Shown here in pieces: positions 1 to 64,000 of a stretch of DNA of 64,000 nucleotides; the first letter of the stretch is position 1; every line of letters starts with the position of its first letter. The notes beneath the pieces are model-generated. The model was not told where the DNA came from. It ran no database searches and saw only the letters and a program-made list of their open reading frames with translations. A program made the translations under genes and the position numbers. Source of the DNA: Histomonas meleagridis (Eukaryota; Parabasalia; Tritrichomonadida; Dientamoebidae); NCBI GenBank assembly GCA_020186115.1, contig WSYJ01000092.1:470001-534000 (forward strand). Reading direction: 5' to 3'.

Positions 1-428
1 ATTTCACTAATTATTTTTTCTTGAAATGACTTTAAAATTTTGTGGTGTTCTTTTCTGGAATTAACAAGAAAATTTCTCTTTTGATTATGATACTCAAGGT
101 CTGCCGCGGCGTCTTTTTGTAAATATGGATATGAAGCTGGAAATGAAGGAAATGGTTTCAAATGATCAACATGAGGAAATTGTGTTACTGTTTCTATATC
201 TTTTTTGAAATCAATAAAGTGCGGGTCGCAAAATAGTAATTCCAAGTTTTCATCAATTTTATTTGCACATTTCATTGGTGCTTCATCTACATCTATTTTA
301 TAATTTAAAAACGATGCCTTAATTTCGTCAATTACTTCACGTACTCTTTTGGATGCTTTTTTATTTACAAACACCAATTGGATATCATTATCATCAAACC
401 CTTTTTCCATTTCCAAAAATTTTTGCAT
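1..428 (-). CDS. Unidentified ORF, cut by window start
   Basis: The minus strand is open from an ATG at 428 to the first base of the window, so the C-terminus is missing. The visible 142 or so residues start MQKFLEMEKGFDDND and are charged, with no membrane segment. Reading further upstream in the same frame gives a short hydrophobic stretch (VIFVDITFQ) after a stop, and related-looking coding sequence appears in another frame up to about position 590, so this may be the 3' part of a frameshifted gene. I do not recognise the family. It lies tail-to-head with the large receptor gene at 632-4729, both on the minus strand. Confidence 0.4.
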   Translation of the reverse strand, partial: MQKFLEMEKGFDDNDIQLVFVNKKASKRVREVIDEIKASFLNYKIDVDEAPMKCANKIDENLELLFCDPHFIDFKKDIETVTQFPHVDHLKPFPSFPASYPYLQKDAAADLEYHNQKRNFLVNSRKEHHKILKSFQEKIISE

Positions 429-631
429 TGAATAATTTATTTGAAAAGTTATATCAACAAAAATTACAAAGTTTATTCAAAAGTGAATTATTTGTGAAAG
501 ATCTTTTTAATAATCTTTTTTATATTGTACGACATTAACGACCATAAGGAAGAGCAGTAACAATTTCTTGTGAGTTTAAAAATGAAGAATTGCAATTAAA
601 AATTAAAATTACAAACAAACAAATTTTTATT

Positions 632-3600
632 TTACAAATATTTAAACAACTGTTCCTTGAAAACATCAAACAACAAAAAATACGTTGACGTTTCATTATG
701 TAGCCACAAACTATTTTGCATATTATTTAAAATTTTGAATTTCTTTAATGCCTTATTTGAAAACATTATTGATTTTGGGTTTGTCAAATAAGCGTTTTTT
801 ATCATTGTCTTTATTGCTTTACCATTTATACTTAAATAAGGCTCATTTTTAGTTTCGACAATTAATTCAATTTCTTTAAAATAATCAATATAAGCCGAAA
901 CAATACAACTTTCCAAATCTCTATCAGTGATTAATTTATAAATTAATATTAAAGCATCATAATGGAAGTCCTTTTTTGTGATAAAATATATCATTTTCCC
1001 GTCAAAACGAATTATTTCAATGCTGCTGAAATTGAATAGTTTACCGCAAAGTGTATGGAAAAACCGTTTAAACTGTTTTGAATCGGTTTTTATAATTATA
1101 ATACAACAATTTAAATAAGTAAAAATATTTTGGAAATCTTTTTTAAACTTTAAAGCAAAATTCTTTGGCATATAACTCACTAAGTTTAACTTACTATCAA
1201 TTTTAGGTGCATTTTCGATTTTAGGAATTAACGTGATATAATTTAATTCTAAATTATTTTTAGAATTTGATTGGAAATTTTGTTTTTTATAATAAAATTC
1301 TTTATGTAATGCATCAAATTGATATGAAACAACTTCGAAATTATCATCGGAATAAACAATTTGAAAAATGTTAAAAAACTTTTTACCAATTAAATCAAAA
1401 TAATCAGCGTTAATTAATTTCTTACAATTTTTAGATATTGAATAAATTTTATCATTCTTTTTAAGAGTTTTAATTACCAAAATATTTGATGGCAGTTTTG
1501 ACTTTTTGTGTAATTTATTTCTATCGACTTTTTGAGTGTATTTCTGGTAATGAAAAAGTGAATTTATTCCGATATAAAAATTATAAGCGAAAAATATACC
1601 TAAAAAGAAAATTAAAATATTTTCGATTATAATACATAGATAATATGTTGGTAAAATATTAAAATTCATTGATAATATTTCATTAATTGATGGCAAATAA
1701 AACTTTATAAAAGAATCATATGAAAACTTAAATAAAACAAATAAAATTTCGGAAATCGAATTTTGATAATTTTCGTTCATTAAATCATTGATAACATCGA
1801 ATGGTGTTAAACAATGATTAGGTCTAAGTGTCAAACAAATTTCAGTGAAAAATAATGACGAAATACTTGATGAAACATTTTGATAAGTTTCAATTGTTTC
1901 ATTATATATTTCGTAAGGAATTTCATTGTTTATTAATTGATTTAAAACATTTTGTATTAATATTAATGTTATTTCAGTATGATTCTTTATAATTACATTC
2001 TCATAATTCTCAAATTTGTTAATACTTAAATTATTAAGATTTAACATGAAAAATATCAAATTAATTATTAATAAAAAAAATGGTATAATAATAAAAAATA
2101 TAAATAATAAAAATCCTTCGAATTTTTGATTATAAATTGTTTTCTTAAATTGTTTCTCGGCTATACTTGATTCACCTAGAATTATATCAGTATTTAATGA
2201 TTCATAAGAAGAATGATTTGATGTCACTTTTTTGTAAAATATAGAATCCCAAATACTTTTTTGTGGATTATTTAAAAATTCTTGAATTCTTTTAACAGAA
2301 GAATTTTCATCAATTATTCTTTGTTTATATATATGAATTGTAATTAAGTTTATGAATAAGTATATAAAATACAAAAGGAAATATATGAAAAATATCAATA
2401 AAATTAATAAAAATGGATTTCTTAAAGATTTTTCTTTAAATAACATTTTTAAATTATTAATAATTTCATTAAAAGGTTTATAAAAATTGTTCAATTTCTT
2501 TGATAAATTCGAAATAGTTTGATTTGAATCGTTATGAATATTTTGTAACATATAATATAAAGAATCACAAATATTATTATTGTTAATTTTAAAAGCCTCA
2601 AAAAAATGATCATATAAATAATTTAACATATTATTCGATAAATTTAAAAATGAAGAATCATTATAAAAGTTATTAATTAAAATCGGAAAATTATTATAAT
2701 AATCATTACAAAATGCATCGTTATTAAAACTTTCATTATTTAACACAAAAGTAGCAGAAATATTCGAAATTATTAATGAATAATAATCAGGAAATAATTT
2801 TATATCATTTTTTAAATGATCTTGGTAATATAAAATTTCATTTTCATATTTATTTATATAATTTATATATATAAAAATTAAAATTAATGGAATTAAATAT
2901 GAAAAAATAGTAAAAAGTGGAAAAATTTTATTTGAATTTATAATTTTCAAATTCAAATTTTTCTTTTCTTTTTTCTTTTCTTTATAATTTATAATATTTT
3001 CATTAAAATTCTTGTTCCCATTTTTTACATAATTTATAATGCCTGGATGTATTAAATTATTATAAAAATATAATGAATCAGGTATTAGTTTCGGGTTTTC
3101 CTCAATAAATTTTATTTTCTTTTCTAAGTTCTTAGAAGAAATATAATTCCCTAAATTCAAAAACAAAAAATTCGAATAAAATTGTAATACAGTTATATCG
3201 AAAGGAAAATATTTTAAAAGATATTTCAACTCAAAATATAAATTCATGTTTGTAATACTACAAGAAATTGCTTCGATAAAAGATTTAAAATATTTTTTAT
3301 TCTTTCGTGAATCCCAATATAAATAAAAATGGATATTATAATGTGATAAAAGGATCTCATATTTCGAAAAATATATTTCTTTATATTCGGTTGTATACAT
3401 TTTAATAACATTAAGTAAATTTAATATCACAAAATGATTAAATAATGATTTCTTAGATTTCATTGATAATAAAATTAAAGTTTTTTTCATGTCATGTCTA
3501 AATTGTGGATAAATCAATAAAATTCGAATTAACTCAATTAAATTACTCGATTTTAATGGATGATGAATTAAAAAATAATGGAAAATGTTCGGTCGTATAG

Positions 3601-4729
3601 CTTTTCGACTTGCGATTCTAATTAAAGATGTAAAACTTCCACTACAACTTATTGGATTATTCGAAAACAATCCTAAAGCTGAGTTAATTTTACGATTATA
3701 ATAAATGTTTATTAATAGTATGAAAACAATATGTAAAAAAATTAAAAAAATAAAAGTTATGGAGATATTACGAATGAAAATCTGGAAAATCAACACAAAG
3801 GGCATACAAAAGATTGGACATAATTCAATATATTGTCCAATTAAACTAATATGCACAAATGATGTTATTCGTTTATAACATAAAAAAAGTATAAAAACAA
3901 AAATTATTATCATTATTACGTTTTGTATTATTATTTGGTTAATTGTTTTAAAGAAAAATAATAAAATTGTTAATATCACTTGAGTTATCGATAAATGTAA
4001 AAATGTTTTACCATCATAGACATCTAAAAGTGTATTATATTTGATGTCAATTGGATTTATGAATAAATTATTTAAAAACTGAAAATAAATTATGAAAAAG
4101 ATATTAACTAATTGAAATATTAAACTGATTAATAAGTAATAATTATAGCCACTTTGAATCATAATGGCCATCATAATACTTAAGCGATAAACTGTTGGAA
4201 ATAATATTATCGGATAAAGAAATTGAAAAATGATTCGATGTATGTATAAAAATAAATATGGTATTTGGATATACTTTCGTGTCAAGTTGGATATAACCTC
4301 AATGGAAATTAATAAGATAACATTAAATAGAAAAAATAATACGGACTGTGTAAGATGATCCATTTCTTGATCTTCATTAAAAACAAATGAATGAAAACAA
4401 AGAAAGCATTGTAAATACCGAATTAATGAGGGCACTTCTACATTGTATAAGTCATTAGGAATTTTGATTGATGGCATTAACGTAAATTGAAAAAAAATAA
4501 ATAATGATGATATCCATTGTAATATGGGAGGAAAAAATGATTTGCAGCGAACCAGCATGTAAAATGGATTATATCTGTTGAAAAATGTTATTTTTAAATT
4601 TTTAGACTTAGGTGAAAAATTTGAAATATTGAACTCTGTTTCTGGTGTGGCTTGCCATAATAAATATCCCGTGTCTATCTCGAAAGATGATTCAGAGTTG
4701 TATAAAAGCTCTGAATCCTTTGGTTCCAT
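632..4729 (-). CDS. Large multi-pass membrane receptor, cyclase-type architecture
   Basis: This 1365-residue protein begins with a soluble tail of about 60 residues, followed by around ten hydrophobic segments to about residue 370, a soluble stretch, then widely spaced membrane segments (near 640, 790, 900 and 1070) flanking Asn-rich, probably extracellular loops. The last 270 residues are soluble. Trichomonads carry a large family of proteins of this length annotated as adenylate/guanylate cyclase catalytic-domain receptors, with a PAS-like region before a C-terminal cyclase domain, and the layout here matches. The part after residue 1100 (ILVIKTLKKNDKIYSISKN) could be the PAS-like region. 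I cannot find clear metal-binding aspartates or the usual cyclase signature after it, so the domain is either very divergent or inactive. The family call rests on architecture more than on motifs. Confidence 0.6.
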   Translation of the reverse strand: MEPKDSELLYNSESSFEIDTGYLLWQATPETEFNISNFSPKSKNLKITFFNRYNPFYMLVRCKSFFPPILQWISSLFIFFQFTLMPSIKIPNDLYNVEVPSLIRYLQCFLCFHSFVFNEDQEMDHLTQSVLFFLFNVILLISIEVISNLTRKYIQIPYLFLYIHRIIFQFLYPIILFPTVYRLSIMMAIMIQSGYNYYLLISLIFQLVNIFFIIYFQFLNNLFINPIDIKYNTLLDVYDGKTFLHLSITQVILTILLFFFKTINQIIIQNVIMIIIFVFILFLCYKRITSFVHISLIGQYIELCPIFCMPFVLIFQIFIRNISITFIFLIFLHIVFILLINIYYNRKINSALGLFSNNPISCSGSFTSLIRIASRKAIRPNIFHYFLIHHPLKSSNLIELIRILLIYPQFRHDMKKTLILLSMKSKKSLFNHFVILNLLNVIKMYTTEYKEIYFSKYEILLSHYNIHFYLYWDSRKNKKYFKSFIEAISCSITNMNLYFELKYLLKYFPFDITVLQFYSNFLFLNLGNYISSKNLEKKIKFIEENPKLIPDSLYFYNNLIHPGIINYVKNGNKNFNENIINYKEKKKEKKNLNLKIINSNKIFPLFTIFSYLIPLILIFIYINYINKYENEILYYQDHLKNDIKLFPDYYSLIISNISATFVLNNESFNNDAFCNDYYNNFPILINNFYNDSSFLNLSNNMLNYLYDHFFEAFKINNNNICDSLYYMLQNIHNDSNQTISNLSKKLNNFYKPFNEIINNLKMLFKEKSLRNPFLLILLIFFIYFLLYFIYLFINLITIHIYKQRIIDENSSVKRIQEFLNNPQKSIWDSIFYKKVTSNHSSYESLNTDIILGESSIAEKQFKKTIYNQKFEGFLLFIFFIIIPFFLLIINLIFFMLNLNNLSINKFENYENVIIKNHTEITLILIQNVLNQLINNEIPYEIYNETIETYQNVSSSISSLFFTEICLTLRPNHCLTPFDVINDLMNENYQNSISEILFVLFKFSYDSFIKFYLPSINEILSMNFNILPTYYLCIIIENILIFFLGIFFAYNFYIGINSLFHYQKYTQKVDRNKLHKKSKLPSNILVIKTLKKNDKIYSISKNCKKLINADYFDLIGKKFFNIFQIVYSDDNFEVVSYQFDALHKEFYYKKQNFQSNSKNNLELNYITLIPKIENAPKIDSKLNLVSYMPKNFALKFKKDFQNIFTYLNCCIIIIKTDSKQFKRFFHTLCGKLFNFSSIEIIRFDGKMIYFITKKDFHYDALILIYKLITDRDLESCIVSAYIDYFKEIELIVETKNEPYLSINGKAIKTMIKNAYLTNPKSIMFSNKALKKFKILNNMQNSLWLHNETSTYFLLFDVFKEQLFKYL

Positions 4730-5627
4730 TGAGGCTTTTTTGATAACAGTTCATAAAATTGATTAAGTTTGTTCGATTAAAAAATTCCCAAAAGTGATTT
4801 GAATACTAAAACCGTTCGATTGGGTGGACAAAAATCGGAAACACACAAACCCCCTGAAAAATTGAATGAGACGTTGGGTTGTAAAGCCATCATGAATTGT
4901 ATTTTTCGTGCCAAAACATCTTTACTTTGGAATTTATTACATAGAAAATATTGAACACAACATTATTATGTATGGGTGCGTTTCGTGCATTGCGCACAGA
5001 ATGTATTTTAAATGTAGCTACATTGATATCATTATGAAACAAGATAGAAGAGTTTATTATAAAACATTTCATTTTCAGTTCGAAAAAGAATTTGTGTATG
5101 TATCAATTATTTCTGTCGACAATTCGCCTTGCTCCATAACAACATATCTAACTTCAAAGCCATAAAATAATTCAATGATTTATTTGACTTTTTAATCAGT
5201 TTACTACCCAAAAATCCATTAAACTATTGAATTTCTGTCAAAAGCAGCAAGTACAACTTTCTAGGAAAATAAACGTCCTATACTTTTTGTGTTCTTTTAA
5301 AATTAACTGATGCTGAAACAACAGTATTAAAGCACATATAAATGAATTGGGAGCACTCCAATTTATTTGGAAAACAATTTCCTCCCTAAATAAAAAGAAT
5401 TTTACTTAGGCAGTTCTTTCAATAAAAATGATATATCATACTTTTTTGAGTACATAAGATTATTAGATCTAAAAAAATAGAAACTCTTTCTAGTGAAAAA
5501 AAGAAAAAATTGTTTTTTTTTATTGATTCTTTAAATTATTAAGTGGAATTTATACATCAAAGATAAGCAATTTTTAGCAATATTTAGGTATTAAAAATAT
5601 ATTTTTATTATTCCAAACAAAAGTAAA
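4730..5627. other. Intergenic, no gene recognised
   Basis: This is the divergent upstream side of the receptor gene and the downstream side of the ubiquitin protease. Short overlapping ORFs on both strands near 4890-5165 have no recognisable motif and look accidental. An AACCGTTCG-like Myb-type motif sits near 4809, about 80 bases upstream of the receptor ATG. Confidence 0.5.
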
Positions 5628-6626
5628 TTAGTTTACCTCTCTTTCATACAGAAGTACGTATGCAGTTGCGGTTGGTTCACTTGGCAAAAATCCGTTTCCA
5701 AAGAATTTATGATATTCTTCATGATTTAAAGGCCGCATATTTTCATCGTCTGCGTAAACCCATCTGAAGTTAACTGCATAAAAGCAAACGTAGTGACCCG
5801 TATACATCGTATGTCCAATGTGAACAATAATCGATTTCAAATTGTACTTAGTTCCCGAAATTGTTATAGTAAAAAGTGGGCGCAAATTCATTTGTTTTCT
5901 TAATGTTCCACTTGAAAAAACAGGAGATTGAATCAAAAGAATTTGTGGAAATTTCAAAATTTTGCGTTGAATAATAATGTTCCTGTAGTGCTCTTGAATG
6001 TCTTCACCACGTTTCCATTTTTCTAAACCTAATTCTATGTCACTTGCGAATATTGAAAGATATGTGAATTTTTCTGATTCAAAAGAAAAAGGAAAATTGG
6101 GGAGTGCACAGAAAGCAGTTTCGTACGTACCAGTAAACAAGGAGCTAAAAAGAGGAAGGCAATCATCTTTGTGAATAATTTCATTAATTTTTAAAATATC
6201 TTGATCAAATGAGTTTAAAATGAATAGAATGAATTCGTGTGAATCTGACTGTTCACCCCTACGAAAAGGCGAGTCGTCTGTAAAAATAGAATCTAGAAAA
6301 TACGTTGGTTCATAAAGTACTTCATTTTGTGGTGCATTTTGCGAATCAATATAGATTTTTACAAATAAATAAAGTCTTGTTTTCTCTGTTAAGCTTTGAA
6401 GTTGTGGATATTTTTTTTGTATATTGTCATATTGGAAACAAAAGTAATTTATTGTATCAATTGCAAAAAAACTTTGTAAAACTGCATTAATAAAACATGT
6501 AGATCCCATGTTCCTAAGTTGAATGAATGTGTACTCTTGTGGTAATTCTGGGCCCATGTTTGAATGAATCATTTTTATAAAAATGTCTGTTACATTGCCA
6601 AATTTGGCAAATTTTTGAAAGAACAT
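5628..6626 (-). CDS. Ubiquitin carboxyl-terminal hydrolase (USP, peptidase C19)
   Basis: A 332-residue cysteine protease that removes ubiquitin from proteins. The Cys box is NMGSTCFINAVLQ with the nucleophile at about residue 44. It is followed by a QQDAHEF-type motif (GEQSDSHEFILFIL). The His box is near the C-terminus (GHTMYTGHYVCFYAV, then WVYADDENM). The protein is short for a USP and has no zinc finger or accessory domain, so it is close to a bare catalytic core. The N-terminal 30 residues before the core are not conserved and an internal Met (MGPELPQEY) could be the true start. All three catalytic boxes are intact, so it is probably active. Confidence 0.88.
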   Translation of the reverse strand: MFFQKFAKFGNVTDIFIKMIHSNMGPELPQEYTFIQLRNMGSTCFINAVLQSFFAIDTINYFCFQYDNIQKKYPQLQSLTEKTRLYLFVKIYIDSQNAPQNEVLYEPTYFLDSIFTDDSPFRRGEQSDSHEFILFILNSFDQDILKINEIIHKDDCLPLFSSLFTGTYETAFCALPNFPFSFESEKFTYLSIFASDIELGLEKWKRGEDIQEHYRNIIIQRKILKFPQILLIQSPVFSSGTLRKQMNLRPLFTITISGTKYNLKSIIVHIGHTMYTGHYVCFYAVNFRWVYADDENMRPLNHEEYHKFFGNGFLPSEPTATAYVLLYEREVN

Positions 6627-7088
6627 GCTCAGATCGATTTTTCCTATAATTTCTAATTATTTTAAGAAATTATAATATACATAAATAGTTATATTTTTTA
6701 ATAGCATATATTAGTTAATAAATTAATTTTTTAAAAAGGTATTTCTGTTTTATTTTCGAAAAAAAATCAGTATATTTCAATCGTATCCACATAAAGTATT
6801 TAAATAAAAATACTTTTTCAAGATTTTTAACAGTCCACTCTATTGTCTGGTTCATGACAGTTATTGATTAATTCAAGCTTGTGTCCAAAACAAGACCGGT
6901 CTTTTTTTATATTACCATTGTGGCCATTTTCGAGTGCTTGTTTGAGTAAGAAGGAAGTAAAGATGGTTCGAAATCATTAACAATTGATCGAATTCTTCAA
7001 AGAGGATAACTCATAAGTTGCTTGCTGCTGCCTGTTAAAGAAGATGGATGAGGAGTTCTTCTGGGAGTTTTCCATTCATTGACGATGG
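6627..7088. other. Intergenic, no gene recognised
   Basis: AT-rich sequence upstream of the ubiquitin protease. I see no open frame of note and no RNA gene. Confidence 0.4.
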
Positions 7089-7112
7089 TGTGAGATTATT
7101 AATAATCTCACA
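7089..7112. repeat. Perfect 24-bp palindrome
   Basis: Both halves read TGTGAGATTATT on their own strand with no spacer. It lies 18 bases before the first ATG of the truncated Mrp-like ORF. It may be a cruciform or protein-binding site, or a scar of the event that removed the 5' part of the gene. Confidence 0.75.
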
Positions 7113-7129
7113 TAAAATTGCATCAACTA

Positions 7130-7495
7130 ATGAACATTGATTGTGCTATGCTTGTTTCCACGCCTCAAACAATGTCAACAAATGATTTAAGAAAATCAAT
7201 TGATTTGTACAAACGATATAAAATCCCAATTCTCGGCTGCGTTAAGAACTTCTCTGGTTTTCAGTGTGGTTTTTGCAAAACAAAAACAGAAATTTTCAAA
7301 TCTCCAGAATTCGATAACATATTAAAATCCCAAAATATCCCACTTCTTGCATCAATTCCAATCGATCAAACGATATCGCTGCCAGGTGATGAGGGTTATC
7401 CAATTGTTGTACGTGAACCTGACCATGAAATATCCAAAAAGTTTTATCTCATTGCGGATGAAATCGAGAAAAAGTTTCCAAAGAAAGGAACATAA
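7130..7495 (+). pseudogene. C-terminal half of Mrp/NBP35-type Fe-S P-loop ATPase
   Basis: The 121 residues from the first ATG match the C-terminal half of Mrp/NBP35/Ind1 ATPases, which help assemble iron-sulfur clusters. Visible family features are the VSTPQTMSTNDLRKSIDLY segment, the nucleotide-binding region GCVKNFSGFQCGFCKTKTEIF with the conserved CxxC, and the closing IPLLASIPIDQTISLPGDEG and PIVV blocks. The Walker A P-loop and the N-terminal half are absent: the frame is closed by a TAA at 7103-7105 and nothing like the P-loop is found upstream. It is either a 5'-truncated pseudogene or a fragment. A 24-bp palindrome sits just upstream. In trichomonads such proteins would act in the hydrogenosome or cytosol. 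Confidence 0.75.
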
Positions 7496-8112
7496 TTCCC
7501 TTTTAGTTTGCTTCGGTATACAGAATAAATTATTAAAGAAATTTTATATTATTCTAATTAAATAAAATATAAAAATCATTTTTCTCAGTATATATCAAAA
7601 ATTATCCTCAAAGCCAAATTCTTGAAGGCATAACAATAAAAAATCAATTTTAAATAATATTTGTTACAAGTCGAAATCTTGCAGAGCTAAAAGATTCTCA
7701 TATTTCCAGAAAATATCATCATGTACGTAACATAATAAGGAAAGTTAGCAATTCAAATTTATTTGATTTGAATAAATTTAACCATGAAATTTTTCTTAAA
7801 AAAAAAAATATTTGGTGTGTAAAAAAGTGCATCTATCCCTATAATAATCATAAAATTTATATAATTTTGATGATGCAAGATGTGATAATAGTAAATTATA
7901 TACTGTCACTGCATTTTAGGTTGGAGCTCTTTAAGGGTAATTTTCATTCAAAATTCAATCAAACCATTCCAACCTAAAGTAAAGTTACTGTATCATTCGA
8001 ATAACAATCGTGACATTTGCTGACTTCGATTATATCTAAACACTTTTGAAAAAAAAAGATTATTAAAGACAGCCCTTAAGAAAAATTGGTAAAAAGTTAC
8101 AAATTTTTTCCC
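7496..8112. other. Intergenic, no gene recognised
   Basis: An open stretch of lysine-rich, Asn/Ile-rich residues runs from about 7670 to 7977 on the plus strand but shows no motif I know. Otherwise there is only AT-rich sequence between two convergent genes. Confidence 0.4.
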
Positions 8113-8335
8113 CTATTCTAAAAGTAATTTAACAATTTCATTGTGACCTCTCTTATTTGCAGATGTAATTGCTGTATAAAATAATTTAAATATTTCCCAA
8201 ATATTATTTTGAAATATAAAATTGTTAAAATAAAAATTATCTTTAGCATTAATATCAATTCCTTTTTGTTCAAGAAGTAATTTAACTATTTCTATATGAC
8301 CATATAAAGATGCCCAAACAAGTGCTGTATTTCAG
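8113..8335 (-). repeat. 3' end of ankyrin array of the 8-11 kb gene (two cores)
   Basis: Two ankyrin cores are readable on the minus strand: TALVWASLYGHIEIVKLLL (8250-8335) and the final TAITSANKRGHNEIVKLLLE followed by a stop at 8113-8115. Between them lies a 63-nt spacer that is in frame and without a stop here. Its sequence matches the spacers of the other ankyrin loci. The array continues on the other side of the pogo-like element, at 9872. Confidence 0.75.
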
Positions 8336-9871
8336 ATTCCAATCTAAATGGGGTTATCCAATCCAAATGGGTTTAACCGTTTTCATGAAAAAGTGGTGGA
8401 AACTCAAAATAAAATAAAAATATCTTCATTAATAAGCAATATTTTTTAAAAGTTATAACTTAAAAGTTATGAATATATTCATTATGCAAATAGATATATA
8501 ATTTTATATTAAAATATTATCTATAAAATTTAAAGAGAGAATCAAAAAATTAGAAAAATTGTTTATTTATGAATCCAAACTCTTTCCTTCTTGCTCCAGG
8601 GAAATTGCTTTGAAATTCTTCCTCTGATATTAAGTTAAGTCCCTCTATCTTTTCCTTAATTTGATTTTCGTTTATCATGATTTTATAGGGATTAGTATGC
8701 TTTAAAACGCCAAAAGTGACTAAATCAATCATTTGGAAAATATGGGAGGCATGTAGCGGGAACGTGATCATTTTAATTTTGTTCAGATCCAATATTGTTT
8801 TCACCTTATCTGATAGATGCGAACTACATCCATCAAGAAATAAAATTGCCTCTTCATTCTGTAAATTTAAGGAATTTCTTGTGTCATTCACAAAAGTGAC
8901 AAAAAAATGTTCAATCCATTCCTCAAAGATTAACGAATTAATATACCCAGATTCTGAATACCTCAGAATAACGTCGGTTCCTTCCCTTAAACCTTTTGCA
9001 TATAATTCATTGACTACTGTTTTCCTTGAATGGATCAAAACAGGTGTTAATACATCACCTGCAGCTGAAATGCATCCTAACATTGTTTGCAATTTTGTAG
9101 ATCTTTTAACTTTGTGAGTAATACGTACGTCTTCACCATGACATGGCACAATGACATTTCGTATTTTTTTGTCTATCCATTCAGATGAACCCGTTTCATC
9201 ATCATTAAATACTATTTCGGCGAATTTTCCATTCACTTCATTTTTTAAGATGTATAGATAATAATAACAATGTTCTTTTGTTATTCATAAACGCTTATCT
9301 TATTGGGGGTATGAAACAGCCCTCTGAATTCGATTATAATGTCGCTTTATAAATTTTTGAAGCCACCCATCTGTTAATTCTATTTTGAGTTGTTTCAAAC
9401 AAAAATCTAGAATTTCTTTTGAAGAGAGAGGCATGTGGTCATTGCACTTAGCACAAATATGCTGAATTACTGTTTCTTCTTGTTCATCAGTTAATTTTTT
9501 CTTATTACCTATTGGATTTCTATGTTTACTAAATTTCTTTAGTGCTTTTGTAATAATCTGAGGCTTTAAATTACAAATGTCACCTAGCTTTATACATGTC
9601 ACAGGCCTAAGATCATCTAGCTCGATTGTCATCTTCAAATATCCAATTTGCTGGTAACGCATTTTATAATTGAATCCTGCGAGTACTCTGATATTATGTC
9701 TTGATGTTGTTGGAGAATAAAATTTGAGTAATCCTTTCATTAAATCTCCAGTGGGAATTGGTTTTGATAACTCTTTTATGGATTTAGATGAGTTTGATTT
9801 CATTAAAAAATGGCGGGGAAAAAACGGTTAAACCCATTTGGATTGGATAACCTCATTTAGATTGGAATCTG
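8336..9871 (-). mobile_element. pogo/Tigger-like DNA transposon, 1536 bp
   Basis: The element is bounded by 51-bp terminal inverted repeats at 8336-8386 and 9821-9871, starting CAGATTCCAATCTAAATG, with one mismatch between them. It encodes a two-part transposase on the minus strand. It lies inside a spacer of an ankyrin gene, next to TA dinucleotides as expected of the Tc1/mariner/pogo group, although the exact 2-bp target duplication is blurred by one to three extra bases at one end. The intact ends suggest fairly recent movement. Confidence 0.9.
8550..9803 (-). pseudogene. pogo-like transposase with two in-frame stops
   Basis: A single frame runs through the element, interrupted only by TAA (9300-9302) and TGA (9285-9287). 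The first part (9300-9803, 167 residues from the ATG at 9803) has helix-turn-helix DNA-binding regions of the CENP-B/Psq kind. The second (8550 to about 9284) is the DDE_1 catalytic domain: first Asp in FNDDETGSSEW, second in LFLDGCSSH, third in FPLHASHIFQMIDLVTFG, with 35 residues between the last two. The FPxHxSHxxQxxD block is diagnostic of pogo relatives. Both stops are single C-to-T changes away from Gln and Arg codons, so this copy is probably inactive unless the stops are read through. Confidence 0.85.
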
Positions 9872-11136
9872 TAGATAATTTAAAGAATTTCCAAATATTA
9901 TTTTGAAATACAAAATTATTAAAATAAATTTCAAATAAGTCAAATAAATATCTTTAGCATAATATCAATTCCTTTTTGCTTTAAAATGTATGTAACAAGT
10001 TCAATATTTCCTGATTATGAAGCAAAAACTAAAATATTTTCTGGAAGTTGATTATTTTTATGGAAATATTTTACAAGAAAAATTTTTCCAATTTTTGCTG
10101 CTTCATTAATGATATTTTCATAATTTTCATTCCTTCTTTTTCTAAATTTGTAAAAATTTCATTATTAAAATATGAAATACATTTTTCTCTTAATTCGTCT
10201 AATTGACTAATATCTTCAAATTTATTATCATAAAGATATTTAAAGATATCATTTTGATGAAACATAATTGCAGTTTTATATGCACCTTCAAATGATGAAT
10301 GATTTTGTTCACATAAATAAATGATTTCTTTATTTCCACTTGTAACTGGATATTTACCTGTATCAATTTTATTTGCATTGTTCATAAGTAAATATTTAAA
10401 ACATTTTATTGCAGAAAAAATTACTGCGTAATCAATTAATGTAATATTTTCTGTATTAATAAATGAACATCTTTCATAAAGTGATGGTTCAATTATTTGG
10501 TTAAAATCAAAATTTGTTTGTGATGATATTTCTTGAAGTTTTTCGATTTCATCATTTCGAATTATTTTTGCAATTTCATTCGGATTATGTCCTTCTTCAA
10601 TTAATTGCTTATGAAGTGCAAAATCATTTTGTGAAAGTTCTTCATAAGCAATATTTTCTTGATCAAATGAATATTTATATTCATCTGATTTATCTTGATT
10701 AACATGAACAAAAAATGGTTCACATATATTTTGAATGATTTTTGATTCAAGTAAATTATACTTAATCATGTAATTAAGTAAATATAATTTTTCATTTGTG
10801 TTTTTTTTAAGTAGAAATTGAGAAAATAAATTTATTATTTTTGAGTTGATTTTATTATTTTCTTCATATTTTTCAATTTCTTGTAATAATCTCAAATATA
10901 TATCAAAATTATTATTACTAATCAGAAGAGATGTATATATCATTCGGATTATAATCTTTTTTTCAGAATGATATCATAAGATATTGGATATTTTTTACAA
11001 AATATGCTGATAATAAAATTTGATGATTGAGCAAAATTATCTATATTTAAACCAAAGATTATGTTTTTGAGCGCTGAAAGTGTTTCCCATTCGTTTTGAG
11101 ATTTCTGACTTGTTGTTGCTGCTTGCTTTTGGTTCA
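9872..11136 (-). pseudogene. DUF3447-ankyrin gene, frameshifted, interrupted by transposon
   Basis: The likely start is the ATG at 11136 (MNQKQAATTSQ). The N-terminal region continues to about 10949 and resumes in another frame at 10943-10071; the break is at an A7 run near 10955. The second part contains the DUF3447 core shared with the other loci here: LHKQLIEEGHNPNEIAKIIRNDEIEKLQ, IEPSLYERCSF, LIDYAVIFSAIKCFKYLL. After 10071 a degenerate region leads to a spacer (9872-9960) of the 80-nt class and then the pogo element; the array resumes at 8335. If spacers are removed from the transcript, the only coding lesion would be the homopolymer frameshift, so the gene could still be functional. Ankyrin proteins of this type are presumed cytosolic binding proteins. 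Confidence 0.7.
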
Positions 11137-11328
11137 TCTTGAAATAATACAACACGGTCGAAGTGGAGCTCAAAAAGTGTCTCATTATAAACAATCAGTT
11201 CTTTGAAAAGAAAACAATAATAACAAATATCAAAAATTCCAACTAAAGTATAAAAAGCGCTTATTTTTTAGCTTTTACTTTATCATATTTTTATTAAGCA
11301 AATTCGCTATTTGGTAAAATGCACATTT

Positions 11329-12033
11329 TCAGCTTGTTGTACATACTTCTTTTGTATTCTTACTTTTTTGCTCTTTCTTTGGCTCTTTCTTTGGCTCTTT
11401 TTTCCATTTTTGATACACCATTTCAGCAACTGTACAAAAAGATTCTTTGATGTTTATGTTATTTAATGCTGATGTTTCAAAGAAAGGAACATTTAATCGT
11501 GCTGCAAGATCTCTTCCTTCGGTTTCACTTACAACACGTTTATTTGTAAGATCAGATTTGTTTCCACATATGGCTATTGGAATAGACTCGTTTTCTAAAG
11601 GGTTTTTGATGCTGATGATTTTTTTGTAACACATTTCAACAAGTTCGAAAGAATAACGGCTGTCAATACTATAAACAATGAGAAATCCTCTTGATGTCAA
11701 TACCATGGAGCGAGTAAGAGCAATAAAATCATCATCATCATCAACCCAAAAAGATTTATAAACAGGTTCAAACACAACATCATTGCCTTCTAATTCAAAA
11801 CGATAGTAAAAATCATCTCTCAATCCTGATGGATATGAATCCTCTGGAAATTCCTTTTCTACTAGCTGTATAGCCATTGATGCTTTACCTACGCCAGAGG
11901 CCCCTATTACACATAGATCAAAATTTAATTTTCCTGGGATCACTTGATTTGTAATAGACGATAGGAATTGAAAGGAGCATATGATATCATAACTTGTTGC
12001 AAGAGAAAAAGCGCCTGACTTCACTTTCTCCAC
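11329..12033 (-). CDS. Divergent Ras-like small GTPase with transposon-derived start
   Basis: A 234-residue Ras-superfamily protein. The P-loop is GASGVGKAS (normal Ser/Thr after Lys is Ala). The base-recognition motifs are GNKSDL and ETSAL. Switch II, normally DTAGQE, is replaced by an Asp run (FWVDDDDDFIAL), so the catalytic Gln is missing and GTP hydrolysis is likely impaired. The C-terminus is Lys-rich with a KEPKKEPKKEQK repeat and ends in CTTS, a possible CaaX prenylation box. The first 11 codons lie inside the terminal inverted repeat of the adjacent IS481-like element (12001-12055), so the native start and promoter seem to have been displaced. A V-I-P-G-K codon run before FDLCVIG may mark the old start. 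Confidence 0.7.
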   Translation of the reverse strand: MEKVKSGAFSLATSYDIICSFQFLSSITNQVIPGKLNFDLCVIGASGVGKASMAIQLVEKEFPEDSYPSGLRDDFYYRFELEGNDVVFEPVYKSFWVDDDDDFIALTRSMVLTSRGFLIVYSIDSRYSFELVEMCYKKIISIKNPLENESIPIAICGNKSDLTNKRVVSETEGRDLAARLNVPFFETSALNNINIKESFCTVAEMVYQKWKKEPKKEPKKEQKSKNTKEVCTTS

Positions 12034-12290
12034 TTTTTGAATGAACTCATAGAATTGTTTGTATGAGATGATTCAAAAAGTGGATTTTACAACGAGTAAA
12101 AGAAAATTTCATATGAGATTTATCAAAAAGTGAACTTTGTACTATATTTTTAATTCCCTTCACTTTTTGATGGAACTCATAGAATTGTTTGTATATGAGG
12201 ATTCAAAAGTTCATTCCGTCACTTTCTTGTTGTTTATATGAGGGGGTGCCCCATTGTATCGTTTCCACTTTTTCAATGGTTTATTTTCCA

Positions 12291-12446
12291 ATGAAGAAGA
12301 ACTCAAGTAACGACGATCCGAGAAATGGCATCGATATCCAAGCATTCCGTCAATCAATTAATGACAATGGAGTCGAAGATACACGGAAAATATTCCATAT
12401 CAGTCGAGAGAAGATCCATGCAATTTGCAAACTCGAGGGGGGATAG
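12291..12446 (+). CDS. Upstream ORF of IS481-like element (orfA)
   Basis: This ORF of 51 residues starts at the ATG at 12291 (MKKNSSNDDPRNGIDIQAF) and could form a small helix-turn-helix (VEDTRKIFHISREKIHAIC), consistent with the DNA-binding leader of IS481 transposases. It ends at TAG 12444-12446, immediately after a G GGG GGA heptamer. Slipping back one base on this heptamer joins it seamlessly to the integrase frame. Either that is its normal expression or the copy has an indel in the G run. Confidence 0.65.
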   Translation: MKKNSSNDDPRNGIDIQAFRQSINDNGVEDTRKIFHISREKIHAICKLEGG

Positions 12447-13193
12447 CAATTCCTAGCCGAGGGAGACCGTCAAAGGAAATCAAAGAAGAGGAAGTTAATT
12501 TTTGCCTCGACTACAAAGACAAATACCATGTTGGCTACCAACGAACTGCTGAGTCTGCTAAGCGACATAACATTGCAACTACTGAGTGGTCAGTTAGGAA
12601 GATATTTACTGAACAGAAACTGCTTTGTTACAAGAAACCTGAAAAGCTCCCCAAAAAACATCTCCGTCTTTTCGTTGCAAAATATGCTAATCAGTTATGG
12701 CATGCAGATATTCACTATGTTACCATTGAAGGAGAACAATTTTATCTCCTTGGATTCATTGATGATCGTTCTCGCTTCCTGATCTATTATGAAGTCCTAT
12801 CAAGTAAGACTTCTGAAGCTTGTGCCACTGCGCTTATTAAAGCTCTAGGTTCTGTTGTACATCGACCTAAAATGCTGACTATTGATAATGGGGGAGAATT
12901 TACCGGCAATCCATTTCAATTTATACTCCAGCTTTATGGTATTGAAGATTACCGTACTCACCCCTATACTCCAGAGGAGAATGGTAAGATAGAACGTTTT
13001 TGGTTGACGATTGAACGTGCCAAAGGACCAAATGTTGCATGGAGCATTCCTAAGATTAATAGCATAATTCATGAATATAATTATTTTTGGACGCATCGAA
13101 GTTTGAGAAAAACTCACTCACCAATCCTTAACACCCTATGAAGCATGGCGCAGAATGGATAGGTATACAGGTCAAGCTGATGCTTGCATTTAA
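12440..13193 (+). CDS. IS481-like transposase, rve-type DD35E integrase
   Basis: The frame downstream of the G run encodes an rve-fold integrase that cuts and joins transposon ends. The N-terminal part carries a helix-turn-helix (GRPSKEIKEEEVNF). The catalytic triad is Asp in LWHADIHYVT, Asp in TIDNGGEFT and Glu in EENGKIERFW, with exactly 35 residues between the last two. There is no ATG of its own at a sensible place, supporting translation as a fusion with the upstream ORF. The open frame ends at 13141, but one extra base near 13128 separates it from the conserved T-P-Y-E-A-W tail, which continues in another frame to TAA at 13191-13193. That lesion suggests the copy is slightly damaged at its C-terminus. 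Confidence 0.85.
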
Positions 13194-13360
13194 ATGATTA
13201 TTTTTATTATTTTTTATGTTTACTTATATTATATAAGCCTAGTACTGATATGAACAACGATTGCTTAATTTTCATGTGCTTAATCGAACTGGATGCATCC
13301 AGCTAGCTTGTGCTACTATATATTAATATATTGGTATTTTTTCTTCTATTATCAATATAT

Positions 13361-13405
13361 GCCGATACCACTTTTTGAATAAAACATTCAAAAAGTGGTA
13401 TCGGC
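13361..13405. repeat. Hairpin 1 inside the IS481-like element
   Basis: An inverted repeat with the stem GCCGATACCACTTTTTGAAT and a loop of only a few bases. The same stem recurs at 13524-13565. It contains the CACTTTTTGA motif also found in the terminal repeats of the element. Confidence 0.85.
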
Positions 13406-13523
13406 ATGTTTTGTAAACGATTCAATTTTTAAATTTCAATGCACACATATAATATATTCGCTTAGTATCATTAAAAAGTTGCGACTACAAGCAGGATTAA
13501 TAGTCGTTCACAGGCACGGACGG

Positions 13524-13565
13524 GCCGATACCACTTTTTGAGGGAACTCAAAAAGTGGTATCGGC
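13524..13565. repeat. Hairpin 2 inside the IS481-like element
   Basis: An inverted repeat with stem GCCGATACCACTTTTTGAG and a very short loop, about 120 bases after the first hairpin. The two could be subterminal transposase sites, a structured transcript end, or the ends of a nested element. Confidence 0.85.
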
Positions 13566-13705
13566 GATCATTTCGGGGCCCCCTGTCGTAAATGCAATTC
13601 AAAAAGTTCGTATGATATTTTTTTCTATTAACAAATAGAATTTATTCTATGAGATCATTCAAAAAGTGGAGAAAGTGAAGTCAGGCGCTTTTTCTCTTAC
13701 CACAA

Positions 13706-14490
13706 TCACAGAAAAACTACAATACCTACAATAAATATTGTTTTGACTTTTTCTTGAGTCTTGAAACCATTAGCTAAAGAAGTCGCAAGATATGCCTGTG
13801 GTACATCTGTGTTATTTGAAATAGTAAACGATGAATTATGGAAATTAACAAAATCATTCATTGCGTCCATTTGTATATTTATGCCAATGTCAATGTAAAC
13901 TAAATCACCAGTGATAAAAAGTGGTGCTTCTTCTGTTTTGCAATCATCTCCAATTCCAGTGATGTTTGTTATTATAGATTAATAAGGGCACAACACTTTA
14001 TAATATTCATTTGATGTTTGCGTTTCTGATAAATCAAAACCTAGTTCATTAAATTTAGATAATCAACTGATGTATAACTTTTTTTGCTAGTATAACTTTT
14101 TTTGCTAGTATAACTCGAACAATATTATTATCAACAATTGACAAATTAATATTATATTTAAACATGTTATGGATAATTCTAAATGAATAAGAAGAATCAC
14201 TTTGAATTAAATTAATTTTTGCTAAATCCAAAGCAAAGTTATTTATAGAGTGATTGATTAGTTTGATTAGTGATTATATACGTATTATTATTTTCTTGTG
14301 ACATAGTTAAAGGAATTGAAACCAAGGATCCAATGTTTTGACCAGTAAAATCATCATTAGACCAGAAAACAGCCCCAACTATTGTAACAATTAAGGAGCA
14401 AATGCCCAATATCATAGCTTGCAAACAAGGATAACACCAGGGATCCCAGCCGCACATAAAAGACAAGCAAAAAACGGTTTTGTTATTCAA
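13706..14490 (-). pseudogene. Frameshifted gene for a small membrane protein
   Basis: The minus strand reads MNNKTVFCLSFMCGWDPW at 14490, followed by a hydrophobic segment (AMILGICSLIVTIVGAVFW) and an Asn/Thr-rich probably extracytoplasmic region. The frame breaks at 14239 and continues in other frames to a second hydrophobic segment (TIFIVGIVVFL) ending at TGA 13706-13708, just outside the IS481-like element. A tandem duplication of an 18-bp unit (TATAACTTTTTTTGCTAG) lies near 14075-14110. The predicted topology is two membrane segments around one external domain. I do not recognise the family. Confidence 0.55.
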
Positions 14491-14529
14491 AAATTTTGAA
14501 AAAAACCAACAACAATTTTATGCGATAGA

Positions 14530-15740
14530 ACTTTTTGAAAGCATAACTTTTTCAGTTTGAGGCTAAACCAGAATCAAATTTTAATTCAAAATTGAATATT
14601 CGAACGGAAATATTTTTTTACAAATTCAATTTCCCACAAATTTTGGATTATGATAACGATAGAAATTGATAATGATGGGTTACAATGTGTTATATTTTGA
14701 GAAACCAAGCACTGAAAGTATGGTTTATGGATTTTTATAATAATAAATAAAATGCAGAATAAAATCATGTAATTTATTTCCAAATATATAATAATGTTAT
14801 TCATTATGTCGAATGATTTGATTAATGAATAATTTCGAAATGTTTTAAATAAATCATTTATAGCTCATCACCATATATTAAAAATATGTTTAAATTTCAA
14901 TCTAAAAATTCATTGGGTTTTTCTGGAAATCGAAGATAATCTATTGAATTTATTTGTACACAAATAAGCGTTTTGAGAATAAAACAATAGGTGTAATACC
15001 TAATCAACACTTGATCAAAACATTGCATTTATGTTAAAGCATTACTACTCACAAAGAGAATGACAACGAAATGGCATACGAATTGATAACAATCAGCAAA
15101 CAAAACAGAATTGAAATATATTTTTTATGATTCAAAAAAATAGATTTATATTGGAAACAACTGTCAACCAACTTTATCTCTTATAAATTTTTTTTTAATT
15201 TTAAAATTATTTGTAATGCATTTAATACATATCAGATTTTAACATATAAGAATAGTAGACAAATTTTTATGAAGATATATTAATTTTTTTAATATTTCCT
15301 TTGAATTTAGACTAAATTCAACTTTCCTTTAAATTTGTATACAATACAATACACAAACGGTCATCTAAGCAAAGACTGGATGTACCGATTAACCACATCT
15401 AAACCAGTATATACAAGTATTGTTGAAAAAATGTTTACAACATTTTTATCTTCTGTTTAATTTTGTGATTCTTTTTTGTGAGTATCGCTCACTCGTGGAG
15501 GAACGAATCTTGATGGATTTGTAACCGCAAAATTAATTCAAAAAGTTATTTTTTCTTCTTTGTCGAGAGCCTCCAATAATGAATAAATTGTTTCAAGAAT
15601 TATCCTATATATAGAACAAATAAATTATAAAAAATTGCAAAGACAGATTTTTGAATTTTTGCTCTGATCTATAGATATTGAAAATCTTGTATAGCTTAAA
15701 AACAGAATGAAAACTATAGAAAAATTATATAAATTATGAT
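14530..15740. other. Intergenic, no gene recognised
   Basis: AT-rich sequence with only short accidental ORFs. A small block at about 15265-15303 is similar, inverted, to 29205-29245 and belongs with the dispersed repeat described at 15742. The part between 15303 and 15740 has no counterpart in the other copy. Confidence 0.5.
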
Positions 15741-15741
15741 T

Positions 15742-15990
15742 GACTATTATTAGTTCTATATATTTATTGAATTTGAACTTTTGTATTTAATTCGAAAGCT
15801 CAAAAAAGCATTTTGAAATTTTGGAGATTGCTCATAAAAAAATAAGATAACAAAATTTGGTTAAGATAATTTTATTGAATAGAATGTGTATAATTATTTA
15901 TGTTTTTTAAATTTAGTTCAGTGGAAAATGAAAAAAATTGATTTTCTGATTTGAAACGACCGTTTATTTTGTTGACAGCGTCTTATCAGC
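15742..15990 (+). repeat. Dispersed intergenic repeat R1, copy 1
   Basis: About 250 bases match, in inverted orientation, 28948-29192 near the second BspA-like gene. The best-conserved part covers TTCAGTGGAAAATGAAAAAA and AACGACCGTTTATTTTGTTG. It includes an AAACGACCGTTT motif with two facing Myb-type half sites. No long ORF is shared, so this is either a non-coding repeat family or a duplicated promoter region. Confidence 0.75.
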
Positions 15991-16297
15991 ACACTGAAAA
16001 AACTACAACCTTTTAAAGAACCATCTAAGAAATATATTTTTGGTGAATAATTTAGATTTCTCAAACATGTTTGAATATTATTTTGGAAACAAAATATAAA
16101 TATTCTGAAGCATTTCAATTTCAGTTTAAAATTTCCTGATTTTTAATATAAATCATAATATACTTACAAACTTTGATATGTTTAATGTCATAGCGTTCAT
16201 AAAAATAATATTTATGTTCCAATAATTTGGGATATCTCAACAAAGAAGAAAAACTTAACCGAACGTTAAAAGTTATTAGTAAACGGTTTTATATAAA

Positions 16298-18220
16298 ATG
16301 GGGGAAGAGCAAATTTCATCTCAGATTGTAATACATTCGCCAATAATGGAAGAATCATATGCAACATTTTCATCTATTAAAAAGATGGAAATGCTTTTTC
16401 TGCGAGAACAAAATGATATCGATTTTACACAATTTCATTCGGAAATAAAAGGGATTTTCAAAAAAGTACAAACTTTATATTCAAATGTTTCAATAAAGAC
16501 AATCAGAGATGAGCTAGGTATTCAAGACAAAGCATTTATTCCAGTATCTTTAGATTCATTTCACTCATTTCCAGAAAGCGAGGTTGAAAATACAATAAAG
16601 CCAATAGCGAGGCATTCTTTCCCTATATCCCGCTTCAATTCTACTGTTGATTTACCAGTAAAAATGATAAATTATCCAATTAAGTCAGTTCAATTTTCTT
16701 TAATTGATGAACAACCACAACTCGCACAGTTAGTTTCAAAAATTTCGACGCAGAAAGAAATTGGCCTTTTAGTAATATGCCATCCACAACCTTTTACCCT
16801 TTGTGCCATTTGTATTTCTCTTCGTGAATGCGAGTATCTTATAGACGTAACTGAAATTCCATCTTGTATTCAAGATATCAACCCAATTCTAGCAGATCCA
16901 AGAATTGTTAAAGTTGTTCATAATTCAGCCAAAACGTGTCACTTTTTGCATTTATTTGGGGCGGGCCCTATTTTAAACGTATTCTGTATTTCATCGGCTT
17001 CGTTTGAACTTGATTTAAATCCATCTCTTAAACTATTAACAGAAGACATCAGAGAAAGCTTAGATGAAAATTGGATTTCAAATGACCCTAAAATAATTTC
17101 AAGTCCAAGAATTGCACAAAATAAATCTGAAACACAATTAAGAAATGAGATCAAATATTCCGAATCAAATGCAAAACCTGATTGGAGGTGTAGGCCATTT
17201 TCACTTTCCCAGATGCATATTGCAAAACAAGAAATTCATTATTTATTATATTTGTATGACTCATTTAGGTTAAAATTCAAGCGATTAAATGATGACGGAG
17301 CCACACTAAAGAGGGTTTTGTTAATTTCTCACCAGAAATCATCAATTGATTGGTCGAAATATCATTTCAATATCAAATATCCAAACTCAATGATTCTTTC
17401 TTCATTATTTAATCAACCTCTTCCTAATCCAAATCTTCTTAAAAGTTTATATAACCTCAAGTTCAAAGAACCCAAAATTTTGACGGATGCAACAATTCTC
17501 TGGATGTCACTTGAAATTCCTCGCACACCAGAAGAATTAACAAATGTCCTCAATCGTTCACATCCACCTCGTCAACAAATGTTTTATCGACCACCTCTTT
17601 CTCTTCCTGATTCAATACAATATTCAATTCTTTCCATTACAAATGACAAAAGCATCACAGGCGACATTCCTAAGCCAGACCCACACCTTAAAAAACAAGA
17701 AGGAACTCCCAGAACAGCAAGAGAAGTTGTACAAAAACTTGGGTGGCTATCGGAGAACGATACAAAACCGAAGCCGATACAAACGTTCTCCTCTGAAAAT
17801 GCGGCATCACCACAGCTGAGAATTGAGCCCACAAACTCTCCCAGTTCTCTTCTAAACCTTTGTGACCCAGACCAGCCCACATCAGTTTCACTTCAGATTC
17901 CAGAAATTCCTCGAACTGAGGAAGTGATTTACATTATTGCAAATAAAGTTCGAATGATTCAAAAGATCGAAGGTAAAAGTAAAGCCAAACTAATGCCAAA
18001 CAAAGAGGATACTAACGTTAGTGTAATAGACCAAACAGATGATCCTCTTTCGAATCTTGTAAATACCGGATATATTAGTGGAGAAGAAGCACAACAAATA
18101 AGGCTAAAGGTCAACAAAACAAAGGTTTTGAGGCCAACTCCACAAAAGAGGTCACGATCTGCTGATTCATCAAAAACATCTCAAAGAAAACATGGAAATC
18201 AATTCAAGCGAAATCACTAA
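16298..18220 (+). CDS. Rrp6/PM-Scl100-like exosome protein, catalytic residues replaced
   Basis: A 640-residue protein with the fold of the exosome 3'-5' exonuclease Rrp6. Evidence: PRIVKVVHNSAKTCHFLH resembles the exo II block, and KPDWRCRPFSLSQMHIAKQE with IHYLLYLYDSFR resembles the exo III block. These are followed by an HRDC-like helical region (about 340-420) and a basic, Pro/Ser-rich tail with a possible nuclear signal (KKRSRSADSSK-like, near the end). All four DEDD-type acidic positions appear lost: the first motif reads LLVICH where VDLEH is expected, exo II has Thr for Asp, and exo III has Ile for Tyr and Glu for Asp. It is therefore probably a structural exosome or RNA-binding factor. 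The start is preceded by AAACGGTTTTATATAAA. Confidence 0.7.
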   Translation: MGEEQISSQIVIHSPIMEESYATFSSIKKMEMLFLREQNDIDFTQFHSEIKGIFKKVQTLYSNVSIKTIRDELGIQDKAFIPVSLDSFHSFPESEVENTIKPIARHSFPISRFNSTVDLPVKMINYPIKSVQFSLIDEQPQLAQLVSKISTQKEIGLLVICHPQPFTLCAICISLRECEYLIDVTEIPSCIQDINPILADPRIVKVVHNSAKTCHFLHLFGAGPILNVFCISSASFELDLNPSLKLLTEDIRESLDENWISNDPKIISSPRIAQNKSETQLRNEIKYSESNAKPDWRCRPFSLSQMHIAKQEIHYLLYLYDSFRLKFKRLNDDGATLKRVLLISHQKSSIDWSKYHFNIKYPNSMILSSLFNQPLPNPNLLKSLYNLKFKEPKILTDATILWMSLEIPRTPEELTNVLNRSHPPRQQMFYRPPLSLPDSIQYSILSITNDKSITGDIPKPDPHLKKQEGTPRTAREVVQKLGWLSENDTKPKPIQTFSSENAASPQLRIEPTNSPSSLLNLCDPDQPTSVSLQIPEIPRTEEVIYIIANKVRMIQKIEGKSKAKLMPNKEDTNVSVIDQTDDPLSNLVNTGYISGEEAQQIRLKVNKTKVLRPTPQKRSRSADSSKTSQRKHGNQFKRNH

Positions 18221-18866
18221 ATAACATCGGCTCAAGTGGTTTTGTTGTATAGAGATGTTTTAGCAAATTTTTTCAATTGTTTGAAAACAATGAAATGTTT
18301 GTTCAGTAAATTAAATTTCATTTTATATTTTGATATAGGATTGAAGTGTTTTAAAATTTGTCCAAGAATATCTTTATCCACTTAAAGAAGCTTATCTTTA
18401 AATCTGATCACTTGGAGAAAATTATGATTATTTCTGTGTACTTTTAGCATTTAGACTTAGAGGTGGCAAACCAGTAATTTACACATATCACAAAGAGAAA
18501 ATATAAGTAAATGTTAAAGTTAATATCAAAGGTGATTTTACATATCCGAAATATAATGCTGAAACAGGTTGGAATGTGAGCATGAATGGCAAACAAAGTT
18601 AATAAACTCTAATGAATATGATCGTTTGTTTCGGGAATGTTTGTTTAATGATAATGAATTTAAGTTTGAAGGAATTGTTGTGTTAAAAGAAGACGTGGAG
18701 AAGTTTTTGGAAGAGAAGTTATATTATTTGGGACTGAGGGGTAAAAAAATGATAAGTTTCATTCAGTTTTGGTCTTAATCTCTTAATTAAGAGCACAAAT
18801 ACAAAGAAGTAATAGCTATTATGAGTAAAATTAGCTCAAAAGGGCATTTTTTCATGGAAAAACGAA
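18221..18866. other. Intergenic, one weak ORF
   Basis: An open stretch at 18569-18778 (MECEHEWQTKLINSNEY) has glutamate-rich helices but no motif I can name. It may be a small gene or the remnant of one. Confidence 0.35.
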
Positions 18867-18941
18867 ATCACCGTGGAACAATGGGTTTAGTTCGTAAGGC
18901 TCATAACCTTAAGGTTGGAAGTTCGAGTCTTCCCGGTGGTC
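18867..18941 (+). tRNA. tRNA-Met (CAT), elongator
   Basis: A full cloverleaf can be drawn. The acceptor stem ATCACCG pairs with CGGTGGT (one G-T pair). The D stem is GAAC/GTTC, the anticodon stem TAAGG/CCTTA with loop CTCATAA, the variable loop has five bases, and the T stem GGAAG/CTTCC encloses TTCGAGT. Box A and B promoter sequences are intrinsic and a T7 run follows as RNA polymerase III terminator. The T loop and the lack of three G-C pairs below the anticodon loop indicate the elongator. The discriminator base would be C, unusual for tRNA-Met. Confidence 0.9.
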
Positions 18942-19279
18942 TTTTTTTCTGTTCACAAAACAGTTTCGAGCCTGCTTGGCAATTTTTTGTTGAATTTTAT
19001 GTACAATGTTAATTTCATTTACTCCTTTTTTATTTTTTATTGTTTTAGCTAATCTCACTAAAAAAGCTCATTTTTCATATTTTTTTCTTTGTTTTGCCAT
19101 GATGTCATCATGAAAATTTGTAAAAACAGAAAAAAAATTTAATAAAAACAAATGACTCATTTTAATTTGTAAATATCATAAATTTATTTAACATGTTAAA
19201 TGAATGAATGCATGGAGTGTAAAGAACATTAAGTGTAATGGAAGAAGTAATAAAAAGAACAATGATGGATTTGGATGAA

Positions 19280-19700
19280 ATATAAGTTGTCTGGAAGCGG
19301 AAAAATGGTGTTAATCCAGTCGGACCATAACAAAGACCTTCCGAAGGACTAGGGAAATGTGGTTCTGGATATGTAAAGAATTTTATTTTTGTTCTGATTG
19401 CATTATTCGCATTTGGTAAATAAAATGAATAGTTATACTCTGATTAATAAGTTCTTCTTCTATTATAGAAGGATCTTTTTCGCATTCAACAAGAAGTTTT
19501 ACTTTTGTATTATGGTTCTCTGGGGTTAATGGTACTTTAGCAGTTCCTTTATCCTTTTGAAAAACATAATGATCATAAATTTATAATGTCAAACCTTCAG
19601 TATAAAAATAAGGATCTAAGAAATTCTGTTTTTTGATTTCTATTTTTGCACCAGTATTGATGGGGTTAATGTTTATTTGTATGTTTTTGTTCAGATTCTT
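19280..19700 (-). pseudogene. Degenerate unidentified coding remnant
   Basis: On the minus strand a coding-like stretch reads NPINTGAKIEIKKQNFLDPY and, after a stop and a frameshift, ends with FTYPEPHFPSPSEGLCYGP. It looks like the 3' part of a beta-rich extracellular protein, but I cannot name the family. Confidence 0.35.
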
Positions 19701-19933
19701 TATGAAAACTACAAAGAAATGATTTGAGAAACCGTTTAAACTATTACTTCATAAAAAAAATTTTAATGATTTAATACAGAAAAATAAAATGGTTATAAAA
19801 TAAACATATATAATCAATGACATAAATATTTTTTTAAAGTTATAAATTTTGTTGTTTCATAGGCAACCACCATTGAGTCAAAGTATTGCTTTGAGAGAAA
19901 ATATGCTAATGTTTTTCATTTATTAAGATAAAA

Positions 19934-20800
19934 TTAATTCTGAAGTAATTTAATTATTTCTGTATGACCATATAAAGATGCCCAAACATGTGCTGTTTCA
20001 AATAATTTAAGTAATTTCTATGTATTATTTTGAAATATAAAATTATTCAAATAAATTTTATTTTTAGCATTAATTTTAATTCCTTCTTGTTCAAGAAGCA
20101 ATTTAACTATTTCTGTATAACCATTCCAAGATGCTTTCAGAAGTGCTGTATCGAATAATTCAAGTAATTTCCATGTATTATTTTAAAATATCAAATTATT
20201 CAAATAAATTTTATTTTTAGCATTAATTTTAATTCCTTTTTGTTCAAGAAGTAATTGAACTATTTCTGTATGACCATTTTCAGATGCAATCATAAGTGCT
20301 GTATTCAATAATTTAAAGAATTTCCAAATATTATTTTGAAATATAAAATTATTAAAATAAAAATTATCTTTAGCATTAATATCAATTTCTTCTTGTTCAA
20401 GAAGTAATTTAATTATTTCTGTATGACCATATCTAGATGCAAATATAAGTGCTGTATTCAATAATTTAAATAATTTTCAAATATTATTTTGAAATATAAA
20501 ATTATTCAAATAAATTTTATTTTTAGCATTAATTTTAATTCCTTTTTGTTCAAGAAGCAATTTGACTATTTCTTCATTACCATATTCAGATGCATATATA
20601 AGTGCTGTATCAAATAATTTAAATTATCATTGTTTTGAAACTTTGAAATATTATAATATTTATTAAATAAAACAAATAAATATTTTTAGCATTAATATCA
20701 ATTCCTTTTTGTTCAACAAGTAATTTAATGATTTCTAAATGTTTATTTTCAGATGCTAGAAACAAAGCTGTGTCAAAAAACTTAAATATTCACCAAATAC
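19934..20800 (-). repeat. Ankyrin array with 63-nt spacers (six cores)
   Basis: Continues the gene starting at 22056. Six ankyrin cores can be read on the minus strand, for example TALIFASRYGHTEIIKLLL and TALMIASENGHTEIVQLLL, ending KLLQN and a stop at 19934-19936. The spacers between cores are 73 nt (first internal), then 63, 63, 63 and 63 nt. The 63-nt spacers encode in frame a peptide like FQNNIWKLFKLFE, but three of four have a nonsense codon: TGA and TAG at the Trp position, TAA at the Gln position. The cores have no stop. Confidence 0.8.
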
Positions 20801-20802
20801 TC

Positions 20803-22056
20803 TTATGAAACATAAACAATTTCCCAATTTTTCAAAGAGACATTACTTACATTAACATCAATTTTTCTAAGAAGAAAATATTTAACAAGTTCAATATTTC
20901 CTGAGCTTGCACAAGAAACAAATATATCATTTGGTAATTGATATTCTTCAAAAAAACATTTTATTAGATATAAATTTCCAGTTGATGACAATTCATATAT
21001 GAAAGCTTCTAATTTCAATCCTTCTTTATCAAGCAAATATGAAAAAATTTCATATGAATTATTTACAATACATTTTTTATATAAAAAATTTAAATGCACA
21101 GTTTTAACAATTTTATTTTCGTAAAGAAATTTAAAGATATCATACCGATGAAATTCAATTGCTGCTTCATATGAATCATAAAATGATGAATGATGTTGTT
21201 CACATAAATGAATAATTTCTATATTTCCACTAGCAATCGCATATTTACCTGTGTTTTCTAATTTTGCGCCATTCATAAGTAAATATTTAAAACATTTAAC
21301 TGATCCGAAAAATGCTGCATAATCAATTAATGTAACATTTTGTGTATTAATAAATGAACATCTTTCATAAAGTGATGGTTCAATTCTTTGATTAAAATTA
21401 AAATCAGTTTGTGTTGATGTTTCTTGAAGTTTTTCTATCTCATCATTTCGAATTATTTTCGCAATTTCATTTGGATTAACTCCTTCTTTGATTAATTGCT
21501 TATGAAGTGTCCAATTGTTTTTTGAAAGTTCTTCATAATTTTTTAAAAAAGATTCATTAAACTGATTAGATTTAATATCATCTTTATTGTCCCAATCAAT
21601 AGTTAATGAGTTGATTTCATTTTTTTTCATATGTTGTGCGAAATATAAACAACTTTTTTTGGTTAATTCTGATTCCTCAATCATTCCTTGATCAAACATT
21701 TTTTCTAAAAGGTAATATGATTCTTGAGAAGTTAGAGAAAAAAGATATCTTGAAAAAATATCCATCATTTTATAATTACATATTTCCTCATATATTTTCT
21801 CCAAGAATCTTAAAAAATCAAAATAAATATTAAAATCTTTCATTTGGGAAACAAAAGATGAATACACTAATCGACATGTTATCAAAAAAACTGTATATGG
21901 ATAATTTTTGTCATATAAATCATATATTAAATGTGCTGATTCCTCAATGTTTTCAAATTTTAAATTGAAAACAATGCCTTTAAGAGTAATTATCTTTGAG
22001 ATACAATCTCTTATTTGATTTGATATATTACTTTTTTGCGTTTCACTAAATTCCAT
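20803..22056 (-). CDS. DUF3447-ankyrin protein, N-terminal open part
   Basis: The 417 residues begin MEFSETQKSNISNQ. The N-terminal 170 are helical. The DUF3447 region follows, with LHKQLIKEGVNPNEIAKIIR, IEPSLYERCSFI and LIDYAAFFGSVKCFKYLL, and then divergent ankyrin-like helices (IEIIHLCEQHHSSF). The frame closes at 20803 within a spacer after DVNVSN, and ankyrin cores continue to 19934. Such proteins are one of the largest families in trichomonads and presumably bind other proteins; no specific role can be assigned. Upstream of the start lie three AACG-type Myb-like motifs (TAACGGTTC, TAACGTG, AACGGTTCC) between 22147 and 22182. Confidence 0.85.
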   Translation of the reverse strand: MEFSETQKSNISNQIRDCISKIITLKGIVFNLKFENIEESAHLIYDLYDKNYPYTVFLITCRLVYSSFVSQMKDFNIYFDFLRFLEKIYEEICNYKMMDIFSRYLFSLTSQESYYLLEKMFDQGMIEESELTKKSCLYFAQHMKKNEINSLTIDWDNKDDIKSNQFNESFLKNYEELSKNNWTLHKQLIKEGVNPNEIAKIIRNDEIEKLQETSTQTDFNFNQRIEPSLYERCSFINTQNVTLIDYAAFFGSVKCFKYLLMNGAKLENTGKYAIASGNIEIIHLCEQHHSSFYDSYEAAIEFHRYDIFKFLYENKIVKTVHLNFLYKKCIVNNSYEIFSYLLDKEGLKLEAFIYELSSTGNLYLIKCFFEEYQLPNDIFVSCASSGNIELVKYFLLRKIDVNVSNVSLKNWEIVYVS

Positions 22057-22146
22057 GTAAATTTTTTGTAGTTTTATGGTTACCTTGAAGAAAATATAGG
22101 ATTATACAAATATTTTGAGTAAATTTTAATCGTTTTGTGTTTGATA

Positions 22147-22182
22147 TAACGGTTCGTGAATAACGTGTTTTAAACGGTTCCA
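22147..22182. promoter_or_regulatory. Cluster of Myb-like AACGG motifs
   Basis: Three related motifs (TAACGGTTC, TAACGTG, AACGGTTCC) occur within 36 bases, about 95-125 bases upstream of the ankyrin gene start at 22056. Trichomonad promoters are known to use Myb recognition elements of the TAACGA/TATCGT kind, so this is a likely promoter element for the minus-strand gene. Confidence 0.45.
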
Positions 22183-22200
22183 ATCTTCTTCTTCGAATCA

Positions 22201-22335
22201 GACCAGATATGCATTGAAAATATCATAATAAAAATGCTGAAATAAAATTATTAATTTATTTTGCAGATGAAAAAGAAAATTTATTTTTTATTATCTGATC
22301 TGATCATGTGTTTAATTCGATTGAATTAGTCATGT
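22201..22335 (+). repeat. Dispersed repeat R2, copy 1
   Basis: Shares GACCAGATATG(C/T)ATTGAAA and GAAAATATCATAATA blocks, then AATTCATTTG/GAAAATT and ATCTGAT(T/C) blocks, with 56260-56425 in the same orientation. Spacing differs between the copies. No ORF is conserved, so it is probably an old non-coding or transposon-derived repeat. Confidence 0.55.
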
Positions 22336-22469
22336 ATTTTTATCAAATGATGACGCTGGTCATATTTCTATTCTATGTTCAGGCATGCTAAAGGGCATGA
22401 AAATTCATGCACGAAATTTAAGGATGTTTTTCTCACAAGGTAATCATGTTACATGATGGCAAAGCGCTA

Positions 22470-23640
22470 TCGAGAGACTGCACAAAAAAAGGTAAATGTG
22501 TACCATTTACAGAGAAAGTATAAAATAATCCAAACATAAATATTCGATTTCATGATTCATAGGATAAGAATCGTACTGCAGCTTATCAAGAGTCTCAAAA
22601 AATTTACTTTAAATGTATTGAAATATGTCGATGAATTTATACCAATATTTGCAGAAAAGTTTAATGATTTTGATTCAGGTCCGTCATTAATTTGTTTATT
22701 ATCATGTTTATACAAAGAAATTATTCCGAAGTACAAAGAGAATTTAATTTCATTTTATATCTCAGAAAAAATATTTCTTATAAATACGAATAAAAAAATG
22801 AATTCTTTTTTGAAAATCCTTTTGGAAATTTAAAAGTTATATACCGAATGAGAAATTAAAGAATTTGATTTTATTTGTCGAGAACTATTAATTGGTTCGA
22901 TAAGATTAAATCTTGATTATGTTCATAATAAGTCAAGCATATTAACATCTGTATATGATTCTTATCAAAACGCATGTTATCCAGAATATCATGAAAAAAA
23001 TTTTATGGCTTGGAATGCTAATTGGCCTTTTGCTTGTTCTGATGATATTGTTGTGAATTCAACAAATCAATTAATATTAATTGGTTCTGTTAATAATTTA
23101 AAAAATCCAGGACAAAAAATTGATACTTATGCTACCTGTGATGAACAAATACTTAAGTATGCTAAAGAAGATTATGATTTAGAAGTTGCAAAATTAGATT
23201 TATTGATGGTGCAACATGTACAGTATTATTTGAATGTTATCATCCACAAACAAGAAAAGAATCAATACAAAATTGTTTTAATCTTTTACAATATTTCCAT
23301 GAAAATGAACATGGAAAACTTGTTGTTTTAAGTAAAGATTGTAGAGATCTAGCAATTCCTTATTGTAATTATTTTTTATAGAATTTTGTACAAATGCAGT
23401 GGAATATTTAAGTGAAGCTTCTGTAGCACAAACACGAGTTATGACTAATGAAAGCATAAGCGTGCCTTTATTCCAACTTGTTTTTCATGATTGTGTTATA
23501 TCTTTTTGGAGTGGTAACGATTATAATTCTAGATATATTCCTTTATACGATTTATGAAATATATTACATGGTACCCCTCCAGCTTATGTTATAACACAAA
23601 ATAATTGAATCAATTTGTTTTGAAGACAAACAAGATATTT
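22470..23640 (+). pseudogene. Decayed bacterial-type glycosidase (GHL1-3/GH129-like)
   Basis: Pieces of one protein lie in order in different frames: KKGKCVPFTEKV (about 22478), TSVYDSYQNACYPEYHEKNF then AWNANWPFACSDDIV and DEQILKYAKED (22860-23190), FIDGATCTVLFECYHPQTRK (about 23200) through KDCRDLAIPYCNYF (about 23375), and VPLFQLVFHDCVI with HGTPPAY (about 23465-23600). This order fits bacterial glycosidases related to GH101/GH129 (Pfam GHL1-GHL3 group). At least three frameshifts and several stops show it is dead. Such genes are otherwise bacterial, so lateral transfer is likely. The substrate would be host glycans, by inference. The part at 22552-22833 does not fit clearly and may contain an insertion. 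Confidence 0.6.
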
Positions 23641-24057
23641 TCTTTTTGTGTGTGTTACTACATATTTTAATTCTTCATTCTTTATAAAATTATATTTCAA
23701 AATGTTTAATCAATTATTGATGACATATTCATATGCAATGTAAATATTTTTTATCACTTTTCTATATTAAATTCAAAATAAGAGAATAAATTGGTTTTTA
23801 CTTAGATATATACTATAATCTTTCCTTGAAAAGCGCCACAACTATGTGGAGTTTTTATTAAATATGTTGAAAGTGAAAATATTTAAATTCTATTTTATAA
23901 ATGCATAGAACGCATGGAAAGCATTTTCATTCATGAAGCAATGAAAAAGTTCTATTGGTTTATTGAGCCTTAGGTCGCTGAGTAAAAAAACCTATTCAAA
24001 AGTGTTATTACAAAATATCAAATATGCATAAAAATTGTATTTCTATTGATATTTATT
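23641..24057. other. Intergenic, nothing seen
   Basis: AT-rich sequence between the glycosidase remnant and the 3' end of the first BspA-like gene. No feature found. Confidence 0.4.
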
Positions 24058-26085
24058 TTAAATTTGTTCAATAAATTTTTCTTCTTGAAAATCTTCAGCA
24101 AATGGATCTTCTTCAATATTTATGTTACTTATTCCAGTAGTAAATGTATTTGTCGTTTCGTTTTCATTTTGTTCTGATTTATCATTTTCATAAATTTCTT
24201 CTTTTTTATTTCGAATATGTTTCAAAAATATAATTAATAATGTGATAATAACTATTACTATAACAATTACACAAACTGAAATGATAATGATTGTTGTTTT
24301 ATTATCATTATTTTGATTATTATTATTATCATTTGAATAAAACATTGTAAAGAAATTGGAATAATAATTACAATAAGTCGAATATATAACAATTGTGTAA
24401 CTGTAATAAATAAATTCTGTTTCAATATATGAAAATGTCGAATTGTTTATATATAATGAAAATGATTTCGTTTTTGTTTCATAAATAGTTAATGAATGTG
24501 TAATTGATAATGTAATTGTTAATGTATATGAAAATGATAATGAAATATCACTTTGAAGTGATTCAGTAAATGTATTCGAATTAGAAAATGTATTCGATTG
24601 ACTAAATGAACATAATTCTGAGAATGATCTTGAATCTGACTGTGCATATGTATTCGAATTAGAAAATGTATTCGATTGACTAAATGAATGTGTTGGAAGT
24701 GGTTCGCATATTCCTTCTGTGAATTCGCTAACAACATCTAAATTTCCAAATTTACTTCCAACGTATGTTGGATATGTGATAACACTTGTAAAAACATTAT
24801 AAAATGCACCTTCGCCAATTTTTGGTTCTGAATCCCCATAATAATATATACATCGAAGTTTATTACAATTCCCAAATGCTGAACCTCCAATTTCTCTTAT
24901 TCCATAGCCAAGTGTTAATGTCGTTAAATTAGAACATAATGCAAATGCTGAACTTCCAATTGTTGTAACTGAATTTGGAATTGTAATGTTTTTGATTGAT
25001 GAACACAATGAAAATGCTGAACCTCCAATTTCTCTTATTCCATATCCAAGGATTAATATGATTAAATTAGAACATGATGAAAATGCTGAACCTCCAATTG
25101 TTGTAACTGAATTTGGAATTGTAATGTTTTTGATTGATGAACACAATGAAAATGCTGAACCTCCAATTTCTGTAACACTTTCTCCAATTATAATCGTAAC
25201 CAAATTAGAACATGACGAAAACACATAACTTCCAATATTTGATACTGAGTTACCAAAATTAACTGAAACAACTGAATGCCATCCTGAAAATGAACCACCT
25301 GGAATTGAATAAATATTTTCACTGATAATTATAAATTTTGTGCTATTTTGATACTGATCAATATCAATAAAATCATTTGAATTTGTGATTGAAAGTGTTG
25401 AATTATTTTCATAAAATATTTGATGAGAACTTATGAAAAATATAACAAAAATAAAAACATTTTTCTGTTTTTTCTTTCCATTTGTTTTCAATGTATATTT
25501 GGTCGTTAATATTTTCTGAACTAAAATTGTGTTTTTCTGATAAAATTTGATATATATAACCGAAAATGTCATTGAAAAAATGAAGGTTAAAATAAGTAAA
25601 ACATTGAAAATATTCGGTCCTTCTTCGTTGTCGTTTCGCATCATAAAAAAATGTGAAAATTCACGTTTTATAGAAGATATATCTTCATAACATTTGTTTA
25701 AAGCTTCCTCAGGTATGCCGTTATTGACAAATATCTTGATATCAAAGTCTTTTTTCAAAATGCTTGAAAAATATGTTCTTTGAAAATTTTGTTTGTTATT
25801 AAAATCATGATGTGTCATTGCTGTAGATTTGTTGTTAAGCCTTGAATTTAAGTATAAGTTTCTGATCAAAACTTTATAATAATTATTGTTAAATCTTTTA
25901 AATTTTTTGTTCATAATTTCATTATTTAGAACTTCTCTATCACATTGGTAAGTCATTCCTTCCTTGCTTTTGTCTTTTTGTATTTGTAATATTTCTTTTT
26001 GAATGATATAGGGTGTAATAAGCTTTATATCGTTTCTAAATCGCTTCTTCATGAGCAGAATGCTGAACAAAATAAAGATTCTCAT
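24058..26085 (-). CDS. BspA-like leucine-rich repeat membrane protein fused to an upstream ORF
   Basis: The open frame of 675 residues has two parts. Residues 1-208 form a separate-looking protein: a hydrophobic start (MRIFILFSILLM), a basic middle and a membrane segment (FNVLLILTFIFSMTFSVIYI). From about 208 it becomes a BspA-like protein: a hydrophobic signal-like stretch (VFIFVIFFISSHQ), six or so LRR_5 repeats of the type CSSIKNITIPNSVTTIGGSAF, a Ser/Thr-rich stalk, a membrane segment (IIIISVCVIVIVIVIITLL) and a cytoplasmic tail rich in Glu and Asn. Such proteins are candidate trichomonad surface adhesins. The second copy (26789-28066) shows the usual form starting at its own signal peptide. 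One T fewer in a T run near 25450 puts that ATG out of frame here. Confidence 0.8.
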   Translation of the reverse strand: MRIFILFSILLMKKRFRNDIKLITPYIIQKEILQIQKDKSKEGMTYQCDREVLNNEIMNKKFKRFNNNYYKVLIRNLYLNSRLNNKSTAMTHHDFNNKQNFQRTYFSSILKKDFDIKIFVNNGIPEEALNKCYEDISSIKREFSHFFMMRNDNEEGPNIFNVLLILTFIFSMTFSVIYIKFYQKNTILVQKILTTKYTLKTNGKKKQKNVFIFVIFFISSHQIFYENNSTLSITNSNDFIDIDQYQNSTKFIIISENIYSIPGGSFSGWHSVVSVNFGNSVSNIGSYVFSSCSNLVTIIIGESVTEIGGSAFSLCSSIKNITIPNSVTTIGGSAFSSCSNLIILILGYGIREIGGSAFSLCSSIKNITIPNSVTTIGSSAFALCSNLTTLTLGYGIREIGGSAFGNCNKLRCIYYYGDSEPKIGEGAFYNVFTSVITYPTYVGSKFGNLDVVSEFTEGICEPLPTHSFSQSNTFSNSNTYAQSDSRSFSELCSFSQSNTFSNSNTFTESLQSDISLSFSYTLTITLSITHSLTIYETKTKSFSLYINNSTFSYIETEFIYYSYTIVIYSTYCNYYSNFFTMFYSNDNNNNQNNDNKTTIIIISVCVIVIVIVIITLLIIFLKHIRNKKEEIYENDKSEQNENETTNTFTTGISNINIEEDPFAEDFQEEKFIEQI
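24340..25473 (-). repeat. Segmental duplication, BspA ectodomain cassette copy 1
   Basis: Matches 27041-28080 almost base for base. Compared with that copy, it has about 100 extra bases in the Ser-rich stalk, between direct repeats of GTATTCGAATTAGAAAATG. Outside these limits the two loci are unrelated, including the membrane segment and tail coding region. Confidence 0.9.
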
Positions 26086-26788
26086 GCTTCAGCTTGTAAT
26101 ATACTTCTAGGCCTTCACCAAATATACATCGGCTTTCTCAAAAGTTTAAAATCTCACGGTTAAACGTTAGAACCCCTGTTGTATAATTATAGTTTTTCAC
26201 ATCAACTTAGAAATATTTGAATTGACATTTTAGAATGACAATCAAAGGAAGGGCTTTAATACATTATGAAGACACTTTTGAATAACATGATGAATGTATG
26301 TTATAGAGCTGTATTTGTGCTTTAGTTTGATGTGTCTTTTGTCTGTTTATATCGTTTTTATCATCATGAAAATTCATTCTTTTATAATACATTGGTTATT
26401 CGTTTATTATTAGATTTTGAGTCTATTATTTTATAAAAAAAGTTTGATGCACATAATCCTTTAATGTATCTACAAATTAAAAAATATATTCTGATTTTAT
26501 GATATAACAATCCAAGTAAAACTCATCAAATTTCATTCAAAAAGTGCTAACATTTAATGTAAATGTAATCATAATTCAAATCTAATCGGTGTTCAAACAA
26601 TATTACCTTGTTATATTTAAAGACAGTTATACATCTTCAAAATTCAAAATTTCTTATTAAAACAATTTAATGAAAAACATTAAAAAGTCAAAATGATAAT
26701 ATCTTTAATATGATTTCATTTTATTTTATGTAACAACAAAATAATTTTGTATTAGTTCATAAAAAATGTTCATTATGACACATTTTAT
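26086..26788. other. Intergenic between the two BspA-like genes
   Basis: AT-rich and without recognised genes. A CACGGTTAAACGTTAG stretch near 26156, about 70 bases upstream of the start at 26085, carries AACG-type motifs and may be promoter sequence. Confidence 0.4.
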
Positions 26789-28066
26789 TCATAGCCAATT
26801 GTCTTCATCTTCTTTCACAATATCTTCAACTAAACTATTTACTTCTTCGATTTGCTTTGTACTTGATGTTGTCGTGTCCTTAAATTGTAACTTTGAATCC
26901 GATTTTTCTTTCTTATTATTACTTTTCACTAAAAATATAACAATTCCAACAATGATCAAAACAAATGCAAATGACCCGCAAATAATTCCAATCAAAGCAT
27001 TTGTCGTAATTCCATTTGGTGAATTTTCATCGGAAGTATGAAACATTGTAAAGAAATTGGAATAATAATTATAATAAGTAGGATAAATAACAATCGTGTA
27101 ACTGTAATAAATAAATTCTGTTTCAATATATGAAAATGTCGAATTGTTTATATATAATGAAAATGATTTCGTTTTTGTTTCATAAATAGTTAATGAATGT
27201 GTAATTGATAATGTAATTGTTAATGTATATGAAAATGATAATGAAATATCACTTTGAAGTGATGCAGTAAATGTATTCGAATTAGAAAATGAATGTGTTG
27301 GAAGTGGTTCGCATGTTCCTTCTGTGTTGTCTTTATCAACATCTAAATTTCCAAATTTACTTCCAACGTATGTTGGATATGTGATAACACTTGTAAAAAC
27401 ATTATAAAATGCACCTTCGCCAATTTTTGGTTCTGAATCCCCATAATAATATATACATCGAAGTTTATTACAATTCCCAAATGCTGAACCTCCAATTTCT
27501 CTTATTCCATAGCCAAGTGTTAATGTCGTTAAATTAGAACATAATGCAAATGCTGAACTTCCAATTGTTGTAACTGAATTTGGAATTGTAATGTTTTTGA
27601 TTGATGAACACAATGAAAATGCTGAACCTCCAATTTCTCTTATTCCATATCCAAGGATTAATATGATTAAATTAGAACATGATGAAAATGCTGAACCTCC
27701 AATTGTTGTAACTGAATTTGGAATTGTAATGTTTTTGATTGATGAACACAATGAAAATGCTGAACCTCCAATTTCTGTAACACTTTCTCCAATTATAATC
27801 GTAACCAAATTAGAACATGACGAAAACACATAACTTCCAATATTTGATACTGAGTTACCAAAATTAACTGAAACAACTGAATGCCATCCTGAAAATGAAC
27901 CACCTGGAATTGAATAAATATTTTCACTGATAATTATAAATTTTGTGCTATTTTGATACTGATCAATATCAATAAAATCATTTGAATTTGTGATTGAAAG
28001 TGTTGAATTATTTTCATAAAATATTTGATGAGAACTTATGAAAAATATAACAAAAAATAAAAACAT
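26789..28066 (-). CDS. BspA-like leucine-rich repeat surface protein
   Basis: A 425-residue type I membrane protein. It starts with a signal peptide (MFLFFVIFFISSHQIF), then LRR_5/BspA repeats (about residues 60-225) with the consensus SSIKNITIPNSVTTIGGSAF, a short Ser/Thr stalk, a membrane segment (IGIICGSFAFVLIIVGIVIFLV, about 355-380) and an acidic cytoplasmic tail ending EDIVKEDEDNWL. The ectodomain is almost identical to that of the gene at 24058, while the membrane segment and tail are different. BspA-like proteins are expanded in trichomonads and thought to mediate adhesion to host cells or bacteria. The start overlaps the end of the ORF at 28014-28595 by about 50 bases in another frame. 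Confidence 0.88.
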   Translation of the reverse strand: MFLFFVIFFISSHQIFYENNSTLSITNSNDFIDIDQYQNSTKFIIISENIYSIPGGSFSGWHSVVSVNFGNSVSNIGSYVFSSCSNLVTIIIGESVTEIGGSAFSLCSSIKNITIPNSVTTIGGSAFSSCSNLIILILGYGIREIGGSAFSLCSSIKNITIPNSVTTIGSSAFALCSNLTTLTLGYGIREIGGSAFGNCNKLRCIYYYGDSEPKIGEGAFYNVFTSVITYPTYVGSKFGNLDVDKDNTEGTCEPLPTHSFSNSNTFTASLQSDISLSFSYTLTITLSITHSLTIYETKTKSFSLYINNSTFSYIETEFIYYSYTIVIYPTYYNYYSNFFTMFHTSDENSPNGITTNALIGIICGSFAFVLIIVGIVIFLVKSNNKKEKSDSKLQFKDTTTSSTKQIEEVNSLVEDIVKEDEDNWL

Positions 28067-28080
28067 TTTTCTGTTTTTTT
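27041..28080 (-). repeat. Segmental duplication, BspA ectodomain cassette copy 2
   Basis: Near-identical partner of 24340-25473 in the same orientation, about 2.7 kb away. The cassette covers the signal peptide, LRR repeats and stalk. The upstream border is a T-rich run (28071-28088). Confidence 0.9.
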
Positions 28081-28595
28081 TTTTTTTTTGTTTTCATTTT
28101 ATTAATAAAAAATTTGATTTCATAAAATAAAAAAAGTCCCAAAATAAAAAAGTTATACATTAGAACTTGAGCAGTTTCATTGAATTTGAACATTTTCTTC
28201 ATGAAGCCATTATTCATTGAAATTGGTAAATAAGCTTTTAATGAAAAATGATTAAATACCAAAGAAAAGAATTTGAAATAATGTTTAACATATGATATAG
28301 GTAGCTTTAATAAATGGGAATGATGCTGATATTCTTCTGTGATGATATTAAATGTATTTGATTCATTAGCTGTTTGCATAATAAAATTTGTGACTTTAAT
28401 GGATACACTCTCTTTGTTATGGGCTGAGTGTGTTAAATATTTAAACCCTTTGGATTCTAAAGTAAGGTAAGGGGAGTGTTTGAGAGTTTGAGAAATAGAT
28501 AATTGATCACTAAAAATCTTTGAACCTGAATTTTTTGTAGAGATTTGTAATAAGCAAAAGAAATACAATAGTAAAACCAAGAAGAAAGAACACAT
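28014..28595 (-). CDS. Small signal-peptide plus membrane-anchor protein, unidentified
   Basis: A 193-residue ORF with a signal peptide (MCSFFLVLLLYFFCLLQIS), about 130 hydrophilic residues, a C-terminal membrane segment (YNFFILGLFLFYEIKFFI) and a lysine-rich end (KMKTKKKKKQKN). The topology resembles p24/EMP24 cargo receptors, but I see no clear GOLD signature, so that is only a guess. The last 17 residues overlap the start of the BspA-like gene in another frame. The other BspA copy is preceded by an ORF of the same general topology that is fused to it in frame. Confidence 0.45.
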   Translation of the reverse strand: MCSFFLVLLLYFFCLLQISTKNSGSKIFSDQLSISQTLKHSPYLTLESKGFKYLTHSAHNKESVSIKVTNFIMQTANESNTFNIITEEYQHHSHLLKLPISYVKHYFKFFSLVFNHFSLKAYLPISMNNGFMKKMFKFNETAQVLMYNFFILGLFLFYEIKFFINKMKTKKKKKQKNVFIFCYIFHKFSSNIL

Positions 28596-28947
28596 TTGCG
28601 AGAAAACTTGAGAAACTTGCTAATAAATCAGTCAAAAACGATACAGAAAAATTCAACCGCGCCTCCTTTCCGTCAATTCATTTGTGTAACTTTCGTTGAA
28701 ACATGTTTTATTGTTTCTGCAATCGGAAGCTGTTTACAAAGCTGAAACGTAATGTTTTATTGAAAAGTGTCAGAAAATTAACTCGTTTATATTGTTGAAA
28801 CACAGAAAAAAAATGATCGGAAGAAAGTGATTTTGCTTGTCAAGGAAAGCTTTTGAAGGAAAAACTTTCAAAAAGTTCGCATCAACACAATTAACAACTT
28901 ATTGAATTTTGAATGAAGTATTTCTCTGTTTTTGTTTCATAGATCTG
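28596..28947. other. Intergenic, nothing seen
   Basis: Upstream region of the ORF at 28595. No gene or RNA recognised. Confidence 0.4.
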
Positions 28948-29245
28948 AAAAGACGCTGTCAACAAAATAAACGGTCATTTCAAATCAGAAAATCAATTTT
29001 TTTCATTTTCCACTGAACTAAATTTAAAAAAATATTGATAAGTATACATTCTATTCAATAAAATTATTGTAACTAAATTTTGTTATCTTATTTTTTTTAT
29101 GAGCAATCTCCAAAAGTTCAGAAAAAATTTTGGGCTTTCGAAACAGATATTCGAATTCAATAAATATATAGAACTAATAATAATCAATAATAACTCATTT
29201 TAAAAAAATTAATATATCTTCATAAAAATTTTCATTTAAAAAAAA
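28948..29245 (-). repeat. Dispersed intergenic repeat R1, copy 2
   Basis: The minus-strand sequence of 28948-29192 matches 15742-15990, including AAATAAACGGTCATTTC (Myb-like motif). The next 40 bases match 15265-15303, so copy 1 has about 440 extra bases, or copy 2 lost them. No coding content. Confidence 0.7.
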
Positions 29246-29583
29246 ATATCTTATAATTAATAATGATTTAATTGTTAAATATGAAAAATTCAATTTTAAA
29301 AAGTTATTTTATACAATACAAACTGTTCCAAATAATTCACTCAAGAAGGTTAAATAGAAACTTCAAGAGCGCTGTAATCACAACCTTTTGCCCAATATAT
29401 TTATAAAATTATTATAAAATTATTTTGTTATTTATACAAACTTTAAATACATGACCATCCTATAAAGTATGAAACAATATTAAAAAAAAAAAAAATAAGC
29501 ATAAATCAAGTAATATTTTAAAACAAGTTATAAATAAATCATCAATTAAAATTAATCAAAAAAAAATTTTGTGTTTTCATGCT

Positions 29584-30600
29584 TTATTCATGAGATAGAA
29601 GTTTTATTATTTCGCCAAAGCCAAACATTTTAGCCAAATCTATTGGTGTTTCACCATCATTATCTTTGATATCTGTCTTTGCAACATCAATTAACAATTC
29701 AACAGCTTCCATATTTCCATTAGATACAGCATAATGTAATGCAGTTAAAAATAAGCAAAACAAACTCCAAAATTATTATTTAAACATTTTAAAATATAAA
29801 TTCCACAGATTGTTGAATATTAAAGTTAACTCTTTTATTTATAATGAATAATTGAATAATTTCAGGATTACCACAACGTGCAGCAACATGTAATGGTGTT
29901 TTACCATCATTATCTTGAGCATTAACATCAATTTTTTCATGATTTAAAAGAAACTCAATAGCATCAATTGATTGATTTAAAACAGCACAATGTAAAGGTG
30001 TATTAAACACTTTGAATAAAATCCATTTTCATCTTTTGAATTTGCTTCAATAGAATTTAAATTTAGAAGAATATTAATAACATTCACATGATTATTTTGA
30101 GCAGCCCAATGTAAAGCAGTCCAAAATAAATCAAATAAATTCCAAATATATAAAATTTTCTTCATTAAATTTATTAAAATTCCATCTTTAATATTTAATT
30201 TTATTCTATTATCATTAATTAATTCATTAACACATTCATTTTTACCCATTTGCGCTGCCCAATGTAATGGTGTCATTCCATTTTCATCCAAAGAATTAAC
30301 ATCAATTTCTTCTTTTTGAAGAAGTCTTTTCAAACATGAAACTTTACCATTTAAAGATGCAAGATGAATTGGAGTTAATCCATCTTTTTGTTTCATATTG
30401 ACATTAATATTAGGATTTAATAAAAGAAAATCGACAACTTCATAATGACCATTTTGTGAAGCCCAATGTAAAGAAGTCCATTTTTCATCATCGCAAACGT
30501 TAACATTAATATTTTTATTCAAAAGTATTTTTACTATATCAACAAACCCATTTTGTGATGCCCAATGTAATGGTGTCATAAAACATATGAAAAAACATCA
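29584..30600 (-). repeat. Ankyrin array with mixed normal and interrupted hairpins
   Basis: Continues the gene starting at 31895. Ankyrin cores are well formed (TPLHWASQNGFVDIVKILL, TPIHLASLNGKVSCLKRLL, TPLHVAARCGNPEIIQLF and others) and end KLLSHE and stop at 29584-29586. Five junctions have ordinary hairpins such as DENGM and DNDGK. Four have an insert at exactly that point: 30580-30606 (about 17 nt over normal), 30119-30181 (63 nt), 30003-30020 (17 nt over normal) and 29755-29818 (64 nt). The 63-nt insert shares ATATTTGGAA and TTTATTTTGGACTGC with the spacers of the other loci. Confidence 0.8.
29977..30579 (-). CDS. Ankyrin-repeat open part of the 29.6-31.9 kb gene
   Basis: A 200-residue open stretch of five to six ankyrin repeats (MTPLHWASQNGFVDIV to NSKDENG). 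It is not a separate gene in my reading but the middle of the gene starting at 31895; its first Met is the M of an MTPLHW hairpin. It contains one 63-nt in-frame insert (GILINLMKKILYIWNLF) between KD and TALHWAAQ. It ends out of frame in CLIHLYIVLF because of a 17-nt insert, after which the cores resume in another frame (NTPLHCAVLNQ). Confidence 0.7.
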   Translation of the reverse strand: MTPLHWASQNGFVDIVKILLNKNINVNVCDDEKWTSLHWASQNGHYEVVDFLLLNPNINVNMKQKDGLTPIHLASLNGKVSCLKRLLQKEEIDVNSLDENGMTPLHWAAQMGKNECVNELINDNRIKLNIKDGILINLMKKILYIWNLFDLFWTALHWAAQNNHVNVINILLNLNSIEANSKDENGFYSKCLIHLYIVLF

Positions 30601-31895
30601 AATTTATTACCGATATTTAAATCGATTTTATCCAACGTCAGAAACAATTTAACAATTTCATAATAACCATTTTGACAAGCATATTGTAAAGGTGTCATTC
30701 CATCAACATCTCTACAATTTACATTAATATTTTCGTCAAGAAGTAATAATTTAATTACTTCAATATGATCAAATTCAGTTGCATATATAATTGGAGTTTT
30801 TAACTTTTCATCGCAACAATTTATATTAATTTTATTATTTAAACAATTTTGTATTACTTTTAATGAATTTGATTTACATGCAGCTAAAAATGATTTTTCA
30901 GATATATCATTAAAATCATAATGAAATTCAGTTAATAAATATTTATATGAATCAAAATTAATGTTTTCGAATTTCTTTTTACATATTTCAATTATTTCTT
31001 TATTATTACCAACAATTACAAACTCATTAAATGTTTTATTATTATTATCCGTTAGTTCTATATCAGCATCATTTTCTAAAAGAAAGTTAAAACATTTTAT
31101 AGATCCACAATAAGCAGAAAACTCAATAAGTGTTGGATTATAACTTACAAAGAATGATGGCTCATAAATTGATTGTGCAATTCTTTGATTAATATTAAAT
31201 TGTGGATGAAATGATAATTGTATTAATTCTTCGATTCCATCACGTTTAAGTATCGCAGAAAATATTTTTAATGTGTTATCACTTGCGCGTCTTTGCTTAA
31301 GTGCTTTCCAATTATCATTTCGAAGGTTCTCAAAGTCATAAAGAAATCGAGCAACTGTTGGATAATGATTCTCTTGAAATCGCATCTTTTCGATAATAGA
31401 AATGCAGTTATTATAAAATATTTTGTCTGTTTGTTCAATTTCGGGTGCAAGCCATACAAAAATAAAAAAAGAAATTTGTTCAAATTTTTCATTATCATTT
31501 TCATATTTTTGAATTTCTGTAAGAATTGCTGAAAGATTAATAAAATCTTTAAGTACTGTGGTACATAAAAACATACATAAAGCACTGCTATATGGTTTAT
31601 AGGCCCTGCAATCAAGTTTTTTGAGAAAGGATTGAATAAGTTCAATTTTGAAATCATTAAGTTCTTTCATGTTTTTGGTTGAGACTTTAAGGAATTCAAC
31701 TAAAAGGCCATTCGAATATGGCCTATAAATTGTAGAAAGAATAATGTTTTCAATAACTTTGGAAAAAATGGATTTCCCTAAGGACCAGATAGATTCTATA
31801 AATAATGTGCTTATATTATCTAGGCTTGATTCTGTTAGATTTAACAATTCTTGGATCTGCATTAAAACTTTTATTTCAATATCTTTTTCTTCCAT
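30576..31895 (-). CDS. DUF3447-ankyrin protein, N-terminal open part
   Basis: 439 residues beginning MEEKDIEIKVLMQIQ. Helical N-terminal region, then a divergent DUF3447 section (NQRIAQSIYEPSFFV, TLIEFSAYCGSIKCFNFLL), followed by the first ankyrin repeats: TPIIYATEFDHIEVIKLLL and TPLQYACQNGYYEIVKLFL. The frame closes at 30576 in an insert (KFDVFSYVL), and the ankyrin array continues to 29584. Upstream (31896-31962) are AAACG/ATCGT motifs of the trichomonad Myb-element kind. Confidence 0.85.
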   Translation of the reverse strand: MEEKDIEIKVLMQIQELLNLTESSLDNISTLFIESIWSLGKSIFSKVIENIILSTIYRPYSNGLLVEFLKVSTKNMKELNDFKIELIQSFLKKLDCRAYKPYSSALCMFLCTTVLKDFINLSAILTEIQKYENDNEKFEQISFFIFVWLAPEIEQTDKIFYNNCISIIEKMRFQENHYPTVARFLYDFENLRNDNWKALKQRRASDNTLKIFSAILKRDGIEELIQLSFHPQFNINQRIAQSIYEPSFFVSYNPTLIEFSAYCGSIKCFNFLLENDADIELTDNNNKTFNEFVIVGNNKEIIEICKKKFENINFDSYKYLLTEFHYDFNDISEKSFLAACKSNSLKVIQNCLNNKININCCDEKLKTPIIYATEFDHIEVIKLLLLDENINVNCRDVDGMTPLQYACQNGYYEIVKLFLTLDKIDLNIGNKFDVFSYVL

Positions 31896-31999
31896 GAGAG
31901 ATCTTAAACGTTTAAAATAAATAGTTTTGAATCAAAAACGATCGTAAACTCCGTATCGTTCTAATTTTTTTTTAGTTTGTTGTGGTTTTTTAGTTCACA

Positions 32000-32640
32000 A
32001 AGATCCTGCAAATATATATATATAAAATTGTAGCATTTTGATATTTTTTCAAGCCTGTTGCGATAACAAGTACCTTATCAAATTTTCAAAATATATTTCA
32101 TTTATGTTAATTTTTCCTTTTCCCTTTTCCAAAGCATACTTTAATAATTCAACATTACCAGAATATGCTGATTCAGCAAGAAGATTTTCATATACATTTA
32201 AACCTTTTTTAATCAAAAAAATTTTTTTCATGAAGATAATAAAATATATCATTACAATGTAACTCAATTGCTACACTACATGCATACTGATTAAACAGAT
32301 GATTTAATTCACAAAAATGAATTATTTCAACTTGGGATTCCCAAATGCTATAGCAAAATTTCCTATATGTTCAATTCTAGAATTATTTAATGCTAAAAAT
32401 ATGTAACATTTAATTGACCCAAAATATGCTGCATATTTATATAACTTTCTTGAAAGTTCTTCACTTTGTTCATAATCATATATTTGTACGATTTCTTCAT
32501 CATTCATAAGATGAATAAAATATGGTTCTTCAATTTTTTTTTGACCAGATTTTGTTCATACAATAACTCATAATGATAAAATAACTGTTGTGAACTATAT
32601 TTAGCTTTAAAATGTTTTGTAAAAGCATCAAAAATTTGGA
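32000..32640 (-). pseudogene. DUF3447 gene remnant
   Basis: Two open pieces in different frames, 32322-32507 (YAAYFGSIKCYIFLAL, the DUF3447 signature) and 32049-32267 (ESAYSGNVELLKYAL), lie in the order expected of the family, with further homologous traces up to about 32640. N-terminal and ankyrin parts are missing. It lies head-to-head with the ankyrin gene at 33025. Confidence 0.7.
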
Positions 32641-33024
32641 ATGAATTTGAATTAGTATGCTCGGGCTAGAAGATTTTACTGTTAATTGAAAATCTAATCA
32701 ATTTCGAAGTTATTCCTTTTTGGGTGAAATCGAATTTTTGAAAAAATCATTTTGCATGAAAAATGATTTCAATAAATTTATGTAAACTAAACAAAATTGA
32801 GGGAGGAAAACGTTTTTTCTCATCAGAATTTTTATTGATTCAAAATATACTAATAAAGAAATAATTTCAATTATTCCTGTAAAAAAAGTATAAAAATGTA
32901 TAAAGGAAAATGTTATTCTCATGTTATTTTGATTTTATATTTTGAATTCGAGGCAGATAATTTCTGTTTTAATTTTCCATTGAAATGTAACATGTGCCAC
33001 TTTTCAAAAGGGACCAAATTGCAG
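32641..33024. other. Upstream region of the 33 kb ankyrin gene
   Basis: No separate gene seen. The open frame of the ankyrin gene extends upstream to an ATG at 32896, but the extra 43 residues look accidental. Confidence 0.4.
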
Positions 33025-34215
33025 ATGGGTGGTTCCCAAAGCAATACTACAAAAAATAACTATACAAAAAATATTGTAGCGTTGCAGTCTATCGAAAAAA
33101 ATATATTTGATTTAAATGAAACAAACATTGATGATGCAGCTGCTTCTTCCTTATATTACTTTTCTCAAGAATTTTCATATTCATTTAATTTTATAGTTTG
33201 TCGAATTATATATTCATATTTTATATCAAAAGGTTTATATAAATTATGTTTTGAATATTTAAAACAACTCAATTCTGATGAAAAAGAATTATTTAATATT
33301 GATTCAAATATTTTCGATGTTTTTATGCAATTACTTTTATCTCTACAAACACAAGAATCAAATTACCTAATAGAAAAAATAATAGAAAATGATTTAATTG
33401 ATCTCAAAACATACAGAAATAAATCAACCCCATATTTTGCTCATCGTATGACTTTAAAAGAAATGAACAACTTCGAATTCGATCAATTTGGTAAATACGT
33501 GTTGAAAAACATTAAGGATCTCAAAAAGGATAACTGGGCACTTCATAAAAAATTAATTGAAGAAGGTGTTAATCCTAATGAAACAGCAAAAATAATTCGA
33601 AATGATGACATCGAAAAACTTCAAAAAATCTCATCGCAAGCAAATTTTGATTATAATCAAAAAATTGAACCATCACTTTATGAAAGATGTGATTTTATTA
33701 ATCATAATAATGTTTCATTAATTGATTATGCAGCATTTTTCGGATCAATTAAATGTTTTAAACATTTAATGTTAAATGGTTCTGATATACGCAATGCAGT
33801 TAAATATGCAGTTGTAGGTGAAAGTTTCGAAATCATTCATATATGTGAACAAAATCATACATCTTTTGAAGATTCATATGAAACAGCAATTAAATTTCAT
33901 CGAAATGATATTTTTTATTATCTTTATGAAAACAAATTAGAAAAAATAAATAATTTAGAAGATTTAGGAGCAAAATGTGTTGAATATAATAATTATAAAA
34001 TTTTAAAATTTTTTGAGAAAGAAGGAATGAAAATAAATAAATCTTTGATCATTAAATCAATAGAAACAGGTAATATATTTATATTACAATATTTTCTCGA
34101 AAAATATCCAATAACAACAAACTTCTTAGAAATTTCAGCATTTTCAGGGAATAAAGAACTTTTAGATTTTCTTGTTAACAATAAATGTATCACTAGTTAT
34201 AAGGATGTTCATTAA
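33025..34215 (+). CDS. DUF3447-ankyrin protein with N-myristoylation-type start
   Basis: I place the start at the ATG at 33025 (MGGSQSNTTKNN), because Gly2 and Ser6 form an N-myristoylation signal. The frame is open from 32896. The helical N-terminal region is followed by DUF3447 (LHKKLIEEGVNPNETAKIIR, KIEPSLYERCDF, SLIDYAAFFGSIKCFKHL) and ankyrin-like helices up to LLDFLVNNKCITSYKD. The frame then closes in a 61-nt spacer at 34204 and eleven ankyrin cores follow to 35990, ending in a UBR-type zinc finger. If spacers are removed the product would be a membrane-anchored ankyrin adaptor with a degron-recognition-like finger. Confidence 0.85.
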   Translation: MGGSQSNTTKNNYTKNIVALQSIEKNIFDLNETNIDDAAASSLYYFSQEFSYSFNFIVCRIIYSYFISKGLYKLCFEYLKQLNSDEKELFNIDSNIFDVFMQLLLSLQTQESNYLIEKIIENDLIDLKTYRNKSTPYFAHRMTLKEMNNFEFDQFGKYVLKNIKDLKKDNWALHKKLIEEGVNPNETAKIIRNDDIEKLQKISSQANFDYNQKIEPSLYERCDFINHNNVSLIDYAAFFGSIKCFKHLMLNGSDIRNAVKYAVVGESFEIIHICEQNHTSFEDSYETAIKFHRNDIFYYLYENKLEKINNLEDLGAKCVEYNNYKILKFFEKEGMKINKSLIIKSIETGNIFILQYFLEKYPITTNFLEISAFSGNKELLDFLVNNKCITSYKDVH

Positions 34216-35995
34216 TTGCTTTTATATTTTCATTAAATTTTTTTAATGTTTTAAAACTATTTTTGAAACGGCATTGTTAAATGCTTCAATGAAAGGTAAT
34301 ACAGAAATAGTAAAATTGCTTCTTGGAAAGAAAGAAATTGATATTAATACAAAAGATATCAATTTGTTTTGTTTAATATATATTTGATTATTTTAATGAT
34401 TTAAAATATTATTTAGTTTTTGTTTAAGTTATTTAAAACAGCATTAATGCTTGCATCTGAAAATGGAAATACAGAAATAGTTCAATTACTTCTTGAACAA
34501 AAAGGAATTGATATTAATAAAAAAGACATCAATTTATTTTGTTTAATGTGTATTTGATTAATTTGATATTTCAAAATATTATTTAGTTTTTGTTTAAGTT
34601 ATTTAAAACAGCATTAATGCTTGCATCTGAAAATGGAAATACAGAAATAGTTAAATTACTTCTTGAACAAAAAGACATTGATATCAATGTTAAAGGTGTT
34701 TTTATATATTAAATAAATTTTATTTTAATAGTTTTTAATTTCATAATAATATTTGGAAATTATTCAATTTATTTAACTCAGCTTTATTAATTGCAATAGA
34801 AAACGGTAATACTAAAATCGTAAAATTACTTCTTGAACAAGAAGGAATTAGTATGGATACAAATGTTAATTTATTTTATTTAATATTCATTTTATTAATT
34901 ATATATTTAATGTGAATATTTGATAATTATTCAAAATATTTGAAACACCACTTATTTCGGCTACGAAAAGAGGGAATGTTAAAGTCGTTAAATTACTTCT
35001 TAAACAAAAAGAAACAAATGTTAATGAAAAAGATGATAATAAATATCATTTATGGATTATTATAATGATTTTATGTTTTGCAAAAATATTTGGAGTTTAT
35101 TTAAATTAGTACATACAGCGCTCATTATTGCTGTCGCAAATGACTATATTGATATAGTAAAATCACTTCTCAAACATGAGAATATTGATGTCAATTATAA
35201 AGATGAAGTTTATTTCAATGATTTATGATTTTTATATTATATATGGAATTTATTTAAACATTTTCGAACAGCTCTAAAGTTTGCAATTGAAAATAGTAAC
35301 ATTAAAATAATAAAATTACTATTGGAATACAAAGAAATTGATATTGATATTGACGTTGAAGATTATATATATTATTTAATGTTTTTTTTATTAATTGAAA
35401 ATTTCATTTTATTATTTCGAAATTATTTAAATCATTTGAAACAACTGTTATATTAGCATCATTAAATGGTTATATTGAAATAGTAAAATTACTTATTGAG
35501 CAAGAAGAAATTGACAGCGATACCAAAAAAATTAAAACATTTGATTTAAAATTTATTTTAATATTATTTAATTTCATTATAATTTCCGGAAATTATTTAA
35601 TTAATTTGAAATAGCATTATTATTTGCATCATTAAATGATCAAATAAAACTTGTTAAATTACTTATTAAGCAAGAAAAAGTTAATTTCAATGCTAACACT
35701 TATTTTATTTATTTTATTTTTATTTTAATAATTTTGTGTTTCAGAATAATATTTACAAATTATTTAAATTATTTTTTACATCACTTATATTAGCATCAAA
35801 AGAAGGTCATGAAAAAATAGTTAAATTTCTTCTTAAACAAAAAGGAATTGATATTAATGCTAGAGATGTTTTTATATAATGTATAAATTTTATTTTAATA
35901 GTATTTAATTTCATAATAATATTTGGAAATTATTTATGTCATTTAATACAGCACTTACACAAGCATTAAAAAATAGCAACAACGGAATTGTTAAA
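34204..35995 (+). repeat. Ankyrin array, eleven cores separated by phased 61-80 nt spacers
   Basis: Cores start near 34264, 34436, 34606, 34776, 34951, 35115, 35271, 35440, 35611, 35779 and 35946. Examples are TALLNASMKGNTEIVKLLL, TALIIAVANDYIDIVKSLL and TSLILASKEGHEKIVKFLL. They differ much from each other, yet none contains a stop or frameshift. Spacers measured from the codon after K-D to the T-A-L codon are 61, then mostly 80 or 77, once 63 nt. They contain stops in the incoming frame in most cases and usually change frame. A conserved block close to GGAAATTATTTAAATTATTT lies just before each core. Confidence 0.85.
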
Positions 35996-36364
35996 TTATT
36001 AATTAAACAAGAAGGAATCGAAATAAGTCGACAAGATATGAAATATTTAAACAAATTTTACAAAGAAGATGAAAAAGAGTTAAAAAATATTTCACAATCA
36101 AATGATACAAATATTAATTGTATTCCAGGACATTGTACATTTGAACAAACAGGTTATAAATATGTTATGCATAGAACTTTTTTCTATTGTCGTACATGTT
36201 CAATGGACCAATCAAAATCTAGTATATGCGAAGAATGTGCAAAGATATGTCATAAAGGTCATGATGTGATAGAAGCAACACATGTAACGCCATGTTTCTG
36301 TGATTGCGGAGCAGGCCATGGAATTTACCCTTGCAAGTTAATGAAAAAAATGAAAAAAAAGTGA
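35936..36364 (+). CDS. Last ankyrin core plus UBR-type zinc finger
   Basis: Open for 142 residues: an ankyrin core (TALTQALKNSNNGIVKLLI), a charged linker, then a UBR box with its Cys/His pattern: GHCTFEQTG, YCRTCSMDQSK, ICEECAKICHKGHD, CFCDCGAGHGIYPC. UBR boxes bind N-terminal degrons in N-recognin ubiquitin ligases. Combination with ankyrin repeats suggests a substrate adaptor, by inference. The frame ends at 36364 after an A-rich run, but coding-like sequence continues (KILRQIFDDDYHCINGQ to about 36504, then EYVLKKLFLFKVFPLIVPEF to 36679) through A8 and T8 runs, so the real C-terminus may be longer. Confidence 0.7.
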   Translation: MSFNTALTQALKNSNNGIVKLLIKQEGIEISRQDMKYLNKFYKEDEKELKNISQSNDTNINCIPGHCTFEQTGYKYVMHRTFFYCRTCSMDQSKSSICEECAKICHKGHDVIEATHVTPCFCDCGAGHGIYPCKLMKKMKKK

Positions 36365-36679
36365 AAATATTAAGGCAAATATTTGATGATGATTATCATT
36401 GTATTAATGGACAAAACTTTGATAACAACCTATTTTGTTCTTGTGCAAAGTACTTTGAGCTTGCTCTTGATGAAAAATTTAATATTCTATCGTATTTTTT
36501 TTGATAAAGAATATGTTTTGAAAAAACTTTTTTTATTCAAAGTATTTCCACTAATTGTCCCCGAATTTCGTAAATTTATTTTCGATTTTTTGCAAACCAA
36601 TCAGTTTTCTGTCATCGTCACGAAAGTATTCATTGTATGTCAAAAAGTATCAAAGAAAACTTTATTACAACAATTGTAA
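36365..36679 (+). pseudogene. Out-of-frame continuation of the UBR-ankyrin gene
   Basis: Two open segments in successive frames (36304-36504 and 36383-36679) read on from the UBR finger: VKILRQIFDDDYHCINGQNF, SCAKYFELALDEKFN, then FDKEYVLKKLFLFKVFPLIV and ending LLQQL. The breaks sit in an A8 run near 36355 and a T8 run near 36500. They may be true frameshifts or base-calling errors. Confidence 0.5.
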
Positions 36680-36693
36680 ATACAGTTATTATT

Positions 36694-36711
36694 GTATCAT
36701 CTAGATGATAC
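36694..36711. repeat. Perfect 18-bp palindrome
   Basis: GTATCATCTAGATGATAC reads the same on both strands. It lies just after the UBR-ankyrin coding region, so it may be a transcript-end hairpin or a binding site. Confidence 0.7.
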
Positions 36712-37280
36712 CTTTGGCGTATGTGCAGTTAATGGATTTTAAATGTTTGAAGCAAAGAGAGTAGTTCCGACTCTAACTGTTAATAATAAAAATCTAATGT
36801 CTCATGTTCGGAATCTAAATGACGTAAATTACTAATATATATATGAAATTTGGGTGTTTTAATATTTTGAACCATTGCCAATTGAAAAAAGAATATACTC
36901 CACTGAGGCAAAAAAATTACTCAATGATTTGAGGTGATATGTCTATTTCGAGCTTTAACATAAAAGCAGTCGCCAATAATTCAATACTCGGAAGCAGTGA
37001 CTTAGGCTATGGTTACTAAAGTAATAAATGAATGTGTTTTTGTTAAGCTACTTGAAGCAATCTGAGCGCAATTCGGGCCATGTAATTCACATAAGTGTAC
37101 AACTTCGTTTGATACAAATTAATTTCGATTACAAAAATATTCGCTCAACCAAAATGAACGATAAATTCGGAGTTTTATTCATACAAAATAAGTCTTTTTA
37201 TGGATAATTTAGCTATTTTAAAACCATAGTAAAATACTACAAATATATTACTATGGGGTGCCCCTAATGGATAAAATATA
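36712..37280. other. Intergenic, no gene recognised
   Basis: Between convergent genes. A short minus-strand stretch near 37090 (EVVHLCELHGPNC) is faintly like the DUF3447 EIIHLCEQ segment, but too short to claim. Confidence 0.35.
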
Positions 37281-38219
37281 TCAAATCCCAATGGGCGAAT
37301 TTTGACTTCCATTGCTTATTATTGGAAACTGTTCTAAACATCTGCTCATATGTATGTTATATTCGTTAACTAATGCTTCTGATGTTGGTCGAATATTTGG
37401 ATCAGAACTTAACATTGCATTAACAAGGTTCTCAAGATGCTCTGAACAATCAGCAATGTATCCGCCTGAGCCAATTTTGATTTCCCCGTTTCGAAGTTTG
37501 GAATATCCTTGTGATCCTCCGCGTGGTGCACTCTTTCCCGTCAAAACTTCGAGTAGAACAACACCGAAACTGAAAATATCAGTTTGTGCTGTCACTGGAT
37601 ATATTCCTGGATATGCCAATGCTTCAGGTGAAACATATGGACCTGCTCCTTCGTCACCTTCAGTAAATGTTCCGATTTGTTTAAGAGTTCCGAAGTCTGC
37701 AAGTTTATAATGTCCAAAAGATCTTAAAATATTTCCTGGAGATATATCTAAGTGCATCATTCCACTATAATGTATTACTTTGAGAGCGGATCCAATGTCG
37801 TGAATAAGTTGCCATACTTGGCCTTCATTTAATGTTAATCCAGAGATATCTCCTTCTTCACATAATTCCATTTGGAGAAGAGCTTTTGTAGGGCTTTCTA
37901 TACATGCGATGGATTTAACAAGAAATGGTGAGTCAGGAAGTTGTGCGCTTTTTAAAAATTCTTCACGAATACGTTTTTTATGTTCTGAAATTTTGATAGC
38001 ATAAGCGCTATTATCTCTTTGAGAACAAGCTGTGTAAACTGCTGAGTTATTAGTACATCTTATTGGAGTTTCAGTTAGCTGTATTTCATTATTTGTACAA
38101 AGTTCGTCATATTCTTCAGGAGTGAGCAAATGGGATGATCCTGGTATTTGTGCGAATATTGGGAGTTCCTCTTCATCATCATCAAAGTCGAAGTCTGGTG
38201 TAGGGAAGCCATCAATCAT
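37281..38219 (-). CDS. WEE1/MYT1-like protein kinase
   Basis: A 312-residue kinase with little outside the catalytic domain. The catalytic Lys is in YAIKIS (about 76). The catalytic loop reads MMHLDISPGNILRS, close to the HLDIKPxNI of Wee/Myt kinases. DFG is present (KLADFG), followed by GDEGAGPYVSPEAL, and DIFSFGVVLLEVLTG. Wee-family kinases phosphorylate CDKs on the inhibitory Tyr/Thr and restrain mitosis. The N-terminus is acidic (DFDFDDDEEE). The glycine loop is degenerate (IRCTNNSAVYTA), lacking the usual GxGxxG, so nucleotide binding may be altered. Confidence 0.75.
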   Translation of the reverse strand: MIDGFPTPDFDFDDDEEELPIFAQIPGSSHLLTPEEYDELCTNNEIQLTETPIRCTNNSAVYTACSQRDNSAYAIKISEHKKRIREEFLKSAQLPDSPFLVKSIACIESPTKALLQMELCEEGDISGLTLNEGQVWQLIHDIGSALKVIHYSGMMHLDISPGNILRSFGHYKLADFGTLKQIGTFTEGDEGAGPYVSPEALAYPGIYPVTAQTDIFSFGVVLLEVLTGKSAPRGGSQGYSKLRNGEIKIGSGGYIADCSEHLENLVNAMLSSDPNIRPTSEALVNEYNIHMSRCLEQFPIISNGSQNSPIGI

Positions 38220-38459
38220 CTGATTATGAAAAAAAATAAAAGATTCCCATCAAAGGTGTAAAGTATTTAAAAACGTCAAAGGGTGAATTCACCCATGAAG
38301 TGTTTTGTCTTCTAGATATGTAAAGTTTGGAATTTTCGTCTTTTTCATCTTTGAAAAAATAAACGCATGTTAACGTCTTCATGTTGGCAATTTTAACGAC
38401 ATACAAAAAAAAATGGCAATTTTCAATTAATAAAGATTATATTGACGGTTCTCGAAAGA

Positions 38460-38837
38460 ATGGAACAACAACAGCAAACACAACAACAGCAAACACAACG
38501 AAATTTTATTTATTACTTCTATGAAGAATGCATACCAGGAGGTGGAACACTTTCTGATGATGCTAGATTATTTTGTCATTCTTCAATGCAAAGAATACTT
38601 TTTCAACTTCTTCAAAAATCAAGAGAAAATGCTAGGAAAAGAGAGCAAAGTTCGACATTCGTTGTCACTCGGAATGATGCAGAAGTAGCAATTTTATCCT
38701 TTTTGCCAAATGAGCAATCAGAAACAGATGACAACAGCGGTATACCGTTTAAAAAAGAGGAACGCAAGCCAACCATGGAATACATGAACAACCTGGAAAA
38801 AGTTAAAAGATTTAGAAATTCAAAGTTAGCAAATTAA
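38460..38837 (+). CDS. Small Gln-rich histone-fold-like protein
   Basis: From the ATG at 38460 the protein has 125 residues: a Gln repeat start (MEQQQQTQQQQTQ), then a predicted helix, a long amphipathic helix (SDDARLFCHSSMQRILFQLL) and a strand-helix unit (SSTFVVTRNDAEVAILSFL). The long helix followed by a T/V-rich loop and a helix is the pattern of histone-fold transcription factors such as TAFs. The tail is basic. I cannot assign a specific subunit. It diverges from the Wee-like kinase gene by about 240 bases, so the two may share a promoter region. Confidence 0.4.
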   Translation: MEQQQQTQQQQTQRNFIYYFYEECIPGGGTLSDDARLFCHSSMQRILFQLLQKSRENARKREQSSTFVVTRNDAEVAILSFLPNEQSETDDNSGIPFKKEERKPTMEYMNNLEKVKRFRNSKLAN

Positions 38838-38950
38838 ATATTATTATTTTCACTATACTGTAAACTCCAAACTTTTTTTTACTCGATTTTATCCAACTAT
38901 TTTTTTTTTGTTTTTTTACATTAAAAAAAAAATTTGTCATAGGAGCACCC

Positions 38951-38990
38951 CAAACGATAACGTTATTGAATCAAAATCGTTAACGATCAA
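38951..38990. promoter_or_regulatory. Paired Myb-type elements upstream of HECT ligase
   Basis: AACGATAACGTT (38953-38964) and the perfect palindrome ATCGTTAACGAT (38976-38987) lie about 90-120 bases before the HECT gene ATG. They contain the TAACGA/TATCGT words known as Myb recognition elements of Trichomonas vaginalis promoters. Confidence 0.55.
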
Positions 38991-39072
38991 AGTTTCTATC
39001 AATTAAATAGCTGGACAAATAAATTGAAAACATATTTGTTCTGTCAACAGAAATTGTGGATTGTTCATATTC

Positions 39073-42000
39073 ATGGATTCATCTTTGTTGTTATTACCAG
39101 GAGCAACAATTTTCAAAAATGCAACACCAGTGGATTGCATTAGGCAATCTTTAATCTTGTTGTCAAATAGTAAAATCGACAACAATACAATTAAAAATTA
39201 TATTCCAAATTTACTTCCTTTTTTGTCGGAAAAAACAGATAATATGTTTTTGGAGGAAATACTTCTAGTTTTAAGACAATGTTTCGAAAGAGATATTCCA
39301 GAAATCAAGGATTTATTAATTCAATTCATTGAAAAAGCAGAAGAATCAAAAGCTAATTTTCTTGCTGCTATTGTTTCATTGAATGCTGTTTTGAAAGTTA
39401 ATAAAGATTTCGAAATCACTGGTCCAATTAAAGTATTACTTGATAAAGTTGATGATGTTTTAGCTACCCAATTCCATGCATTCAAGCTCCATAAGAAGTA
39501 TCATTTTAACAACATTGAATTAACGCAAACAGAAGCACTTTCAGTAATCTTATGTATGATTCAAAACACTCCAATTACAACAGAAAGTGTATTAATTGCA
39601 TGTCTTTTCTTATGGCATCTTGATGCTAGTCTTCCTTCTTCCATTGATTTCACAGAAATAATTCAAAAAGTTGATCCACAATTATTCCAAAACTTATTTA
39701 ATTCACAGCCAAGAGAACGTTTTCTCTTTTTATGTTCTGATCCAAAAGTTCCATCTATTATTTGTCCATCTATTGCTGACAAATTAAATGATTTTTCAGA
39801 TATCAACTTTTTCTTAAAAGTTCTTCCAATGCCACAACTTCATATTCCATTAGATGTAATTACAAACAGCATTACTAACATTAGTGATTGTTCAATTTTA
39901 ACAGCAAGATTAAGACATCCGCTTTTACAAAAACTTAGTTTTTGGAATCATGTTCTAGAAATCTTAACTGAAGAACATATTGGAAATGTATCGCAATGTT
40001 TTCTTGGTAATATTACAGACGTAGCTGAATCATTATCAGAATTACTTTTAAACGTCCGACACATAACGGTCCCCATATGTCACTTTTTTGACAAAGTACT
40101 CAATTCCAGCACTGAAATCAAAACACAATTTTCTAAGTCACAACTTTTATCATATGTCTTATCTAATTTAACAGAACCACCACCATATGAATTTTGGAAT
40201 TTAATTAATTCATTAGATGCCTTTCAAATCTTAGAAGATATCTTTAAAGGCAAACATCCAATTGCATTAATTGGAATGACTGAATATTTATTATCATCTA
40301 ATCAAACTATAATTCTTCGTAATATACAACAACTTAAATTACCTGAATTAACAACACAAACCAAACTTAAATTATTAAAATATATTAAATCATTAGACTT
40401 TACAAAAGAGAAATTCTTTAGTAATTTACCCAAAGATGAAGAATTAGTATTATTTATAGCATATTCATTAATTTCTGTAATAAGTATTCAATATAATAAA
40501 GAAAACTCTATAATATGTAATATAAATGAAGATAATGGATTACCATTATTAATATTACAAATAATTGAACTTCAAACATTTTATAAAGATAATGAATTAA
40601 TGGAATTATTTTTAGTCAATGATAAAGTTCATATGGATTTATTACAACCAAAATTAAATACTATTCATGAAACTATTGATGAATTTGATGAATTTTGTAT
40701 TTGTAAATTATTTGATTTATTATTTAAATTAGAAATTTCTATTTCAAATTTAATCATTTTATTATTAACAAGTACAATATGGACATTACAACTCTTTACT
40801 TTATCCAAAGAAATTAATGAACAATTTATACGTTCGATCTGTTATTTAAATGAATTTTTACAAAACACAGAATCAAACAATCGAATTACTGTACAAATTC
40901 AATCATTCTTTAATTATATCTCTAAAGATATTTTAGAATATTTATATAATAATTCTGATTTAATTAAACCTTATTCATTAAGTTCGAAATATTTATTTAA
41001 TAATAATAAAGAAGAAGAAATATTCACTGATTTCTTAAACAAGAATCTTAACATAGAATGTATCAAATTTTATGTTAAATCATTTGTAATACCACCCAAA
41101 TGTAAAATTAATTCTCCATCACAAATTAAATCATTTTATACAAACTCAATTACAAAAGAGAATTGGAATGATGCGTCAATCATTGCAATATTCTTAACAG
41201 CATGTAATGAATTAGAATTAATTAATCCAACATATCAAGAAACATTACAAATATTATTAAATGTTAATGTTGATTTTAATAAGCAAATACCGAATTACAT
41301 AATCGAATTAATTAAATATCAACTTAAAGATGAAAATACTCAAATGAAAGCAATCACAACATTCTTTAATGGTATACAATCATTTCCAATCATTGATCTT
41401 AAATCAATCATATTAAACTTTTCTAAATATTTCGAAGTTAAACCAGAAATATTATTAAAAGCACTTTCGACAGTATTAACACAAAACGTCGATAAACAAA
41501 TACCAATTATATTACGACCAGAACCATTACCTATTGAAGACTCACCTGAAACAACATATAAATTTGTAGAATTATTAATCGATTCATTAATTGAACATAA
41601 GTCACAAAAATTATTTGTTTATTTAAGATCGATATTAATATCATATTCATTCTTATATAATAAAATACCAAACGAAAAGAAAATTAATTTGTTCGAAACA
41701 ATTTATTCCGTTTTAAGTAATTTCCATGAAAAACAACAAAATTTAGATTTAATACAATCAGCTATATTACTTTTAGAAGTGATTTTAACAACTCCACAAA
41801 ATACTGATGACTTCTTTTCATGGACTACTTCAAATATTGAGTCATTTAATATATCACAAATATATTTCACATTAAAAATTTATCAACAATTCTTTAATAA
41901 GTCGAATTTACTTTCTGCAATTGTATTTTCTTATTTGAACAAAAATAATACATTTAATAAAATATCAAAAACAATTTCGAAGTTATATTCAATAGATAAA

Positions 42001-44574
42001 GACCTTTCTCCAGAAGTTGTCTCTATTTATAATAATTTAATTCAACAAATTCTTTCATTTGCTGCTAACTTAAATGATATCGATGTAATTGATATTGAAG
42101 AATGTATGAAGATCGATAAACCATTCAATGAGTTCGTATCATTCGGCTTTTTACGCAATTCAATTTCCAATAGCTTCGTTCAAATTTCAAAGAATTCAAA
42201 GTCCTATCGTAACATGTGTAATACACTTTTATCACCATCACAAAATATTCGTATATCAATACCAGACTTTTTACAAAAGTTATATGAGATGTCTAAACCA
42301 ACAGATGTAACATTATATATAAATAAAATCCCATCGAATATATCACAAGATAAATTTAAAGAATTAAACATTTATCAACAATCAATAATATTACATAAAC
42401 AAATAATACGACCATCAATCACATATAAAGTAATGCGAATATTACTTAAGCAACCGAATTGGGTTAAGATTTGTTTATTACAAAACTTACCATATTTATT
42501 ATTACCAGAACATTATATTAAACTTATTGAAGTTATTACAGAAATGAACAAACTTAAAGATGAAAAAATTGATTTAACAAAATCATATAAAGAGTATATA
42601 ATGAATTCATATTGTCAAGATGAATATGTTAAATGTATTATTAATATAATAAATCAAAACTCATTACCAAAACAAATTATATCGAAATGTATTGATACAC
42701 TTTCGACAATGTTAACATTCGAACCATCAATGAGTCATTGTATTGATTATGTTACTCCATTACTTAAAGATACATCGAATGATAATTTGTTTTTCGTATA
42801 TTTAATTCTAATGGTATTAGTTAAAACAGGTACATCATCCAACAAAATCATAAATCTTTTATCAAAGGACTTCTTTATGATATTCTTACAACCAAAATGG
42901 AGAAACAATGTACAAAACATGGAACTAATTGTAAACTTAATCAACGCATTACCGAAGAAGCCATTAAAGTTCCAAACAAGAATTACACAATTTATATCAT
43001 TCTTATACATGCATAAAATGTATAAATCTGCAAATAGTATAAGTTATTATTTAACGGATAAACAAAAATATAAAATGAAATTCGTAGTAGAATCAGTTTA
43101 CGAATATTTACGTAAAAACTCAAACGAAAATCAAATCGATTTAGTGAACTTATGTAGAGTTTATCCTTATTTGAATATCGACAAAAAGAAATTGTTACAA
43201 AAACTTGATTACTTATTAACTAATTATTCTCCTTTGAACCTCGAAATGATTGGCGCAATAGTTAATAACTTAATGCCCGATGAAAAGTGTTTTGAAATAG
43301 ATGAAAATGATAAAAACGAAACTAATCCGCCATTACCAATACATTATTCAATATACAACAAGTTCCCAGAATTTTGGAATTTGATGACAAAACATAGATT
43401 AACGTTCACTATGATGGCACGATCGTTAAGATTTTCTGCTTTCATTTCTTCCCCGTTAAGTTTCATATTTAGGTTCCCTTTAGTGTTCGATACACAATTG
43501 AAAATTAACTTTTTCAATCATTTACAAAAGAAAAAACTTGAAAAACAAGGCACTCAAAAACTCGAAATTCAAAACGCTAACGTTCTCGAGAACTCAATCA
43601 AGGAAATGTTAGTTGAAAAATCGCCAAGTGATTGGGCGGAGAACGTTACGGTGACCGTTTTGGACTCAGAAAACGATTGGTATACTGATATTGTAAAGGA
43701 ATTATTCGATCCTAAAAATGGTATATTCAGATTAACACCAAACTTAAGATGTCTTGATGTTAATCCTGAACGTTGTTCAGAAGAAGATTTAATGAAATAT
43801 AAATTTGCAGGTTTCTTCCTTGCTCTTTCATTAAAGCAAAACAAGAAACTGAACATAAGTTTGGCGCCTTCAATATTTAAGCATCTTTTAAGAACAAAGA
43901 TGAATCTTCATGATCTTGAAATAATTGATTTAACTGTTGCAAGATCATATCAAAGAATTCTTAATGAACCAGCAGAAGGACTTGGCTTATTCTTCACAAT
44001 TGGAGTTGAACGTGAAGGAAAGCCAGTTGAAATAGAATTAATTCCAAATGGTTCAAAGATCCCAGTAACCGAAGAAAACAAGAAGACATATATCGAAGAA
44101 ATGCTTAAGTTCCATTTCACTAATTACGCACAGAAACAAATCGAAGCGTTCAAAGAAGGTTTCTATTCGCTGTTGAACGTTAAGGAAATTCAATTGTTTA
44201 CAGCGGATGAACTTGAAATGCTTCTTTGCGGCGTTCCTAAGATAGAAGTTGAAGATTTAAGGAAGAATTGCATAATCTCATTGCCTTATTCATTAGAACA
44301 TCCTGTCGTAAAGAGATTTTTCGCAATGTTGAAGAAATGGGATCAAATCACATTAGGAAAATTACTTTGGTTCATCACCGGATCTTCACAACTGCCAATT
44401 GGAGGATTCGAAACATTAAAGAAATACGGCCAAGTAATACATATCGAAAAAGGATCAAATCCAAATTCACCACCAATGTCACATACTTGTTTCTCGATTT
44501 TGGATTTGCCGGAATATCAGTCATTGGATTATATGGAACAAATGTTTTTCGTGGCATTGGATAATTGCATTTAA
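39073..44574 (+). CDS. HECT-type E3 ubiquitin ligase
   Basis: A protein of about 1833 residues from the ATG at 39073 (MDSSLLLLPGATIF). The first 1450 residues are long runs of amphipathic helices without zinc fingers, consistent with an armadillo/HEAT-like scaffold for substrates. The C-terminal 350 residues are a HECT domain: PNLRCLDVNPERCSEEDLM, FKEGFYSLLN, ELEMLLCGVP and QLPIGGFETL. It ends with the catalytic loop SHTCFSILDLPEY, whose Cys (about residue 1806) takes ubiquitin from an E2 as a thioester. The last residues (ALDNCI) complete the C-lobe. The domain is intact, so the enzyme should be active. The architecture resembles large UPL/HUWE1-type ligases. Confidence 0.92.
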   Translation: MDSSLLLLPGATIFKNATPVDCIRQSLILLSNSKIDNNTIKNYIPNLLPFLSEKTDNMFLEEILLVLRQCFERDIPEIKDLLIQFIEKAEESKANFLAAIVSLNAVLKVNKDFEITGPIKVLLDKVDDVLATQFHAFKLHKKYHFNNIELTQTEALSVILCMIQNTPITTESVLIACLFLWHLDASLPSSIDFTEIIQKVDPQLFQNLFNSQPRERFLFLCSDPKVPSIICPSIADKLNDFSDINFFLKVLPMPQLHIPLDVITNSITNISDCSILTARLRHPLLQKLSFWNHVLEILTEEHIGNVSQCFLGNITDVAESLSELLLNVRHITVPICHFFDKVLNSSTEIKTQFSKSQLLSYVLSNLTEPPPYEFWNLINSLDAFQILEDIFKGKHPIALIGMTEYLLSSNQTIILRNIQQLKLPELTTQTKLKLLKYIKSLDFTKEKFFSNLPKDEELVLFIAYSLISVISIQYNKENSIICNINEDNGLPLLILQIIELQTFYKDNELMELFLVNDKVHMDLLQPKLNTIHETIDEFDEFCICKLFDLLFKLEISISNLIILLLTSTIWTLQLFTLSKEINEQFIRSICYLNEFLQNTESNNRITVQIQSFFNYISKDILEYLYNNSDLIKPYSLSSKYLFNNNKEEEIFTDFLNKNLNIECIKFYVKSFVIPPKCKINSPSQIKSFYTNSITKENWNDASIIAIFLTACNELELINPTYQETLQILLNVNVDFNKQIPNYIIELIKYQLKDENTQMKAITTFFNGIQSFPIIDLKSIILNFSKYFEVKPEILLKALSTVLTQNVDKQIPIILRPEPLPIEDSPETTYKFVELLIDSLIEHKSQKLFVYLRSILISYSFLYNKIPNEKKINLFETIYSVLSNFHEKQQNLDLIQSAILLLEVILTTPQNTDDFFSWTTSNIESFNISQIYFTLKIYQQFFNKSNLLSAIVFSYLNKNNTFNKISKTISKLYSIDKDLSPEVVSIYNNLIQQILSFAANLNDIDVIDIEECMKIDKPFNEFVSFGFLRNSISNSFVQISKNSKSYRNMCNTLLSPSQNIRISIPDFLQKLYEMSKPTDVTLYINKIPSNISQDKFKELNIYQQSIILHKQIIRPSITYKVMRILLKQPNWVKICLLQNLPYLLLPEHYIKLIEVITEMNKLKDEKIDLTKSYKEYIMNSYCQDEYVKCIINIINQNSLPKQIISKCIDTLSTMLTFEPSMSHCIDYVTPLLKDTSNDNLFFVYLILMVLVKTGTSSNKIINLLSKDFFMIFLQPKWRNNVQNMELIVNLINALPKKPLKFQTRITQFISFLYMHKMYKSANSISYYLTDKQKYKMKFVVESVYEYLRKNSNENQIDLVNLCRVYPYLNIDKKKLLQKLDYLLTNYSPLNLEMIGAIVNNLMPDEKCFEIDENDKNETNPPLPIHYSIYNKFPEFWNLMTKHRLTFTMMARSLRFSAFISSPLSFIFRFPLVFDTQLKINFFNHLQKKKLEKQGTQKLEIQNANVLENSIKEMLVEKSPSDWAENVTVTVLDSENDWYTDIVKELFDPKNGIFRLTPNLRCLDVNPERCSEEDLMKYKFAGFFLALSLKQNKKLNISLAPSIFKHLLRTKMNLHDLEIIDLTVARSYQRILNEPAEGLGLFFTIGVEREGKPVEIELIPNGSKIPVTEENKKTYIEEMLKFHFTNYAQKQIEAFKEGFYSLLNVKEIQLFTADELEMLLCGVPKIEVEDLRKNCIISLPYSLEHPVVKRFFAMLKKWDQITLGKLLWFITGSSQLPIGGFETLKKYGQVIHIEKGSNPNSPPMSHTCFSILDLPEYQSLDYMEQMFFVALDNCI

Positions 44575-45078
44575 AAAATAAATAATTTAAAAACAAAATT
44601 TTTTTTTTTATTCGTTTTTATGAATAATGAAATGTGTTAATTGTTATTGATAATTCCAATTTAATACTCTTCGAAACAAAACTTTTTTTTGGATAAGACG
44701 ATATTATACTGGATTTTGTGATGAAAATGATCGTTGTGTATTCTCAAAAAGATTTAGTGTTTTTAACTGCATTTCAGCATCTTTTTCAGTATATTTTAAT
44801 CGTTTGATGAAGAGATTTATCATTTTTTTTTTAAAATTTTTTAATTTCCCAAAAAAAATTTGTTTCGAACATTTAATAAAATAAATGATCAATTACTAAA
44901 TGAAATATTTTTTGAACATAAGTTACAAATTTATTGCCCAATAATTGAGAGCAATTTTTTTAACTAAAATCCGATCTTATCAAAATTGAATTTTACATCC
45001 AAAAGTGAAAACATACCCTCAGAAAAGTGATTTAAATAACCGAGCAAAGCATGTGAAAAAAATTCAAAAAGGACAAAA
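44575..45078. other. Intergenic, no gene recognised
   Basis: AT-rich. A 62-residue ORF on the minus strand (44704-44892) shows no motif. The Rab gene is preceded by AAAAGTGAAAACATACCC and similar purine-rich sequence. Confidence 0.4.
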
Positions 45079-45654
45079 ATGATAGAAGAGCAACCAAAAT
45101 ACAAAGTAATCTTACTCGGGGATACAGGCGTTGGGAAAACTTCTATTGTACGTTGTCAATCAACAGGAAAGTTTGATTTCAAAATGGCTCCAACAGTTGG
45201 GGCTTCTCATATTAAAACTACAATACCAATTGGTGATAAAAAAGTTGACTTGTTATTATGGGATACAGCTGGACAGGAACAATTTTCTTCACTTGTCCCA
45301 ATGTATTCAAGAGGAGCTCATGCTTGCATTTTAGTTGCATCAATTGTTAATCCTGATTCATGTGATCATTTACTGACTTGGCTAGAAAGACTCAATTCTA
45401 CAAATGCAAAAATTCCTGTTGTAGTTGCAATAAATAAATCAGATCTAAGTGAAGGTGCACCAATTACTTTCGACGAAGTCAAAGAAAAATACTCACAGTG
45501 GTTGCCGGTGTTCTTTTTTGTGTCTGCAAAAACAGGAGATTGTATACCACAATTATTTCAACAAGTCGCATTTGATGCGATGAATAATGAACAACAAAAA
45601 ACTACCCCGCCTCCGTTAGAAGAAAATGATCAAAAAGATTCACGTTGTTGTTAA
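45079..45654 (+). CDS. Rab-family small GTPase (Rab5-like)
   Basis: 191 residues. P-loop GDTGVGKTS (14-22), switch I Thr in APTVGAS, switch II WDTAGQEQF, base motifs INKSDL and VSAKTG. The C-terminal CC at residues 190-191 is a double geranylgeranylation site, typical of Rabs, which recruit effectors to membranes and control vesicle traffic. All catalytic residues, including the switch II Gln, are present. Sequence around LLLWDTAGQEQFSSLVPMYSRGA resembles the Rab5/Rab21/22 group; the subfamily is inference. Confidence 0.88.
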   Translation: MIEEQPKYKVILLGDTGVGKTSIVRCQSTGKFDFKMAPTVGASHIKTTIPIGDKKVDLLLWDTAGQEQFSSLVPMYSRGAHACILVASIVNPDSCDHLLTWLERLNSTNAKIPVVVAINKSDLSEGAPITFDEVKEKYSQWLPVFFFVSAKTGDCIPQLFQQVAFDAMNNEQQKTTPPPLEENDQKDSRCC

Positions 45655-46082
45655 ATTCGAATAAAAATATAGTCAATTTTATACAAAAAAAATTTTGAAT
45701 GTAAATTATGTTTTAAACTCGAACTTAAAACACCACAAAAAATGTTGACATGTATCTCTAATTCCTTAAATTTTCTAAATTTTTTTATGATTTCTTTGAA
45801 GATTAAAGCTTTACGAGTGATAACGTTTTTGATGAGAACGTTTACGATAGCGCTTTTTTAATAATTTACGTGCTTTGAAAAACTGTGTTTTGTGCAAATT
45901 GAAAACTTTGTCCTAAAATATTGTCCGACCAATTTTGTTCGCAAAAAGCCCAACGTTATGTCACAAAAAATTTCAATACAACGCATTCAATTTTCTGAGC
46001 ATTTCAGATGGCCGATATTTCGGTCGGGTTTCTGTCAATGAAATGGATAAAAAGGAAATTATTACTGTGTTTTGTTTATTTA
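45655..46082. other. Convergent intergenic region with Myb-like words
   Basis: The region between the 3' ends of two GTPase genes. At 45818-45856 it holds three Myb-like words (ATAACGTT, GAACGTTT, TTACGATAGCG), which is odd because neither neighbour starts here. No RNA gene recognised. Confidence 0.4.
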
Positions 46083-46622
46083 TCAGAAAATCATGCAGCA
46101 CCCGCCTTCTCCTCCCTGCATGCGAATAACACCGCGAATCAAATCGTCAAAAAGTTCAGGTAAATTAAAACCTGTTTTGGCTGATGTTTCGTAGTACTTA
46201 CATCCCATCTTGTTTGCAAAAGCTGTGCCTTCTTCTAATGAAACAACGCCATTTTTGGCTTCATCTTTGAGATCAATTTTGTTTCCTGCAAGTACGCAAT
46301 GCATTTTACCTTGCTTTGCCTTTTTAACATCACCATATAAATCATTTAACTGATTAAGAGTTGGGGGTTCAATGATTGAAAAAACAAATAAAAAACCCTC
46401 TGATGGTTGCATATACCTCCAACGCATTTGCGCAAACTCTTCCTGTCCAGCTGTATCAGTTATTTCGACTTGATATGATTTTTTGCCGATCGTTACTGTT
46501 TTGGTAAGCATTTCTTCGATTGTTGGAGTGTAATCTTCTTGGAACTGTTGCCTAGCCCACTGAAGTATCAGCGATGTTTTACCAACGCCTCCACCCCCTA
46601 GGTTCATCACTCGAACTGTCAT
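46083..46622 (-). CDS. Ras-family small GTPase with CaaX box
   Basis: 179 residues. P-loop GGGGVGKTS (9-17), effector region YTPTIEE, switch II DTAGQEEF, base motifs GNKIDL and ETSAKTG. It ends GGCCMIF, a CaaX box (CMIF) preceded by another Cys that could be palmitoylated, so it should be plasma-membrane associated. The YTPTIEE effector loop places it in the Ras/Rap group, which relays signals by GTP-dependent effector binding. All catalytic residues are present. Its 3' end faces that of the Rab gene. Confidence 0.88.
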   Translation of the reverse strand: MTVRVMNLGGGGVGKTSLILQWARQQFQEDYTPTIEEMLTKTVTIGKKSYQVEITDTAGQEEFAQMRWRYMQPSEGFLFVFSIIEPPTLNQLNDLYGDVKKAKQGKMHCVLAGNKIDLKDEAKNGVVSLEEGTAFANKMGCKYYETSAKTGFNLPELFDDLIRGVIRMQGGEGGCCMIF

Positions 46623-47295
46623 TTTGTCTTTGCGATTTGGCTGCGCACTTTTTCAATGAAAATAAACTGTTTTTGTACGATTGAATGACTTCGTTCCAAC
46701 ATTTTTTGCATTATGGATTTGACATTGATAGATCTCATTGAATAAATTGAATGGATCTACTGGTCCTATCATCTGGTCATGATTTCGAGATTAGGTGGAT
46801 CATAATGTATTCATATTAATTAATTAGCAAGAATTTTAATTATTAAGATGTATATTCACAAAGATATGATAAGTTTTGTTTATGAATAGGTAAAAAGTGG
46901 TTTGAAATTCAATGAAGAATAGTCACTATTGAAAAAGATTAATGATTTATTGAAAGTTGTGTTGTTTATAGTATTTTTGACAGGGAAGGATTATGTCGGA
47001 CTTTTAAGATTATTCTTTGTTTAATATGATAATATTACCTATAATGCATATTATTATAGACGAATATTAATCAAACAAAATGAGAAATAAGTATTTCATT
47101 TCAAATGAAAATTTAAATTTTATTGATAATTTAAAACACAATAATCACGAAAATTGTCTTAAGCTAATACATAAAAACAATAAATTATTTTTATGGTATT
47201 TCTTCTCATAAAGACTGGATTAAAAACCATATCCATACACATGGTTATTTTTATGATTTCAAAATACATTTATTTAAAGTTTCATAATTTCATAT
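46623..47295. other. Intergenic, nothing seen
   Basis: Upstream of the Ras-like gene and downstream of the PH-like gene. No ORF or RNA recognised. Confidence 0.4.
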
Positions 47296-47961
47296 TTATA
47301 AATCCTCGTTCCTAATCTCTTTGTTCCACAAAAAGGAATTGACCAAAAAGCAGAAAATTGCTTTCATTAAATTATTCTTATTGAAACAATTTAGTTCTTT
47401 GGTCACTGTTTCACCATCTTCGTCAATTCCAATGCATAAGCGAGTGTCTGTTCCATAGTTAGCTTTAGAATAAACTGATTTGATTGTATCAAATTTAAAA
47501 TATTGAGTGTTCTTATTACTAATGAGCTTAATTCCATTGGAATCCTCAAGGAACTTTAACGAAGTTTTACCTATGCCTAAAAATGCTGCAATTGTTTCGC
47601 AATCGAAATCACATGATAATTGCTTTGTACTTTGTGAAATTTTGTTTGTAAGGATTTCTTCGCCTTTTTTAATAGAATGGTGGAGCTGAATTATATCATT
47701 TCTATTTAATGTTTGAATGTATAACTTAACAGAATTGGTTGCCGAAGAAGTAATGATAAAAATAGAATTTTGTATACCGGTATCGATGAAACCTGCAGAA
47801 AAAGAAGAAATGTCAAGTGGAAGCAAAAAATTAGATGGATCGCCAACTCTTTTTGTGATTTCCATCCAAAACCCATTAACAATAATCCAATAGTTCTCCC
47901 ATTTTGGAGATCCAGATGCTAAAGCAACTTTACCATAACACATATAGTGATTTTCTTCCAT
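47296..47961 (-). CDS. PH-domain-like protein
   Basis: 221 residues. The N-terminal 100 fit a pleckstrin-homology fold: a first strand (YGKVALASGSPKWENYWIIV) with the conserved Trp region, further strands (SIFIITSSATNSVKLYIQT), and a closing amphipathic helix (RNDIIQLHHSIKKGE). A second strand-rich region (FKFDTIKSVYSKANYG to NSFLWNKEI) may be another PH-like module. PH domains bind phosphoinositides or proteins at membranes. There is no enzyme domain. The call rests on pattern only. Confidence 0.55.
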   Translation of the reverse strand: MEENHYMCYGKVALASGSPKWENYWIIVNGFWMEITKRVGDPSNFLLPLDISSFSAGFIDTGIQNSIFIITSSATNSVKLYIQTLNRNDIIQLHHSIKKGEEILTNKISQSTKQLSCDFDCETIAAFLGIGKTSLKFLEDSNGIKLISNKNTQYFKFDTIKSVYSKANYGTDTRLCIGIDEDGETVTKELNCFNKNNLMKAIFCFLVNSFLWNKEIRNEDL

Positions 47962-48365
47962 TTTTTGGAAAAATCACCGAATTAATAAATCTTTGAAAAA
48001 TGTCAATTGAATAAATGAACGATAATTTTGCTTTTAAAGAATAAAAAAATTAATCTGAATATATTTTGATAAATTGTGCTTACAAAGATATTATTTATTT
48101 ATATTATAGATACCCATTCTATTATTATCATAATTTATTAAAAAATGAAATTTTTATTAAATCTCATTTCATGACTTTATGACAATATTTATCTTCTAAT
48201 ATTCATATCTTTAAATTTACCATACATTTGTTACACGGAAGAATATTCTTTTGTGATATTTCGAAATAGGAATTTGGATAGAGAAGAAGAATCAAATTTT
48301 TTGGAAATGAATGCTTTACATCAACAATTTTTCGGTTTTACTTCGTATACAAAAATTATTCTCAA
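47962..48365. other. Divergent intergenic region
   Basis: Shared upstream region of the PH-like gene and the LRR-glycohydrolase gene. AT-rich, nothing else recognised. Confidence 0.4.
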
Positions 48366-50273
48366 ATGGGTGCTGATTCTTCTTCTGCCGGAAGCAAGAT
48401 ATCTTATGCATACTTAGATGAAATTCCAAGCAATTGGAAAGAAGAAGCCAATATTGCGGGTTCTATAGATTTTTTATCATCAACAATATCAAACACTCTG
48501 ACTGTTGATCGCTTCAAGAAACTAACATTGTTTAGAGCTGCTAGATGTGACAAACTACTTCAAATTGATTTAGTTGATTTACCAAATCTTATTGCTGCAG
48601 ATTTTTCATTATCATCAAACTTGAAAACAATTAACATAAACAAATGTCCCAAGATACGTGCTCTTGATGTTTCTTTTTGTTTTGAACTTTTGTCCATTAA
48701 TGGTTTATGTAAAAATCTTGAATATCTCTCATGCCCAAACACTAAACTTACACAAATTCCAGAAATGCCATCTCTTTTATACTTTGATTGCTCTTTTTCG
48801 GAAAATTTAAACATTGATCCAAGAAAGTTTCCAAATCTTGAGCTTTTATCTGTTGGCACGTATCAAGGAACGGAATTTTCCTTATCACAAATTACCAGTT
48901 TCAAATCACTTAGAATCTTTGAAGCAAATCATAATGAAATCATTTTGGATTCAATTTCAAAAGGAACAAACGTTCAATTTTTAAATTTCACATCTTGTTT
49001 GGTTCGTGGGGACATGGAACTACTCAAAAACTTTTGTTGCATTGGTTGTAATAACATTCAACCTTTGTTCCCAGCCGACATTAAACCGTTTAATTACCCA
49101 TCGGCGCAGTCACTTTTGTATGGCCCATGGGGTGTCCCAGATGTCGATCAAAAACCTCCACTTTTATCTGAAAGTCCAACGTTTGATCCCCCACAAAACA
49201 TTAATGACAATGAAGTTAGAATTGGTATTTATGGAGCAATATTAGGCTCTGCAGTCATGGACATGATTGGTCTCGGTACTGAATTTGTGTCAAGTGATCT
49301 TGCAAAATTATACTTAATTAATCCGTTTTCAATTACTTGGACACATCCAAGAGTTACAATGCATACTGGTAGCTTTGTAAGGGGAACTTCTACAGATGAT
49401 ACATCTCAAAATATTTTAATTATGAGATCATTGTTCCAAGCAAATAAAAGTGGTGCTGAAAATTTTGTTGAAGATGGTGTTACTAAATTCAAAGCCGGAC
49501 TTGTGAAAGTTGATCTTCATGATTTTGCTGAAAGATTAATTGATTGGAAAAATAATGGTCATTCAGAACGTAAACATGGAGGAGGTCTTGGAATGGGCAA
49601 AACAGTTAAATCCGTTTTATCGTCTGACAACTTCCTTGACAACCCAATCGAGGCTTCAAAGAAAGTTTGGGAAGAAAGCGGGAAAAGGGTTGCATCAAAT
49701 GGGGCCGTTATGAGAACCGCCGCCGTGGGGTGCCTCGCTTTTTGGGATGAGGCGACCGTTATATCTGTTGCCAAGTTGATGGCAAAAGTGACGCACTATG
49801 ACCCGAGGTGTGTTTTCTCTGCTGTCTGTATTTCTTTGCTAGTTGCTCGAACTTTGCAAGTAAGAGCAGGCTTAAAGGAGTCTGTTGATATCGAAAAGAC
49901 AATCAACGATTCAATTGCAAATGTTGAAGGTGCAGATGAGTTTAGGGAAGAAATCCTTGATTACTCATCCAAAGATAAAATACAGGACTTAGACCTCGGT
50001 AATGCAGCGAATATGGGATATACAATGAAAACATTTGGAGCCGCAATTTGGGCATTGATACATGCGCAAAGTTTCCAAGACGGACTCATACAGATCGTAA
50101 GAGAAGGAGGCGACGCGGATACGAATGGAGCAGCTGCGGGTGCTCTTCTTGGCGCTAAATTCGGAGTTTATGCAATTCCAAAGACATTCTTCAATCAGAT
50201 GTTTGACTTTTCTTGGCTCAATCGCGAAATAGTTTCGTTCATATCTCTGATGGGTCGTTTCTTATCCATCTAA
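48366..50273 (+). CDS. LRR plus ADP-ribosylglycohydrolase fusion, N-myristoylation signal
   Basis: 635 residues. It starts MGADSSSAGSK, an N-myristoylation signal. Residues 40-240 are leucine-rich repeats (NLIAADFSLSSNLKTININK and similar). From about 280 comes an ADP-ribosylglycohydrolase (ARH/DraG) domain: IGIYGAILGSAVMDMIG, the metal-binding TDDT motif in GTSTDDTSQ, SNGAVMRTAAVGC, and the second metal site GGDADTNGAAAGALLGA. These enzymes remove ADP-ribose from proteins. The metal ligands appear intact. The arrangement suggests a membrane-tethered enzyme whose LRR part selects partners. G+C is locally higher in the ARH part (49600-50170). Confidence 0.88.
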   Translation: MGADSSSAGSKISYAYLDEIPSNWKEEANIAGSIDFLSSTISNTLTVDRFKKLTLFRAARCDKLLQIDLVDLPNLIAADFSLSSNLKTININKCPKIRALDVSFCFELLSINGLCKNLEYLSCPNTKLTQIPEMPSLLYFDCSFSENLNIDPRKFPNLELLSVGTYQGTEFSLSQITSFKSLRIFEANHNEIILDSISKGTNVQFLNFTSCLVRGDMELLKNFCCIGCNNIQPLFPADIKPFNYPSAQSLLYGPWGVPDVDQKPPLLSESPTFDPPQNINDNEVRIGIYGAILGSAVMDMIGLGTEFVSSDLAKLYLINPFSITWTHPRVTMHTGSFVRGTSTDDTSQNILIMRSLFQANKSGAENFVEDGVTKFKAGLVKVDLHDFAERLIDWKNNGHSERKHGGGLGMGKTVKSVLSSDNFLDNPIEASKKVWEESGKRVASNGAVMRTAAVGCLAFWDEATVISVAKLMAKVTHYDPRCVFSAVCISLLVARTLQVRAGLKESVDIEKTINDSIANVEGADEFREEILDYSSKDKIQDLDLGNAANMGYTMKTFGAAIWALIHAQSFQDGLIQIVREGGDADTNGAAAGALLGAKFGVYAIPKTFFNQMFDFSWLNREIVSFISLMGRFLSI

Positions 50274-50429
50274 TTACCAAATAAACCATTTCCTTGACTT
50301 TATTTTGAAGTTTGAATTGAATTTATAAATTAAGGAACGTTTTCATTCAATAATTGTAAACTTTATCATAATTTCAATATGTCAGAATAAAACAGTTTTG
50401 CCAAATCGATAATTTTAACGTTTCTTAAA

Positions 50430-51008
50430 ATGGAATGTCAAGACAGTATTTCAGTAAAAGTGGTTTTTGTTGGTGCACCAGGTGTTGGTAAAACATGTAT
50501 CATCAAAAGGTACATAAGCGGTGAATTTGATGAAAATACAAGACCATCAATTGAAGCAAGTTATTTGGTCAAAAAAGTTAATCTTCAAAATCAAGATTAT
50601 AAAATCAATGTATGGGACACTGCTGGCCAGGAAAAATATAAGAGCTTAGCACCTATGTATTATCGTGGTGCATTTGCGTCATTTATCGTATACGATGTTT
50701 CTAATACTTCGTCTCTCACAGAAGCAGAAAGTTGGATTAAAGAGCTATTGATGAATGTTCCGCAAACATTGCTAATTTTGTGTGCAAATAAGATTGATCT
50801 TAATAATAGAATTATCAACGAAGAAGGTATAAAACTAGCAAATGACTACAATATAAAATATGTTGAAACGAGTGCTCGCGAAGGAATTGGTATAGATCAA
50901 GCATTCGAAATTGTTTATTCAAACATATTAGCAGGAACAAATATTGAAAAATTCGAAGTACTACAGAAATTTGATTCTAATGAAAGTTCATTTTGTTCAT
51001 GCCTTTAA
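50430..51008 (+). CDS. Rab-like small GTPase
   Basis: 192 residues. P-loop GAPGVGKTC (15-23), switch II WDTAGQEKY, APMYYRGAFASFIVYDV, base motifs CANKID and ETSAREG. The C-terminus reads SSFCSCL, with two cysteines in a CxC/CaaX-like arrangement for prenylation. The motif set and the MYYRGA segment are those of Rabs, which regulate vesicle transport. Catalytic residues are present. It follows the glycohydrolase gene by 156 bases on the same strand but has its own promoter by inference. Confidence 0.87.
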   Translation: MECQDSISVKVVFVGAPGVGKTCIIKRYISGEFDENTRPSIEASYLVKKVNLQNQDYKINVWDTAGQEKYKSLAPMYYRGAFASFIVYDVSNTSSLTEAESWIKELLMNVPQTLLILCANKIDLNNRIINEEGIKLANDYNIKYVETSAREGIGIDQAFEIVYSNILAGTNIEKFEVLQKFDSNESSFCSCL

Positions 51009-51235
51009 AGAAGAAGATAAATTTTTTCTCTTTTATAAATACTTATTTTTTGTTCTATAAAATCTATTTTAAAAAAGCTTTTCATTCTCATGTATGTTTT
51101 AAAAAAATACGATATGTAATGATTAATTTATAAATAAGTCTATTTGTTATTGAAAATGATCAATTTTACATATACCTAAAATTTATTATATTTCTATTTT
51201 CTGATGAGACGAATGTAATTTCATACGTTTTGTTT

Positions 51236-51260
51236 TATATATATATATATATATATAGAT
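51236..51260. repeat. (TA)n microsatellite
   Basis: About eleven TA units upstream of the kinase gene at 51394, in the 385-base gap between the Rab-like gene and the kinase, which is otherwise featureless. Confidence 0.9.
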
Positions 51261-51393
51261 TTCATCTAAAAATATTCTTATTTCATGGTCAAACTTTACA
51301 TCACTCCATCGTGAAAAGTGCCATGTTGTTGTAAATTAAACCTCCATCGATATAGCTTTTTCAAAGGTCGGTAACCTCTTCTCAATCTCAAGA

Positions 51394-52746
51394 ATGCAAA
51401 CAGACGAAAACATTATTGGAGACTATGTATTATTCGAAATAATTGGGAGGGGAAGCTTTGCCACAGTTTGGCTTGGTTCCCATCGAAAAACTGGTTGTCC
51501 AATTGCGATAAAAAAAATTAATAAAAGAGATTTGGATCAAAATACAACCTTACAATCAGTTCAACGAGAAATAATGATTCTAAAAATGACAGACCACCTA
51601 TTTATTTCGAAATTATTTGAAGTGATTGAAAATGAAGAATCTATCTTTATTTTTATGGAATATGCAGAAGAAGGTACATTACTTGAATACGTTAATACAA
51701 ATGGACCAATGAAAGAAAACCGAGCCAAAGAAGTTTTTCTTGAACTTATTTTAGCTCTTGATTATCTTCATAATCAAAAGCGTATTATCCACCGTGATTT
51801 AAAGGCCGAGAACATTCTTCTTGACCGCAATTTTAACATTCGTATTATTGATTTTGGCCTTTCCAATATCATCAATCAAAATTCTCCACTTACGACCGTC
51901 TGTGGATCTCCCTCCTATGTAGCACCTGAGATGTTATTAGATCAACCGTACACCGAAAAGTCTGATATATGGAGTGCAGGTGTTTTACTATTTGCCATTG
52001 TTGCATCTTTTTTACCATATGAAGATTCCAGTATCCCCAAACTTATCAACAAGATTCTTCATGACGAGCCCAACTTTCCCACACATTTTTCGAGTGATTT
52101 AAAAGATCTTTTACAAAATATGTTAACCAAAGATCCCAACAAACGTATCACTCTTAAAGGCATTATGCAACACCCATGGATGACGCGTGATTCTACCGGG
52201 TACCCGATCACGTACAACTTCTCCTTCATCCAGCGCTACCAATACCATAACGATCCCAACACCATCGTTCTGAACGATAGCGTCGTTGAGCAAATGACGA
52301 ATCTTCAGTATGACTGTAGTAATCTCGAGCGTATGCTACGTAATCGCGAAGTTAATCCCATCACGATTGCGTATAACATATTGCTACGTGATGAAATGAC
52401 TAACGAAATGGAAGGACTTAAATATGAACTAATAACTCGAATAAAGGTTAAATCTTTGCCGCAGTTGAGCTACGCGAAAAGTCACGCATTCGTTACAAAT
52501 GGTAACCAAATGGAACAATGCACAAGACCACGTGTCGCGAGCGCTTGCGAAAGTAGTAAAAAAGTAGAAATACTAGTGCCAAGAGTCATCAGATTGGACG
52601 CAAGAAAGCCGCGTTCAGACTCTTTGCCAATAATTAATAGAGTGCCCTCGAGAAGTAGCTTGCAGCTGATGAATGTGGTGGTGCCAAAGTTGCAAAATAT
52701 GAAAAATAAGGCAAAAATTAGATCGCTAAGATCGGATGTGTTTTGA
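51394..52746 (+). CDS. CAMK/AMPK-type serine/threonine kinase
   Basis: 450 residues. A complete kinase domain occupies residues 10-265: GRGSFATVWLG, catalytic Lys40 in IAIKK, HRDLKAENILL, IDFGLSN, the activation-loop CGSPSYVAPEML typical of SNF1/AMPK and MARK relatives, and DIWSAGVLLFAI. The C-terminal 185 residues are basic and Ser/Arg-rich near the end, with no UBA or KA1 domain recognised. The whole catalytic set is intact. Substrates are unknown. The 3' half of the gene is richer in CG dinucleotides than its neighbours. Confidence 0.9.
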   Translation: MQTDENIIGDYVLFEIIGRGSFATVWLGSHRKTGCPIAIKKINKRDLDQNTTLQSVQREIMILKMTDHLFISKLFEVIENEESIFIFMEYAEEGTLLEYVNTNGPMKENRAKEVFLELILALDYLHNQKRIIHRDLKAENILLDRNFNIRIIDFGLSNIINQNSPLTTVCGSPSYVAPEMLLDQPYTEKSDIWSAGVLLFAIVASFLPYEDSSIPKLINKILHDEPNFPTHFSSDLKDLLQNMLTKDPNKRITLKGIMQHPWMTRDSTGYPITYNFSFIQRYQYHNDPNTIVLNDSVVEQMTNLQYDCSNLERMLRNREVNPITIAYNILLRDEMTNEMEGLKYELITRIKVKSLPQLSYAKSHAFVTNGNQMEQCTRPRVASACESSKKVEILVPRVIRLDARKPRSDSLPIINRVPSRSSLQLMNVVVPKLQNMKNKAKIRSLRSDVF

Positions 52747-53156
52747 AATGATTTTTAATAAAAATAGTGTTTTTGTGTGAAAATGAGTTAAATTAAGCAA
52801 ATGCTTTTGAAATAAGTGATCATGAGTCAGATGCTGCATTATGAGTGGTAATGGAATATGTACATGTTCGTTCCAATAAAATTCGTTAACTCTATCATAT
52901 GATTAGTCGTATATTGTTACATGTCAATATGTGCTTTGATTATAATAAATTTTATTTTTATCTTTGAGTCATCTATTTATATTTTATCATCTGAGAGAAG
53001 GAATAATAATAATAATATAAACGTTTTGTACATTAGATTTTATAAAAATCTTTTATCATTATAATTACCAAATAAGCAATAATGAAGCATAGAATGAAAC
53101 ATTTATACAACCAAATAATGTTTTAATGAAGTTAAATTTCTACATTTTGAAAATTT
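52747..53156. other. Convergent intergenic region
   Basis: AT-rich sequence between the 3' ends of the kinase and E2 genes. Nothing recognised. Confidence 0.4.
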
Positions 53157-53966
53157 TTACTCAAAAATTTTAACGAAGCCAAATACGGAGTTTGTAATAA
53201 GGAAAATCAGCATGGCAAACAAAATCAAAATAGGTATGTCCAAAAGAGGAATAAACGATGGCTTCTTTGCAAGTGGAACTGGCTTTAATTGGTCAAAGTT
53301 ATAATGTTCAAATCCATCGTCGACTTTTTTCTCATCGATTTGATCTTCTTCTTCCACCTTTGGTATTGGGTGTTCATCGTCTGTATCTGGCTTTTCCTCT
53401 TGCTCTACTTCATGTTTTTCTTCTTCGATATTTTCTGTCTCTTTATTTGATTCATTTGGTATCTCAGAATTTGTTTCTGATGTTGGGAAATCGTCGGGTT
53501 CTATCGAGAGATTGCATTGATGGCAATGCCAATTTCGACTGTCTATAGCTAAAGCTCTTCTTTCTTGTGGAGATGTATCAATTGCTCCAACAGCACCTTC
53601 GCCTTTGGTTGGCATAAATGCAATAATTGACGTAAGAGCTGTACGGACATCCCAAGATGGATTCCATGTGTCAGGATGAAATGAAGTTATTGATAAACAA
53701 ATTTTTTTGTTTGTTTCAAAACGTCCATTTGGTGTTAAAAAATAAATATCAGGTGGTTTGTATGGGTACTGTTGTGGGAAAATGATTTTTCCATGATAAA
53801 TACCGCCTTGAAATGGTGTATCTGGTGGGCCTTTAATTGTGAAATGCCAAATAAAAATATCTTCATCTAATGGAGCAGCTACAAAACTACTCTCGGGATT
53901 CTTCTGAAGACGTTGATATTCCCCCATTAATCTTTTAACAGCAGGGCTTGAAGAGTTCAAAGACAT
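53157..53966 (-). CDS. UBE2J/Ubc6-like tail-anchored E2 ubiquitin-conjugating enzyme
   Basis: 269 residues. The N-terminal 150 form an E2 fold of the Ubc6/UBE2J type: KRLMGEYQRLQKNP, DIFIWHFTIKGPPDTPFQGG, and catalytic Cys90 in KKICLSITSFHPDTWNPSW, followed by the family-specific extension (IIAFMPTKGEGAVGAID). A Glu/Asp-rich linker follows, then a C-terminal membrane anchor (IPILILFAMLIFLITNSVFG). This is the form that works in ER-associated degradation, passing ubiquitin to ER ligases. The active site faces the cytosol. A CxxC (WHCHQC) just after the E2 domain is extra. Confidence 0.92.
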   Translation of the reverse strand: MSLNSSSPAVKRLMGEYQRLQKNPESSFVAAPLDEDIFIWHFTIKGPPDTPFQGGIYHGKIIFPQQYPYKPPDIYFLTPNGRFETNKKICLSITSFHPDTWNPSWDVRTALTSIIAFMPTKGEGAVGAIDTSPQERRALAIDSRNWHCHQCNLSIEPDDFPTSETNSEIPNESNKETENIEEEKHEVEQEEKPDTDDEHPIPKVEEEDQIDEKKVDDGFEHYNFDQLKPVPLAKKPSFIPLLDIPILILFAMLIFLITNSVFGFVKIFE

Positions 53967-54433
53967 CTATGTGGAAACCGCGTGACCAAATAACGCACAG
54001 AAATTTGTTTGACCAAAAAAGCATTTGTTTCACTGGCTAAAACATGTGTTTAGGATATTATCTTTTTATTAAATGATACCTGTTAATGATTTTCTATGGA
54101 ATTTTTAAAAATGGATATAATTTTTTTCATAATTAATGAATTTAAGTGTTGTTAATGTTTTCATTTTAACAAGGTGTTAAATCGTTTAATGCCTAAAATA
54201 TGTTCGTTCTAGGGTTTTAGAGGTCGATTGAGAAAATTATTTAAAAATGTTCATTTTATGAAATGTCGGAAGACATTTTTTATTTAAAAAAAGATCACAA
54301 ATAAAATTTTACATTACTTAATATAACAAAAATAAGCAAGAATGAGAAATTTATAATGAGAATCAAAATTCCAATTTCTTAATAATTTATCGTATATAAC
54401 CGTTAGCATGAAGGGTAAATTTACCCTCTCCAA
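53967..54433. other. Divergent intergenic region
   Basis: Upstream of both the E2 and TRAPPC2L-like genes. It contains CCGTTAGCATG near 54402. Nothing else recognised. Confidence 0.4.
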
Positions 54434-54862
54434 ATGTCTCAAATCAATTCCATCTCATGTATTGCAATACTTGGCCCAGATGAAAGCTTACTTTTTATCC
54501 ACAAAACCGTTGGAGATCCCAGTGATTTAGAACTAGATGGAATTGTTTACTGTTCATTGGAATATTTTCCACAAAATAAGCCAGGCAGATCGGGACTCGG
54601 AAGAAGCGAAAAATTTTCCATTATATATGATAACAATAAATATATGGTATATGGATACAGAGCACCGCTTTCATATAAGATAATAATTGTGATTCCACAT
54701 GTCCAAAATCCAAACGAAAACTTCTTGAAGAATGTTTGCGAAATAACCAAAGACGTTCTTTTTGACTCGATGTTAGACCCATTTTATTCACCATTTTCAC
54801 CAACAAATTCAACAATGAAAAACAATCTGATTAAAAGCATTTCAAACCTGACTCATCAGTAG
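54434..54862 (+). CDS. TRAPPC2L-like TRAPP complex subunit
   Basis: 142 residues with the longin-like fold of the sedlin family. ISCIAILGPDESLLFIHK starts the first strand pair, IVYCSLEYF follows the expected spacing, and KYMVYGYRAPLSYKIIIVIP matches the VYGY...K..MV block of TRAPPC2L. DSMLDPFYSPFSP matches its CNPFYNPG-like segment. TRAPP complexes act as Rab exchange factors and tethers at the Golgi. Length is normal for the family. Confidence 0.78.
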   Translation: MSQINSISCIAILGPDESLLFIHKTVGDPSDLELDGIVYCSLEYFPQNKPGRSGLGRSEKFSIIYDNNKYMVYGYRAPLSYKIIIVIPHVQNPNENFLKNVCEITKDVLFDSMLDPFYSPFSPTNSTMKNNLIKSISNLTHQ

Positions 54863-55414
54863 TAATTTACTCTTACAAAATAATTTTTTGGGATTTTTCT
54901 CGAACATCTTATTTGCTCCAAATCGAATGGAGATGTTAATAAATTATCTTTTTGATAAATGTTATGAAGGAGCAATTAGAAAGAATTTGATACAGTGATG
55001 TACTATGTCTGTCTTAAAATTTATTTTTTATGAACTAAAGTAATTATGCTGATTATAATACAGTTTATATTTCTTGATTTTTAAAATCTACACGTAGAAG
55101 CCTTGGCTATGGGTTCTGTGTATTGTCATTTTAAGGTATCATATTTACATTTTTCATTTCAAATTTTCCAAAATCTTTTAAGTTAACTTTTGCCACTTAT
55201 AATAAAAATGTCATAATAAATTGAATGAGATGTAAAAATAATTAAAACCAATAAATCGCATTCTCTCTTAATTTATTTGGAACAAAACCATAGGATAATG
55301 ATAAGTAAATAAAATATATATTTAATATTTAATAATTTTTGTTAATATTCTCATATAAACGCATAAATTAAAAAAAACATTTCTTTCTATTTCACATAAC
55401 ATTTCATTATTACA
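54863..55414. other. Intergenic, nothing seen
   Basis: AT-rich sequence between two plus-strand genes. No feature found. Confidence 0.4.
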
Positions 55415-55900
55415 ATGAAAATTCCAATTGCATCACCTCTCTTCGGATTTGAAGAATGGGATTTCGAAGAAACTGATACAATTGCAATCATTAAAAAAAC
55501 ATTGGGTGAAATTCTTGAGGGCAATCCATCTGATTATTTGTTAATTTTTGGTGGAAAAATTTTGGATGAAGAAACGGAACTTAAGGAACTTGACTTTAAA
55601 AAGACACCATTTATTTATATCTATATTCCTCATGAAGAAGAAGAAGAGGATAACGATGAATTTACATTACCAAACGAATTAGGGCAACTTCCTGAAATTA
55701 TGATACTTCAAAGGCTTATTAGCAATGGGTTTCCAATTCCTGGACCAGACTATTTTCTCGACAATCGTGACAATGTCATCGGTTTTATCAATAATGTTGT
55801 TAACACTATCCAGCAAATTGCACCAGAATTGGAAAGGTTTGTAACAGACCCAGAAATTCTCGCAAGATTTTTGCAACTCGTGATTGCGATACCACGTTAA
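55415..55900 (+). CDS. Ubiquitin-like domain protein, ubiquilin-like
   Basis: 161 residues. The first 75 resemble a ubiquitin fold: IAIIKKTLGEILEGNPSDYLLIFGGKILDEETELKEL matches the helix and the LIFxGKxL-D-xxL strand turn. An acidic linker (HEEEEEDNDE) and a helical C-terminal part (LQRLISNGFPIPGPDYF, then ELERFVTDPEILARFLQL) follow. The end is similar to the STI1-like DPE..R..L region of ubiquilins, but the UBA domain is missing. It may deliver clients to the proteasome. Confidence 0.55.
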   Translation: MKIPIASPLFGFEEWDFEETDTIAIIKKTLGEILEGNPSDYLLIFGGKILDEETELKELDFKKTPFIYIYIPHEEEEEDNDEFTLPNELGQLPEIMILQRLISNGFPIPGPDYFLDNRDNVIGFINNVVNTIQQIAPELERFVTDPEILARFLQLVIAIPR

Positions 55901-56259
55901 TGGTAATCATAATAAAAAATAGCTCCTCTTTTTGTTTTATTAAAAAAGGAAAAAATCAGCAGTCCTTTATGGAAACATATATTTTCTCAATGGGTCCATC
56001 GGAAGAAATATTTTTTGTACAAAATTCCAATTTTACATAACTTATAAATTTAAGTTGTTAAGTTTATTCTAATTAGTAAGTGAGCTTAAACAAACACATA
56101 TATCTTGTGAAAAATCGGAGTTCAATCGTAAAACATTTTTGTTTACTCTAATAATATGGATATGCTTTTTGACACAACGTACTATATTATGCATTTCACA
56201 TTATAATGTAAACTATAGAAAATAGTTTTTGTTCAAAAAAGGAGGCCCTTTAGGGGTCC
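55901..56259. other. Intergenic, nothing seen
   Basis: AT-rich sequence after the ubiquitin-like gene. No feature found. Confidence 0.4.
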
Positions 56260-56425
56260 GACCAGATATGTATTGAAAGTGTTTTTGAAAAAACACAAAA
56301 TATAATATCTCGAAAATATCATAATATATTTTTACACAATTCAAAATAAATGTCGAAACAAAATAATTCATTTGTATGGCAAAAGAAAATTGATATTTAT
56401 TTTTCGTTATCTGATTCAATCGATT
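56260..56425 (+). repeat. Dispersed repeat R2, copy 2
   Basis: Matches 22201-22335 in GACCAGATATG(T)ATTGAAA, GAAAATATCATAATA and the ATCTGATT block, with different internal spacing. It is preceded by the small imperfect inverted repeat GGCCCTTTAGGGGTCC. Confidence 0.55.
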
Positions 56426-57025
56426 AGGAAAATATTTACAAATAATATTTAACGTATTTCGGTATGTCTTTTTTTGTATAATTTATTTGTCTTCTCGTTC
56501 TTCCTCATCACTGATCATTTTATTTTGGATGAAAAAAATGGTTGACAGGGAATTCAGAAGTCATTCAAATGATTGAATATTCGAAGAAAAAATAAGCAAA
56601 AAATATCTTTTGCACTCAATATTCAATCGTCATGATATGAAAACATTCAAAATATCTTAATATATAATATATTCAAACATAATAAAACGATGTTTTTAAA
56701 TGTTACATATCGAATGTTATCTACTCATATTATATTTAAACTTTTTATTGAGGAAATATTCGTCACACATCATTAACGTTTTTTGACACACCACATTTTT
56801 TGTTAACAGAAATCTCAAATGATTCCGGGATATTATTATGCCCTGGGCAAAAAAAATATCTCAAATTAGCAACATTATTTTGCATCATTTTGATATATTT
56901 AAAAATTAATTCAAGTACTATTGTACTTCGGGGATACTTGTATGAAAATATTATTAAAATTTGAAATATTAAAAAACAATTTGAGTATAATATATATTTA
57001 GAGTCATATTAAAAATTGTTATTTA
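56426..57025. other. Intergenic, nothing seen
   Basis: AT-rich region without recognised coding sequence. Confidence 0.35.
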
Positions 57026-57400
57026 CTATTGAAACTAATAAAGCAGAAAACGAAACACTTATTTATCTCGGGAAAAAATGTTTGGAACCTAATAAGTATA
57101 AAACTTTATCATATTTAGAAAAGGAAGGTCTGAAAATTGAGGCCATTATTGAAGATGTTGCTTTAAATGGCAATACTTTTTGATGAAATATGTCGAAAAT
57201 ATAAAAATTCCAAATGCAATTTTAACATATTCAGTTAAATCAGGAAATGTAGAAATAGTAAAATTACTTTAAGATAAAGAATTGATGTTAATGAAAAAAC
57301 TATTCATTTGAATAATTTGGAATATGTTTTAATAATTTAAAATATGTTTTAATATTTTGAAACAGCACTTCATATAGCGAAATTACTTACAGATAAAAAA
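57026..57400 (+). pseudogene. Remnant of a DUF3447-ankyrin gene
   Basis: Coding traces read TNKAENETLIYLGKKCLEPN, SYLEKEGLKIEAIIEDVAL and, after stops, ETALHIAKLLTDKK. They correspond to the C-terminal DUF3447 part and the first ankyrin core. Frameshifts and stops are present inside the core-like parts as well, unlike the intact loci. The end is cut by the small inverted-repeat element at 57400. Confidence 0.6.
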
Positions 57401-57491
57401 AAGCGGTTGACACTTTTTAAAAAAGTGCGATACAACTTTTTGCACAAATTGTAAAAATGGCAAATGATCATTTTTTAACACCAACCGCTTT
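57400..57491. mobile_element. Small MITE-like inverted-repeat element
   Basis: AAAGCGGTTG at 57400-57409 faces its complement CAACCGCTTT at 57482-57491, with an internal CACTTTTTAAAAAAGTG inverted repeat. Without coding capacity and about 90 bases long, it is a candidate miniature element or a structured regulatory piece. It lies about 100 bases upstream of the MLF-like gene. Confidence 0.5.
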
Positions 57492-57590
57492 ATCATAAAA
57501 AGTGGACAGTTTTGAATATTTAAATGTTCGACCATTTTTTGTTTATCAATTGTATTGAAAATCTGGGGAAAATGTGGTCACTTCATTTTT

Positions 57591-58118
57591 ATGTTTGGTT
57601 TATTTGGTGATCCATTCTTTGGCTACAATCCTTATGGCTCATATGGATTTGCTCGCAATGCCTACAGAATGTTAGACATGCTTAATGATATGATGGAAAA
57701 TGATTCATCTGATGAAGAAGAACCAGAAGAACAACAAAAAGGCAAGAAGACACAAAAGAAATCACAACCACAAAAGGCTTCAACATCGTACAATAAGTAT
57801 AGTCAAATCAAGAAGTCATATTATGATGGTGGAAATGTAATTGAAGAATTAAGAGAGAAAACTTGCGATGGAACATCTGGTTCTGTTAAAGAAACAACAA
57901 CAAGGAGAATTGGTAATAAATGGTGCACAATCGAAGAAGAAACCAATAAAAATGGTGAAAAGACAACACGCGAAAAATGGCACAACGTACCAGAGAACGA
58001 AGTAGACAAGTTCAAAGCCAAGTGGGAAAAGCACAAGGGCAGCTTCGGATTCGAGCACTTACATGCACTCCCAGCTCCAAAGGAAGAGGAAAAAGAAGAA
58101 AAGAAAGAAAAGAAATAA
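57591..58118 (+). CDS. MLF1-like (myeloid leukemia factor family) protein
   Basis: From the ATG at 57591 (MFGLFGDPFFGYNPYGSYG) about 175 residues. The N-terminal FGDPFF and LDMLNDMM segments, an acidic/Lys-rich linker, and the central YYDGGNVIEELREKTCD, SGSVKETTTRRIGNKWCTIE, and EVDKFKAKWEKH blocks match the Mlf family order. Mlf proteins are found in animals and in diplomonads and trichomonads, where they associate with stress bodies and protein quality control. The C-terminus is a Glu/Lys tail. The open frame begins further upstream, but only this ATG fits the family. Confidence 0.72.
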   Translation: MFGLFGDPFFGYNPYGSYGFARNAYRMLDMLNDMMENDSSDEEEPEEQQKGKKTQKKSQPQKASTSYNKYSQIKKSYYDGGNVIEELREKTCDGTSGSVKETTTRRIGNKWCTIEEETNKNGEKTTREKWHNVPENEVDKFKAKWEKHKGSFGFEHLHALPAPKEEEKEEKKEKK

Positions 58119-58825
58119 GGAATAAAGTAAAGTAAACAATTGATTTAAATTTGTTTTTTATAATTCAAAAATACTCGAATTTTGTTTGGTTTACATCAAA
58201 AAAGTAAGAAAGTTTAAACAAAATCAGATCATCAATCAGGAGAAACCGTCCAGAGAGGTTACACAAAACGAAAGCACTGACACATCTTCAAGATATTGTT
58301 TTGAAATATCAAATTATTAAAATAAACTTTAAATAAAAAAGATTAAATGTCATTCTCATTTATGTTAATTCCTTTTTGTTCAAGAAGTAATTTCACTATT
58401 TTTATGTGACCTTTTTCAGATGCCCAAATAAGTGCTGTTTTAAATAATTTAAATAATTTCCAAATATTATTTTGAAATATCAAATTATTAAAATAAATAT
58501 TAAATAAATTTTTTATAAAAAATAATCAGAACACTTTCCAAAGACATATATTATCCTATCATCGTCCTAAAAGATTTGCAATGTCACCAATTCATTTCCA
58601 GTTTAATATCCAATTACAAGTAATACTAGTTTATCAGGATAGAATCTGCATAAGACTATTTTTTTCTCCCAGAGATTAGCGGTAAACTTTCTAAGCCAAC
58701 GTATGCATTGGAAGAAAAGAGATTTATCAATAATCAAATCAAACGACATGTCACAGGAAACATTAATTAAGGAAAAGCAGCGCATTAAACGTATCCGAAA
58801 ACAAATAGTTAAACATTTATTACAT
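58119..58825. other. Intergenic with one isolated ankyrin core
   Basis: On the minus strand, 58360-58440 reads TALIWASEKGHIKIVKLLL, a single intact ankyrin core with spacer-like AT-rich sequence on both sides (58290-58345 and 58441-58510, including the GGAAATTATTTAAATTATTT-like block). No DUF3447 part is present, so this is an orphan fragment. The rest holds nothing I recognise. Confidence 0.6.
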
Positions 58826-61273
58826 TTATTTTTCCACTTTTTTATAAAACAGTATGTACGCGTGTTGGTTTCCCGGTTTGTTTCCGCTCACTTCGGAAAC
58901 ATTTGAGTCGTTGAAGCACAGCCACTTCTGCTTGCTCTCCAAGAATGCGTCGGCGATGTAGTGTCCTCCACTCAGTTGTCCGAAGTGTTCCACGACTCCG
59001 TACAGTTTGTAATTTGACCCTTTGTCTGGTCCAATTACAAAATCCTTCAGATCGATCAAATCTGGAAATTCAATCACAGTATTATTTTTCTTGAATCCGT
59101 ATTGTGTTGACCTAAATCGCTTAAACTGGATGACAAGAATTTGTGGTAGTGACCATATGTCTGTTTTTTTAGATGCACATACATATTCTTTACAATGTGG
59201 ACATTGCCACTTGTTCATTTCATCCAATGTCGTCACTTGTGAGAAACATTCTACACATTCTTTTAATGTTGGATTACTTTTTTTTGTTTGTCTAAAAGAA
59301 ATTGTTTCAATTGGTATTTCTAAACGTCCCCAGTTGAAGTTAACGTCTTCTCCGACTTTTTGATTTAAAAGTGCTATGACGTTGTTTGGAGCAAACCTCT
59401 TATCGTGCCTCGACCTTTCGAATGGTTTATTTCGTTTATGCTTTGTTGGGTTTTTGACCGTAATTTCGAATTTTTCTTTGCTTTTGAATGGGACGATAGA
59501 CTTCATAATGGACTTAACGTTCTTTGTTAATTCAACTTTTTCATCGCTCCACAAAAAGTCGAATCGTTCGCAAATTGCTTTTTGTAACTCTTCATTAGAA
59601 GGGTCTTCATTTGGAATCTCGAATATAAACGCATCAATAACTTTGGTGACTGTTCTAAATATTGATTTTGAATTATATCCTAAAACAGCAATCGAATATA
59701 ATGCATCTTCTTTTTCGGGAATCTCAAAAACATAAAGTTGAGATGACCGAGGAAAACAAGGTCCCCGTGTTAATAAGAAAGTGTCTTGTTGACGAACACA
59801 ATATGCAATTGTAAGTTTCCTTCCAATTGCTTTTTCAAGATTTTTTCTAAACGGTTCCTCCATTAGCGGCTCGACGATAGGCAATTTGACTGCTTTACGC
59901 GGCTCAAGAGGATTAAATGGAACAAAAATAAATTCTGGCGAATCAATAATTTCACTTGGGACTGGGAGTTGCAATGACAAATATGGATCAAAGGCATTAG
60001 TTGTTTTCCCACAGTTTGGACATAACATTGATGATCTAAGTTGACCATGAAAAAGATCAACAATAATACTGTCTTCTCGCTTTTTATGACGCTCCCATGC
60101 TTCTCTGGCGACTTCAGAATCATTTGTACCATCACCTTCGATTGATTTAATTGGAGGTTTATCTTTGGATCGATTAAGATCTTCATGGATAAAACTAAGA
60201 ACTGTAAGAAGAAGCTCGTGAGAGTCTTGTTGCGAGTATCCAGAAAACTGAGGAGCATTAGCTTGAAGGACACGAAAAATTTCATGTGGAGAAATAACAC
60301 TATATTTACCACTCCAACAATCATTAACCAAAGAAGCAAAACGACAACTAAACACACCTTTAGCGCCAAGTTTGCTAGTAGTGCAAATATCCTTTTTCCA
60401 ATCTGTATTTTGGAAATAATCACAAAGTAAAGTAGTATGCACAAGACATTGAAGGCTTGAATTAAAAAAGCATGTGTTGCCAAGGTTCTTAAAGCCTGAA
60501 GTACCTGGCACACATTGCTTTTCTACATTTGACGCGATTTGAGGCGAAAACGAAGAATACGTTTGTCGGGATACGTTAAGGGCCGATGGGGCTGAGAAAG
60601 GAATTTGTTGTGATCTAGAGGGCGATTGAGGAAGAGACGGATTAGAAATACAATCAAGAAGAACAATCTTCCCACTTGTGATGGCATGTTGAGCAAGAAC
60701 TTTAGATTCATCATATCTATCATATTTTTTTCCTTTTTCATACTCGTAAAGTCCATATTCACTAGGATTAAGACCTTTTTTGGTGCATACATCTTCTTTA
60801 AATAATGAAATTTTACGGTAACGAGACGTTTGAATTGGAATTATTTCTTTATGAAATATGACTTTGACTGTAATCAAACTGACAATGGGTACACACTCTT
60901 TTCGAGTGGGGTTGTATTCAACGTCTACTGAATGCTCTGGACCACCACCATACCATTCATAAAATTTATCCCAAATTTCTTTTGAAACTACTTTGAAATC
61001 AAAACCTTCCATCAAAGATTTTTTAATGGAACCATTTTCTAAAATATTTGTGTTATCAATTGGAGGACATTTTCCTTTTGGTTCATTATTTGTAAATCCA
61101 ACTGAGTCTTTCCATTGCCGAAACCACAGCAAAGATAAAACATATGCTTTCTCACCAAGTTCATATTTTTGGTTTGATAATAAGTTCTTAATGATGTTTT
61201 TCTGTTCTTGGGCGGTGGGAAGGTTCATATGAAATACGATCATTTTGCATTCAAATAAAAAGCCGTTCACCAT
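58826..61273 (-). CDS. Large ubiquitin-specific protease (USP4/15-like, DUSP plus USP)
   Basis: 815 residues; the likely start is the internal Met of MNLPTAQEQ (about 61228). An N-terminal DUSP-like domain (KAYVLSLLWFRQWKDSVGF, EIWDKFYEWYGGGP) is followed by a ubiquitin-like region, then the USP core: Cys box GFKNLGNTCFFNSSLQCLVH, GYSQQDSHELLLTVL, zinc-finger cysteines MLCPNCGK, a large insert, a second Cys pair (MNKWQCPHCKEYVC), and the His box EHFGQLSGGHYIADAF with WLCFNDSNVS. The DUSP-UBL-split-USP order is that of USP4/11/15. All catalytic residues are present. An AAACGGTCGTTT motif lies about 75 bases upstream of the ORF start. Confidence 0.92.
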   Translation of the reverse strand: MVNGFLFECKMIVFHMNLPTAQEQKNIIKNLLSNQKYELGEKAYVLSLLWFRQWKDSVGFTNNEPKGKCPPIDNTNILENGSIKKSLMEGFDFKVVSKEIWDKFYEWYGGGPEHSVDVEYNPTRKECVPIVSLITVKVIFHKEIIPIQTSRYRKISLFKEDVCTKKGLNPSEYGLYEYEKGKKYDRYDESKVLAQHAITSGKIVLLDCISNPSLPQSPSRSQQIPFSAPSALNVSRQTYSSFSPQIASNVEKQCVPGTSGFKNLGNTCFFNSSLQCLVHTTLLCDYFQNTDWKKDICTTSKLGAKGVFSCRFASLVNDCWSGKYSVISPHEIFRVLQANAPQFSGYSQQDSHELLLTVLSFIHEDLNRSKDKPPIKSIEGDGTNDSEVAREAWERHKKREDSIIVDLFHGQLRSSMLCPNCGKTTNAFDPYLSLQLPVPSEIIDSPEFIFVPFNPLEPRKAVKLPIVEPLMEEPFRKNLEKAIGRKLTIAYCVRQQDTFLLTRGPCFPRSSQLYVFEIPEKEDALYSIAVLGYNSKSIFRTVTKVIDAFIFEIPNEDPSNEELQKAICERFDFLWSDEKVELTKNVKSIMKSIVPFKSKEKFEITVKNPTKHKRNKPFERSRHDKRFAPNNVIALLNQKVGEDVNFNWGRLEIPIETISFRQTKKSNPTLKECVECFSQVTTLDEMNKWQCPHCKEYVCASKKTDIWSLPQILVIQFKRFRSTQYGFKKNNTVIEFPDLIDLKDFVIGPDKGSNYKLYGVVEHFGQLSGGHYIADAFLESKQKWLCFNDSNVSEVSGNKPGNQHAYILFYKKVEK

Positions 61274-62112
61274 TCAAAAATTTGTCTTTCAGAAATTGCG
61301 ATGTAAACAATATTTCAACAGAATTGATCAATTCTCTCCTATCGAATAATAAACGGTCGTTTAAAAAAGATCAAATTGAATTTCTCTTTTTTATTTTTGA
61401 AATAATAAATGCATATTATAGTTTGAAATAACAAGAAAAAGTTGTTCAATTTAGAACTATTTCTATTATTTTTGCACTATAGAATCGACACAATGATTAG
61501 CTATAGGGTATATTCACGAATATTATCTATTTTTAAACTTTAGAAAAATAATATGTTTAAAATCTTCTAACAAATTCATTACTTTCATTAAAACCTGCTG
61601 TAATTAGATCTTCGCTAGCATTGTACATTTGAAACTGCTGAAAACTTATTCATTGTTTATCAAATTGTTGACTTTTTCAGCTTCTTCTGTGTTTATGCTG
61701 ATTGTTCGTTTATCTTGTGATATTTAATACATTGTATTACATTGTTGTATAAGATGTCATAATATTCCCCTCATGAAAAGCAGTAAAGTGGGATACATCG
61801 AACAGTATACGTGAAGTAGTAATTCTAATATTTTTATTATATTTGGTATATTTGAATACAATCTATCATGTAATATTAAAGTTTTATGAAATAGTGTTCA
61901 TATACAATTTTTCATTATATGACATTAATTATTCCATTTGTTAAAAAAAAATTGGACGATGAGATAGAAATTGATTAATATATTCTGCGTATATAGGTTT
62001 AACCGAATTTCTTTGATATGATTTCGAGAAATTTTCATTCCAAAGCAACACTAAATTTAAATGAAATTATGACATGTGAACTGAAAACTCGACCAAAAGT
62101 AAATTTTCCCAT
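61274..62112. other. Divergent intergenic region
   Basis: Contains AATAAACGGTCGTTT at 61348-61362, two facing AACG half sites, upstream of the USP gene. The remaining sequence to the ankyrin gene start is AT-rich without recognised features. Confidence 0.45.
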
Positions 62113-63159
62113 ATGACAACAAAATTATTGCAAGATTTAGAATCTCTTGAAGAAATTATTTTTAATTTAAGAGAAGACAACATTTTCGAATCTATTTATT
62201 CAGTCATTCTCCTAATAAAAAATAATGATATATCTCCTTATTCAAACTTTATTATCAGTAGATTGATATATTCATCATTTCTTTCACAAGAAAAAGATTT
62301 TAGTTTATATATTAATTTCATGAAACAAATTGAAATCAAAGAAAATGAACATAATGAATTGATTAATAGGTTTACAGATTTTCTTCTTGGTATAGATTCA
62401 CAAGAATCATATTTTATTCTAGAAAAAATGATTGAAATGAATTTAATATCATCAAAATTAGTTGAGGGCATAAACATATTTTATTTCGCACATCATTTTC
62501 CAAATAAATCAGTAGATGATTTACAAATTCAATATGATTTATCATCACATAAATATCATAAAATAAGTTATGAAGAACTTTCACGAAATGATTGGGAACT
62601 TCATAAACAATATATTAAAGAAGGAGTTAATCCAAACGAAATTGCCAAAATAATTCGAAATGATGAAATCGAAAAACTTCAAGAAATATCATCACAAGAA
62701 AACTTTGATTTTAATCAAAAAATTGAGCCATCACTTTATGAAAGATGTTCATTTGTTAATAAAGAAAATGTTACATTAATTGATTATGCAGCATTTTTTG
62801 GATCAATTAAATGTTTTAAGCATTTACTTATTAATGGTGTAAATGTATATAATACAGGAAAATATGCAGTTGCAGGTGGAAATCTGGAGATTATTCATTT
62901 GTGTGAACAAAATCATTCATCTTTTAAAGGATCTATAAAAGCATCAATTAAGCTCCATAAAAATGACATATTTAAATATTTATATGAAAATAAAATTGGA
63001 GAAATCAAATATTCTGTTGAACTTTTAAAAATACTTTTATCTAATAGATTTATTAATTTTAAAATATTTAACTTTTTACTTGAACAAAACGTAATTAATT
63101 TTAATGATATTTCTAATGATGTTTATCGATTATTTATAAAATTATTTATAATAATTTGA
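62113..63159 (+). CDS. DUF3447-ankyrin protein, N-terminal open part
   Basis: 348 residues starting MTTKLLQDLESLEE. Helical N-terminal region (SNFIISRLIYSSFLSQ), then DUF3447: LHKQYIKEGVNPNEIAKIIR, KIEPSLYERCSFV, LIDYAAFFGSIKCFKHLL, and the ankyrin-like EIIHLCEQNHSSF. The frame closes in the first spacer after NVINFNDISND, and ankyrin cores follow to the end of the window. It is the best-preserved copy of the family here, with no frame break before the array. Confidence 0.87.
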   Translation: MTTKLLQDLESLEEIIFNLREDNIFESIYSVILLIKNNDISPYSNFIISRLIYSSFLSQEKDFSLYINFMKQIEIKENEHNELINRFTDFLLGIDSQESYFILEKMIEMNLISSKLVEGINIFYFAHHFPNKSVDDLQIQYDLSSHKYHKISYEELSRNDWELHKQYIKEGVNPNEIAKIIRNDEIEKLQEISSQENFDFNQKIEPSLYERCSFVNKENVTLIDYAAFFGSIKCFKHLLINGVNVYNTGKYAVAGGNLEIIHLCEQNHSSFKGSIKASIKLHKNDIFKYLYENKIGEIKYSVELLKILLSNRFINFKIFNFLLEQNVINFNDISNDVYRLFIKLFIII

Positions 63160-64000
63160 TATTATAAAGTAATATTCGGAAATTATTTAAAATATTTGTA
63201 ACAGCACTTATTTTGGCATCATCAAATGGTCATATAGAAATAGTTAAATTACTTCTTGAACAAGAAGGAATTGATATTAATGCTAAAGATATTTATTTGT
63301 TTTATTTAAAATTTATTTTAATAATTTCATATTTCAAAATAATATTTAGAAATTGTTTCAATCATTTAAAACAGCACTTATGTTTGCATCTGAATATGGT
63401 CATACAGAAATAGTTAAATTACTTCTTGAACAAGAAGGAATTGATATTAATGCTAAAAATATTAATTTGTTTTGTTTAAAATTTATTTTAATAATTTTAT
63501 ATTTCAAAATAATATTTGGAAATTATTTAAATTATTTTGGACAGCACTTATGAAAGCATCTTCAAATGGTCATACAGAAATAGTTAAATTACTTCTTGAA
63601 CAAAAAGGAATTGAAATTAATGCTAAAGATGTTTATTTGTCTCATTTAATATTTATTTTAATAATTTTATATTTTAAAATAATATTTGGAAATTATTTAA
63701 ATTATTTGAAACAGCACTTATTTATGCATCTTCAAATGGTCATACAGAAATCGTTCAGTTACTCCTTAAACAAGAAGGAATTGATATTAATAAAGATAAA
63801 ATTTATATGTTTTATTTAATATTATATAAAAATATATGAAAATTTTTTAAGTTATTTAAAACTGCATTTATGTATGCATCTGAAAAAGGTCATACAAAAA
63901 TAGTTAAATTACTTCTTAAACAAAAAGGAATTGATATTAATGCTAAAAATATTTATTTGTTTTATTTTGGGTTTGTTTTAATAATTTCATATTTTAAAAT
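63120..64000 (+). repeat. Ankyrin array with 80/63-nt spacers, cut by window end
   Basis: Five cores are visible: TALILASSNGHIEIVKLLL (63201), TALMFASEYGHTEIVKLLL (63371), TALMKASSNGHTEIVKLLL (63541), TALIYASSNGHTEIVQLLL (63711) and TAFMYASEKGHTKIVKLLL (63861), all without stops. The first four spacers each measure 80 nt from the residue after the Asp to the T-A-L codon, so they change frame by two each time. The fifth is 63 nt, in frame, with TGA where most 63-nt copies have TGG. The array runs out of the window. Confidence 0.85.

What the first reader, a model, noticed from the sequence alone, without database searches (positions are those of the whole stretch)
34204..35995. Ankyrin cores separated by phased spacers that look excised or bypassed
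Seen: eleven diverged ankyrin cores in a row, each open over about 30 codons with no stop or frameshift, separated by AT-rich spacers of 61-80 nt. Most spacers carry stops in the incoming frame and nearly all change frame. All sit at the same point of the repeat, the hairpin between K-D and T-A-L. The gene ends in a well-formed UBR finger. Inference: the cores are under protein-level selection and the spacers are not translated as they stand. Candidates are introns with unknown splice signals, DNA-level excision, or translational bypass. I know of no described trichomonad system like this.
Basis: partly seen in the sequence, partly recalled or inferred. Interest (0 to 1): 0.88.

Follow-up and report, generated by a model that had tools for sequence, protein, structure and literature searches.

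The report
Seventeen-base inserts between single codons
In a poultry parasite, thousands of ankyrin protein repeats carry 17-letter DNA inserts between single codons of the same loop, yet the codons between the inserts still evolve like protein, so the cell probably removes or skips the inserts by a process not yet known.

Summary
The window lies in Histomonas meleagridis. A typical 80-nt "spacer" is not one insert: it is four 17-nt AT-rich elements separated by single codons, and those codons spell the missing ankyrin hairpin, D-[17]-x-[17]-x-[17]-G-[17]-x-T. The repeat is 34 codons (102 nt) plus 4x17 = 170 nt; 156 of 191 units in the first set have exactly that length. The isolated codons never read as stops: 0 in 156 units against about 31 expected, and 0 in 71 units from 14 further loci against about 13. 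Three of them vary like binding-surface residues; the fourth is mostly Gly. 153-nt units mostly lack exactly the element after D; 190-nt units carry one more element and codon. About 3,700-4,300 copies lie in the genome. Elements have no GT-AG ends (0 of 852), and the spacers folded show no unusual RNA structure. Near-absence of stops since insertion speaks against dead arrays. I infer that the elements are removed or skipped before a protein is finished, most likely in RNA. The remover is unknown and no transcript could be examined. Ten paper searches found no description of it.

The parts
32896..34215 (+). N-terminal ORF (439 codons, DUF3447 and weak ankyrin similarity) that runs into the first spacer
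34207..34267 (+). spacer 1, 61 nt: 3 elements + 3 codons + 1 odd base
34268..36037 (+). ankyrin cores T-A-L...K-D, the first at 34268-34357 and the last from 35948, with the spacers between them
34358..34437 (+). spacer 2, 80 nt: element 34358-34374, codon 34375-34377, element 34378-34394, codon 34395-34397, element 34398-34414, codon 34415-34417, element 34418-34434, codon 34435-34437
34528..34607 (+). spacer 3, 80 nt, same plan
34698..34777 (+). spacer 4, 80 nt, same plan
34865..34944 (+). spacer 5, 80 nt, same plan
35035..35114 (+). spacer 6, 80 nt, same plan
35205..35267 (+). spacer 7, 63 nt: codon, element, codon, element, codon, element, codon (element after D absent)
35358..35440 (+). 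spacer 8, 83 nt: 4 elements and 5 codons
35531..35610 (+). spacer 9, 80 nt, same plan as spacer 2
35701..35777 (+). spacer 10, 77 nt: fits 4 elements and 4 codons if the core ends one codon earlier
35868..35947 (+). spacer 11, 80 nt, same plan as spacer 2
35936..36364 (+). ORF (from an ATG inside spacer 11) with the last core and a UBR zinc finger; no element seen in it
19942..20736 (-). second array of the window, mostly 153-nt units (three elements each)
63130..64000 (+). third array, runs off the window end and continues in L012

Best explanation
These are coding ankyrin-repeat genes in which the hairpin codons D, x, x and G are each followed by a 17-nt AT-rich element (diverged elements: mostly purine, then TTT, and ATTT at the end). 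Shown: the anatomy, the nearly fixed length, the place between codons, the selection on cores and on isolated codons, the genome-wide spread. Inferred: the elements are removed or skipped with base precision so that 34-codon ankyrin repeats are made. Inferred and less sure: removal is in RNA, as ultra-short non-canonical introns recognised mainly by length and AT-rich ends. The elements spread by copying of 170-nt units and, in 190-nt units, of 20-nt element-plus-codon blocks. I hold removal or skipping as such at about 0.85 and RNA-level removal at about 0.5; the figure below is for the whole statement.
For: 156 of 191 unit-sized distances are exactly 170. The four isolated codons are stops in 0 of 156 units against 5.8, 8.6, 0.9 and 15.3 expected, and in 0 of 71 units from 14 further loci against 2.9, 3.9, 0.9 and 5.2. 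Read in order they give D-x-x-G-x-T, and their residues resemble 32 element-free hairpins of the same sequences. All 16 153-nt units of the first set lack exactly the element after D; 5 of 5 190-nt units fit one more element and codon, 5 of 5 173-nt units a two-codon island. My count: 277 of 301 units fit 17-nt elements plus short runs of whole codons. Rough dN/dS 0.64 for conserved core codons, 2.46 for the three variable islands. Introns of 16-17 nt are known in mikrocytids (PMC10245619, section 7).
Against: No transcript or peptide was examined. No GT-AG end pair in 852 elements. One-codon exons in rows of three are hard for a spliceosome (inference). 24 of 301 units do not fit cleanly. Some units are decayed: core stops in L043 and L045, shifted cores in L030 and L046. 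A codon-usage scan found no excess of 17-nt skips elsewhere in the window, but it also failed to find the known elements (1 of 20 skips inside the arrays was 17 nt), so it says little.
Confidence: 0.5

Rival explanations
1. Translational bypass: the mRNA keeps the elements and the ribosome jumps each 17 nt.
For: Precise codon borders. [quoted passage not shown]
Against: The codon before the element equals the element's last triplet in only 10 of 852 cases, and 34 different codons precede elements. No unusual RNA fold in 7 spacers. Four jumps in most repeats would be needed (inference).
Confidence: 0.15
2. Arrays that are not expressed: relics or satellite-like repeats kept alike by gene conversion.
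For: Conventional reading ends in the first spacer in the window gene. Units differ as much within loci as between loci. Some units are decayed.
Against: 0 core stops against 58.3 expected and 1 against 32.7; isolated codons free of stops; variable codons change faster than the elements beside them. Element divergence (0.126 per pair) is close to synonymous divergence (0.165), so the elements are not much younger than the codon changes.
Confidence: 0.12
3. Silent cassettes that donate codons by gene conversion to expressed, element-free genes.
For: Element-free ankyrin genes exist; much exchange among arrays.
Against: Near-consensus element-free hairpins are few (22 against 3,719 with element 1). 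Donation would carry the elements along. Donors should gather stops (inference).
Confidence: 0.08
4. DNA-level excision in some cells or copies before transcription.
For: Exact 17-nt losses in genomic units; short AT-rich inserts resemble ciliate eliminated sequences (recalled).
Against: TA at both borders in only 150 of 852. No second nucleus is known in this organism (recalled). The assembly holds the elements throughout the arrays read.
Confidence: 0.08
5. Each 80-nt spacer is one ordinary intron, or the spacer is translated straight through or with one frameshift.
For: Spacer length is intron-like; 19 of 36 three-element units (51 nt, frame kept) are open straight through.
Against: The isolated codons lie 20 nt apart, so no one frame covers them, and all four are free of stops. 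Element 3 has an in-frame stop in 183 of 213 distinct units. 17 of 36 three-element units have straight-through stops.
Confidence: 0.05

Closest known systems
Ultra-short spliceosomal introns of mikrocytids (16-17 nt) and heterotrich ciliates (15-16 nt)
   Same: Nearly fixed length, 16 or 17 nt in mikrocytids (PMC10245619, section 7 read)
   Different: Those are reported as 224 introns in 179 genes, conserved in sequence and seen spliced in RNA. Here there are thousands of elements, found so far only in ankyrin hairpins, with one-codon exons, no GT-AG pair and no RNA evidence yet
Short introns of Trichomonas vaginalis (23-25 nt)
   Same: Same phylum, very short introns (PMC12316389, passages)
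   Different: All 63 there have GT/AG, an extended 5' motif and a 12-nt 3' motif fused to the ACTAA branch site; the 17-nt elements have none of these
Nonconventional introns of euglenids and diplonemids
   Same: No conserved canonical borders, unknown mechanism of removal (PMC6221363, abstract and passages)
   Different: Those form a stable RNA structure that joins their ends; the 7 spacers folded here do not
Bypass inserts in mitochondrial mRNA of Magnusiomyces capitatus
   Same: Many short inserts in coding sequence, 81 instances (PMC5009743, passages)
   Different: Mitochondrial; here the array lies on a 929,723-base contig beside HECT, kinase and other genes
Ciliate internal eliminated sequences (recalled)
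   Same: Short AT-rich inserts in genes, in large numbers
   Different: Those are bounded by TA and cut from DNA for a second nucleus; here TA at both ends in 150 of 852

Membership tests
Spliceosomal introns of the Trichomonas type | GT at the start and AG at the end | tested here: not met
   0 of 852 elements, also in any equivalent register; no element ends in AG, 31 start with GT
Spliceosomal introns of the Trichomonas type | branch site ACTAA fused to the 3' end | tested here: not met
   not in the base tables of the four elements
Ultra-short introns of uniform length | uniform length of 15-17 nt | tested here: met
   277 of 301 units fit 17-nt elements plus short runs of codons (my count; one of these has no element)
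Ultra-short introns of uniform length | absent from mature RNA | not testable with these tools
   no reads or transcripts held
Euglenid-type nonconventional introns | stable RNA structure that brings the ends together | tested here: not met
   7 window spacers folded, z from -1.30 to +1.35; elements were not folded singly
[quoted passage not shown]
   10 of 852
Yeast mitochondrial type bypass | mRNA keeps the insert and the protein lacks it | not testable with these tools
   unmatched take-off and landing codons do not exclude this type (PMC5009743)
Ciliate eliminated sequences | TA at both borders (recalled) | tested here: not met
   150 of 852
Pseudogene array | stops at the neutral rate | tested here: not met
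   core stops 0 against 58.3 and 1 against 32.7
Ankyrin repeats | hairpin D-x-x-G-x-T before the T-A-L helix | tested here: met
   only when elements are left out of the reading: G at the fourth codon in 136 of 156 and 55 of 71 units

The most novel reading that the evidence does not exclude
A parabasalid parasite carries on the order of 16,000 nuclear 17-nt elements (my arithmetic, taking four or three per unit), each between two codons of an ankyrin hairpin, and removes them with base precision by a length-counting process that uses no known splice, bypass or excision signal, so as to make a large, fast-diversifying family of ankyrin binding proteins.
Probability: 0.5. Interest if true: 0.97.

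Novelty: categorically new. Interest (0 to 1): 0.92.

Why it matters
If the elements are removed or skipped, this is a nuclear gene-expression step with one-codon exons, no recognised border signals and thousands of sites, outside the known rules of introns, bypass and DNA elimination. Several hundred genes (rough inference from about 4,000 units in arrays of about 4-25) may be cut short in present gene predictions; the published annotation has 573 introns in 11,119 genes (PMC8529796, passages). It is directly testable, partly with RNA and proteome data that the literature says exist.

Tried and rejected
Spacer as one intron, straight translation, or one frameshift per unit: rejected by the island codons and by stops. 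RNA hairpin across the spacer: nothing unusual in 7 spacers. 17-nt skips in other genes of the window: 6 of 242 skips outside the arrays were 17 nt, no excess, but the scan also missed the known elements, so it is uninformative. A free-gap parse of the window array merged elements: 8 of its 31 gaps were 17, 34 or 51 nt; not used as evidence. Trichomonas-type intron motifs in the genome: 0 strict matches, 8 looser matches against 98 for the reversed pattern; only short spacings were covered, no conclusion. The motif in other collections: one exact match each in 2 viral contigs and 1 bacterial contig, taken as chance and not examined. Assembly artefact: thought unlikely, as the plan recurs in 35 sources (21, 14), though some 18-nt elements lie in runs of A or T where read errors are possible. 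Proteomics: one protein named as ankyrin-containing is listed in PMC10063853 (one passage); I could not link it to these arrays. Ten paper searches gave no account of such elements: (open-licence library only).

Full report
Where it is. The window is part of an assembly of 43,276,120 bases in 121 contigs. One of its contigs is 3,384,422 bases long, exactly the largest contig reported for the virulent strain of Histomonas meleagridis (PMC8529796, passages), a poultry parasite of the Parabasalia. The published total is 43,414,808 bases in 187 contigs, so the held copy is slightly smaller. That paper reports 11,119 genes, 573 introns and at most one intron per gene; the word ankyrin does not occur in its main text.

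What is in the window. A 439-codon ORF with DUF3447 and weak ankyrin similarity (32896-34215) leads into an array of ankyrin cores, which ends in an ORF with the last core and a UBR finger (35936-36364). Two more such arrays lie in the window, at 19942-20736 on the minus strand and from 63130 on.

The unit. In the first 21 sources (20 fetched loci and the window), 156 of 191 core-to-core distances under 230 nt are exactly 170, 16 are 153 and 4 are 190. Aligned without gaps, the 156 units show short, sharply bounded variable triplets at 108-110, 128-130 and 168-170, a conserved GGA at 148-150, and four 17-nt stretches between them. Read in order after the last D of the core, the triplets give x-x-G-x and then T-A-L: the ankyrin hairpin D-x-x-G-x-T. 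So 170 = 34 codons + 4 x 17. That x positions in this hairpin belong to the binding surface of ankyrin proteins is recalled.

The isolated codons behave as codons. In 156 units the four triplets are stops 0 times, against 5.8, 8.6, 0.9 and 15.3 expected from the base composition of their columns; they take 14, 22, 10 and 16 different forms. The registers one base before them are stops in 128, 76, 17 and 112 of 156 units. I then took further loci and tested the same positions on 71 units of 170 nt from 14 of them: 0 stops at all four against 2.9, 3.9, 0.9 and 5.2, and 1 core stop against 32.7. The expectations treat columns as independent, and related units are not independent, so these are strong contrasts rather than exact probabilities. 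The residues found (K, N, E, D, Y and others; then mostly G; then K, N, E, Q and others) resemble those of 32 element-free hairpins in the same sequences.

The elements are units. All 16 of the 153-nt units of the first set lack exactly the element after D. All 5 of the 190-nt units fit one more element with one more codon, and all 5 of the 173-nt units a two-codon island. A parser that allows 17-nt elements, whole codons and single odd bases fits 277 of 301 units with 17-nt elements and at most three codons in a row, or four in the one unit without elements (my count from its table). Its own looser figure, 287, also accepts elements read as runs of codons. It scores elements by the known profiles, so very diverged units count as misfits. 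Misfits include two 8-nt elements in one array, several 18-nt ones and partial losses. In the window array 9 of 11 spacers fit at once, one more if its core is one codon shorter, and one is off by a base. Pooled diverged elements (138, including 38 of the window) still mostly start with a purine and end in ATTT.

They are not translated through. Element 3 carries an in-frame stop in 183 of 213 distinct units. In 153-nt units, where three elements make 51 nt and the frame is kept, straight reading hits a stop in 17 of 36, the isolated codons in 0 of 36 and the cores in 1 of 36.

Selection. Rough pairwise dN/dS, on 4,000 sampled pairs, is 0.64 for conserved core codons, 1.57 for four variable core codons, 2.46 for the three variable islands and 2.27 for the island G, which is against simple conservation there but rests on one codon. 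Many changes per codon make the higher values rough. Elements differ between units by 0.126 per site, a little less than synonymous sites of conserved codons (0.165), so codon selection has acted since the elements were in place. Units differ as much within loci as between loci, which points to much exchange among arrays.

Spread. A 24-nt motif around element 4 occurs 4,255 times with up to 2 mismatches, against 1 for the control. The junction of D and element 1 occurs 3,719 times and the three-element junction 368 times, each with up to 3 mismatches and none in the control. Element-free hairpins near the same consensus occur 22 times; more diverged element-free hairpins would be missed, so this ratio is for near copies only. 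Of 37 array rows, 10 were cut by the fetch; of the other 27, 20 follow an open stretch of at least 100 codons that ends within 700 nt of the first recognised core (one locus is listed twice).

How it may work. A whole ankyrin protein results only if the elements are absent from what the ribosome reads or are skipped by it. [quoted passage not shown] Unmatched codons do not exclude the yeast mitochondrial kind of bypass (PMC5009743). I rank RNA removal first because introns of 16-17 nt exist in mikrocytids and of 15-16 nt in heterotrich ciliates (PMC10245619, section 7), because the phylum has 23-nt introns (PMC12316389), and because exact 17-nt losses look like intron loss. The mechanism is not shown.

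Limits. Thirty-five sources were read, chosen by likeness to the window or for 153-nt spacing, so regular arrays are over-represented. Core stops in L043 and L045 and shifted cores in L030 and L046 show that some units are decaying.

Noticed in passing
L031 and L033, 3' ends of the arrays: The last repeat has a contiguous, element-free hairpin (D-N-D-G-F-S) although the array units parsed before it carry elements.
   Followed up: partly
L038, unit of 102 nt: One repeat inside an element-bearing array has no element at all and reads as a plain 34-codon repeat.
   Followed up: partly
window 57240-57400: A decayed ankyrin piece with a stop in its core and a 20-nt period (17 + codon) in its hairpin, as if the element-plus-codon block had been duplicated.
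   Followed up: partly
window 58355-58520 and 8240-8328, minus strand: Isolated single ankyrin cores away from arrays; the first is followed by spacer-like sequence.
   Followed up: no
window 24058-26085 and 26789-28066, minus strand: Two ORFs that share the same 138-nt tandem repeat unit, probably a recent duplication.
   Followed up: no
window 39073-44574, 48366-50273, 51394-52746: HECT ubiquitin ligase, ADP-ribosylglycohydrolase with weak LRR similarity, and protein kinase ORFs without interruption; no similar elements were seen there.
   Followed up: no
L011, two 161-nt units: Element 4 is 8 nt instead of 17 in two successive units, the clearest exception to the fixed length.
   Followed up: no
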